Assembly (NCBI GenBank): GCA_947444925.1
Contig: CANFBW010000024.1
Location: 1-47,034 of the forward strand
From: Flavobacteriales bacterium
GTDB taxonomy: Bacteria; Bacteroidota; Bacteroidia; Flavobacteriales_C; GCA-002722245
Direction: 5' to 3'
DNA: 47,034 nt
The notes beneath the pieces were generated by a model, which saw only the letters and a list, made by a program, of their open reading frames with translations, was not told where the DNA came from and ran no database searches. This document shows, piece after piece, positions 1 through 47,034 of the stretch; position 1 is the first letter of the stretch; every line of letters starts with the position of its first letter. Both the position numbers and the translations under genes were made by a program.

Positions 1-1950
1 GTAAGCCATTGCTTTTTGTAAGTTGGTGTAAATGCTTCTGCCCATTCTGATGGCGGAAATGATGGATGAAAAATTATCGTCGAGTAGCACCATTGCCGAT
101 GCTTCTCGCGCAACATCGGTGCCGCGCTGTCCCATTGCTATGCCAACGTGTGCGGCTTTCAGCGCTGGCGCGTCGTTTACGCCATCGCCAGTCATCGCAA
201 CAATTTCGCCATTGTCTTTTAGCGCGTTGACCAAGCGCAGTTTTTGCTGCGGAATAACGCGCGCAAACACATTGCAGTTTTTTATTTCATTGCGCAGTTC
301 ATTATCACTCATAGTGCTGAGTGTACTGCCGGTGATGACCTTTGTGAAATTTTTTAATCCCATTTGTTGGGCAATATTTTGTGCCGTAGCGGGGTAGTCG
401 CCTGTAATCATAATGACGCGAATACCTGCGCTGTAACAAAGCTGCAGATCGTCGGATATGCTGTCGCGAAGCGGATCTTCGAGACCGATCAATCCCTGAT
501 AGGAAAAAGAAAAATCATTTTGTTTCTCAGGAAGTGTGCTGTTGATGGGGAAATCGGCGCTTGCCACTGCAAGTACGCGCAGTCCTTGTGCGGCTAAGGT
601 CGCGGTTTGTTGTATGAGTTTTTCTTTTTGTTCGTTGGTGAAATGACAGAGTTCAGCAATGGCTTCGGGTGACCCTTTACAAGCGACACGCGCTGTGCTG
701 TCGTTATTTGTTTTGAAAACGTGCGTCATGGCAGCGAGGGCGGGTGACAAGGTGTATTCTTTTTCTAAAACACGATCGGAATGCAGCTGATCGGCATGAA
801 TGAGTTGTTGCTGGCCCAGCGTTAAAAATGCTTGTTCCATGGGGTCAAAGGGGTGGTGCTGACTGGCAAGAATGGCGCCTTCCATCAATTTGTGGTATTT
901 GGGCGGAAGGCTTTGCCTGTCGTTGCTGTCGCAATGGAAAACCAAGTCGTTCACGATGAGCTTGCGCACCGTCATTTTGTTATGGGTGAGTGTACCTGTT
1001 TTGTCGGCGCACAACACGGTGATTGCTCCCAATGTTTCTATAGCTGCCGGCTTGCGCGTGAGTACATTTTTTTTCGACATGCGCCAGGCACCCAAGGCCA
1101 TAAAAATAGTAAGTACCACGGCGAACTCTTCGGGCAGCATGGCCATTGCCAGCGAAAGTCCTTCAAGCACGGCGTGCAGCCAATCGTGACGCATAAAACC
1201 ATACAGTAAAATCACGAGCAGCGATACGCTGAAACCAAGGATTGAAAATGTTTTGATGATGCGTTTACTTTCCTTTTGAAGCGGACTGCTTTCTTCTGGG
1301 AGGGTGTTGAGTGATTGTCCTATTTTTCCAAATTGACTTTGACTTCCCGTAGCTACTACAATGGCAACGCCGTGTCCCTGAATGACCAACGTTCCTGAAT
1401 AAACAAAGGGGGAATCGCCTTCTGAAGGAAAAATAAACTTTTGATCGGCCCTGCCTGCAATTTTATTAACCGCCATTGCTTCTCCAGTGAGCAGTGATTC
1501 GTCGATTTTTAAATTCAGGCATTCCAGCACGATGGCATCGGCGCAAATTCGGTCGCCTTCTTGCAAAATCAACAGGTCGCCAGGCACTACGTCGCGTGAT
1601 GCAATGCGTTGTTTGGTTGCGTTGCGAATCACCAGCGCACGCGGACTCGATAGGGCGCGCAAGGCTTCTAGTGCGCGTGCCGTTTTTCGTTCTTGGTAGT
1701 AGGTGATGCCTATCACTATGGCAACCGATGCCAGTAGCATCATTGCTTCGCCGCTGTCTCCTAAAATAAAGTACAAAATACCGCAGGACAGCAGCAGGAT
1801 AAACATGGGTTCTTTGAAAACTTGAACAATGATGGTTAAGGATGATTTTTCTTTTGAGGAGGGCAGTTCGTTGTAACCTGAATTTGCTCTGCTGCGCAAT
1901 ATTTCTGCGTCGGTCAGGCCGTTTTGTTTTTCTTTTTTTGTTTCTAGCAT
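1..1950 (-). CDS. P-type cation-transporting ATPase (3' end outside window)
   Basis: Read on the minus strand, an open frame starts with ATG at 1950 and runs off the window at base 1, giving about 650 residues of a family usually 800-900 long. It is an inner-membrane pump that moves cations using ATP. Visible in order: an N-terminal cation-ATPase segment with hydrophobic helices, an actuator domain with an LTGEA motif (near residue 150), a membrane segment with MAMLPEEF (ion-site Pro/Glu), the phosphorylation motif DKTGTLTH (Asp near residue 315), then TGDYPAT and the hinge TGDGVNDAPALK. The PEEF and DKTGT context fits the P2 (calcium-like) group rather than the heavy-metal P1B group, because there is no CPx motif. 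Substrate cannot be assigned. It is transcribed divergently from the lipoprotein gene at 2124. Confidence 0.93.
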   Translation of the reverse strand, partial: MLETKKEKQNGLTDAEILRSRANSGYNELPSSKEKSSLTIIVQVFKEPMFILLLSCGILYFILGDSGEAMMLLASVAIVIGITYYQERKTARALEALRALSSPRALVIRNATKQRIASRDVVPGDLLILQEGDRICADAIVLECLNLKIDESLLTGEAMAVNKIAGRADQKFIFPSEGDSPFVYSGTLVIQGHGVAIVVATGSQSQFGKIGQSLNTLPEESSPLQKESKRIIKTFSILGFSVSLLVILLYGFMRHDWLHAVLEGLSLAMAMLPEEFAVVLTIFMALGAWRMSKKNVLTRKPAAIETLGAITVLCADKTGTLTHNKMTVRKLIVNDLVFHCDSNDRQSLPPKYHKLMEGAILASQHHPFDPMEQAFLTLGQQQLIHADQLHSDRVLEKEYTLSPALAAMTHVFKTNNDSTARVACKGSPEAIAELCHFTNEQKEKLIQQTATLAAQGLRVLAVASADFPINSTLPEKQNDFSFSYQGLIGLEDPLRDSISDDLQLCYSAGIRVIMITGDYPATAQNIAQQMGLKNFTKVITGSTLSTMSDNELRNEIKNCNVFARVIPQQKLRLVNALKDNGEIVAMTGDGVNDAPALKAAHVGIAMGQRGTDVAREASAMVLLDDNFSSIISAIRMGRSIYTNLQKAMAY

Positions 1951-2123
1951 GGAATTCAATGCTACTACTTTTCTTGTTTCTGCGCTAAGTTTTGGCTCAA
2001 CTTAAATGTTGATTGTGGTCATATTTATAGCTACAGGTTAAAAAATAATTAAAAAAAACAGCAAATTTAGGTGCTCGCTGTAACCAATTCAAATTGGTCG
2101 CGTAAAGAGCGCACATTAAAATT

Positions 2124-3044
2124 ATGCGAATGAAGAATTTATTAGTATTTGGATTGGGTTTGACACTTTTTTCTTGCGTATCGGATTCCAATGTGGATCC
2201 CTTGGCAGAACTCACAAAAACACAGTTGAAGGAGCAAGTGCAAAAGGCCGAAGTCGCGATGAGCGATGAAGAGTTTTACGCCCACGTTCAGGCGATTCCA
2301 ACGCCTTTACAAACTACGGCTTTGATACAAGCTTTGGGTATTGAATACAACGAAAGTATTTTGAAAAATCCCGACGAAGGTGCCAATGCGACATCGTGGT
2401 TTGGGCAAGCAGCAAACCTTGGTGTGTTTGGTGCCGATATGGGCTATGCCAATATTTATGGCGAGACTAAAAAATCAATGGATTATATTTCAGGTATTCG
2501 CGATTTGGCCGACAAGCTAAAAGTGGGACAGTTTTTTGATTTCGCAACCATTAAAGAGTTGGCTGAAAATAAAGACAATCTGGAAAAATTGATCAACTCT
2601 TCGCAAATGAATTTTCAGAAAATGAACAACTATCTTCAAAAGCAAGACAGGGGTAAAGTGTCGGTAGCGATGATCCTCGGCGGCTGGGTCGAAGGTTTAA
2701 ATATTTGTTGTCAAATCTCCAGTAAACATCCTAAAGAACAAGCTTTGTATGAATCTATTGGGCAGCAGAAGCTCGCATTGGAAACCATCACTTCCTTGTT
2801 GAAGTTGTATTCAAGCGACAAGTATTTTGTGGAGTTTAAAAGCGATTTCGACAAGTTGGTGGAGGCCTTTACCAACGTACAAATTATTTACCACGAAGGT
2901 GTGGTGACACAGCACGAAGATGCGCAGGGTAATTTGGTGTCGGAGGATACTTCTACAAGCGAAATCAAAGTAAGTCAAACCGATGTGGTGAATATTTCAG
3001 TGGCGGTGGGCAGAATACGCAACAACTTGGTGAACATGCAATAA
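2124..3044 (+). CDS. Predicted lipoprotein of unknown function
   Basis: 306 residues with a short hydrophobic N-terminus ending in the lipobox-like LFSC (Cys18), so the mature protein is probably a lipid-anchored envelope protein. An alternative start two codons later gives the same lipoprotein signal. The mature part is mostly charged and predicted helical, with no motif I recognise. A recurring style of short helices (residues 40-130) precedes a central segment ending in a Cys-Cys pair. It is followed after 42 bases by a small secreted protein and then by a response regulator. This suggests a co-transcribed envelope/regulatory set, but no function is evident from the sequence. Confidence 0.8.
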   Translation: MRMKNLLVFGLGLTLFSCVSDSNVDPLAELTKTQLKEQVQKAEVAMSDEEFYAHVQAIPTPLQTTALIQALGIEYNESILKNPDEGANATSWFGQAANLGVFGADMGYANIYGETKKSMDYISGIRDLADKLKVGQFFDFATIKELAENKDNLEKLINSSQMNFQKMNNYLQKQDRGKVSVAMILGGWVEGLNICCQISSKHPKEQALYESIGQQKLALETITSLLKLYSSDKYFVEFKSDFDKLVEAFTNVQIIYHEGVVTQHEDAQGNLVSEDTSTSEIKVSQTDVVNISVAVGRIRNNLVNMQ

Positions 3045-3086
3045 GTCAGTGCAGACTTTGGTACAACTTTATAAACAACACGAGCT

Positions 3087-3530
3087 ATGAATACGATTTT
3101 CTCTAAAATATTTTTGATCTCCGGCATGTTGCTGCTATTCAGCACAGCACTTAGCGCACAGGCCGTTGATTGCGACGACGAGGCTTTTCTCGACGATTGC
3201 GCCGGACAAATTGCGGGCTATAAATTTTTAAAAGCCAACAAGGTTTCCATCACTGGCGGCAAGTCAGGACAAGCGGTGGAATTGTCATCTGTATTCTCCA
3301 ACGGAAGTACCTATACCTTAACAGCCTGTGGTGGTGGTCAAAGCATGATCGTAACGCTGTACGATAGAAACAGAAAACTGATAATGACCAATTTCAACAA
3401 ACAAAACCGCAAATTTTACCCTTCCATCAACTACAAATGCACTGCTACAGGGGTGTATTATTTCAAATATGAATTTGAAAGTGGTGGTGCAGGGTGTGGC
3501 GTAGGCATTATTGGTTTCAAACAAAACTAA
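3087..3530 (+). CDS. Small secreted cysteine-containing protein, unknown function
   Basis: 147 residues with a clear Sec signal peptide (Lys at position 7, hydrophobic core, cleavage after ALSAQA). The mature part of about 120 residues has five cysteines (in VDCDD, DDCAG, TACGG, YKCTA and GAGCG) and alternating hydrophobic residues suggesting a beta sandwich. The C-terminal half (YTLTACGGG, then GVYYFKYEF) loosely resembles bacterial pre-peptidase C-terminal type beta domains, but this resemblance is by eye only. It lies between a lipoprotein gene and a response regulator whose start is 5 bases after its stop, so the three are probably one transcript. Confidence 0.78.
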   Translation: MNTIFSKIFLISGMLLLFSTALSAQAVDCDDEAFLDDCAGQIAGYKFLKANKVSITGGKSGQAVELSSVFSNGSTYTLTACGGGQSMIVTLYDRNRKLIMTNFNKQNRKFYPSINYKCTATGVYYFKYEFESGGAGCGVGIIGFKQN

Positions 3531-3535
3531 GGAAG

Positions 3536-4186
3536 ATGGGGAAAGAAAAAATAAGAATAGTTTTGGCCGATGACCATCTTTTGGTTTTAGAGGGATTTAA
3601 AAAATTGCTGAAAAGCGCGGAGCATATTGAAATAGTAGGTGAGGCGATGGATGGCGAACAAGCTGTTTTTTTGGCCATCAACCGCAAGCCTGATGTGTTG
3701 ATGATGGACATCAATATGCCATCGTTGAATGGTATTTCGGCAGCAAAAAAAATTGTACAATCCAATAGTGCCGTTAAAATAATTATGCTGTCCATGCACC
3801 ATGAAGGGCGCTATGTCTCCATGGCTGATGAGGCTGGAGCTTCTGGATATTTAATCAAAACTTTAGGCAAAGAAGAACTTGTGCTTGCTATTGAAAAGGT
3901 CGCAGCAGGTGAAAAATATTACAGCAAAGATCTTGCAGCAACAACGGTGCAAAAGGTTCTCAATAAAGAATATGTTAAAGAGAACCCTGCCTACGAAACA
4001 TTGAGTGCGCGCGAAATTGAAATTTTGCAGGAAATTGCAAAGGGTTTGACCAACAAAGAAATTGGCGATAAGCTCTCGATCAGTGACCGCACTGTAAATG
4101 CGCATCGCACCAATGTTTTGGCAAAGCTGCAGGCTAAAAATGCAGTAGAGTTGGTGGTGAAAGCAATGGCGATGGGGATCATTTAG
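3536..4186 (+). CDS. NarL/FixJ-family response regulator
   Basis: 216 residues. An N-terminal receiver domain has the acidic pair in LADDH, the phosphoacceptor Asp in VLMMDINMP, and the conserved Lys in LIKTLG. A linker leads to a C-terminal LuxR-type helix-turn-helix (LSAREIEILQEIAKGLTNKEI, ISDRTVNAHRTN), so it is a DNA-binding transcription regulator controlled by phosphorylation. I chose ATG at 3536 because the receiver begins directly after it. The longer frame from 3494 would overlap the upstream secreted-protein gene with an atypical Trp/Arg-rich lead. No histidine kinase is adjacent on the same strand. The hybrid kinases downstream are on the opposite strand, so the cognate kinase is unknown. 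Confidence 0.93.
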   Translation: MGKEKIRIVLADDHLLVLEGFKKLLKSAEHIEIVGEAMDGEQAVFLAINRKPDVLMMDINMPSLNGISAAKKIVQSNSAVKIIMLSMHHEGRYVSMADEAGASGYLIKTLGKEELVLAIEKVAAGEKYYSKDLAATTVQKVLNKEYVKENPAYETLSAREIEILQEIAKGLTNKEIGDKLSISDRTVNAHRTNVLAKLQAKNAVELVVKAMAMGII

Positions 4187-4283
4187 CGCTTGTGCTTTTT
4201 CTGGATTTTCACAAGATTTTCGATCATTAGTCCACACAATACTTAGTCCATAATATTGCGCAACACTTGTGCATTTACCAATA

Positions 4284-4361
4284 GGGCGATAGATTCTTCA
4301 AAGACCGAAACTTCGTTTCTCCTCTTAATCTCAAATCTCAGGACGACAGCCACACTTAAAA
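4284..4361 (+). repeat. Interspersed repeat module R, copy 1
   Basis: About 78 bases starting gggcgatagattcttc, through gaccgaaacttcgtttctcc, and ending in a gccacacttaaaa segment. It is nearly identical to copy 2 (4543-4620). Confidence 0.85.
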
Positions 4362-4382
4362 GAATATTAGTGTGAAACGGGG

Positions 4383-4434
4383 CACATTTGTCATTCTGAG
4401 GTACCCCGAAGAACCTATCGCCCTGCACGTAAAT
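4383..4434 (+). repeat. Interspersed repeat module F, copy 1
   Basis: A 52-base unit beginning cacatttgtcattctgaggt and ending cgtaaat. It differs from copy 2 (4462-4513) at only a few positions. Its cgaagaacctatcgccc segment is the inverse of the start of module R. Confidence 0.85.
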
Positions 4435-4461
4435 AAAGTGGTGTTATTACGCAATACCGGT

Positions 4462-4513
4462 CACATTTGTCATTCTGAGGTACTCCGAAGAACCTATCGC
4501 CCTAAACGTAAAT
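4462..4513 (+). repeat. Interspersed repeat module F, copy 2
   Basis: Second 52-base F unit, separated from copy 1 by 27 unrelated bases. It has the same cattctgaggtact core and cctatcgccct segment. Confidence 0.85.
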
Positions 4514-4542
4514 GAAATGTTGCGATTGCATAATAACAAACA

Positions 4543-4620
4543 GGGCGATAGATCCTTCGAAGACCGAAACTTCGTTTCTCCTCTTAATCTCAAATCTCAG
4601 GAGGACAGCCACGCTTAAAA
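4543..4620 (+). repeat. Interspersed repeat module R, copy 2
   Basis: 78-base R unit, nearly identical to copy 1, with c/t and g/a substitutions in the gatccttcgaag region. Confidence 0.85.
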
Positions 4621-4637
4621 AACACTATTGCTAAACA

Positions 4638-4706
4638 GGGCGATAGATTCTTTGAAGACCGAAACTTTTTTTTAATCTCAAATCTCAGGACGGCAGCCTC
4701 GCTTAA
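4638..4706 (+). repeat. Interspersed repeat module R, copy 3 (shortened)
   Basis: R unit with an internal deletion of about ten bases around the cgtttctcct segment. Both flanks (gggcgatagattctttgaag and the atctcaggacggcagcc segment) are preserved. Confidence 0.8.
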
Positions 4707-4738
4707 GTATTCCCGTCAGCGCCTTCACTAAGGTTGTG

Positions 4739-7700
4739 TTACTTTTTCCATTTCAGCAACATGTCTCTCAATCCGTCCATTTCAATTGGTTTGGCGAGAT
4801 AGTCGTCAAAACCTTGCGCGAGGTATTTTTCTTTGTCTCCCTCCATCGCATTGGCAGTAAGCGCGATGATCGGTGGCGTATTGCTGTGTTCGGCTTTGAT
4901 TTGCTGCGTAGCTTGCGCGCCATCGAGTTTGGGCATTTGAATGTCCATCAACACCAAATCGAATTTATCGATTTTGAATTTCTCAATGGCATCGAGTCCA
5001 TCATTGGCTGTGGTCACGCGGCAGCCGAAGCTGAGTAACATGGTTTTGGCAACGATGAGGTTCACTTTTTTATCGTCGACGAGCAATACGTTTAAATTTA
5101 CTTTTTCGTCATTCTGGGCATTTTGAATGACCGTATTTTCTATTTGGGCAATACTTTCGGCGATGTTGCACTTCAAAGTAAACCAAAAGGTTGATCCTTT
5201 TCCTTCTTCGCTGTCAATACCTACTTCTCCTTTGAAGAGTGTTACTATTTTTTTGCTGATGGCGAGTCCGAGTCCTGTGCCTTCGTATATTTTTGACGAC
5301 GATGAATCCAATTGGTTGAAGGCGCCAAAGAGGTGTTTGATGTCATTTTTGGCGATACCAATACCGCTGTCGCTCACCGCAAATTTCAAAGTAACTTCGC
5401 TGCCATTTTGCTGCAATACTTCAAGATGAATGTTGACTTTTCCTTGTTCGGTAAATTTAATGGCGTTGCTCACAAAGTTTGACAAAACCTGTTTGATGCG
5501 AGAGCCATCTGTATTGATGTTTTGCGGAATGTTTTTGCCGAAACTGCCTAAGAGCGCAATGTTCTTTTCGTCGGCTTTGTTTTGGTAGAGTTGCACAATG
5601 TCGTTCACCAAACCAATGATGTTGGTGTTTTCTTTGCGCAGTTCCATTTTTCCCGCTTCGAGTTTCGACAGGTCGAGCACGTCGTTGATGATGTTCAGCA
5701 GTGTTTTTGACGACGACTTAATGGTGTGTAAGTACTCCAGTTGTTGCGGTGTGGGTGAAGTTGTTTTTTCAAGCAAGTCTATCATGCCCACCACGCCATT
5801 CATGGGTGTTCGAATTTCATGACTCATGTTGGCCAAAAATTCTTCTTTTATTTTGGTCGTGTGTTCGGCTACTTCTTTGTCTTTTATGGCTGTTGCAATT
5901 TTTTGTTCCTGAATAATTTTATCCGAAATGTCTCTACTGAATGTAGTGATCAGGCCTTGGTTTGGAATTACAGTATGACTTGCCGAAATTTCAATGGTTT
6001 TTAATTGTTTGTTTTTGTCTTCAATTACACGTTGGCTAATGATGTGTTTTTGTTTTTTGAGTTCTTCAATTTTTTCGGCAAATATTTTTGAATCATGGTC
6101 ATAGGCATCGGTAATGTCATTGATGTTCATGGTCAAAAGTTCTTCTCTAGGGTATTTAAATTGTTCCAATGCCGCTTTATTTGCATAAAGAAAGTTTCCT
6201 TGTTCGTCGTAAACATTAATGGCATCTGGTGACTGTTCTACAAGGTTGGTAAGTAAATGTATTTCTTTGTTTTTATTTAAGACATCGGTGATGTCTTCAA
6301 AGGTTGCAATAACGCTGGTAGCTACTTTTGAATTGTTTTCAAAAAGAGGGTTGGCATTGATGGAAATCCAAGACACTTCATTGTCTTTTTTAGTCACACC
6401 CATGATGACGTTTTTTTGTGCTTTGCCACTTTTCAGCGCTACCATTGCCGGATGCGTGTCACCTGGGAAGGCCGTGCCGTCTTCGTGAATGGATTGCCAA
6501 TCGGGATCAATTGATTTTTTACCTATCATTTGATCGTGGCTCAAACCCAATATTTTTTCGGCGCTTTCATTGCAACGCAATATTTTTCCTTGCCCATCTT
6601 GCAAGACAATACCCTCACTCATCGAGTCAAAAATCGATTGTAATTGTGCTTCGTTTTCTTTCAATTTTTCTTCTTGCGCACGTGCAGCGCTGATGTCGCG
6701 GAAGGTAGTGATGACTGAAGTGGGCTGTGCGCTGTTATCATTAAATAGAGGAATGGCGTTGATGGCAATCCACTTTAGTGTGCCATTGGGTTTGTAAACC
6801 CCTAATGTTACGTTCAATTGCGCTTGACGAGTTTTCAAGGCTATGCTGGCAGGGTGTGTGGCAGGAGGGAAGTCGCTGCCGTCTTCGTGCACTGATTTCC
6901 ATGTTGAATCGATGGAGGCTTTGCCTATCATTTGTTCGTAGGTCAAACCAAAAATTTCTTCTGCACTTTTGTTGCAGCGCTGAATGCGCGAATGTTCGTC
7001 TTGCAGCATGATGCCTTCGGTCATCGAGTCAAAAATCGATTGCAACTGCTCTTCGTTTTCTTTGATTTTTGTTTGCTGTAGTTTTTGCTCGGTAATGTCT
7101 TTTGAAATCGCTATCTGATAGCCTTTGCCATTAATTTGAATATTTCTAATGCGCACTTCTACCGGAAAATCTTTGCCCGTGGCCTGACTGTAATTGCTGC
7201 TCTCAATGAGGATGCCGCCCTTGTCTTTTGTTTCTTGCACGTGGGCATACCACTGCGCCTTGTTTTCAAAAAGACTTTCAAGTTGCAGCACATTGAGCTG
7301 TTCTACTTGGGCTAGGGTAAAGCCAAGGCGCTGGCGCCCTTCTGTATTCATGAAAATGAAATTACCTTCTTCGTCGGTGGCCTGAAAAGCATCGGGCGCA
7401 TGTTCAATAAAGTCGGCGAGTAAAGACAATCTTTCGTTTTGCTGCGTAAATATTTCGGTTATTTTTTTAAGTTTTTGATTGGCCTCTTTCAAATTATTTT
7501 CGGCCGTTATTTTAAAAGTAATCAAGATGTACGACACTAAAATTATGCAGCCGAATACGCCAATGGTGATGGCTTTTGATACTTCGGAAGGCGGACAAAA
7601 AGCAATGGCAATGAGCGCAATAATAGAGATGTACCACAGGTAAAAGCGCAGGTACTCTTTGCTTTTAATCACCATTGACGTGCCAATAATAGTCATGATG

Positions 7701-8017
7701 ACGCCAATGGAGTGGTTGAAATTGAAACTGTTGTAGTAACCAATCACCATCAAGTGTCCCAAGCCAAGGTACATGAAAGAGGTGATGATGGGGTACATTT
7801 TGTTGTGCAGCAAGGTCCATTTTTGCTCGGCCAATAAAACTACGACTACAAGCGCTGAAAATGCGATGCGTGAATAGAATAAGTTTTTGCTTTCAATGTT
7901 TAAAAAGTACGCGTTTACGTATCCAAAAAATGGATAGACGATTGCGGTAAATAGCAGCAAACGGCGGTAAAGCACGTTTTCATCTTTTGCTGTATGTATG
8001 TTTTCAGAGCTAGTCAT
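4739..8017 (-). CDS. Membrane hybrid histidine kinase, multi-PAS with C-terminal receiver
   Basis: 1092 residues. The N-terminus has about six hydrophobic helices between residues 18 and 168, a membrane sensor with little periplasmic sequence. Four PAS domains follow (about 195-310, 320-435, 445-560, 565-690). PAS2 and PAS3 are close duplicates: both begin QLQSIFDSM and share IGK and IHEDG motifs. Next come the HisKA domain ([12 protein letters not shown]), the HATPase (N-box SNAIKF, then DSGIGI and [10 protein letters not shown]), and a receiver with Asp in VLMDIQMP and Lys in AKPI. ATG at 8017 is preferred because it overlaps the upstream kinase stop by 8 bases; the longer frame would run far into that gene. 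It is the last gene of the 15842-4739 operon. Confidence 0.93.
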   Translation of the reverse strand: MTSSENIHTAKDENVLYRRLLLFTAIVYPFFGYVNAYFLNIESKNLFYSRIAFSALVVVVLLAEQKWTLLHNKMYPIITSFMYLGLGHLMVIGYYNSFNFNHSIGVIMTIIGTSMVIKSKEYLRFYLWYISIIALIAIAFCPPSEVSKAITIGVFGCIILVSYILITFKITAENNLKEANQKLKKITEIFTQQNERLSLLADFIEHAPDAFQATDEEGNFIFMNTEGRQRLGFTLAQVEQLNVLQLESLFENKAQWYAHVQETKDKGGILIESSNYSQATGKDFPVEVRIRNIQINGKGYQIAISKDITEQKLQQTKIKENEEQLQSIFDSMTEGIMLQDEHSRIQRCNKSAEEIFGLTYEQMIGKASIDSTWKSVHEDGSDFPPATHPASIALKTRQAQLNVTLGVYKPNGTLKWIAINAIPLFNDNSAQPTSVITTFRDISAARAQEEKLKENEAQLQSIFDSMSEGIVLQDGQGKILRCNESAEKILGLSHDQMIGKKSIDPDWQSIHEDGTAFPGDTHPAMVALKSGKAQKNVIMGVTKKDNEVSWISINANPLFENNSKVATSVIATFEDITDVLNKNKEIHLLTNLVEQSPDAINVYDEQGNFLYANKAALEQFKYPREELLTMNINDITDAYDHDSKIFAEKIEELKKQKHIISQRVIEDKNKQLKTIEISASHTVIPNQGLITTFSRDISDKIIQEQKIATAIKDKEVAEHTTKIKEEFLANMSHEIRTPMNGVVGMIDLLEKTTSPTPQQLEYLHTIKSSSKTLLNIINDVLDLSKLEAGKMELRKENTNIIGLVNDIVQLYQNKADEKNIALLGSFGKNIPQNINTDGSRIKQVLSNFVSNAIKFTEQGKVNIHLEVLQQNGSEVTLKFAVSDSGIGIAKNDIKHLFGAFNQLDSSSSKIYEGTGLGLAISKKIVTLFKGEVGIDSEEGKGSTFWFTLKCNIAESIAQIENTVIQNAQNDEKVNLNVLLVDDKKVNLIVAKTMLLSFGCRVTTANDGLDAIEKFKIDKFDLVLMDIQMPKLDGAQATQQIKAEHSNTPPIIALTANAMEGDKEKYLAQGFDDYLAKPIEMDGLRDMLLKWKK

Positions 8018-9869
8018 TTTGTTTTTTAAGGTAGTAAAACGAAAGTTTTTTGCGTAAAGCTTCCAATTCAATGGGTTTGGCGAGGTAGTCGTCGAGACCT
8101 TCTGCCAAGTATTTTTCTTCATCGCCCGCCATTGCATTTGCAGTGAGTGCAATAATGGGCGGAACGTCGGAGAATGTTTCTTTAATTTTTTTAGTGGCCT
8201 GCACACCGTCCATGCGCGGCATTTGAATGTCCATCAACACCAAATCAAATTTTTCTTTGCCAAAGGCCTCAATGGCTTCTAATCCGTCTTTTGCAGTTTT
8301 AACGGTGCAGCCCAAACTCATAAGCATGGTGCGGCACAACACAATATTGACGTGCTTGTCGTCAACCAGTAAAACGTGTAAATTTATTTTTTCAAGAGTG
8401 GGCGCATTACTTTTGATGGAGTGCAGTGGTGTTTCTGGCTGCGTCATAGTGACTGCCTCTGTTTCAATGGTGAACCAAAAAGTAGAGCCTTTGCCAAATT
8501 CACTTTCAACACCTACTTCGCCGTTGAACAAGTTTACAATTTGCTTGCAAATAGCGAGTCCTAATCCGGTGCCTTCATATTGTTTCGCTGACGAAGAGTC
8601 GAGTTGGTTGAAGGCCTTGAAAAGCTGTTGAATTTCATTTTCTTTCATCCCAATGCCCGAGTCGATGACAGAAAATTTCAATATCATTTTTTTGTCGTGT
8701 TGCGACAGCACTTCGATTTTTACGGTGACACTTCCTTTGTCGGTAAATTTAATGGCGTTGCTAATGTAGTTTGACAGCACTTGCTTCAACCTGGTTGCAT
8801 CGGCCAAAATGTGTTCGGGTACCCCTTCGCCGTACTCGGTCACTACGCTAATGTTTTTTTCTTGCGCCTTTGCCCTAAACAATTCTTTTACTTGGTGTAT
8901 GGCGCGGTGTGTTGAAGTAGGCGAGAGCAGCAAACTCATTTTGTTGGCCTCTAATTTTGAGAGGTCGAGAATGTCGTTGATGATGGTGAGCAGCGAGTGC
9001 GATGATGATTTTATGGTTTCAAGATATTCCAGCTGAAGAACAGTTGGATTGGTGTTTTTTTCCAATAAATCAATCATTCCAATAACACCATTCATGGGGG
9101 TTCTAATTTCGTGACTCATGTTGGCGAGAAAATCTTCCTTCATTTTTTTGGAGGATTCGGCGGCTTCTTTCGCCTCCACAATACCTTTCACCATTTGGTT
9201 GTAGGTTTTGGTGAGGTAGCCCAATTCGTCTTCGCTGTGTACTTCTACTTCTTTGTATTCTTTTTTGTTTGTAAGGTCAATGGATGCTGCGGTGAGGTTT
9301 AAAATTGGACGGATAACCGATCGTTGAATCAATGAAAAAAGCACAATGGCTGTCAAAATAATGATGCTCGCTGCAATCATGAAAAATTGAATGAGCGTTG
9401 ACATTTTCTTTTTTTGCTGGTCAAGTGACACTACCAAATTTAGGTTGGCTGTTAGTTCTAAATCAATAATGATGGTTTTGCTGTAATAAATGTAATCTTC
9501 GTCCACCACAATTCGGTCTATTGCAGAATTGTTGAATGTGTTCTGTTTAGTAAACTTTTTTTTATTGTCAAAAGTGTAGGTCGATAGCAGACTTCCGTTA
9601 GAAGAGATAATGGATGCGTACACAATTTCTTTGTGCGATTCTAAGCCCTTTAAAGTAGTTGACATTGCTGCCGAGTCGCTAAACAAAATAGCCGATTCAA
9701 CATTGGTGGCGGTAATGGCAGCATTGGAGCTGATTTCGGCGCTAAGTTCCTGCGTGTATATTTTTTTTTGGTGTTGCACAATGAGCAGGGCCAACAAAGT
9801 AATGGCGAGCACCAGTATTACAATGGGCGAAAGAATCAATCGGTATTTGAGCGAAAGTTTTTTGAACAT
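8010..9869 (-). CDS. CHASE8-like/HAMP hybrid histidine kinase with receiver
   Basis: 619 residues. TM1 is at about 12-32 and TM2 at about 158-180. They enclose a periplasmic domain of about 125 residues whose start (NAAITATNVESAILFSD, then a Leu-rich helix and YASII) resembles the CHASE8 sensor found in YfiN/TpbB. HAMP spans about 181-233, His253 lies in [11 protein letters not shown], then HATPase ([16 protein letters not shown]), and a receiver with VLMDIQMP. The next gene upstream is a TonB-dependent receptor pseudogene and the one before it encodes a YfiR-like protein. In the YfiBNR system, YfiR represses a CHASE8 sensor. I infer that this kinase takes the place of the diguanylate cyclase. 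The receiver is close in sequence to those of the two neighbouring kinases. Confidence 0.93.
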   Translation of the reverse strand: MFKKLSLKYRLILSPIVILVLAITLLALLIVQHQKKIYTQELSAEISSNAAITATNVESAILFSDSAAMSTTLKGLESHKEIVYASIISSNGSLLSTYTFDNKKKFTKQNTFNNSAIDRIVVDEDYIYYSKTIIIDLELTANLNLVVSLDQQKKKMSTLIQFFMIAASIIILTAIVLFSLIQRSVIRPILNLTAASIDLTNKKEYKEVEVHSEDELGYLTKTYNQMVKGIVEAKEAAESSKKMKEDFLANMSHEIRTPMNGVIGMIDLLEKNTNPTVLQLEYLETIKSSSHSLLTIINDILDLSKLEANKMSLLLSPTSTHRAIHQVKELFRAKAQEKNISVVTEYGEGVPEHILADATRLKQVLSNYISNAIKFTDKGSVTVKIEVLSQHDKKMILKFSVIDSGIGMKENEIQQLFKAFNQLDSSSAKQYEGTGLGLAICKQIVNLFNGEVGVESEFGKGSTFWFTIETEAVTMTQPETPLHSIKSNAPTLEKINLHVLLVDDKHVNIVLCRTMLMSLGCTVKTAKDGLEAIEAFGKEKFDLVLMDIQMPRMDGVQATKKIKETFSDVPPIIALTANAMAGDEEKYLAEGLDDYLAKPIELEALRKKLSFYYLKKQND

Positions 9870-10677
9870 TTATTTTGTTTTCGAGATCATGTATTTTACG
9901 TTCAGCACCCACTCGCGGCCCAATGATGAAATGGGGTTTAAGTCGCCTTGGTAGGCTTGTACGAAAAAGTATTTGTTGTCGAGGGCGTTGTAGCAACCAA
10001 TGCCAAATGACAAGCCTTTCAACTGTTCGAAATTCGCGAAATTGATTTTGCTATTCAAAGTATACGTGGGTGCCAACAGCGATAGTGTTCTGTTGCCATC
10101 TCCGTCTACGCCAGTGTACGCATATTTGTTATTCAAGTAAACAATATTTGCGGTCAGTGAAATGTTGTTGCTCAGGTCGTACGCAGCATTGGCTGTTACT
10201 TTATAGTTGGCAAAACCTATCAGCATTTCTTTGTTGGGTGTAGCAAAAGTTTGTACATCGTTTTTGGTGTTGATGTAGTAAGAGTAATTTGCTGTTAGCC
10301 TTAGTTTGTCGCTGCGGTAATTGAGTTCGGCTTCTGCACCACGCGTGCCAAGGGCGCTGTAGTTGTGGTATGACTCTATAATGCCGTCGGTGCCATACAC
10401 GATTGGATCGGCAATCGCGATGTCAAAAATGTTTACACTCATTAACCAATGTGTGTTGAGTTTATAGGCCAATTCAATTTCACTGACAACGGTTTTTTCG
10501 GGGCGGATGAGTAAATTGGCGGCAATGTTTTCAATCAAAGGTGCGCGGAAAGCATGGCTGTAGCTTCCTTTTAAATTGAAGTGCCCCATATTTTGTGTGA
10601 GTGCTAAACGCGGCAAAAACACTGATCCAAAAACGCTGTGTATTTCGTTTCTAAAGCCGAGTGATGCTACGGTTTTG

Positions 10678-10685
10678 TTTTTTTT
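10678..10685 (-). other. Eight-base homopolymer frameshift in the TonB receptor
   Basis: A run of eight A on the coding strand (GAAAAAAAAC). Deleting one A restores a continuous barrel reading frame. This is compatible with replication slippage, RNA-polymerase slippage or a sequencing indel. Confidence 0.8.
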
Positions 10686-11172
10686 CTAACAAGAGTTCCG
10701 CGTAGTCGTAGAAGGTATTGTATACGTTGTTGTTAGTAATGTTGTACGAGGGTACATTGCTGTTTACAGAATAGGCTCTGTCTTGATAATGCCCCACTCC
10801 TAAATTCAATTTTAAAAATGATGTTAATTTAATGTTGGCGTTGATCATTTGCGAGTAGCGCGTTACCGATTTGTCATAGAAAAAGTAGCCAGGATCGAGG
10901 GTGTCTTTCACTTGGTTTGAGGTCCAAGGACGGTTGTAGTTGAAGTTGATTTTCGGCTTGATGGTTACTTTGTCGTTGATCACCCATTTGTACGATAGGT
11001 CAAACTGGCGCGTGCTAAAATCGACGTTGCTTGGCGCCATTAAATTAGCGCCAAAGGAGATGCGTGTTTTGTAATTGAAATCTTCGTGAAGGTATTTTGC
11101 GACCCATCCTTTGTACTCCAAATTGGCTTTTATTTGCAAGGGAGTTGCGAGGTTATTGCTGCCGTCGTTCAG

Positions 11173-11175
11173 TTA
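11173..11175 (-). other. In-frame TAA stop interrupting the TonB receptor
   Basis: On the minus strand the codons read AGC ACC ATG TAA CTG AAC. The reading frame before and after is identical and stays receptor-like, so a single base substitution explains the break. Confidence 0.85.
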
Positions 11176-11893
11176 CATGGTGCTGCCGTAATTGTCGCTA
11201 TAGTTTCCCGCAAAACGGTGCAGCTGTCCACCATAAGCGTGAACAGAAAAATCAAGATCTTTGTGTTGAAATCCGCCAGATACGCTTCCTGTAGCGCGCC
11301 CCATCGTGTTTTGCAATTGGCCGTAGTTCGCCGATAGTTGAACGCCATTTAAATCTTTTCCTTTTTTGGTGATGATGTTGATAACGCCCAAACTCGCAAA
11401 ACCGTTGTAGTATGCGTATCCAGCGCCGCGCACCACCTCAATACGGTCGATTTGGCTGATGTCATAACGACCTATCCATTGACTGCTGCCGTACATGTTT
11501 TCGTTCATTTGCATGCCGTCGAGCAATACCAATACTTTTCCTTCGGTGCCCCAATTGCCGCGCACGCCAATGCCTACAGCGCCCGACACATCGGCGCCAA
11601 ATTCAAACCCGGGGATGAGGCGAATAATGTCGATTAAATCTCGTGCCCCCGTTTTATCAAGGTCTTCGCGGGTGAACACACTCACGCAAGAAGGAGTTTG
11701 CCATTGCGTCAATTCACTTTGTGAAGCAACGGTGAGTTTAACATTCATTAAATCTTCAATGCTGAACTCGTCGTTCATCGAAAGATCCTGAATGCTTTTG
11801 GTGCTGTCTTGCGCGTGGGCCTGACGCACAAATGATAAAGCGAGCACTAGCAATACAATTGTGCTTGCTTTGAATCGTCTATTGCAGTTTGTT

Positions 11894-12430
11894 TTAATCA
11901 TGAGTTTTCGATGCTAATTTTAATAAGTTGCTTGAAACGGTCATTCCGTTTTTTTCAATATTTTCAAGATTGATGTCGAATTTATAGCTGTCGTTGGCTT
12001 CAAAAAGATTGATGTTCTCCAATGTTTTTTCGGCATGTCCGCTTTGCGACACCACCAAAATATTGTTCATGCTGCGCTTAGCCATATGTGTTGCGGCAAG
12101 CTTTGCATTTTGATCGTCAAAATAAATAAGGTCGCAGTCGGGAATGTCGCTGTTGGGGTCGATGAGCACAATAGAAACAGATTTTTCTTTAATTTTTTTT
12201 GTGGCTGCAATTTGTTGCAAATAGGGGTTGATACCACTGTTTTTGTAGCTCACAATGGTAAAGCGGTCGGGTTGGCTTTTGCTCCAGTTGACGTATTTGG
12301 TAAAGGTGTATACAAAGATAGATTGCGCCTTGTATTTTTCAGACGAGGAAACGGCTTTGTGCGACACAAAGCTGCACAGTGTTGTGAAACACAGAAAAAA
12401 GAAGATGCTATTTTTGCGGAGTTTCAGCAC
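11894..12430 (-). CDS. YfiR-like (DUF4154) periplasmic protein
   Basis: 178 residues with an N-terminal hydrophobic signal (FFFLCFTTLCSFVSH). The core motifs fit the YfiR/DUF4154 family: YKAQSIFVYTFTKYVNW near the mature N-terminus, ISYFDDQN-like acidic strand (IYFDDQNAKL), ILVVSQSG, and the C-terminal block FDINLENIEKNGMTVSSNLLKLA. In Pseudomonas, YfiR is a periplasmic repressor that binds the CHASE8 sensor domain of the cyclase YfiN. Here it lies 1 base after the stop of one hybrid kinase and overlaps the TonB receptor start by 8 bases, and the CHASE8-like kinase follows. I infer that it modulates that kinase in the periplasm. Cysteines of the mature form that stabilise YfiR are not obvious. 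Confidence 0.85.
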   Translation of the reverse strand: MLKLRKNSIFFFLCFTTLCSFVSHKAVSSSEKYKAQSIFVYTFTKYVNWSKSQPDRFTIVSYKNSGINPYLQQIAATKKIKEKSVSIVLIDPNSDIPDCDLIYFDDQNAKLAATHMAKRSMNNILVVSQSGHAEKTLENINLFEANDSYKFDINLENIEKNGMTVSSNLLKLASKTHD

Positions 12431-12431
12431 T

Positions 12432-15400
12432 TTACTTTCTTTTTATTTCCAGTAGTTTTTCTCTCAAGGTGTCCAGTTCAAGCGGCTTTGAGAGATAGTC
12501 GTCAAGACCCAATGATAAGTATTTTTCGCGATCACCTTCCATAGCATTCGCAGTAAGGGCTATGATAGGTGTCATGGATGGGTATTTGCTTTTGATTTCT
12601 TTAGTGGCTTGTACGCCATCCATCACAGGCATTTGAATGTCCATCAGCACTACGTCAAAGGCTTCTTTCGCAAAGGCTTCAACAGCTTCGAATCCGTTTT
12701 TAGCGGTTTTCACGTTACAACCCAAACTCATGAGCATCGTGCGCGCAACAATAATATTGACGCTTTTGTCGTCAACGAGCAATACTTTTAAATGCATTTT
12801 TTGAAGAGCCGCATTGTTGTTGTTGTTGTTGTTTAAAGGATTTTCTGTGCTTTCGGTTTCAATGGTGAACCAAAAAGTAGAGCCTTTGCCAAATTCACTT
12901 TCAACGCCCACTTCGCCATTGAAGAGTTCAACGATTTGTTTGGAGATGGCGAGTCCGAGTCCGGTGCCCTCGTATTTTTTGAGCGAAGAGGAATCCAGCT
13001 GGTTGAAGGCTTGAAAGAGCGATTGCAATTCATTTTCCTTCATGCCGATGCCAGTATCGATGACCGAAAATTTTATTTTTATTTTGCTTTTGTACGTTGC
13101 GATTACTTCTGTTTTTATGGTAACGCTGCCTTTTTCGGTGAATTTAATGGCGTTGCTGACAAAGTTTGACAGTACTTGCGTGAGACGTGTGGCATCACTG
13201 AGGATGAAGTCGGGTAAGCCTTCGCCGCATTCGCTTTGTATGTTTAGTTTTTTCTCAAGTGCCTTTGCTTTGAAGAGTTCTTTGATTTGGTGAATGGTGC
13301 TTTGCGTGTTTAATGGCGCCAAAAGCAAGGTGCTTTTTCCGGCTTCCAGTTTTGATAAATCTAAAATATCATTGATGATGGTGAGCAATGATTTTGATGA
13401 GGATTTAATGGTTTCTAAATACTCCATTTGCAGCGGAGTAGGGTGGGTGTTGTGTTCTAAAAGATCAATCATTCCAATAAAACCATTCATAGGAGTGCGA
13501 ATTTCGTGGCTCATGTTGGCGAGGAATTCGCTTTTGACGCGCGCTGAATTTTCGGCGACGTCTTTTTCTTTTTGCAGCTCGAGGTTGATGAACATCAGTT
13601 TTTCCGACTTTTTTCGGGCGGTGATGTCGTGGCGAATGGCGATGTATTGTTCGGGTTTTTTGTCTTCGCTCAAAATGGGAACAATGATGGTGTCCACCCA
13701 GTACAGTTTGCCAAATTTATCGCGGTTGCACACCTCGTTTCTCCATATTTCACCCGAGGAAATGGTTTTCCATAGTTCAATGAAAAATTCTTTGGGGTGA
13801 TGGCCCGAATTCAATATGCGGTGGTTTTTGCCAAGCAATTCTTCTTTGCTGTATTTTGATATTTCTGAAAATTTATCGTTGACAGTAGTGATGTTTCCTT
13901 TGACATCAGTAGTGGCTACTATGGCCAATTGGTCAAGGGCATAGCGCAGGGTAGAAAGTTCTTGGTTGTTTTGCAGCAGTATGCGTTCGTTTTCTTTTTG
14001 CTCGGTGACATCACGCGCAGTGGCGTATAGTTTTCCGGTTGAAATGTCGGGCGCAGCCGACCACAGCAAAGTAATATACGCCCCATTTTTACAGCGGTAG
14101 CGGTTGATGAAATTGACGAGCAGGGCTCCTGTGCTCAAGCTTTCGACTACTTTGAAAGTTGCTTCTAAGTCATCGGGGTGAATGTATTGCGCAAAGGCTT
14201 GTCCTTGGAGTTCATTAGGAGCATAGCCCAAGGCCTTTGAGAACATGGAGTTCATTTTTTCGAAAGTGCCATTGACATTGGCGATGCACATGAAGTCGAG
14301 GGCAAGGTCGAAAAATTTCTGCAATTCTTCTTCACTGTCGCGCAAAGCTGCCTCCTGTTTTTTTTGTGCACTGAGGTCCATCGCAATGCCGAGGTAGCCA
14401 ATGATCTCCTGTTGTTCGTTCCGCAGCGTGGTTATGGAGAGCAAAACAGGGAAGCGCGTTCCGTCGCGGTGAATGTAAGTCCATTCATTGCTGTCGGCTT
14501 GACCTAATCGTGATTTTGCAACAAAGGCATCAAAGCCAGGTTGAATGTCTTGTTGCAATTCGCTGCTCAACACAGCTGCTCGGGCAACCACTTCTTGCAA
14601 ATCGTGAAAAATGGCGGGAGAACTTTTGTCAATCATTTCTTCGGCGCTATAGCCTAATAGTTTTTCGGCGGCAGCATTGAAGGTTTTAATAATGCCATTG
14701 GGATAGGTAGAGATGACGGTATATTCAGTGCCTTCCAGCAAGGCTTGTTGGTAAGCAGATTGTTCAGCGATTGTTTTTTCTTTATCGGCAAGTTGGTTGT
14801 TGATTTGCTGCACATAGTTGAGGTTGAGCATGAGTTCTTCCTGCGACGATTGCAGTTCTTCGTTGATGGCAATGGCTTCGTCGTTTTTTTCTTTGGCATC
14901 TTTTAAGGCGGCCGCAGTTTGTTCGGTACGCTGCGCAAGCAATTGTTTTATATACATTAGGGCGCCGTGAATTTCGCCTTTGTTATTGAAAATATGAAAG
15001 TCACTGCTGCTGTTGTCGCGCACCTCGCTGATTTGTTCAGCCAATTTTTTAATGTTGTTTAAGCTGGCAACAACGCTGCTCAGCGAGGAGCTCATTGCAC
15101 CCACTTCGTCGCTCTGCTGTATTTCACTGTAAAATACATTTTCGCCCTCTTCAATATTTTGAATGGTGCGTTGCATTTGTTCAATGGGTTTGATGATAGT
15201 GTGTTGCAGCAGCCACAATGAAAGCGCAATAATACTGACGAAAATCAATAGTAAAGTCAGCTCCATTGTGTTGTACTTGCTGGCTTGTTCAGTTTTTTCA
15301 GCCCTAATGTTTTTGCTGTCATTGTCTATTGCAATACTGATGTTGCTCATTTCGCTTTCTGCCGAAGTGAAGAGGTGGTTGAATTCGGTGCTGATTTGTT

Positions 15401-15842
15401 CAAAGTGTTTTGGGTTCGCGCTAAGGTGCTGCGCTCTTTCGTTGCTGATCAGTAGTGCTATGGCTTTGTAGCGCAGCATGTTGATGTTGGCTTTTTCAAG
15501 GGCTTCAGCTATTTCAGGAAGTGGATTTTGTTTTTGTGCTAGTGCGAAATTTTGATCGAGTATGCTGAGGTGTAATTTTAAATTGAGTGCAGCGAGTTCA
15601 TATTCTTCGGCACCGTCAACATAAATCATGGTATAGCAATCGGAGCGCACGGCGTCGTGCATCATATCGGCAGTGAGGTGGTAACGCATCAGCTGCGCAT
15701 TGTTTGCGCTTCGCTCCGTGAGCGCGTTTCGTTTTTGTTGTTGATTAAAATTGAAAAAGTAGGAGGTCAGTAGAAAGGCGATGGTGCAAAGTGAAACCAA
15801 AAATATTTTGATTCGAAGGGGAAGATTTTTGAAATTAATCAT
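12432..15842 (-). CDS. Hybrid histidine kinase: helical sensor, HAMP, three PAS, receiver
   Basis: 1136 residues. TM1 is about 11-29 and TM2 about 194-213, flanking a helical periplasmic domain with the four-helix-bundle motif MMHDAVRSD (residues 60-68), typical of 4HB-type chemoreceptor sensors. HAMP is about 214-270, followed by a coiled coil and three PAS domains. The third PAS has the Aer-like pattern [21 protein letters not shown]. Next are HisKA ([12 protein letters not shown]), HATPase ([10 protein letters not shown]), a linker with a run of seven Asn coded by a GTT/TTG triplet microsatellite near 12814-12835, and a receiver (VVLMDIQMP). I chose ATG at 15842 because TM1 follows directly; the longer frame to 16004 has a non-conserved lead. 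It is the first gene of the kinase operon, one base before the YfiR-like gene. Confidence 0.93.
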
Positions 15843-16019
15843 TCTTGTCCAGTGCTTTAGTTTTTGTAAAAAGTGATTCTTACGTGGGCATGCCAAAATA
15901 GTTGCGTTCGTTCTGTGAACGATTGCTTTTCGCAGGTAGAATGACGTATTTGTTGAAAGGTGAATTTTTAAACGCGCAACCAAAGAAGTGGTGCTGCGCA
16001 ACAAAGTTTAATACTTGTT

Positions 16020-16388
16020 TCAGTTATTTTTTTGCAACTTGTTCAAGGCCGAAACGAGTACTTCGGTTTGAATGGGTTTGAGGATATAATCCACTGCGCC
16101 GTTGTCCATCGCTTTTTTAACGATATCGTCGGAGCCGGTGCCGCTGATGAAAATAACCTTTGAGCGCACACCTTCGGTATTGAATCTTTTGATGAGGTCA
16201 ACACCCAATTCGTCGGGCAAAATGGTGTCAAGGGTGATGACGTCGGGCTGCAACGCCAATGCTTTTTGCAATGCTTCTTCGCACGTTCCGGCGCTGCCAA
16301 CGACATTGAATCCCGACGCTGCGAGAATGTGCTTGAGTACCAAAACCACTGGTTCAGAGTCGTCAACAATTAATACAGATAGTGCCAT
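16020..16388 (-). CDS. Stand-alone CheY-like receiver
   Basis: 122 residues forming a single receiver domain: acidic pair in LIVDDSE, phosphoacceptor Asp in VITLDTILPD, Ser at the switch position in FISGTG, and Lys in ILKPI. There is no output domain, so it acts by protein contact or as a phosphate sink. It closely resembles the CheY at 19358 (shared LQPD-ITLD-ILPD block), in which Ile-Leu replaces the usual Met after the Asp. It lies between the kinase operon (gap of 177 bases) and the che operon, and is transcribed divergently from the chemoreceptor gene. It could serve either system. Confidence 0.9.
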   Translation of the reverse strand: MALSVLIVDDSEPVVLVLKHILAASGFNVVGSAGTCEEALQKALALQPDVITLDTILPDELGVDLIKRFNTEGVRSKVIFISGTGSDDIVKKAMDNGAVDYILKPIQTEVLVSALNKLQKNN

Positions 16389-16652
16389 AGAGTGCGGAGC
16401 TTTAGGGTAAAAATATAAAAATAAGTGTGATGCGCTACTTTTATTTTTGAAAAAAAGAGCGCTTATCCTTTTTTGCTTTTTTTTTCTAAAAATGATTTTT
16501 GACAGCTTTAAACATTTATTTGACAGAATATGAAACCCCTGAAACTTTTGTCCGTAACAATCCCGTATCTTTTGAATGGATTAAACTGAAACAGTAGTAA
16601 AATCAAGTGTTTTGAAAAACATTGGATTGAAAACAAAACATTTAAAATAGCT
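16389..16652. promoter_or_regulatory. Divergent intergenic region upstream of the che operon
   Basis: 264 very AT-rich bases between the receiver gene (minus) and the chemoreceptor (plus). TTTG at 16547-16550 and TATCTTTTG at 16566-16574 weakly resemble the Bacteroidota -33/-7 pattern (TTTG, TAnnTTTG), but the spacing is short. This is a suggestion only. Both genes must be expressed from here. Confidence 0.3.
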
Positions 16653-18674
16653 ATGGCGAAAGGAAAAAATAAAGAAGTAAATAAAAAAGCAACAAACGAA
16701 AATCAAAATAATCACATCAATACTAATCAAACTAAAGAAGTTATGGAACAAAAAGGAAACAACGAAGTAGCGGAATTGAAACAAAGAATTGCCGAATTAG
16801 AATTGGAAAAAGCAGAGATTCAGCGTGAAGTTGAAGCGCGCATGTTATCGGTTGACCAAGCCTGTATCGTGTCGGAAGTAGATTTGAAAGGTTTTATCAC
16901 CTATGTGAATGACAAGCACTGCGAGGTTTCTCAGTATACGCGTGAAGAGTTGATGGGTCAAAACCAAAACATTGTGCGTCACCCCGACATGCCGAAAGAA
17001 GTGTTTAAAGAAATGTGGGCAACCATTGGCCGCGGTAAAATATTTAGAGGTAAAGTAAAAAACAGAAAAAAAGACGGAACACCTTACTACGTTGATGGTA
17101 TTTTTACGCCCGTGCTGGGCGACAATGGCAAACCAGTAAAATACATTGGTATCCGTTTTGACATCACCGAAACAACTATTGAGCAGCAAAGAATGAAAGG
17201 TATCATGGATGCTATCGATGCTTCTTTTGCTTTTATTGAGTTTGATACTAAAGGAAATATCATCACGGCAAATGAAAACTTTCAAAAAGGATTGGGTTAT
17301 TCTTTATCGGAAATGAAAGGGCGTCACCACCGTATGTTTGTTGATACGGCATATGCCAACACACAAGATTATGTTCGTTTTTGGGAAGATTTAAATGCTG
17401 GAAAAGCACAAAACGGACAGTTCCGTCGAATCAAAAAAGACGGTACCGATCTTTGGATTCAAGCAGTGTACTCTCCGGTGAAAGACGAAATGGGAAGAAT
17501 TACGGGTGTAATTAAAATTGCTACAGACATCACGGAGCAAAAAGTAGTGACTTTGGAAATTGGAGAACTGGCTGGTAAAATGGCGCAGGGCGATTTAACG
17601 GCTAAGTTTGTAATGCAAACAGCCGACAAAGATTTGCAAATGATGGGTGATGCATTGAATGCAGCCATTGAAAATATGAATGCTACTTTGGCGAACATTG
17701 TGGAAAGTGCAGCATTGGTAGCTGACAGTTCTGTGTCATTGGAAAGTCAGGCCGATGCCATGGCTGCAACCACTACTGAAGTAGCGTCAGCGATTTCACA
17801 AATGTCAAAAGGTGCGCAAGACCAAGCGGCAAAAACCGACGAGTCTTCTCGTATGATTGAGCAAGTAATGCGTTCAGCAAACGACATGAGCGACAAAGCG
17901 AATGTAATCAACAAAGCTGCTGAAGAAGGAAAAACAAAATGTACAGATGGTTTGAAAATCATGACCACTTTGATTGCCAATATGGGTGACATTGAAGGGT
18001 CGGCTGGTTTGACTGCCAACTCTATTAAAGTGTTGACCGAAAGAGCTGAAGAAATTGGCAGAACCTTAAACGTGATCACTGACATTGCAGCACAAACCAA
18101 CTTGTTGGCTTTGAACGCGGCAATTGAAGCGGCTCGTGCAGGTGAAGCTGGTAGAGGTTTTGCGGTGGTTGCTGAGGAAATCAGAAAATTGGCCGAAGAT
18201 TCTAAAAACGCTGCGGTGAACATCAATATGATCATCAACAACGTTACTAAAGATACGCAGGCTGCTGGAAAAGCCATTGATCAAATGACAGGTGCTGTGA
18301 AAAGTGGTAATGCTGCATCGAAATCAGCGGAAGATATTTTCCAACAAATCAACATTCAAAGTGATCAAACGCTGAACTACTCTAAGGAGATTCAGGATGC
18401 GTCAACAGATCAGAAAAAAACCATAGACAATGTGGTGAAAAACATAGAGCAAATTGTTGTGGTTGCTGAAGAAACTGCCGCTGGTACTGAGGAAGTTGCT
18501 ACTTCATCAAACGAGTTGAACAATGCTATGATTGACGTTAAAAATGCAAGTAACAGTTTGTCTCAAATTGCTGCCGAGTTACAAGCCGGTGTTTCGCAAT
18601 TCAGATTGGCTGACAGCACTGCAATGACAGCGCCAAACAGAGGAGGTGTTCCGGCAAGAGGTAACAGAAGATAA
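16653..18674 (+). CDS. Soluble PAS-PAS methyl-accepting chemoreceptor
   Basis: 673 residues without any transmembrane segment, so a cytoplasmic receptor. After a polar, coiled N-terminus (about 1-60) come two PAS domains (about 60-180 and 185-300). The first has the Aer-like sequence [17 protein letters not shown] and [16 protein letters not shown], the pattern of flavin-binding energy sensors. A HAMP-like piece ([10 protein letters not shown]) follows, then a signalling domain with the highly conserved hairpin tip around residues 470-520 ([38 protein letters not shown]). It binds CheW and CheA there and is a substrate of CheR and CheB. No CheR-tethering pentapeptide ends the protein (ends PARGNRR). 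It is the first gene of the che operon. Confidence 0.95.
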
Positions 18675-18696
18675 TCACACTTAAAAGATTTGCATT

Positions 18697-19245
18697 ATGA
18701 GCGATATTAACGATGAGTTATTGAAAGCCATCAATAAGGAAAGTGTGAAAACGGTAAGTAACGATAGAGGTTACCGACGACACCAACTGATTGTTTTCAA
18801 ATTAGGCAACGAGGAATATGCACTGCCGATTGACCAAATAAAGGAAATTGTACTGACGCCTCCTATTACGAAGTTGCCACAAACCCCTGATTTTATCAAG
18901 GGTGTGGCCAACATCAGAGGAAACATCATTGCCATTGCCGATTTGGAAGAAAAGTTTGGCGTAACGCCCAATACCGACGAAGAAGAACGCAATAAAATAG
19001 GAATGTATACTTTGGTGATTGAGTCAGATGCCTTTAAAATTGGCATCTTGGTGAAATCGGTGCCAAATACATTGGCTGCATCGGATGATGAAATTGACGA
19101 CTCTCCAAATGTGGTACACGACAGTTCTTTGGACGACAATTACATCAAAGGAATTGTTAAGTCAGACAAGCGATTGATCATTCTTATTGATATTTTCAAA
19201 GTCATTAAGGAAGAGCTGATTGACAAGGCGACAAAAAAAGCATAA
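18697..19245 (+). CDS. cheW: Chemotaxis adaptor CheW
   Basis: 182 residues. After a polar N-terminus of about 28 residues comes a CheW domain: IVFKLGNEEYALPIDQIKEI, the LPQTPDFIKGVANIRGNIIAI block and VLVKSV-like strand (GILVKSVPNTL), then YIKGIVKSDKRLIILIDI. It couples the receptor to CheA. It begins 22 bases after the receptor stop. A strong hairpin follows before cheY. Confidence 0.95.
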   Translation: MSDINDELLKAINKESVKTVSNDRGYRRHQLIVFKLGNEEYALPIDQIKEIVLTPPITKLPQTPDFIKGVANIRGNIIAIADLEEKFGVTPNTDEEERNKIGMYTLVIESDAFKIGILVKSVPNTLAASDDEIDDSPNVVHDSSLDDNYIKGIVKSDKRLIILIDIFKVIKEELIDKATKKA

Positions 19246-19252
19246 AATTATT

Positions 19253-19297
19253 GTAAAATAAGTCGGCAAAAAGATAACCTTTGCCGGCTTATTTTAC
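19253..19297 (+). terminator. Strong hairpin between cheW and cheY
   Basis: An 18-base-pair stem (one G-T pair) with a 9-base loop aagataacc; arms gtaaaataagtcggcaaa and tttgccggcttattttac. It is terminator-like, but lies inside a co-directional operon. It may reduce read-through and set a higher level of receptor and CheW than of the downstream genes, or protect the 3' end of the upstream mRNA. A separate promoter in 19298-19357 is possible. Confidence 0.75.
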
Positions 19298-19357
19298 GTA
19301 ATGGGCTTTAGTAGTACATTCAAAAAAGTAACATTGAAAACCAGTAATATTTAAAAT

Positions 19358-19720
19358 ATGTCGAAAAAAGTTTTAATTGTTGATGACTCGCTTTACATGC
19401 GCACAGTAATCAAAGATGCCTTGGAAGGCGCAGGCTACGAAATTGTAGGACAAGCTGCCAACGGCGAACAAGCCATTGATTTGGCGATGGACTTACAGCC
19501 TGATTTAATTACCCTCGACAATATCTTGCCCGACATGATCGGTACTGATATTTTGGCGGTTTACAAAGAAGAAGGATTGACCTCGAAAGTCATTATGATT
19601 TCTGCTGTTGGACAGCAATCGGTGATTGATCAAGGAATGGCTTTAGGTGCCGACGACTATATCGTTAAACCCTTCACCCCTGAACAATTGATTGACAGGG
19701 TAAATAAGATTTGTCAATAG
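19358..19720 (+). CDS. cheY: Chemotaxis response regulator CheY
   Basis: 120 residues, one receiver domain: IVDDSLYMR (CheY-like acidic pair and Met/Arg), Asp in LITLDNILPD, Ser in MISAVGQ, Lys in IVKPFTPEQL. It is phosphorylated by CheA and probably acts on the motility machinery. No flagellar gene is present in the window, so the target may be the gliding or pilus apparatus. It is paralogous to the receiver at 16020-16388. Confidence 0.94.
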   Translation: MSKKVLIVDDSLYMRTVIKDALEGAGYEIVGQAANGEQAIDLAMDLQPDLITLDNILPDMIGTDILAVYKEEGLTSKVIMISAVGQQSVIDQGMALGADDYIVKPFTPEQLIDRVNKICQ

Positions 19721-19736
19721 ATAATCCCTTTCAATT

Positions 19737-20774
19737 TTGGAAAGAATAAGAATAGTAGTAATCGAAGACTCTGCTTTGATGCGACTGGTGGTTTCTGATA
19801 TTTTAAAGTCAGATCCCGAACTGGAAGTAGTGGGCATGGCCGGCAATGGAAAAGATGGTGTGGAGATGGTTGAAAAAACCCGTCCCCATGTTGTTATTAC
19901 CGACCTCATGATGCCTGAATACGACGGTTTGTATGCCATCAGAAATATCATGCGAAAAAACCCAATGCCCATTATGGTATTGAGCGGAGCCGGCGATGAA
20001 AGTTCGCAGGTGGTGTTTGAAGCCATGCAGGCTGGCGCTTGTGATTTTTTAGAGAAACCACAGCAAAAAGGAGCAGGAGGTGTACGCGGTGTGGACAAAG
20101 AATTGATCGCTATGGTGAAAGCCATTTCAAAAACAAAGGTCAATGCAGCAAAGGTATTGACGACCAATCAAAATACGCAGTTGCACAGTTTTGGTACAAG
20201 TTTGCCTTACGATGTTTTTGCCATTGGCGCCTCTACTGGGGGACCTGGTGCAATTGAAGAAGTAGTGCGTAAATTGCCGGGTAACTTTCCGGTGCCTGTA
20301 GTGCTGGCGCAACACATGCCAGCGAGTTTTATCACCTCTTTCGCAGCGCGCATCAATACGCTAACGCCTTTAAATGTAAAGGTGGCTGAAGAAGGAGAAA
20401 CTTTGCGTCCGGGTAACATTTACATCGCTCCCGGAACAGCAAATATGGAAGTGCAAAAAGTAGCAGGAAAAGTCATTGTAACGTTGAACAACAGAACCTA
20501 TACGGATTTTAACAATCCGTCCGTAAACTGTTTGTTTGAGTCGGTGGCCAACGTGTATAAAAATAAATCGATCTCTGTCATCTTAACCGGAATGGGTAAA
20601 GATGGTGCAAGAGGAATGAAAATGATGAAAGACGCAGGAGGTTACACCATTGCGCAAGACAAAAATTCTTGCGTGGTATACGGTATGCCTGCTGCGGCAG
20701 TTGAAATGGGCGGTGTAACACAGTCGGTTCGACTGGTGGATATATCAAGTTTTGTAGTGAGTTGTTTTGCTTAA
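19737..20774 (+). CDS. cheB: Chemotaxis methylesterase CheB
   Basis: 345 residues starting with TTG at 19737 (16 bases after cheY). An N-terminal receiver has the Asp56 motif VITDLMMP and Lys in LEKP. After a linker the C-terminal methylesterase/deamidase domain has the catalytic triad Ser166 (GASTGGPG), His193 (LAQHMP) and Asp289 (GMGKDGARG), each within three residues of the E. coli positions. It removes methyl groups from the chemoreceptor for adaptation and should be activated by CheA phosphorylation. The TTG start may lower its translation. Confidence 0.96.
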   Translation: MERIRIVVIEDSALMRLVVSDILKSDPELEVVGMAGNGKDGVEMVEKTRPHVVITDLMMPEYDGLYAIRNIMRKNPMPIMVLSGAGDESSQVVFEAMQAGACDFLEKPQQKGAGGVRGVDKELIAMVKAISKTKVNAAKVLTTNQNTQLHSFGTSLPYDVFAIGASTGGPGAIEEVVRKLPGNFPVPVVLAQHMPASFITSFAARINTLTPLNVKVAEEGETLRPGNIYIAPGTANMEVQKVAGKVIVTLNNRTYTDFNNPSVNCLFESVANVYKNKSISVILTGMGKDGARGMKMMKDAGGYTIAQDKNSCVVYGMPAAAVEMGGVTQSVRLVDISSFVVSCFA

Positions 20775-20791
20775 TTAATAACTAAGGGAGT

Positions 20792-23545
20792 ATGTCGAAA
20801 GAAGAAGAATACCAACAGGTTTTTTTAGCCGAGGCCAAAGGACTGGATGCCGATTTACAAGCGCATGTCGCTGCTTTAAAAAGCAATGCGTCAGATAAAA
20901 AAGCGGTGTCGGAGATTTTTAGATTGGTGCATACCATCAAAGGCAACGCCAACGCGCTGGGTTTTTCAGACATTGGTGATTTGGGGGAAATTATTGAAGG
21001 TATTTTTGCAGTGATTAAAAGTGCCGATGCTCCTTTGGATGCAATGCTGCTTGGTGATGTCGTGAAGGGAATTGAAAAAATGTCAGAACAAATTCACGCC
21101 ATAGATAAAGGAGAAAAAGTAAAATTCTTGCCCATTAAAACACGTTTGGGCATTGTGCTGAAAAAATTAAAACAAGGCGATGGCTTGGTCAGCGCCGATG
21201 CGCCAGCCCCTGTCGCTGTTGTTGAAGAAGTGAAAGCGGAAGTGGTGAAGGCTGTAGAAGAAGTGAAGGTGGAAGCAGTAAAAGTTGAGGTGGTGCCTGT
21301 TGCGGAAGCAAAGGCTGAGGAAGTAAAAACAGTTGTAGCGGAAGTGAAAGTAGCTGCACCTGCAGTAGATAAAAGTGCATTGGAAAATCAAGTAAAACAG
21401 ATGGTGGCCGACTTAAAAGCTGCCTTTGTGAATATCAATACCTTGCGCGACTTTTCAGCCTTGAGCACAGCACTTGCTGCAGTAGAAGCCGCTGGAAAGC
21501 AAGCCGAAGAAAAAGGCGTTGAGCAAATGAGTGCAGCATTTATCAGTTTTTTTAAAGAGCTGAATGCGGAAAAGTTGCTTTTAAATGACGAACATTCTGA
21601 AAACATTGATCCTGTGGTAGCCATCTTTGAAGAAGTGGGCGCTGCTTTAAAAACAGGTGAGAAAGTGAAATACGTGGCGGTGAAAGCGAAGTTGGGCGTT
21701 GTATTGCGCAAACTGAAGGAAGAAAATGCCGCGAATGCCAATTCTGGCGCACCTGCTGTTGAAGCACCAAAGGTAGAAGCCGTGAAAGTTGAAGCACCAA
21801 AAGTGGTGGCACCAGCTGCGGTTGCCCCAAAAGCAAGTGAGGGCGGATCATCGTCAACACCCGCCGGTTTTGAAGATAGCATTGACGATGATGTTAAAGA
21901 AGAATACAAAGAAATATTTTATTCAGAAGCCAACGAAAATCAAGAAGAGCTGAACCGTTTGTTTACCAAACTGGAACAAAATAAAAAGAACAAATCGGCA
22001 GTTGATGCTATCTTTCGCATTACGCATACCTTGAAGGGAAATGCGTTGGGTATTGGCCTTAAATCGGTGGGGGGAATGGCCCACGTGTTAGAAGACGTTT
22101 TTGGTGAGGTGCGCGAAGGCAAGCTGGAATTGACCGACGCGATATTCAAACAATTGTTCAAAGGCTTAGATACGCTAACCGCCCAAATACAAGCTTTAAA
22201 AACCAATGCAGTAGTGGAATACAAATGCATTAAAGGTGTGCTGCATTCTATTTTGAAAGGCGAATTCGACGAAAGTAAATTGGTGGAGGAGGAAGAAAAA
22301 GACGAAGACGACAGCAAAATGGTGTTTGCCGACTCTGTGCAGGTTCCGGTGAAAAAATTAGACGACCTCATGAATCTTGTGGGCGAGCTGGTGATCGAAA
22401 GAGACCGCTTGATATCCATGGTGAAAGACGATGCGGGCAATAAAAAGGTAGATTTTTCGCGCTTTGTGCGCATTACCTCCGACTTGCAATACTCGGTGAT
22501 GGATGTGCGCTTGGTGCAAATATCTTTCTTGTTCAATAAGTTCCACCGCGTTGTGCGCGATGCAGGAGCTATTGAAAAGAAGAAAGTGCAATTGGAACTG
22601 AAAGGAACTGAAACTGAAATTGACAGAAACGTGATATCGGTGATTTCTGATTCGATGATTCACCTCGTTAGAAACTGCGTGGGACATGGTATTGAAACTC
22701 CTGAAGAAAGAAAAGCAGCTGGTAAAAGTGAAGTGGGTACACTGACGTTGAACGCTAAAAATGAAAGCGACAATGTGATCATTCAAATTATTGACGATGG
22801 AAAGGGCATCAATCCAGCGGTCATTGGTAGAAAGGCGGTGGAGAAAGGATTGATCAGTGCAGAGGGTTTAAAAAGTTTGACCGACAAAGAGATTATTATG
22901 TATATTTTTGAACCTGGTTTCTCGAGTATGGATACGGTAACGGCCATTTCAGGACGAGGTGTTGGTATGGATGTGGTGCGCAAGTCGATTGACTCTATAG
23001 GTGGTAATGTTGAAGTAGATTCAGTGGTTGGAAAAGGTACTACCATTACTTTATTCTTGCCAAGTTCAATGGCGGTTAAAGGTACTCTTTTGTTTGAACT
23101 TGGTGACCAGGAATACGCCATGCCACTGGCATATACGGAGGCGGTAGTGTCGTTTAAGAAAAGCGATTTCCACAAGGTGAGTCAAGGTTTGATGGCGACT
23201 TATTTGAAAAAAAATATTTCCATTGTTTTCTTACACGATATTTTCAATGCGCACTTGGCTGGCAACAGAAATCGCTTGCACAAAAGTTTTGATGAGCTGG
23301 ATGAAGCGAAACAACTTGATGTAGTCATTGTAGCCTATGGTGGCAGAAACGTGGGATTTGTGGTGGACAAGCTTTTACAACAAAAAGAAATTGTGGAGAA
23401 GCCATTAATGAAACCTGTAAGTGATGTGCCTTTTGTAAGTGGTGTGACTATTTTAGGAAATGGAAAAGTATGTTTGGTGTTGAACGTGATGACGATAGTG
23501 CAGCATGTATTTATGCCTTCAACAAGAACCGTATTAATTGATTAA
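20792..23545 (+). CDS. cheA: Chemotaxis histidine kinase CheA with three HPt-like modules
   Basis: 917 residues, longer than the usual 650-700. HPt1 has His47 (LVHTIKGNAN). A Val/Glu/Lys/Ala-rich linker leads to a second HPt-length helical module (about 195-312) that lacks the His-x-x-Lys-Gly motif but ends in YVAVKAKLGVVLRKLK, matching the end of HPt1 (FLPIKTRLGIVLKKLK). After another Ala/Pro/Val linker, HPt3 carries His412 (THTLKGNALG). Then come the dimerisation domain (about 515-590), HATPase (IHLVRNCVGHGIE with N628 and H632; DDGKGINP; GRGVGMDVV), and the CheW-like domain (about 760-917). The N-box has Gly where Asp is usual (N-x-x-D-H-G). It phosphorylates CheY and CheB. Confidence 0.95.
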   Translation: MSKEEEYQQVFLAEAKGLDADLQAHVAALKSNASDKKAVSEIFRLVHTIKGNANALGFSDIGDLGEIIEGIFAVIKSADAPLDAMLLGDVVKGIEKMSEQIHAIDKGEKVKFLPIKTRLGIVLKKLKQGDGLVSADAPAPVAVVEEVKAEVVKAVEEVKVEAVKVEVVPVAEAKAEEVKTVVAEVKVAAPAVDKSALENQVKQMVADLKAAFVNINTLRDFSALSTALAAVEAAGKQAEEKGVEQMSAAFISFFKELNAEKLLLNDEHSENIDPVVAIFEEVGAALKTGEKVKYVAVKAKLGVVLRKLKEENAANANSGAPAVEAPKVEAVKVEAPKVVAPAAVAPKASEGGSSSTPAGFEDSIDDDVKEEYKEIFYSEANENQEELNRLFTKLEQNKKNKSAVDAIFRITHTLKGNALGIGLKSVGGMAHVLEDVFGEVREGKLELTDAIFKQLFKGLDTLTAQIQALKTNAVVEYKCIKGVLHSILKGEFDESKLVEEEEKDEDDSKMVFADSVQVPVKKLDDLMNLVGELVIERDRLISMVKDDAGNKKVDFSRFVRITSDLQYSVMDVRLVQISFLFNKFHRVVRDAGAIEKKKVQLELKGTETEIDRNVISVISDSMIHLVRNCVGHGIETPEERKAAGKSEVGTLTLNAKNESDNVIIQIIDDGKGINPAVIGRKAVEKGLISAEGLKSLTDKEIIMYIFEPGFSSMDTVTAISGRGVGMDVVRKSIDSIGGNVEVDSVVGKGTTITLFLPSSMAVKGTLLFELGDQEYAMPLAYTEAVVSFKKSDFHKVSQGLMATYLKKNISIVFLHDIFNAHLAGNRNRLHKSFDELDEAKQLDVVIVAYGGRNVGFVVDKLLQQKEIVEKPLMKPVSDVPFVSGVTILGNGKVCLVLNVMTIVQHVFMPSTRTVLID

Positions 23546-23553
23546 GATAAAGC

Positions 23554-24180
23554 ATGAGCAACGAAGAATTAAATAAGGAGAACGAGATGTTGGAGGCATT
23601 GATGAAAAGTGCTTTAGACAATTCTGCGCAAGCTTTTTCGGTGATGATCAAAAAGAAGATCGACCATCATTTTCATTTGGAGCGTTTTGATACGGCTACC
23701 GATTTGGAAGATATTTTGGCTATTTACCACGAAGGGCAATACACCGTGCTTGAAACCAAAATGCTGGGCGATTTGCGCGGCGTGTGCTATTTGATGATGG
23801 AGAAAACTACCTCTTCTCAAATTGCAGAACTGACCATTCCTGAGTTTTTAAAGGGGAAGGCCGACGCTGGTATGGCCGATGCCATGTTGCTTGAACTCGA
23901 CAATGTGTTGTCGGCTGCCACCATTACTGTTTTTTCAAATGCAATGAAGAAATCAACTTATGGCGGTGTTCCCGGAATGAAAAATTTGGCTTTGAATGAT
24001 TTGAATACCTTGTTGAATAAAGAATATGAGAAGTACAGAAAAGGAGAGTCGCCGTCACCGGGTCTTGTTGTTTACGCTGAATATTCAGTAGAGGGAGTGA
24101 CAGGCTTGCCTGGTTATGTGTGGGTTTTTAATGGTGATTTTTGCGATGTAGCAGTAAATCAAAGTATTTTGGTGGTATAA
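23554..24180 (+). CDS. CheC-family-like CheY-P phosphatase
   Basis: 208 residues, starting 8 bases after cheA. The CheC/CheX/FliY signature (Asp or Ser)-x3-Glu-x2-Asn-x22-Pro is met by Glu114, Asn117 and Pro140 (MLLELDNVLS to YGGVP), except that Ala110 replaces the leading Asp/Ser. An N-terminal equivalent (SALDNSAQAFSVM) keeps Asn23 but has Ala20 at the Glu position, so only one active centre seems intact. It probably hydrolyses CheY-P to end the signal. It is longer than typical CheX, with C-terminal strands (GLVVYAEYSVEG, GYVWVFNGDF). The next gene starts one base after its stop. The family assignment is by eye. Confidence 0.72.
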   Translation: MSNEELNKENEMLEALMKSALDNSAQAFSVMIKKKIDHHFHLERFDTATDLEDILAIYHEGQYTVLETKMLGDLRGVCYLMMEKTTSSQIAELTIPEFLKGKADAGMADAMLLELDNVLSAATITVFSNAMKKSTYGGVPGMKNLALNDLNTLLNKEYEKYRKGESPSPGLVVYAEYSVEGVTGLPGYVWVFNGDFCDVAVNQSILVV

Positions 24181-24181
24181 A

Positions 24182-26497
24182 ATGAAAGACAAAAAGAACA
24201 AAGGATTAAAAACAGGAATATTGCTTTTTCTGGCCCTGCTGATATCGGCACTGGCCCTTACTGTATTTGTGGTGACAATGTATTTCGTTGGCAATAGCAC
24301 GCACGTGCACTTGATACAAGTAGCTATGTTGGCGATTGTGATTTTGCTGCTCAGCGCCGTAATGGTGTTGAAAATGAAATTGCTCAATCCCCTGAACTAT
24401 TTAATGATGGCGCTGAAAAGCGTGGGGAGTAACCAAAAAATAAATCAGGAAATTATTAAAAAAACTTGGTTGGAAGACATGGGTAAAGATCTTGCCAAAG
24501 TGTCGGACAACATGGTGGAAGCAACAAAATTTGCTGTTGAAATTGGAGAAGGTGAATTTGACCGTGTGATTGAAAAAATTGACGAAGGTGATGCGCTGAA
24601 TATGGCGTTGCTCAACATGCGCGACAAGCTAAAGGAAGTTGCCGATCAAGAGAAAAAAAGAAATTGGGCCATTGAAGGTGTGGCTAAATTTTCAGAGATC
24701 TTGCGTCAAAGTCAAGACGACATCGAAGAGCTGTCCTACAATGTGATCAGTTCCTTAGTGAAATATTTGTCGGCCAATCAAGGCGGTGTTTTTTTGTTTC
24801 ACAACGATGGTACGCGTGCCGAAGATGGAATGCCCAACGGCACTGTTGAACTGATTTCATGTTATGCTTTTGAGCGCCGTAAATTTTTGAAAAATACTTT
24901 TGATGTCAATGAAGGTTTGGTGGGACAGTGTATTATTGAAGCCAACACGATTTACATTTCTGACGTTCCTGATTCTTACGTGAAAATTACGTCGGGACTG
25001 GGCAATGCCAATCCACGTGCTATTTTAATTTGTCCGCTTAAAGTGAATGATGAAATATACGGCGCCATTGAGCTTGCTTCTTTCAAGGCTTTTCAAGAGC
25101 ACGAAATTGCCTTTGTCGAAGAGCTTTGCGAAAGTATAGCCTCTACTTTAGCGTCGGCTAAAATGGGCATGAGCACTAAGAAATTATTGGTGGAAGCGGA
25201 GAAGGCGAACAAGGAGATGATGGAGAAGGAGGAGCAGATGAAGGACATTCAAAGTGAATTGAATGTGAAGTTGCAGGAGATCGATATTGAATCAAAAAAA
25301 TCTCAGAGTATCGCCGAGGCCATTAACAAAACCAATGCTTCTATTGAGTTTGATATGAATGGAAAGATCATAGGCGTGAATGAATTGTTTTTGGGCGTGA
25401 TGGGTTATACCAAAGCCGATTTGATTGGCAAATATGAAGAAGTTCTTTTGCCGGAAGCCGAAAAAAACAATCCTCAGCACGAAATGATGTGGGATTCGAT
25501 CAAGAAGGGACAGTATTTTTCGGGCGAGTTCAAAAGAAAAGGAAAACAGGGCAAAGACATTTGGATGAATGGTACCTACAATCCAATTTCCGATATACAC
25601 AACGTGCCCTACAAAGTTGTGAAGTTTGCGTCTTTCGTTACGGAGGCGAAGGAAATGGAAATGGATTTGAATGGTAAGCTGAGCGCTTTGAAAAACAGTG
25701 TGGGCGTGATTGAGATGAATCCTGATTTGACGTTTGCTTCGGTGAATCAATTGCTTTTAGACGTGATGGGATACAAACGCCTTGAAATTAGAAAGGCGAC
25801 CATTGAAATGTTTATTGGCAAGGAGCAATTTGATACGGCTGACTTTGCGGAGATGGCGAAGGAGTTACTCGCTGGAAAATTTCAACAGAAACTGTATCGT
25901 TTTTACAAAAAAGACAAGCCCAATGAAGAGCTGTATTACCAATGTACTTTAAGTCCAATCAACAACCTTTCGGGGCACGTGGTGAAGATCATGGTCATTA
26001 TGATTGATGTCACACAATCGGTGATCAACGAAAGAAAAATTAAGGAAGAATTAAAAGTAGCTTTGGAGAATTCGAACATGATCAAATTGTCGGATACTAC
26101 TAAAGATACCAAAGGAATGCTCAACGATTTAGATACGGCGCTGCACGAAATGAATCAAGGTGCGCTTGACGTTGAAAGCATGTTGAAGGCCGATAAAATA
26201 CCAATGCTAATTTTCAATCCGCAGACCTTGACGATTGAAAATACCAACGCTAAATTTGCGACCTTGTTTTTGAAAACGCCGCAAGATTTAAAAGCACTGA
26301 ATTTCTTTGCGCTCTTTGATGTGAAGAGCGAAGACCAGCGCGTATTCAACTTTGGTATGAATGAACTGAATGTGTTTAACTTGAATTTGAATACTACTGC
26401 TGACTTTGGCTCTGCCCCTGTTGGCGGCATCTTTACGCCCTTGTTGGGCAAATCGATGGACGACACGAAATATTGTTTAATAATATCTCAAATTTAA
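24182..26497 (+). CDS. Membrane GAF/PAS sensory protein of the che operon
   Basis: 771 residues. Two hydrophobic helices (about 11-34 and 43-64) form a membrane hairpin, followed by two HAMP-like helical stretches, a GAF domain (about 160-325), a coiled coil (about 330-375), two PAS domains (about 380-495 and 500-620) and a degenerate third PAS-like C-terminus. The GAF core reads ANQGG, CYAFERRKFL, EGLVGQ, DVPDSYVKITSGLG, PLKVNDE. The same pattern occurs in the proteins at 30767, 32728 and 33520. There is no kinase, methyl-accepting or cyclase output, so it must signal through contacts. It is translationally linked to both neighbours (1-base gaps), suggesting it is a component of the chemosensory array or feeds CheR. 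Confidence 0.85.
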   Translation: MKDKKNKGLKTGILLFLALLISALALTVFVVTMYFVGNSTHVHLIQVAMLAIVILLLSAVMVLKMKLLNPLNYLMMALKSVGSNQKINQEIIKKTWLEDMGKDLAKVSDNMVEATKFAVEIGEGEFDRVIEKIDEGDALNMALLNMRDKLKEVADQEKKRNWAIEGVAKFSEILRQSQDDIEELSYNVISSLVKYLSANQGGVFLFHNDGTRAEDGMPNGTVELISCYAFERRKFLKNTFDVNEGLVGQCIIEANTIYISDVPDSYVKITSGLGNANPRAILICPLKVNDEIYGAIELASFKAFQEHEIAFVEELCESIASTLASAKMGMSTKKLLVEAEKANKEMMEKEEQMKDIQSELNVKLQEIDIESKKSQSIAEAINKTNASIEFDMNGKIIGVNELFLGVMGYTKADLIGKYEEVLLPEAEKNNPQHEMMWDSIKKGQYFSGEFKRKGKQGKDIWMNGTYNPISDIHNVPYKVVKFASFVTEAKEMEMDLNGKLSALKNSVGVIEMNPDLTFASVNQLLLDVMGYKRLEIRKATIEMFIGKEQFDTADFAEMAKELLAGKFQQKLYRFYKKDKPNEELYYQCTLSPINNLSGHVVKIMVIMIDVTQSVINERKIKEELKVALENSNMIKLSDTTKDTKGMLNDLDTALHEMNQGALDVESMLKADKIPMLIFNPQTLTIENTNAKFATLFLKTPQDLKALNFFALFDVKSEDQRVFNFGMNELNVFNLNLNTTADFGSAPVGGIFTPLLGKSMDDTKYCLIISQI

Positions 26498-26498
26498 A

Positions 26499-27323
26499 AT
26501 GGCAGTTGAAATATCATTAGAAGAATTAGATGCCTTGTGTAACGCGATTAAGCAGCGCCATGGCATTGATTTTACCCAGTACGAGTCGGCATCATTTGCG
26601 AGAAGAGTATCACGTGCCATTGATTATTTCAAGATGGACAACTTAATGTCTTTGTGGCAAAAGATTCTGTCCGATAGAAACTTTATGTTTGATTTCGTTG
26701 ATGCGATTACAGTGGGCATGACTTCACTGTTTCGCGATCCGCAGTTTTGGAGAACCTTGAAAACCAAAATTGTGATGACCGAATTTAAAAACGCGACTTC
26801 AGTGAAGGTTTGGCACGCAGGCTGTTCAACCGGTGAAGAAGTGTATTCTTTTGGAATATTATTGCAAGATTGTAGGGTGCAAGAGAAATACAGGGCTTTG
26901 GCGACCGACTTGAATAGAAACTCTATTGAAGCTTGTAAAAAGGGATCGTACGATACGCTGACCATGGCTCAAAATGAAAAACAGTTGAAGGAGTACAATC
27001 CGTTTAAACAATTCAAAGATTTTTATACGCTTTCGGGAGATAGAAATTACATCCTGAAACCTGATTTGGTAAAACATGTTGAATTTAAAGTGGGCAATTT
27101 AACAACCGATCCCATCACCAGTAAATACGATATTATTTTTTGCAGAAACGTGATGATTTATTTTGACGATTCCTTGAAGCGCACCTTACTCGATAAATTT
27201 CACGATGCGCTTAATCCGGGTGGATTTTTAATCATTGGTTTCTTCGATTCGCTCGTGAATGTAATTGATAAAAACAAGTTTGAATTTTACGATTTGGGAT
27301 CGAAGATTTTCAGAAAAAAATAA
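26499..27323 (+). CDS. cheR: Chemotaxis methyltransferase CheR
   Basis: 274 residues. The N-terminal helical domain (SFARRVSRAID) is followed by the SAM-binding domain: VWHAGCSTGEEVYSFGI, ATDLNRNSIE, IIFCRNVMIYFDD, LNPGGFLIIG. It methylates receptor glutamates using S-adenosylmethionine, opposing CheB. It starts one base after the membrane GAF/PAS gene and is followed after 10 bases by the BLUF gene. Confidence 0.95.
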   Translation: MAVEISLEELDALCNAIKQRHGIDFTQYESASFARRVSRAIDYFKMDNLMSLWQKILSDRNFMFDFVDAITVGMTSLFRDPQFWRTLKTKIVMTEFKNATSVKVWHAGCSTGEEVYSFGILLQDCRVQEKYRALATDLNRNSIEACKKGSYDTLTMAQNEKQLKEYNPFKQFKDFYTLSGDRNYILKPDLVKHVEFKVGNLTTDPITSKYDIIFCRNVMIYFDDSLKRTLLDKFHDALNPGGFLIIGFFDSLVNVIDKNKFEFYDLGSKIFRKK

Positions 27324-27333
27324 TTGACCACTT

Positions 27334-27813
27334 ATGGATTTTTACAGAATATTATACAGCAGCAAAGCCTCTGATGCAATGAAATCTTCAGATGTAATGA
27401 ATATCATAGCTACTGCGCAGGCGTTTAATAAAACAGCAGATGTTACGGGTATGCTTTTGTTTATTGAAGATGGTTTTATCCAATATTTAGAAGGCGCTGA
27501 AGAAACTGTTGTGAAGTTGTATAAAAAAATTGCACAGGACTCGCGTCATCAAGATTGTAAGGTGCTGTTGCAGGGGCCTTCTGGTGAGAAAGAAAGGAGT
27601 TTTGCGTCGTGGAATATGGGGCTCAAAATAATTACCGATCAGGATTTTCAAGATCTGAAGGCGATGAATGAAAATCCCGATTTCAATTTGTTCAACGAAT
27701 TGGAGGGCAAGCCAGATATTGCAAAAGAACTGATGAAGTATTTTTACAACCATGGTGAAATTGACTTCGGGAAATTTTGGAATTCCGATAATAAAATCAG
27801 AAAAGATATTTGA
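27334..27813 (+). CDS. BLUF-domain blue-light photoreceptor
   Basis: 159 residues: a single BLUF domain (about 1-97) plus a short helical C-terminus (about 98-159) with no enzyme domain. The flavin-binding and photocycle residues are all present at the standard positions: Tyr8 (ILYSS), Asn32 (AFNKTADVTG), Gln50 (GFIQYLEGA), Trp93 and Met95 (ASWNMG), with the conserved DSRH and RSFASW features. BLUF proteins bind FAD and shift hydrogen bonding on blue-light absorption. Short forms act by protein interaction, as in PixD, which controls phototaxis in cyanobacteria. It is the last gene of the che operon, 10 bases after cheR, so light control of the chemosensory output is the natural inference. 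Confidence 0.95.
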   Translation: MDFYRILYSSKASDAMKSSDVMNIIATAQAFNKTADVTGMLLFIEDGFIQYLEGAEETVVKLYKKIAQDSRHQDCKVLLQGPSGEKERSFASWNMGLKIITDQDFQDLKAMNENPDFNLFNELEGKPDIAKELMKYFYNHGEIDFGKFWNSDNKIRKDI

Positions 27814-27900
27814 AGGCAGTATTTCCGCATTCATTTTTGAAGCACAAATGACGTTGATTTACAATGCTTATCGGCAACTTGTCGCGATTCCTTTCCAAAA

Positions 27901-27970
27901 GTGGCGTTAGATCCTTTAAAGACCGAAACTTTTTTTCTCCTCTTAATGTCAAATCGCAGTAGGAAAAGTG
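27901..27970 (+). repeat. Decayed copy of interspersed module R
   Basis: Contains gttagatcctttaaagacc, the gaaactttttttctcctctt segment and aatgtcaaatcgcagtagga. It aligns along its length with the R copies at 4284-4706 but has more differences. Confidence 0.7.
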
Positions 27971-27999
27971 TTTTGTACAAACAATGGTTGAGGATTAGT

Positions 28000-28107
28000 C
28001 GCATTTGTCATCCCTACCAACTCCGCGCGATCTGTCATCCCTGCCAACTCCGCGCGATCTGTCATCCCCGCCAACTCCGCACGATCTGTCATCCTTAGCA
28101 ACTCCGA
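28000..28107 (+). repeat. 27-base tandem repeat, four units
   Basis: Units at 28000-28026, 28027-28053, 28054-28080 and 28081-28107, each with a gatctgtcatccctgccaac core followed by tccgc. The last unit runs on into gaaggacctatcgccctgc, the end of module F, so the array appears to be an expanded part of that repeat. Confidence 0.85.
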
Positions 28108-28220
28108 AGGACCTATCGCCCTGCTTTTCATCTGCGGGCTCAATTGCGCGCAGTCATTTTTTTTAAGCATTGTCTTTTTTGAAATCTTAATTTGACAAAA
28201 GGTGTCGCTGATCGCAAGTG

Positions 28221-28251
28221 AAAAATCAGTGTTGGCACTGGTTTTTTTTTT
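28221..28251. terminator. Bidirectional intrinsic terminator
   Basis: Stem aaaaatcagtg / cactggttttt (11 base pairs, one T-G) with loop ttgg, followed by ten T on the plus strand and flanked by A on the other side. It can end both the che operon (plus) and the cheR-cheB operon (minus). Confidence 0.75.
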
Positions 28252-28352
28252 CTACGTCAGTCCTCAAAATGTGTCGATAATACTTGTGTTTATTGCTTGG
28301 TTGGGCCAATTGCAAATTGCTGGTGCGCCAATAATAAGCGCGTTTTGCAATG

Positions 28353-29198
28353 CTATTGCCCCTTAAACTTTCGGTAAATTTTATTGTCGTTGCTGATAGA
28401 CATAAATTCATCGGATGATTTATGCCAGTCAATGGATTCCTGCGCTCCCAATACTAAATATCCTTTTGGCTCAAGTGCGCCGTTGAGTTTTAATATGATG
28501 TTTTCCTGCTGCTCCTGATCGAAATAAATGAGCACATTTCGGCACAACACTAAATTGAATTGCGAGAAGGAAGTATCGAGCACCAAGTCGAAGTTTTTAA
28601 AGCGCACGTTTTTGTACTCGTCCATTTTAAAAACGAGTTTGTTCTCTACTTTTGAAAAATAATTTTCTGCTTTTTTTCCAGGAAAAACCACTTCCAGGTT
28701 TTTTTGGTAGTGGGGCAGGCGCCATGACAAGTAGGTGGCCGCTTTGGCTTGTTCCAATATCTCAGTGTTGATGTCGGTGCCCAGTATTTCGGCCTTGTGC
28801 AGGAGGTTTAATTCTTTGAGCAGAATGACCATGGATACTACTTCTTCGCCCGATGAACAGGCGGCGTGCCAGATTTTTACTTTTTCATTTTTTTCGAAAA
28901 GACGCGGCAGTATTTTGTCTTTTAAGAACACCCACATCGATGGATCTCTGAACAACTCGGTAGTATTAACAGTAACGGCATTTAAAAACGAGGTGAAGGC
29001 TACTTTGTCTTTAATCAAGGGCGTTAGTTGCGCAATGCTTGTTATTTTATTCACTTCCATAAAACGCGCAATACGGCGTGAAAATGAACCAATGGCATAG
29101 CCTGAAAAGTCAAATCCGTAGTTTTTCTTGATGTTGTCTATCAATGTTTTTATTTCCCCTTCGGGTAGGTTCAATGCTTCTATTTCAGTACTGCTCAT
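28353..29198 (-). CDS. cheR: CheR-family methyltransferase, second copy
   Basis: 281 residues. N-terminal helical domain (SFSRRIARFME, TELFRDPSMW), then the SAM domain: IWHAACSSGEEVVSMVI, GTDINTEIL, NLVLCRNVLIYFDQ, GYLVLG. Key motifs are intact, so it should be active on receptors or another protein. Its ATG overlaps the TGA of the upstream cheB gene (ATGA), so the two are translationally coupled. No chemoreceptor gene lies in this operon, so the target may be the soluble receptor at 16653 or one encoded elsewhere. Confidence 0.93.
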   Translation of the reverse strand: MSSTEIEALNLPEGEIKTLIDNIKKNYGFDFSGYAIGSFSRRIARFMEVNKITSIAQLTPLIKDKVAFTSFLNAVTVNTTELFRDPSMWVFLKDKILPRLFEKNEKVKIWHAACSSGEEVVSMVILLKELNLLHKAEILGTDINTEILEQAKAATYLSWRLPHYQKNLEVVFPGKKAENYFSKVENKLVFKMDEYKNVRFKNFDLVLDTSFSQFNLVLCRNVLIYFDQEQQENIILKLNGALEPKGYLVLGAQESIDWHKSSDEFMSISNDNKIYRKFKGQ

Positions 29199-29767
29199 AA
29201 AATGGTTTTGAGAAGGTTGATAATTTCTTCTATCGATAATGTTTGATCAATGGTGGTGGCGGCCAGCGCGGCTTTTGGCATGGTGTCAATCATGCATGTT
29301 TTAGGATCTTGCACCACGGTATGCCCGCCATTTAAATGAATTTTGCGCATACCATCGGCACCATCTTTATTGGCTCCAGTGAGCAGAATTCCCAGTAGAT
29401 TTTTTTTGTAGTATTCGGCGCAGCTGCCCAAGGTAATGTCAATCGACGGACGAGAACCCAACACCATTTCATCGCTGCTCATTGAAAACAGTCCGCTGCG
29501 CTCTATTGCCATGTGGTAGTTGGCGGGTGCTAAATATATTTTTCCGGGTGCGATCGCTTGCTTGTCGTGGGGCTCAACGATGTGTAATTTCGATTTGACG
29601 TTCAGCGATTCGGGCATGCCGGTGTACACGTGCTTCAGGCGGTGCACGGCAACAAAAATAGGGAGTCTGGTTTTGTCGGGAAGCTGACTGAAAATAGTGT
29701 TCAGTACCTGCAAACTGCCGGCTGATCCACCAATGACTACTGCTTTTATATCGAATTTACTGAGCAT
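29195..29767 (-). CDS. CheB methylesterase domain without receiver
   Basis: 190 residues comprising only the methylesterase domain: Ser in VIGGSAGS, His in FVAVHRLK, Asp in GANKDGADGM, plus GKIYLAPANYHM. With no receiver domain, its activity cannot be controlled by CheA phosphorylation in the usual way. I chose ATG at 29767, which begins MLSKFDIKAVVIGG, one base after the upstream stop; the longer frame would overlap that gene by 68 bases with an unrelated lead. It is coupled to the following cheR by a 4-base overlap. Confidence 0.92.
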   Translation of the reverse strand: MLSKFDIKAVVIGGSAGSLQVLNTIFSQLPDKTRLPIFVAVHRLKHVYTGMPESLNVKSKLHIVEPHDKQAIAPGKIYLAPANYHMAIERSGLFSMSSDEMVLGSRPSIDITLGSCAEYYKKNLLGILLTGANKDGADGMRKIHLNGGHTVVQDPKTCMIDTMPKAALAATTIDQTLSIEEIINLLKTIL

Positions 29768-29768
29768 T

Positions 29769-30572
29769 TTATTTTGTTTTTTGGTAGATCGGCAATTTGT
29801 CGTCAACTTTTTTGAACATGTTGGCATAAAAACCAAGAGGCATGGGTTCTTGATTGCCCAAGATCAGGTAGCCGTTCAATTTTGTAGCGGCATATAGGTT
29901 AGCGAGCAGGTTGCGCTGACCTTCGCTTTTGTATTGATTGAGAATGTTGGCGGCGTAAACTATTTCGTGTTGTTGTATATTGGTTTTTCGTTCCAAGGTA
30001 TCCGTGCTCCAAACGATGTGCTTGTCTACGTTTTTATTAAAGAAGTATTTTTTTTCGCGTAATGAAAAGTAGTTCTCGAACAAGGATTTGTCAAATACAA
30101 TTCCAAAGTTTTGGTGGCTGACATCGTGTTTGAAATCTTCAAAATACAATGCTTTTGCCCGAAGCAGTTTTTGTTCGTTTTCGGCATCGGCACTAATGCT
30201 GTAGTTGCTGAAGCCTAGGCGATCAAAGATAATGGCAAATGAAATGAGGTCTTCACCGCTGGCGCATTGCGGAATATAAATAGAGAAATGGTGGGCGCCA
30301 CCTTTCATCTCAATGAAACTGCGCAAAAAGTTCCAGGCGTCGGCATAGCGAAAAACTTCGGTTTTATCTACAATGAGATAGTGCTGCAATTCGCTGATAA
30401 AGCCTGACGACGAAGTGTTTTGGGAGAAGAGATCGACGCTGGATATTTTTTTTTGATCGAAAAAGTTTTCCAATTTTCTTTTGAGCAGTGTTTCGCTGCG
30501 CAAATGCAGATCAAGGCCTTTGCCTTTTAATTCAGTCAAAATACTGTCGTAATTCTCAAAAGATAGATCCAT
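29769..30572 (-). CDS. Degenerate CheR-like protein, probably inactive
   Basis: 267 residues aligning by eye with the CheR at 28353-29198. Corresponding blocks: KTEVFRYADAWNFLRSF for NTTELFRDPSMWVFLKD, IPQCASGEDLISFAI for HAACSSGEEVVSMVI, and NGYLILGNQEP for KGYLVLGAQES. The catalytic-region block CRNVLIYF is replaced by AANILNQY, and the N-terminal arginine-rich helix (SFSRRIARF) is weak (LKRKLENFF). It therefore probably does not methylate and may act as a scaffold or a SAM or receptor-binding regulator. It is the first gene of the three-gene minus-strand operon and ends one base before cheB. Confidence 0.78.
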   Translation of the reverse strand: MDLSFENYDSILTELKGKGLDLHLRSETLLKRKLENFFDQKKISSVDLFSQNTSSSGFISELQHYLIVDKTEVFRYADAWNFLRSFIEMKGGAHHFSIYIPQCASGEDLISFAIIFDRLGFSNYSISADAENEQKLLRAKALYFEDFKHDVSHQNFGIVFDKSLFENYFSLREKKYFFNKNVDKHIVWSTDTLERKTNIQQHEIVYAANILNQYKSEGQRNLLANLYAATKLNGYLILGNQEPMPLGFYANMFKKVDDKLPIYQKTK

Positions 30573-30766
30573 AGTGACGCTTCATAATGCTAAAAGCATC
30601 TGTACCTTATTTTTAAGTAAATGTTTCAACATCTAATGGTTTGTGTAAAAAAAATATAACTAAGGATTTGTAATAAACTTGTTTTCATGACTTTGGTAGA
30701 AATTTTAAAAAATTTGTAACACTGCGTACATTCTTGCGTACCACACGGGAATTCTTTTTACAATAA
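30573..30766. promoter_or_regulatory. Divergent intergenic region of the cheR-cheB and Sia operons
   Basis: 194 AT-rich bases between two divergent operons, so promoters for both must lie here. TTTG (30667) followed by TGACTTTG (about 30688) is a weak match to a Bacteroidota promoter. No clear operator was seen. Confidence 0.35.
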
Positions 30767-32701
30767 ATGAGGAAATTTTCGATCAGGTTAAAGTTTATCG
30801 TGCTTTTAAGTGTATTTGCTGTGGTGGGAAGTGCCACAGTAGTAGCGGTAAAATATTTTCAAAACAGTTTAAACGATAAAAGTGTTGATACGGCCATAAA
30901 CGTGGTGTCGCGCAACTCTGTATTGGTGCAAAAAAGCAATGCTTTGGTGTACCAGTTTTTGCGCAGCGACGATGTGAAGTTTGAATTGCGCGGTACGATC
31001 AAGCTTTTTGATCAGTCTTTGCGAGTGTTGAAAGATGGAGGAGTGCCGCCTGAAATGCAAACAGAGATGCACATTTCAGAGGTGAACAACATGGAAGTGA
31101 TCAAAAGTTTACAAGAAGTAGATTTGGTGTGGCAGCCATATAAGAACAGTATTTTGGCGCTGATCGACGACAAGTCCGTACTTGACGCAAGAAGCTATTT
31201 ATTGTCGCACAGCGATTCCTTACAAATGAGTAGTGAAGCAATGCTGGCCTACCTGTCGCAAGTGAGAGGCAAAATGGTGCTGAAAAATACGACCTTCGAT
31301 AATTTAAGAAATCTAGTTCCCGCAGCTCAAAAACTGTCCTATCTCGCCGAGTTGATTTACAATGGGAAAACCGACAAGAAAGCGGAGTTGAGTACTTTGT
31401 TGCAAAATTACCAAAGTGAAGTGGACAACCTTAATCTTTTATTTCCTTTGGCGTCATTAGCGCCTCAAGCCGCTCTTGCTTTTCAAACGTGGAATAACAC
31501 ATGGGCGAAAAGCAAGGCCAGTGCCAATGAAATCATGAACAGTTCGTTTTTAGGACACACGCAAGTTGTAAATGATTTGTATCCTAAGTTGTTCGCTGCT
31601 TCTGAAATACTCACTACCCTTTATTTAGCGAACAGCGAAGATGAAAAAGCAAACATTCGCTCTCAGCTCAATGTGGTGCTCATTATTTTATTTATTGTGA
31701 ATTTATTGACGATTTTCATTGCTTTGTTTTTCATCAACAAGTGGATTTTGAATCCCTTGAAAATCATTGCTGAAAAAACTTCGTTGCTCGCCGAAGGTAA
31801 AATTGATTCACTCATACAAATTGACTCAGGTGATGAAGTGGGCAATGTGGCGCTATCCATCAACCAGTCTATTGAAAACATTAAAAAGGCCAGTGAATTT
31901 GCCATGGAAATTGGCAAGGGAAGCTTTGATTTTGAATTCAGTAAAAGTGGTGAGCAGGACCGTTTGGGAGAAGCCTTGAGCGTGATGCGCAAGCAGTTGA
32001 AAGAAGTAGATCAGGAAAGCCGCGAAAGAAACTGGTCGACAACCGGTTTGGCGAAGTTCGCCGAGATTTTGCGCAACGATCAAAACGACTTAAGTAAGCT
32101 GGGTTTCGAAATAATTTCGAACATGGTGAAGTATGTAGAGGCCAATCAAGGCGCACTCTTTGTGGTAACGGAAAGAGATGGTGTTGAGTTTTTGGAGCTG
32201 GTGGCCTGCTACGCCTACGACAGACAAAAATACATTGACCTTGAAATACACAAGGGTGAAGGGCTCACCGGACAGAGCTGGGCAGAGGGTCAAGAAATTT
32301 ACCTCACCGATATTCCTGATGATTACATGCAAATCACATCGGGACTAGGACAAGCGAACCCAAATAGCGTATACATCATTCCGCTGAAGATCAATGAAGA
32401 GATTTTGGGTGTGGTGGAGTTGGCTTCTTTTTCGCAAGTAGCGTTGTTCAAAAAGGAATTTATTGGCAAGCTGGCCGAGTCAATAGCATCGACTTTGAAA
32501 GGGGTGAAAATCAACTTGAGTACCACCAAGCTTTTGGCCGAATCGCGCCATATGCAAGAGGAGTTGCACTCACAAGAAGAGGAGATGCGGCAAAATATTG
32601 AGGAAATGAAGGCCACACAAGAGCAAATGGCAAAGGCGGAATTGGAGTACAAAAACAAGATTGTAGAGCTTGAAGGGAAACTTAAAATGCTGAATGCCTA
32701 A
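30767..32701 (+). CDS. Membrane HAMP-GAF receptor of the Sia-type operon
   Basis: 644 residues. TM1 is about 9-29 and TM2 about 301-326, enclosing a helical periplasmic domain of about 270 residues, similar in style to PilJ or nitrate-type helical sensors. HAMP (WILNPLKIIAEKTSLLAEGKID) and a second HAMP-like repeat follow. A GAF domain (about 430-585) shares ANQGALF, CYAYDRQKY, EGLTGQ, DIPDDYMQITSGLG and PLKINEE with three other proteins in the window. A Glu-rich coiled coil (about 590-644) ends the protein. It has no catalytic output and probably regulates the SpoIIE phosphatase encoded two genes later. It is the first gene of an operon running to 37060. Confidence 0.87.
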   Translation: MRKFSIRLKFIVLLSVFAVVGSATVVAVKYFQNSLNDKSVDTAINVVSRNSVLVQKSNALVYQFLRSDDVKFELRGTIKLFDQSLRVLKDGGVPPEMQTEMHISEVNNMEVIKSLQEVDLVWQPYKNSILALIDDKSVLDARSYLLSHSDSLQMSSEAMLAYLSQVRGKMVLKNTTFDNLRNLVPAAQKLSYLAELIYNGKTDKKAELSTLLQNYQSEVDNLNLLFPLASLAPQAALAFQTWNNTWAKSKASANEIMNSSFLGHTQVVNDLYPKLFAASEILTTLYLANSEDEKANIRSQLNVVLIILFIVNLLTIFIALFFINKWILNPLKIIAEKTSLLAEGKIDSLIQIDSGDEVGNVALSINQSIENIKKASEFAMEIGKGSFDFEFSKSGEQDRLGEALSVMRKQLKEVDQESRERNWSTTGLAKFAEILRNDQNDLSKLGFEIISNMVKYVEANQGALFVVTERDGVEFLELVACYAYDRQKYIDLEIHKGEGLTGQSWAEGQEIYLTDIPDDYMQITSGLGQANPNSVYIIPLKINEEILGVVELASFSQVALFKKEFIGKLAESIASTLKGVKINLSTTKLLAESRHMQEELHSQEEEMRQNIEEMKATQEQMAKAELEYKNKIVELEGKLKMLNA

Positions 32702-32727
32702 GGGCTGAAAGAAATAAAAAACGAACT

Positions 32728-33510
32728 ATGAAGCGTAAATTAATTTTATTGTTGTTTTTTGGCGTGGGTGCGGCACTGTTGCTGTTTACGCTGTTTACGC
32801 ACAGGGCCGATTGGTCGCAACTCGTGCAAATGCAAGTGGCTGCGTCATTGTTGGTTTTAGCAGCGGTTTTCATTACCGCCGTATTTGTGTATACGGGTGA
32901 AAGCAATTGGAAAGAAATGGAAATGAGTCACAAAGAACTGTTGAAAGACAATACTGCATTGACTTTGCAATTGGCTGATTTAGAAGCTGCGGTGCAGTCG
33001 AACGAAAGGTCTACAGCACTCATCGCGCTTTTACAGGGCAGTTCGAGTTTGGAAAGCGCAGCCACTGAAGTGCTTAAAAAAATGGCCAAAGATCTTGAGA
33101 TTTGCCAAGGTGTTTTTTATGTCAAAGAGGGAACCGATGACCATTGTGTTTTTAGGGCCAAAGGTGCTTATGCCTACCACAAAACAGTAGCTTCTATTGA
33201 TGCTCCGGAGATAGGCGTTGGCTTGGTGGGACAGGTGGCAAAAGACAAAAAGATGCTGGTGCTCAACGAACTGCCAGCGGGCTATATCGAAGTCATTTCT
33301 GGATTGGGTAAAAGTCAACCTTCTTTTGTTGCCATTATCCCCCTCACAAATAAAGATGAAGTGGTGGGCGTTTTAGAGTTGGCGACACTAAAAACTTATT
33401 CTGAACAAGAAATAAAATATTTTGAACATGTGCAGGAGAGTTTGGGTTTTGCCCTTTATTTATTGTCGGAAAAAATTAAAGTCAACACCGCTTCAAAACT
33501 ATTATCCTGA
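32728..33510 (+). CDS. Membrane-anchored GAF protein
   Basis: 260 residues. Two hydrophobic helices (about 5-23 and 38-56), a coiled coil (about 60-100), then one GAF domain (about 100-245) with CVFRAKGAYAYHK, GVGLVGQVA, LPAGYIEVISGLGKSQP and IIPLTNKDEVVGVLELA. This is a reduced relative of the GAF in its neighbours, with Val-Ile in place of Ile-Thr before SGLG. There is no output domain. It sits between the receptor and phosphatase genes and probably forms part of the same membrane complex. Confidence 0.85.
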   Translation: MKRKLILLLFFGVGAALLLFTLFTHRADWSQLVQMQVAASLLVLAAVFITAVFVYTGESNWKEMEMSHKELLKDNTALTLQLADLEAAVQSNERSTALIALLQGSSSLESAATEVLKKMAKDLEICQGVFYVKEGTDDHCVFRAKGAYAYHKTVASIDAPEIGVGLVGQVAKDKKMLVLNELPAGYIEVISGLGKSQPSFVAIIPLTNKDEVVGVLELATLKTYSEQEIKYFEHVQESLGFALYLLSEKIKVNTASKLLS

Positions 33511-33519
33511 TGCTGCGCC

Positions 33520-36012
33520 ATGTTTAAAAACGGATTAAAAATAATCAAAGGATATGTGCTGTACGGATGTGCAGTGGGTTTTCTTTTTTTGGAGATGGTG
33601 TACTTGTATGCGCGCTCGGAGGAGCAAACGATGGCGGAGGCGCACTTTGACAATCCCCTGCTGTGGGCGCTGTCGCTGATGCCTATTACACTTTCGGTGT
33701 ACGCATATATTGTGGGCTACCGCTCTATTGCAAGTAAAGACCGTATTTATTCGCGCCTGATTCAACAAATTGAAATTGTAGAGCGCACGTCGCTTTTTGC
33801 GGAAGAAATTCGAAAAGGTGAATTGCTTTCTGAATTTGAAGCTTTCAATGAAGACGATACGCTGGGAGCTGCCTTATTGAAGATGCGCAGCAGTTTGCAA
33901 AAGCAGGCGAAGGAAGAAGAAAATAGAAACTGGATTGTCAATGGTATTTCAGAGGTCAGTGCCATATTGCGGAACAACAGTAAAATTAAAATATTGGGTT
34001 ATGAAATCATCCAATACATTGTGCCTAAAATTGGGGCAGTGCAAGGTGCCTTTTTTACTGTTGAAGAGCGCAAGGATAAGAAGACAAAAAAGCGAGAGGG
34101 TTTTATCAAGCAAGTTGCTGCTCACGCCTACAATAGAAGAAAATACCAGGAAGCAGAATATTTTTTTGGTCAAGGATTGATTGGTCAGTGCGCCCTTGAA
34201 ATGGATGTGATTCACCGAACAGAAATTCCCGATGAATACATGTCGATCAGCTCAGGTTTAATCGACGATAAAAAACCCGACAGTTTGATCATTATTCCGC
34301 TCATTAGTGAAGGTCAGCTTTTTGGTATAATGGAGTTTGCCGGTTTCAATCGTTTCAATGAATTGCAAGTGAATTTTTTAAAGGAATTGGGCGAAATTAT
34401 TGCGCGTTCAATTTTTAATATTTCTACCAACGAAAATACTTTGCGCCTTTTGCAGGAGGTAAATAAGAGCCAGGAGAGAACGCAAAAACTTTTGGCCAAC
34501 GCATCGGAATTAATTACGATTTACGACAAGGAAGGCAGTATCAAATACATTTCACCATCGGTGATCAATATTTTGGGTTATACTGCTGAAGAAGTAGAAG
34601 AGACTACTGATCACGATAGAATTAACACAGAAGACTTGGCCACTTTTCAATCGATATTTGACGCATTGGAGGCCGATCCTAAAAAAATTGTCATCACGCA
34701 GTACCGCTATTTGAAGGTAGATGGCGCTGAAATTTGGCTGGAAACCACGGCGCGTAACTTGTATGACAATCCGGCCATTGATGGTTTGCTCTTCAATACC
34801 ATTGATATCACTGAGCGACGTCAGGCTGAAAAAGAGCAACGCGAGCGCGCCAAAATGCAGGCTTTGTCTGAAAACTCACCCGATATTATTTTGCGTTTCG
34901 ATTTGCAGCGCATGGTGTCGTACATCAATCCAACGATTGAAAAGTACACCGGTATTTCTTCGGATCAGTTTTACATGAAGGCCATTGATGCTTTACCTGT
35001 TGATGTTGCTGTGATTGAAAAATGGAAGGAGTACATTGACCACATTGAGAAATCGAAAGAGCACATGGCGGTGGAAATGGAGTTTGTGAACGCCGAAGGA
35101 ATGAAGTTGTTTATGGAAGTCAACGCCATTCCGGAAGCAGCGCAGGACGGTACTTTGGAGTCAGTTTTGATGGTGCTTCACAATATAACAGAAGCAAAGG
35201 TGGCCGAGCTCAAAATAACCGAGGCGAATCAAAAGGTGAAAGACTCGATCAACTATGCAAAACGCATACAGAATTCTATATTACCCAAAGAAATTGTGCT
35301 GCAAGATGCGTTTAAAGAATCGTTTATGCTGTTTCGTCCGAAAGACATTGTCAGTGGCGATTTCCCTTTCATTGTACAAAAGGGCGATTATGTTTATTTC
35401 TCCGCTGTCGATTGTACAGGACACGGGGTCCCAGGTGCCTTGCTATCGGTAATTGGTTCATTGATCTTGAACGAAATTGTAAAATACGATACGCCAACAC
35501 CGGCAGTAATGTTGGATCACTTGCACGAGTCGGTTGTAAAAACGTTGCGTCAGGGGCAAGCCGGCGGCGAAAACGAACGCGATGGTATGGATGTGGGCAT
35601 GTGTCGCGTGCACCTTAAAACGGGGGAGTTTATGTTCTCAGGCGCCCACCGTCCGCTTTATATCGTGCGCCACGACCAAAAAGAAAATGAAGAATTGGAA
35701 GAATTGAAAGGCGATAAATATCCTATCGGCGGCGTGCAGTACAGAGGTCGCGAGAAGTTTGCGAATTTTGAAACGGTTTTGCAAAAAGGAGATAGAGTGT
35801 ATGTTTGTTCTGACGGATATCCCGATCAATTTGGGGGGCCTGACAAGGTGGAATTGAAAAAAATTGGACCTAAAAAAATTAGAAAAATATTGGTTGAAAA
35901 CAAAGACAAGTCCATGCATGATGTGCATCAGGCTTTGGTTTCAAACTTTGATCAATGGAAAGATTACCACAAACAAATGGACGACGTGTTGTTCATTGGA
36001 ATTAAATTTTAA
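33520..36012 (+). CDS. Membrane GAF-PAS-PAS SpoIIE-type serine/threonine phosphatase (SiaA-like)
   Basis: 830 residues. Two membrane helices (about 11-31 and 46-68), a HAMP-like helical stretch, a GAF domain (EEYMSISSGL-like motif DEYMSISSGLIDD), two PAS domains (about 320-440 and 445-570), a helical linker (AKRIQNSILP), and a PP2C/SpoIIE phosphatase domain (about 590-830). The metal-binding acidic residues are present in RPKDIVSGDF, AVDCTGHGVPGALLS, RDGMDVGM, CSDGYPDQFGG and QMDDVLFIG. In P. aeruginosa SiaA dephosphorylates SiaC; the genes for SiaB- and SiaC-like proteins follow directly, so the same role is likely. The GAF and PAS domains make it a multi-input switch. Confidence 0.93.
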   Translation: MFKNGLKIIKGYVLYGCAVGFLFLEMVYLYARSEEQTMAEAHFDNPLLWALSLMPITLSVYAYIVGYRSIASKDRIYSRLIQQIEIVERTSLFAEEIRKGELLSEFEAFNEDDTLGAALLKMRSSLQKQAKEEENRNWIVNGISEVSAILRNNSKIKILGYEIIQYIVPKIGAVQGAFFTVEERKDKKTKKREGFIKQVAAHAYNRRKYQEAEYFFGQGLIGQCALEMDVIHRTEIPDEYMSISSGLIDDKKPDSLIIIPLISEGQLFGIMEFAGFNRFNELQVNFLKELGEIIARSIFNISTNENTLRLLQEVNKSQERTQKLLANASELITIYDKEGSIKYISPSVINILGYTAEEVEETTDHDRINTEDLATFQSIFDALEADPKKIVITQYRYLKVDGAEIWLETTARNLYDNPAIDGLLFNTIDITERRQAEKEQRERAKMQALSENSPDIILRFDLQRMVSYINPTIEKYTGISSDQFYMKAIDALPVDVAVIEKWKEYIDHIEKSKEHMAVEMEFVNAEGMKLFMEVNAIPEAAQDGTLESVLMVLHNITEAKVAELKITEANQKVKDSINYAKRIQNSILPKEIVLQDAFKESFMLFRPKDIVSGDFPFIVQKGDYVYFSAVDCTGHGVPGALLSVIGSLILNEIVKYDTPTPAVMLDHLHESVVKTLRQGQAGGENERDGMDVGMCRVHLKTGEFMFSGAHRPLYIVRHDQKENEELEELKGDKYPIGGVQYRGREKFANFETVLQKGDRVYVCSDGYPDQFGGPDKVELKKIGPKKIRKILVENKDKSMHDVHQALVSNFDQWKDYHKQMDDVLFIGIKF

Positions 36013-36026
36013 AGTATTCATTATAA

Positions 36027-36653
36027 ATGACCCTTATGCAAGAAATCGCTAACCAAGGTTTAAACGGGAAATCAGAGTACATGCAATTTGTGGTGCAGTT
36101 TCACCACATGATGCTGAGTAAAAAAATCACTTTGGCCTACGAAGGTGAAGTTACTCAAGAGATTACCAAGGCTTTTACAGCCATGACGGAAAAGAATTTA
36201 GACAAAATCGAAGAGGATGGTAAAATTAAAAAGAAGGTCTACCATGTGATGGTGGAATGTTTGCAAAATATAGCCAAACATGCCGATGATGATTCATCGG
36301 GTTCCTCTGATAAACTGGAAGATGGCTTGTCGAAAACCGGGATATTCGTCATAGGAAGTGACGATAAAGAATATTTCATCACTTCGGGAAATGGAATTTT
36401 GAACGAAAACATCCCCGCATTGAAAGCAATGCTTGACAGTATCAATGCCCTCGATCAGGACGCACTCAAGGAGTTGCACAAAACCAAAATGCGCGAAACA
36501 GCAATATCGAGCAAAGGTGGAGCTGGATTGGGTTTTATTGATATGGTGCGCAAAACAGGAAATCCTTTGGAATACCATTTTGAGCCCATCGATGGTAAAA
36601 GTTCATTTTTTCTTTTAAAATCAAGAATATCTAAAGCCAATTCTGAAAAATAA
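36027..36653 (+). CDS. siaB: SiaB-family protein kinase
   Basis: 208 residues. A GHKL-type ATP-binding fold is suggested by the N-box-like VECLQNIAKHAD and the glycine lid GGAGLGFIDMVRK, matching the SiaB (DUF6272) family. In P. aeruginosa SiaB phosphorylates SiaC, opposing SiaA. The start could be ATG 36027 or ATG 36036; I kept the first. It lies 14 bases after the phosphatase gene and 32 bases before siaC, giving the canonical order phosphatase-kinase-substrate. Confidence 0.9.
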   Translation: MTLMQEIANQGLNGKSEYMQFVVQFHHMMLSKKITLAYEGEVTQEITKAFTAMTEKNLDKIEEDGKIKKKVYHVMVECLQNIAKHADDDSSGSSDKLEDGLSKTGIFVIGSDDKEYFITSGNGILNENIPALKAMLDSINALDQDALKELHKTKMRETAISSKGGAGLGFIDMVRKTGNPLEYHFEPIDGKSSFFLLKSRISKANSEK

Positions 36654-36685
36654 AAACATATCTTTAACCTCTAAATACAAGACAT

Positions 36686-37060
36686 ATGAGCGCATTAATA
36701 ATAGAAATGAAGGAAGATACTCCTGCGATTCACTTAGACGCAGCGGCAGGGAAGTTTGAGTTCTCGGGAAAATCATTGCCAGAAGACGTAAGTAGTTTTT
36801 ATGCCAGTACTTTTGGCTGGATTAAAGATTATGCGGCGGCACCAAATCCTACTTCTGTTTTTGTTTTTAAAATGACCTATTTCAATACGGCGTCTTCAAA
36901 AATAATTTTAGACATATTGATGCGATTGGAAGAAATGAAAAATGAGGGCAAAGATGTTTCAGTAGAATGGCATTTTGGCGAAGACGATGAAGATATGAAA
37001 GAGGCGGGTGAAGAATACTCGGAGATTGTAGAAGTTCCGTTTAAATTTGTTGAATACTAA
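36686..37060 (+). CDS. siaC: SiaC-family regulatory phosphoprotein
   Basis: 124 residues of the SiaC (DUF1987) family: a small partner-switch protein with the signature TYFNTASSK, whose Thr68 coincides with the phosphorylated Thr68 of P. aeruginosa SiaC. Unphosphorylated SiaC activates the diguanylate cyclase SiaD there. No SiaD-like gene is nearby, so the partner in this organism is unknown. It is the last gene of the operon; a terminator follows 23 bases later. Confidence 0.93.
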   Translation: MSALIIEMKEDTPAIHLDAAAGKFEFSGKSLPEDVSSFYASTFGWIKDYAAAPNPTSVFVFKMTYFNTASSKIILDILMRLEEMKNEGKDVSVEWHFGEDDEDMKEAGEEYSEIVEVPFKFVEY

Positions 37061-37083
37061 TAGTTAAATTGATATAGTGAATG

Positions 37084-37120
37084 CACCATAAAGCTAACCT
37101 TAGGGTTGGCTTTGGTGTTT
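37084..37120 (+). terminator. Intrinsic terminator of the Sia-type operon
   Basis: Stem caccataaagctaacc / ggttggctttggtg (14 pairs, a two-base bulge and one T-G) with loop ttag, followed by a short T run. Confidence 0.65.
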
Positions 37121-37158
37121 AACATATGTAAGGTTTTTTATATTTAGAAATTGTATTG

Positions 37159-40100
37159 ATGCGCTTGAAAGGCTTGTTGACGATACTGCTGATCATCCTC
37201 GGTTTTACTGTAAAACTGATGGCTCAATGTACGCCTGCTATCACCACCAATCCTGCATTAGCGCAAGGTTGTGAAATTTTCACCATTCAGTTTTTTGATG
37301 TTTCAGTGTGCACCGAGCAACAACGTTTGTGGCTTTTTGGCGATGGAACGAATTCTTCAGTGCAAAATCCATCGCACACTTTCAATGCTGGACTAAATGG
37401 TGATACGACCTACTCTGTTGAATTGCGTGTGCAAGACGTTGGTTTGTCATGGCATTCGAAATTTATTTCGGTGAAAGTTTTTGCCAAACCAAAAGCGACT
37501 ATCGTGAAGAGTGCCGCTGTTGCATGTGCCATTAACGATTCTATTTTATTTACGAATACAGCGCCAATGCCTTTGGGTTCTAGCGCGTCGTGGGATTTTG
37601 GCGATGGATCGTCGTTGTCGACTAAAAATAGTGTTTACCATAAATTCAATACGCCAGCCACCTACACGGTGACATTGACGGTGACCAATGTGAACAATTG
37701 CAGTAAAACAGCTACGAGCAGCGTAACGATCAACGAAATTCCAAATCCTAATTTTTCTTTGAGCGAAGTAGTGGTTTGTAATCCTAGAATGGTGACTTTT
37801 ACCAATACAACAGTAGTGGGAACTTTCCCGATTTCAGCGTGGTCTTGGGATTTTGGTGGTTTAGGATCGTCAACAGTCAAGCAGCCTTTGGACTTCAATT
37901 TTTTAAATGCTGGTACTTATCCCATAAGCTTGACAGCCACTAATACAGCTGGTTGCACGAATACTACGAAAAACAACGTTTTTGTAAATCCGACACCAAC
38001 AGCCACCTTTACAGTGCCTTCAAAGGTGTGTATGCTGGATACAGCAACCGTTTTGTACACTGGAACTGGAGATCCCGCTGCGACTTATACCTGGGGATTT
38101 GCTAGTCCACTCGTAAACAATGGATCAGGACAAGGTCCCATCGATTTGGCTTGGAATACGAGTGGGACCAAAACTATTTCGTTAACAGTGAAGCAAGCGA
38201 ATTGTACGGCCTCGTCAAGCAAAAGCATTTATGTTGCTCCGCTGCCAGAGGTAAGTTTGACGTCGAATGATGTCAATGATTCTATTTGCGAGGAGCAAAC
38301 CATTTTATTTACCGCCTTGCCCGATTCCTTTGTTACCTATCAGTTTTACAATTTGGGTATTTTGCAACAAAGTACTTTTTCGAATTCTTATTCGGTAAGT
38401 ACTTTGAGTTCGCCTAATATAGTGGTGGTTACCGCAACAGATACGAGTGGTTGCGCTTCTTCGTCAAGTAACGCTAAAAGTGTTACCGTTTTACAAAAAC
38501 CAACAACCGTTCTCACAGCAAGTACAGACAGTATTTGCGAGGGAGGTAGCATTTCTTTTTCTGCAGACGGCGGCTTTGATTCTTATATTTTTTACGATGG
38601 TTTCTTACCACTACAAAGTGGCGTTTCGCCTAATTTTACTTCAAATTTATTAGAACAAGGAGTTGTGATTAAAGCAGCTGCCGTGGATCACGGATGTTTG
38701 GGCGCATTGAGCAACGAAATTGCTCCGCAGGTGATTGCGCCATTGGAAAAACCGGTTGTCAATTGCGGAAAGTCTACTATTGGTATGGTGACTTTTTTGT
38801 GGGACGACGATGTGGCGGCTTCTTCTTACCAGATAAGTATCAACGGCGGCGCCTTTGCACCATCAGCTATTCGCGGAAAAGAAATTAGAACGGGGTTGAC
38901 TCCGGGCGATATCGTAACCGCAAATGTAATCAGCGTAGGTACGGCACCCTGCGGAAACAGTATTGTGTCGGATACAATGACTTGCATCGCGCAGCCATGC
39001 GACAGTATCACTTTTGATAAATCCATTTATACAAACTTTTGTGCACAAGAAAATGCGGTTTTGTCTATTAAAAGCATTGTATCGCCTAGTGCTCAGTATG
39101 GTATTTCTTGGGACAAAGGGCCTTTTTCCAAAGTCAATACTTTTGCTTTTACGGCAACAACAGCGCGCAAAGTTGTTGTTCAGGTGATTGACTCTACACA
39201 ACTGGCTTGTCCCGTGACACAAAAGGTTTTTAATATCACTGTTCATGAATTGCCTGTTATCGACTTAACCGCTCGTTCTCCCAAAGAATGTCAGTTTGAT
39301 TATGCTGAATTTAGTGCAACACAGGCGGGCTACAATAATTATAAATTTTACGTCAACGATACTTTAAAGCAAGATTCAGCCTACCACAAAATGGCTATAG
39401 CCACTATGCATCCAGGGTTGAATAGGGTATCGGTGTTGGTAAATGATGCTGGTTGTTTGTCTGAGGATTCATTGACAATCGACATTATTCCAAAGCCTTT
39501 GCCTGCCTTTACTGTTTCAAGTGACAGTGTTTGCAAAGGCGAAGAGATGTCCTACAAGGTGTTGGGTAATTTCGACTATTACAAATTCAACAGAACGGGT
39601 ACTTCGCGCGTTTTGCTTGATTCAACCTTAAATGTGTATACATCGGCTGTCGAAAATAAAATCACCATTGTTGGTACCGACGAAAATGGTTGCCATTCAT
39701 ACGCTGCCGATATCAAGGTGGTGCAGAAATCCCTGCCGCTGGCTGTTTTTTATTCTATTCCTTCAGTAGATTCTCTCTGCGCTGGTGATTCTATTACCTT
39801 GGCATATACCAAATCGGGCTATGATAATTATGAGTTTTGGGACAATTACTATCTTAAAAGTAGTGGGTCTTCTTTCTTTTACAAAGTAGGTGATTTGCAA
39901 AATAACCACGCGTATTATGGTAGAACCCAGAACGATGGTTGCTTCAGCAAAATCTCTGATACTTTGTATTTTAAAGTGCGTGAAAAATTAAAACAACCCG
40001 TTGCCAATTGTGGTTTAACAGGGAACGGACAAATGCAGTTCACCTGGGATCCAATTGATAGAAATCAGGGCTATACGATAAGCGTCAATGGCGGTGGATA

Positions 40101-42738
40101 TTTTACGCCCTCAACAGGAAACAATGGATTGGCACATATCGTGACGGGTTTGGCACCCTTGGATACGGTGTGTTTGAAGGTCATCGCCAAGGGTGCGCAG
40201 CCCTGCGGTAATAGTATTGCTTCTGTTGCTGCTTGCTGTATTATGCCTTGTTCGCCGGTCACCTTCGACCAAAATTTTACCTATAAGGAAGTTTGTGCGG
40301 GGCAATCGGTGACGGTGCAAGTAAATAATATTCACAGTCCGTCCGGAAAATATTTAATGGCATGGAACAATGACGCGCCGCTCAAAATTTTTAGTAGAAA
40401 GTTCACCCCCACCAAAGATACTGTGGTGACGATTGCCATTTGGGACACCAAGCAAGTGGAGTGTACACCCACCATTAAATACTTTACCGTCAAAGTGCAT
40501 GCACTTCCTGTGGTGACGATTGCCGGTGACACTACCTTTTGTTCCAATGAACAAATTGTGTTGAAGGCTTCGCCTGATTATTACGACAACTATCAGTTTT
40601 ACGACCGTTACTTGCCGATTGCCAGTGGTTTGAATCCAACACAAATTGACCAGAATATTCAAAATGGACATTTTTATACTGTGGTGGCAACCTATAGAGG
40701 TTGCAAGGATACGAGCGAACGACATTTTATACATGTAAGTCCTAAGTTGCAGATTCCGGATATATACTGCGGAACCACGAGTACCAGCACTGTGGAGATT
40801 TTATGGGATGCGGTTCCCACTGCTATTGGTTATGAAATTAGTGTCAATGGTTTTCCTTACCAAACACCTAGCGCTGGAATCGCAGGTTTACAGCATCTGC
40901 GCACAGGAATGACTGCTGGAGACTCTTTGGTAGTAATGGTGCGCGCTGCTGGAGCAACGCCTTGTTTGACCAGTGAAGACTCTAAAAAAATAACCTGCTA
41001 TGCTAAAAATTGTGCACCCGTTAACTTCTCAAAAGGCAACGACCTTAATATTTGCGCGGGCGATTTGGTGACCGTTGCTGTTGGTGCTATACAAACGCCA
41101 AGTGCCAACTATGGTATTTCTTGGGACGGTGGATTGACTTATTCCAAAACAACTTCTTTCTCCAAAAAAGTATACAGTGACTCAATGATTGCCATAACGA
41201 TTATTGATTCTGTTCAGTTGGGTTGTCCGCTGAATACAAAAGATATTTTGGTGAATGTGCAAGAAATTCCGGCGTTGAAACTAATCAGCAACACAGGCAA
41301 CGATTCTATTTGTCAAGGTGAATTGTTGCAAATTCAGTCCGATGTCATTGGATATGATGGATACAAATTTTTCATAGACAATGTGTTGGTGCAAGACTCA
41401 CTTTTCTACATTTATTCCAGTTCTTCACTCGCTGTGGGCAACCATAAAATAAAGGTCAACAGTGCCTACAATGCCTGCTACTTTTTGTCAGACAGCACCA
41501 CTTTTAATGTGGTTTCTTTTCCACAATTGGTGTTGTCGAGTTCTGATGCAAACGATTCAATTTGTGCTGGCAATACTGTTGTTTTTAAAGCCAATGCAGG
41601 ATTTGAAAACTATTCTTTTTATCAAAATGGTGCCTTGCAGCAAAGTAGTGCTGACTCTGTTTTTTCTGTGTCGACCTTGGTCAATGGAGAGGAAGTGTAC
41701 TGTATTGGTAACAATCGGTTTTTGTGCTCGCGCTACTCTGATACCATTGCAACCGCAGTGACATCATTGACCATTTTTTCTTTGTCGAGTTCTGATTTGA
41801 ACAATATTGTTTGCGCCAATGATACTGTTGTGTTTACCGTGAGTCCGAGTCCCGACTACTTTTTTGTATACAATAAAAGTGATAGTTTGAAAAGGTTGAT
41901 CGGATCGACATTTCAAATTGATACTTTGGAAACCAGCGATTTGATCTCGGTAAAAGCAAGTATGGACGGATGTGTCACCACCTCTAATGCCATTCAAACT
42001 TCCGTGCAATTTACGCCAACAGCGAGCATCAGTAAAGACACAGCTTCTATTTGTGTGGGGCAACAAGTGCAGCTGACAGCAACAGGCGGGGCATCGTATT
42101 TGTGGAGCAATGGCGATTTAGATTCGGCAGCAGTTTTCTCACCCAGTCAAAGCACTTACGCTTGGGTAAAAACAAAAGTGAACAATTGTACCAGTCGCGG
42201 AGATTCAATTCACATCTACGTTGATGCCTTAAAACCTAACGCCGATGCGGGGGCAAATGAATTGATATGCCGCTATGACAGCGTACAACTTTTTGCATCG
42301 GGAGGACTAGTGTTTCATTGGTTGAACGGCGATAGCATTAGCAACAAAAACATTTCTGATCCATTTGTGCACCCGGTGGTCACAAGCACTTATACTGTGG
42401 AAGTAGGAAATGTCATTTGTCGCGATACGGCAAAAGTTACTGTGGAGGTAGACAAGTGTTTGAAAGACCTGGAGAAAAAAATAGTTGAAATATTTACGCC
42501 CAACAAAGATGGTAAACATGATTTCTTTGTTGTTCCTGATATTGATTATTTCACAAAAAATAAGTTGACGGTGTACAACCGCTGGTCAAATGAAGTGTAC
42601 AGTGCGTCGCCATACAACAACGAGTGGGAAGGCACCAACCAACAAGGTGCGAATTTGCCAGACGGTACTTATTTCATTGTTTTGGATTTGGGCAATGGTA
42701 AAGCACCATATACGGGATTTGTAATGATACAACGATAG
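37159..42738 (+). CDS. Giant secreted PKD/repeat protein with CHU_C type IX sorting domain
   Basis: 1859 residues. A signal peptide (about 1-22) is followed by PKD-like domains (WLFGDGT, ASWDFGDGS, WSWDFGG). Next are about ten Ig-like units of roughly 80 residues, each with an xSICxG-type cysteine and a YxFY/YKFF core, with three longer super-repeats inserted at 38755, 40000 and 40762. It ends with the gliding-motility C-terminal domain (EIFTPNKDGKHDFF, LTVYNRWSNEVY, WEGTNQQGANLPDGTYF) that directs type IX secretion and surface attachment. Cysteine-rich Ig-like arrays suggest a surface adhesin. I chose ATG 37159 over TTG 37156. The next gene overlaps its stop by one base and encodes a PorP/SprF protein, the usual partner of such adhesins. 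Confidence 0.93.
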   Translation: MRLKGLLTILLIILGFTVKLMAQCTPAITTNPALAQGCEIFTIQFFDVSVCTEQQRLWLFGDGTNSSVQNPSHTFNAGLNGDTTYSVELRVQDVGLSWHSKFISVKVFAKPKATIVKSAAVACAINDSILFTNTAPMPLGSSASWDFGDGSSLSTKNSVYHKFNTPATYTVTLTVTNVNNCSKTATSSVTINEIPNPNFSLSEVVVCNPRMVTFTNTTVVGTFPISAWSWDFGGLGSSTVKQPLDFNFLNAGTYPISLTATNTAGCTNTTKNNVFVNPTPTATFTVPSKVCMLDTATVLYTGTGDPAATYTWGFASPLVNNGSGQGPIDLAWNTSGTKTISLTVKQANCTASSSKSIYVAPLPEVSLTSNDVNDSICEEQTILFTALPDSFVTYQFYNLGILQQSTFSNSYSVSTLSSPNIVVVTATDTSGCASSSSNAKSVTVLQKPTTVLTASTDSICEGGSISFSADGGFDSYIFYDGFLPLQSGVSPNFTSNLLEQGVVIKAAAVDHGCLGALSNEIAPQVIAPLEKPVVNCGKSTIGMVTFLWDDDVAASSYQISINGGAFAPSAIRGKEIRTGLTPGDIVTANVISVGTAPCGNSIVSDTMTCIAQPCDSITFDKSIYTNFCAQENAVLSIKSIVSPSAQYGISWDKGPFSKVNTFAFTATTARKVVVQVIDSTQLACPVTQKVFNITVHELPVIDLTARSPKECQFDYAEFSATQAGYNNYKFYVNDTLKQDSAYHKMAIATMHPGLNRVSVLVNDAGCLSEDSLTIDIIPKPLPAFTVSSDSVCKGEEMSYKVLGNFDYYKFNRTGTSRVLLDSTLNVYTSAVENKITIVGTDENGCHSYAADIKVVQKSLPLAVFYSIPSVDSLCAGDSITLAYTKSGYDNYEFWDNYYLKSSGSSFFYKVGDLQNNHAYYGRTQNDGCFSKISDTLYFKVREKLKQPVANCGLTGNGQMQFTWDPIDRNQGYTISVNGGGYFTPSTGNNGLAHIVTGLAPLDTVCLKVIAKGAQPCGNSIASVAACCIMPCSPVTFDQNFTYKEVCAGQSVTVQVNNIHSPSGKYLMAWNNDAPLKIFSRKFTPTKDTVVTIAIWDTKQVECTPTIKYFTVKVHALPVVTIAGDTTFCSNEQIVLKASPDYYDNYQFYDRYLPIASGLNPTQIDQNIQNGHFYTVVATYRGCKDTSERHFIHVSPKLQIPDIYCGTTSTSTVEILWDAVPTAIGYEISVNGFPYQTPSAGIAGLQHLRTGMTAGDSLVVMVRAAGATPCLTSEDSKKITCYAKNCAPVNFSKGNDLNICAGDLVTVAVGAIQTPSANYGISWDGGLTYSKTTSFSKKVYSDSMIAITIIDSVQLGCPLNTKDILVNVQEIPALKLISNTGNDSICQGELLQIQSDVIGYDGYKFFIDNVLVQDSLFYIYSSSSLAVGNHKIKVNSAYNACYFLSDSTTFNVVSFPQLVLSSSDANDSICAGNTVVFKANAGFENYSFYQNGALQQSSADSVFSVSTLVNGEEVYCIGNNRFLCSRYSDTIATAVTSLTIFSLSSSDLNNIVCANDTVVFTVSPSPDYFFVYNKSDSLKRLIGSTFQIDTLETSDLISVKASMDGCVTTSNAIQTSVQFTPTASISKDTASICVGQQVQLTATGGASYLWSNGDLDSAAVFSPSQSTYAWVKTKVNNCTSRGDSIHIYVDALKPNADAGANELICRYDSVQLFASGGLVFHWLNGDSISNKNISDPFVHPVVTSTYTVEVGNVICRDTAKVTVEVDKCLKDLEKKIVEIFTPNKDGKHDFFVVPDIDYFTKNKLTVYNRWSNEVYSASPYNNEWEGTNQQGANLPDGTYFIVLDLGNGKAPYTGFVMIQR
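38755..39270 (+). repeat. Adhesin super-repeat 1
   Basis: About 170 residues starting VNCGKSTIG, with SYQISINGGAF, APCGNSIVS, an NFCAQENAVLSIKSI block and VHELPVIDL. Homologous to units 2 and 3. The first half looks like a fibronectin type III-type beta domain. Confidence 0.75.
40000..40530 (+). repeat. Adhesin super-repeat 2
   Basis: About 175 residues: VANCGLTGNGQMQF, GYTISVNGGGYF, QPCGNSIAS, KEVCAGQSVTVQVNNI and VKVHALPVVTI, aligning with units 1 and 3. Confidence 0.75.
40762..41290 (+). repeat. Adhesin super-repeat 3
   Basis: About 175 residues: YCGTTSTSTVEILW, GYEISVNGFPY, LNICAGDLVTVAVGAI, YGISWDGG and VNVQEIPALKL. The NYGISWD block recurs from unit 1 (QYGISWDK). Confidence 0.75.
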
Positions 42739-43670
42739 TGAGCAAAAAGTTTTTACATACCGTCTTTTTTGTTTTGGTGCTCGGCAGCGCAGCAGCGCAG
42801 CAGTTGCCCTTATTTAGTCAATACAGTTTCAATCGTTTTGGATTCAATCCGGCTTACGCTGGCAATAAAAATAGAGTAGAGGCCATCGTCACGCACCGCA
42901 ACCACATGCTAAACTTTCCGGGAGCGCCCACCACGCAGCAATTTACGGTGTCGGCACCTTGGCAGGCCAAGTACATGGGATTTGGACTCCGCGTACTGAA
43001 CGATAAAATAGGCGTGACCAACCACGTGTCGGTGAATGCAGCGGCCAACTATTTTATAGGTTTTGGTGAAGGAAAATTGGCGATGGGTTTAGAATTTGGA
43101 ATGGATCAATACAGTGTAAATTGGGATCAGTTGGAAGGCCACGACGCCACCGATCCTTCGCAGCCTGCTGGCGCTAATTCTATTATTGTGCCGAATGCGG
43201 CATTTGGTTTATTTTACACCACTGACAATTGGTACGCAGGCTATTCTATTCAAAACATGGTGGGCTCGCGGTTGAGTTTTCAAGGGGCGGCCAACAGCAC
43301 AACATCGAGTCAATACATGCACCATTATATCAATGCAGGTGGCGTGAAGCAGTTGAACGACAACGTTCAGTTGGAGCCTTTTTTACTCATCAAAGCCGTA
43401 TATGCTGCGCCTTGGCAAATGGATTTAGGAACTTATTTCGTATATAAAAATGCATACGGTGCAGGAATTACATACCGCAGTGGTGATGCCATTGTATTTA
43501 GCGCAAAGCTTGAATTTTTGGAACAAATATATGTTGGCTATTCTTATGAAATGCGCATCAATAGTTTGAGTGCATACGCCAGTACTTCTCACGAAATTAT
43601 GTTGGGTTACTATTACAAATTATTGGAGCCCGCCAGAAAAAAAATCATTCATCCGCGATATTATTTTTAG
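42738..43670 (+). CDS. PorP/SprF family type IX secretion outer-membrane protein
   Basis: 310 residues with a GTG start (42738) overlapping the adhesin stop by one base. Signal peptide (FFVLVLGSAAA), then the family opening QQLPLFSQYSFNRFGFNPAYAGN, beta-barrel strands with many aromatic and Gly residues (KLAMGLEFGMDQY, YAGYSIQNMVG, VYAAPWQMDLG), and a C-terminal IMLGYYYKLLEP. In Flavobacterium, SprF is needed for secretion of the adhesin SprB, whose gene is also adjacent. This gene is probably the dedicated partner of the giant protein upstream. Confidence 0.93.
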   Translation: MSKKFLHTVFFVLVLGSAAAQQLPLFSQYSFNRFGFNPAYAGNKNRVEAIVTHRNHMLNFPGAPTTQQFTVSAPWQAKYMGFGLRVLNDKIGVTNHVSVNAAANYFIGFGEGKLAMGLEFGMDQYSVNWDQLEGHDATDPSQPAGANSIIVPNAAFGLFYTTDNWYAGYSIQNMVGSRLSFQGAANSTTSSQYMHHYINAGGVKQLNDNVQLEPFLLIKAVYAAPWQMDLGTYFVYKNAYGAGITYRSGDAIVFSAKLEFLEQIYVGYSYEMRINSLSAYASTSHEIMLGYYYKLLEPARKKIIHPRYYF

Positions 43671-46600
43671 TGAAAAACAAAAACCACATATTCCTTTTAT
43701 TGTGCTTTGCTCTTTTTGCGCTTCCTCAAATTGTACTCGCACAAAGAAATTTGTTGAAAGGAAATCAGTTGTTTGATTTGAATCAATATGACAAGGCGAT
43801 TCCGTACTTTATTAAGGAAGCGAACAGTGATATTATGGAGGTGCGTAAAGAAGCTACGCTTAAACTCGCCGACTCTTACCGCTTGCTTGGGGACTTTGAA
43901 AATGCTGAGAAAATTTACAAAAAGTACATTGGCAAAGGAGGAGGAAAAGATGCCGTGCTGCAGTATGGCTTGGCCTTGAAAGCAGCGGCAAAGTACATGG
44001 AGGCCAAACGTGAATTTTTGAGCTACAGTAAGCTGGCGCCCGAAGATCCGCGTGGATTGATGCTTGCACGTTCATGTGATTTTGCCCAACGCATGCTCGA
44101 TGCTGAGCCTGAATATGAAGTGCGCGAACTCAAAACATTCAATACTGTAAATGTTGATATATCGCCGGTGTTTTATAAAAACGGACTCATTTTTTCTTCG
44201 CAGAGAGAGGGTGGTAAAAAACCTTTTTTGAATTTTGAAGGGGGCACCACTGAAGTCCTCCTTGATATTTATTATGTTGATTTTGACGGTACAGCGCAAT
44301 CACTTGCCAATAAACTATATTTTTTTCCGGGACTCAATACCAACGATCACGAGGGACCTGCCTGCTTTTCTGCTGATGGAAAGGAAGTCTATTTTACTAA
44401 GACAGTAGAAGGTGACCGTTTGAAAAAAAGTGACAAAGTAGTCACCAATACCTTACAGGTTTTTTACGCACAAGTGATGGGTGACTCTATTTGGTCACAT
44501 CCAATTTCGGCATTTCCTTTTAATGGCATTGAATATTCATTGATGCATCCATCGTTGACGAAGGACAAAAAACGAATTTTCTTTTCTTCGAATATGCCTG
44601 GCGGATTTGGCGGTACTGACATTTATGTTTGTTACAAATTGAAAGGCGGAACGTGGAGTAATCCCTTCAACTTGGGGCCGGAAGTAAATTCTACAGAAAA
44701 TGAATTGTATCCTTTTTACGACAACGATGGACATCTTTTTTTCTCCAGCAATGGGCATCCTGGAATGGGGAAACTCGATATTTTTAAATCTACTTTCGAT
44801 TCCTTGTACGGTTGGTCGCACGTTGAAAATTTAAAGGTGCCTGTAAATTCGATTGGTGACGACATTTGTTATGTTGAAAGTGAAAATTCAGGCAGGGGTA
44901 TGTTGGTTTCTGATCGAATCAATGGAACGGGAAGCGATGATATTTACACCTTTGTAAAGAAGCAACCGATTTTGGTGGAGTTGGAAAACGACGTGCTCAA
45001 GATCAAAAATTACAATGCCTACGATGCCTTGAAATATTCGGTAAAGGTAGAGGGGGAGAAGGCATCGCAGCAGCTTGCCGAAGAAGATGGATATTTTGTT
45101 TTTAAACCAGAACTCGACAAAAGTTATGTGCTCACCGCTCGAAAAGAAGGTTTCTTAAACAATCAAGTAACTTTTTCACTCAAGCGCAACGAAGATGGCA
45201 GTAGGGAGCTGAAGATGCTGCCAAAGTTGGCCGATGTTGAAGTGAAGGGGTTTTTGGGAACCATTAAAAATAACAAAAGTGTTGCGGATACGCTGGTGGC
45301 TGATAGTACTATCAAGGTGACCACGCTAAGTCAATCGCTTTCTAAAATTAAAGACAAAGTAAAAGTGCAGCAAACGGGTTACAGCGATTATCCTTTTGCA
45401 GCATTGATGAAAGGTACTAAAAAGGCAGGCGAAGAAAGAGCTGCTTTTGAAGGTATACCTGCCAAATTGTTTGTTGAAGATGATTTTGTAGAACAATTGC
45501 GCACCGATGATAAAGGTGAATTTTATTTTACGATGACATCGGGACAAAAAAATGTAATTCTGATTGATCCCGTTCCTGATGGGTACCAGCCGGTAGAGAA
45601 GAAGGAAGAAGTGGCTGTAGAAAAAGTAATAGAGGCCTTGCCCGATACCATCACTGCGCCCGTTGAAAAAGAAATTGCAGCCGAGGTCTTGCCTAAAGCA
45701 GCAGTTGATAGCGTCGTTAAAGGTCTTGAAAAAGTAGAAGTGCCAAAGGAAGATCTTGCAAAAACAAAAGAGGAAGATGCTGTTAAAACAACAACTCCCG
45801 CAGTTGGTAACGAGAAAATTAGCGCTCCTTTTGTGAATGAACTGGGTTGGAGAAAAGTGGGTGATAAAATTGAAGCAAATATTTTGGCTATCGCGAATGG
45901 GAAAATTTTAAAAAACACCTCATTTGTATTAAAAATAGATGGTGCTGTGAAAGGCGCGTTGCAGTCGGATGCTGCGGGTATGCTTTCGTTGTTGGGTTTG
46001 GAGCAAGAAGGAATCTATACCTTGTCGCCCGTTGGAGATTCTGCAATAGAAGCCATTGCATTCAACCCTTTGCTTGAGTTGAAAAAACAAAGTACGCAAT
46101 TGCAGCTTAAGGCACCTGCAACTGTTGCTGCTAAGGTGCTGCGCGATGCAAGTATTGTTTACGATGAAATTAAAATCAAAGAACTATTTTTAAAAATACC
46201 TGAAGGTCCTGTTGGTACTGAAAAGGTAATTGGACAAGTGTTGTTCAATGGCAAGTCGAGTGCCAATACCGATGTTGAAATTGTGGTGGATGGCAAAGTG
46301 AAAGCCTTGGCGCAAACGGATAAAGACGGTATTTTTGTTGCCTACTTAAATCCAAAGAAAAACAATGCATTAAGCACTATCGTCAATGATTTGAGTTACG
46401 ATAGCAAGCTAATCGAAAAAGATTTCGTGAAGCGAAAAAATTATTTTGAACTGGTGGTGAACATCGGCGACAAAATTGTTACTGCAAAAGTGGCCGGGCT
46501 GCAAGTGAACGACGCATTTTTAGCGGGTCCTCTTGTTATAATGAAGGGGCAAAAAAGAGTGGCGCCAAATACTAGGGTGCGTTTTATTCCAAAGAATGGA

Positions 46601-47034
46601 TCTCCGCTGGAATATGTAAGCAATGATGTGGGCGAGGTAAATGTGAAATTAAATAAAGATGAGGTTTACACCGTTGAATTCGCTGATGATTTAAGTTATG
46701 AAAAAAGCACTTTTGTTCCGGCCTTGCACAAAGGGGTTGATCTTCCTTTGGTTTTTGACGTTAAAGTAACTGCTCCTGAAAAGGAAGCAATTGTTGCGAA
46801 AGAAGAAGGGAAGGAAAAGATTGACAGTACTGAGTCAGTAGCGAAAGTAGTTGCGCCGCTTGCTGCGGGTCTTGCGGTGAAAGACCAAATGCTTAGCGGT
46901 CCGCTGACGATTATGAAAGGCTCAGCATTAGCGCCGAATACAAGAGTTCGTTTTGTTCCAACAAAAGGAGCGCCGATAGAATACACTACGGATGCAGCAG
47001 GAAAAGTCAATGTGAAGTTGAACAAGGATTTAGA
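43670..47034 (+). CDS. TPR and PD40-repeat envelope protein (3' end outside window)
   Basis: At least 1121 residues, open to the window end, with a GTG start (43670) overlapping the SprF-like stop by one base. Signal peptide (HIFLLLCFALFALPQIVLA), two to three TPR-like helices (LFDLNQYDKAIPYF, LADSYRLLGDFENAEKIY), then WD40-like PD40 propeller repeats (ISPVFYKNGLIFSS, ACFSADGKEVYFTK, SLTKDKKRIFFSSN, YPFYDNDGHLFFSS, GRGMLVSDR). A long lower-complexity region follows with carboxypeptidase-regulatory-like segments, including two copies of a GPL-IMKG-APNTRVRF unit (46520 and 46890). Family members of this architecture (TPR, PD40, often a C-terminal OmpA domain) accompany PorP/SprF genes in T9SS loci. 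Whether an OmpA domain is present cannot be seen. Confidence 0.9.
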   Translation, partial: MKNKNHIFLLLCFALFALPQIVLAQRNLLKGNQLFDLNQYDKAIPYFIKEANSDIMEVRKEATLKLADSYRLLGDFENAEKIYKKYIGKGGGKDAVLQYGLALKAAAKYMEAKREFLSYSKLAPEDPRGLMLARSCDFAQRMLDAEPEYEVRELKTFNTVNVDISPVFYKNGLIFSSQREGGKKPFLNFEGGTTEVLLDIYYVDFDGTAQSLANKLYFFPGLNTNDHEGPACFSADGKEVYFTKTVEGDRLKKSDKVVTNTLQVFYAQVMGDSIWSHPISAFPFNGIEYSLMHPSLTKDKKRIFFSSNMPGGFGGTDIYVCYKLKGGTWSNPFNLGPEVNSTENELYPFYDNDGHLFFSSNGHPGMGKLDIFKSTFDSLYGWSHVENLKVPVNSIGDDICYVESENSGRGMLVSDRINGTGSDDIYTFVKKQPILVELENDVLKIKNYNAYDALKYSVKVEGEKASQQLAEEDGYFVFKPELDKSYVLTARKEGFLNNQVTFSLKRNEDGSRELKMLPKLADVEVKGFLGTIKNNKSVADTLVADSTIKVTTLSQSLSKIKDKVKVQQTGYSDYPFAALMKGTKKAGEERAAFEGIPAKLFVEDDFVEQLRTDDKGEFYFTMTSGQKNVILIDPVPDGYQPVEKKEEVAVEKVIEALPDTITAPVEKEIAAEVLPKAAVDSVVKGLEKVEVPKEDLAKTKEEDAVKTTTPAVGNEKISAPFVNELGWRKVGDKIEANILAIANGKILKNTSFVLKIDGAVKGALQSDAAGMLSLLGLEQEGIYTLSPVGDSAIEAIAFNPLLELKKQSTQLQLKAPATVAAKVLRDASIVYDEIKIKELFLKIPEGPVGTEKVIGQVLFNGKSSANTDVEIVVDGKVKALAQTDKDGIFVAYLNPKKNNALSTIVNDLSYDSKLIEKDFVKRKNYFELVVNIGDKIVTAKVAGLQVNDAFLAGPLVIMKGQKRVAPNTRVRFIPKNGSPLEYVSNDVGEVNVKLNKDEVYTVEFADDLSYEKSTFVPALHKGVDLPLVFDVKVTAPEKEAIVAKEEGKEKIDSTESVAKVVAPLAAGLAVKDQMLSGPLTIMKGSALAPNTRVRFVPTKGAPIEYTTDAAGKVNVKLNKDL

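Follow-up and report, generated by a model that had tools for sequence, protein, structure and literature searches.

The last gene of a CheA-type chemotaxis (che) operon in the genome of an uncultured member of the Flavobacteriales encodes a stand-alone BLUF protein of 159 residues, which lies 10 bases downstream of cheR and carries all of the residues associated with BLUF photochemistry. BLUF genes beside che genes are already known; a BLUF gene that ends a Bacteroidota che operon is a new arrangement, found once. The operon is located in the window, that is, the entire stretch of 47,034 nucleotides that was analysed, which is one contig (C24) of a draft assembly (3.24 Mb in 123 contigs, rated 99% complete). 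The reading that we tentatively favour as the best available is that a PixD-type BLUF sensor modulates the output of CheA and CheY. An unconnected gene that simply shares the operon transcript is nearly as likely, given that no other genome examined has this adjacency.

The BLUF gene and the operon that it ends

The BLUF gene (27334-27813, + strand) begins with an ATG at 27334 and ends with its stop codon at 27813, and the reading frame is open. Residues 4-96 of its product match positions 2-92 of the 92-position Pfam model PF04940 (E 1.4e-27; 96 bits, where the cut-off is 25 bits). The preliminary description of this DNA had proposed a stand-alone BLUF domain with Tyr8, Asn32, Gln50, Trp93 and Met95 in place, and this was borne out by the Pfam search, by the translation, on which the numbering was checked, and by an alignment of 96 Bacteroidota BLUF sequences, where the Tyr (91/96), Asn (95/96), Gln (95/96), Trp (94/96) and Met (93/96) columns are strongly conserved. 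The best solved relative in the PDB is Slr1694/PixD of Synechocystis (E 1.9e-12). BLUF is the sole Pfam match in the 159 residues, and no effector domain was detected. An AlphaFold2 (AF2) model built from the single sequence reached a pLDDT of 42, too poor for a fold search, so that only its order of elements (strand-helix-strand-strand-helix-strand, followed by C-terminal helices) can be said to agree with BLUF. The protein is diverged and without close relatives, its best identity being 44% over part of the length. The GC content of the gene (0.371; GC3 0.394) is among the lower values within the operon, yet not clearly foreign.

Upstream of the BLUF gene, eight genes of the che set occupy positions 16653-27323 on one strand. 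The first encodes a methyl-accepting chemotaxis protein (MCP) of 673 residues with two PAS domains (16653-18674, +; Pfam MCPsignal 1e-38, PAS_9 1.2e-30), followed by CheW (18697-19245, +; CheW 1.3e-30), CheY (19358-19720, +; Response_reg 3.6e-26), CheB (19737-20774, +; CheB_methylest 3.3e-62 and Response_reg) and a CheA with two Hpt stretches (20792-23545, +; Hpt, H-kinase_dim, HATPase_c and CheW), the only CheA of the genome. The next gene (23554-24180, +) encodes a CheC-fold protein of 208 residues without a Pfam match. An AF2 model built from 23 orthologs (mean pLDDT 90) matched FliY, CheC and CheX structures in Foldseek (best E 5e-13), and Glu114 and Asn117 of its phosphatase motif (E114-x-x-N117) are invariant in those 23 orthologs; judged from this model, the protein is of the CheC type and a putative CheY-P phosphatase. 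The set is completed by a GAF-PAS-PAS protein with two N-terminal hydrophobic stretches (24182-26497, +; GAF_2, PAS_9) and by CheR (26499-27323, +; CheR 3.1e-41), which is 39-44% identical to three orthologs. The operon had previously been called otherwise complete. This is fair, and MCP, CheW, CheA, CheY, CheB and CheR were all found by Pfam, but CheD is absent from the operon: in Fulvivirga it is encoded between CheW and CheY, and the corresponding 112-base gap here contains no ORF.

The intergenic gaps from the MCP gene to the BLUF gene measure 22, 112, 16, 17, 8, 1, 1 and 10 bases, and thus lie between 1 and 22 bases except for that between CheW and CheY. Gene coordinates confirm the earlier placement of the BLUF gene 10 bases after cheR, on the same strand and at the operon end. 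A pattern scan found no terminator-like site between cheR and BLUF; the first strong hairpin with a T run after BLUF lies at 28220-28247 (+), as called by the same scan, which returned 3 such sites against 1.6 expected. Near the junction, sigma-70-type matches occur at roughly the rate seen in shuffled sequence, and no site there fits the Bacteroidota promoter pattern. Given the tight spacing, the lack of a terminator-like site and the lack of a promoter signal at the junction, the BLUF gene is probably co-transcribed with the che genes.

Distribution of the operon and of BLUF genes

A CheA-alignment scan of genomes from 84,980 species yielded 26 orthologous che loci, distributed among Fulvivirga, Splendidivirga, Aureispira, Xanthocytophaga, Flexithrix, Reichenbachiella, Persicobacter and several uncultured lineages, with Cyclobacteriaceae among the groups represented. 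Gene order is the same in nearly all of them, CheR is usually the final che gene, and a GAF/PAS protein stands between the CheC-like protein and CheR in about 10 of the 26. The operon of the window resembles the Fulvivirga/Aureispira type in having the same genes in nearly the same order (CheY 66-77% and CheA 46-62% identical), but the gene maps show no BLUF gene in any of the 26 loci, and at least one has CheD. In 11 of the 26 a signalling gene follows cheR on the same strand within 100 bases, and the genes occupying this slot encode CheY or REC proteins, STAS proteins, SpoIIE phosphatases, SiaC or PAS kinases. Signalling genes are thus often attached at this operon end, which makes a BLUF gene in that position less surprising and a functional link to the operon somewhat more plausible. 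The orthologous MCP of Fulvivirga (L123:4098-7568) combines an N-terminal bacterial globin domain with PAS domains, which suggests an oxygen or gas input there; the MCP of the window has PAS domains only.

BLUF genes occur in about 10% of 395 genomes sampled from the class and about 12% of 395 sampled from the phylum, the two samples overlapping in part. Comparison of the window's che proteins with the genes around 95 further BLUF ORFs from Bacteroidota placed none of these ORFs within a CheA-type operon (0/95). Four BLUF loci have che-like genes within about 8 kb: in one (L086), BLUF shares its strand with a response regulator and with a gene for a CheB-CheR-kinase fusion, which it adjoins, another (L034) has a convergent CheR gene, and in the remaining two (L190 and L191) CheA lies several kb away with other genes between. 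At L191 (206-5302), genes for CheA-REC, CheW, a response regulator, a roadblock-like protein and an MglA-like GTPase form a single run, the last two assigned by eye only, and the BLUF gene lies about 2.8 kb downstream of it. The BLUF proteins closest to that of the window in the tree are 31-38% identical and are encoded in unrelated gene contexts, and querying named genomes directly with this protein gave no match.

A conserved BLUF-che association in Bacteroidota was thus found neither in the 26 operons nor around the 95 BLUF genes. The neighbourhood survey suggested in the preliminary description found the adjacency in this genome only, and the junction may be incidental. What holds of the claim that BLUF belongs to a chemotaxis operon is the intact gene, its last position and its spacing, which resembles that of co-transcribed genes; what weakens it is an adjacency unique to this genome. 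The function put forward in that description, a blue-light influence on chemosensory output, is plausible but only partly supported.

Searches of the source genome itself recovered one CheA, two MCPs and two BLUF genes, the second BLUF gene being on contig C53 in an unrelated context away from che genes. Nine other genomes of the family contained no BLUF, no MCP, no match to the CheC-like protein and no full-length CheA. Within the sampled family, the source genome is therefore alone in having this che operon with its BLUF gene, by gain here or loss elsewhere. Three family members of another genus, without full-length CheA (L221, L222 and L223), encode small stand-alone proteins (frames of 134-149 residues) that are 32-50% identical to the Hpt domain of CheA. 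Contamination of the assembly was considered and judged unlikely, as the tetranucleotide profile of the window correlates at 0.98 with the other contigs of the genome and a contig from the same genus carries the gene for a protein that shares 90% identity with the product of window 2124-3041.

A proposed blue-light input to CheA-CheY signalling and its alternatives

The favoured reading supposes that a Bacteroidota operon of the CheA type, already in place, acquired at its 3' end a gene for a short PixD-type BLUF photoreceptor. The protein would contact a product of the same operon in a light-dependent manner, with CheR, the GAF/PAS protein, the CheC-like phosphatase and CheY as candidate partners, and blue light would thereby shift CheA/CheY signalling, the output of which could be the T9SS/gliding motor. 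The analysis establishes the gene, its residues and its position, and detected no break between it and cheR; we infer that the protein binds FAD and responds to light, and likewise its partner, its influence on CheY-P and the resulting behaviour. In favour of a BLUF input to CheA and CheY are the intact domain with all of its photochemistry residues; the same-strand, 10-base gap with no terminator-like site after cheR; the location of the gene in the only CheA operon of a two-MCP genome; and the presence of a signalling gene in the post-cheR slot of 11 of the 26 orthologous loci. By analogy, BLUF proteins control motility elsewhere, as PixD does with PixE (PMC5812497) and as a BLUF protein does in Spongiibacter (PMC8805636). 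Against it stand a BLUF-che junction conserved in no other genome examined, the unrelated contexts of the tree-closest BLUF genes, and a source genome that is a draft of 123 contigs.

The preliminary description named no precedent; a close one is in fact published. In Spongiibacter nanhainus CSC3.9, a complete che cluster with motA/motB has a BLUF gene immediately upstream; blue light raises the expression of these che and stator genes through BLUF, and the effect of light on motility is lost in a BLUF mutant (PMC8805636). The two cases share a BLUF gene that directly adjoins a che cluster, complete in Spongiibacter, where blue light acts on motility through BLUF in a non-phototroph. They differ in that the Spongiibacter gene lies upstream, beside flagellar stator genes, in a deep-sea host, whereas here BLUF comes last, after cheR, in a member of the Bacteroidota with GldL. 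In Synechocystis phototaxis, PixD binds PixE in the dark and lets go of it in blue light (PMC5812497). PixD is likewise a short stand-alone BLUF protein without an effector domain, as well as the best PDB match, but the BLUF gene described here has CheA-type operon neighbours and its host lies outside the cyanobacteria; none of the window proteins that were scanned matched PATAN, as a PixE-like (PATAN-REC) partner would. PYP-MCP fusions and pyp operons offer another photoreceptor route into Che signalling (PMC12826048). They too tie a blue-light receptor genetically to chemotaxis signalling, although PYP belongs to a different photoreceptor family and is fused to the MCP, whereas the BLUF protein is encoded by a separate gene. 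In the literature searched, which is incomplete, no BLUF gene was described within a che operon of Bacteroidota.

If BLUF does modulate this operon, a soluble blue-light sensor would be linked to CheA/CheY signalling in Bacteroidota, a link that would bear on the outputs of che operons and on control of the T9SS motor in this phylum. It would also make this a second lineage with BLUF next to che genes, beside the one described case that was found.

The strongest competitor, which we regard as plausible, is that BLUF came to lie downstream of cheR by chance and simply shares the operon transcript, acting outside the che pathway; possible targets would include the many PAS/GAF kinases, partner-switching proteins and T9SS regulation. 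The uniqueness of the junction, the unrelated contexts of the nearest stand-alone Bacteroidota BLUF genes and the second BLUF gene of the genome away from che genes all fit such a passenger, but the cheR-BLUF spacing is as tight as that inside the operon, the insertion falls exactly at the operon end, and sensors within signalling operons would often be expected to serve those operons. Were BLUF a passenger, it would show that light sensors can join signalling operons without a lasting association.

An unlikely alternative is that BLUF acts as an anti-repressor or as the partner of a regulator, in the manner of AppA or BlsA, so that light alters the amount of the Che proteins, not their activity. 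The BLUF-dependent rise of che and stator transcripts in Spongiibacter under blue light (PMC8805636) is what such control would produce, but Pfam identified no repressor gene in or beside the operon, the sole exception being the gene for a LuxR-type regulator some 12 kb upstream of the operon (3494-4186). Similarly doubtful is a reading in which the direct target of BLUF would be CheR or the CheC-like phosphatase, as the adaptation arm of a chemosensory system controlling the T9SS gliding motor; a soluble light sensor encoded separately would then let a gliding bacterium respond to blue light. Least probable of all is that the protein is no light sensor in practice, through lost function or a role in redox or temperature sensing, a view to which the single, diverged gene without close relatives lends itself indirectly but which the five intact residues and open frame oppose.

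GldL and further features of the genome and the window

The genome encodes the GldL motor subunit (TIGR03513, E 8e-61; contig C32), and PorP/SprF and CHU_C proteins are encoded in the window. The presence of GldL makes T9SS or gliding possible, and the host may thus glide. A phosphorylated CheY-like domain can bind GldL, as described for PorX of Flavobacterium (PMC10951265), and together with the presence of GldL this speaks for the favoured reading.

Convergent to the operon, window 28353-30572 (-) holds a second methylation set, consisting of a CheR, a CheB that lacks the receiver domain, and a diverged gene resembling CheR; in a genome of the same genus (G008), a related pair of CheR and CheB (39% and 47%) occurs without an MCP. 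Between BLUF and the convergent cheR2 gene lies a 27-base tandem repeat of about 4 units (TCATCCC..CCAACTCCGCGCGATCTG; window 28003-28110). Farther along, window 30767-36653 (+) encodes a GAF/HAMP protein, a GAF protein, a PAS-SpoIIE phosphatase and a DUF6272 protein, an assembly that resembles a partner-switching module, and related SpoIIE and DUF6272 genes are found near the che operon in two other loci (L125 and L126). Finally, a gene for a TonB-dependent receptor (window 9870-11901, -), flanked by a YfiR-like gene and a hybrid kinase gene, is interrupted by an in-frame stop near 11173 and by a second break near 10650, and represents either a pseudogene or an assembly error.
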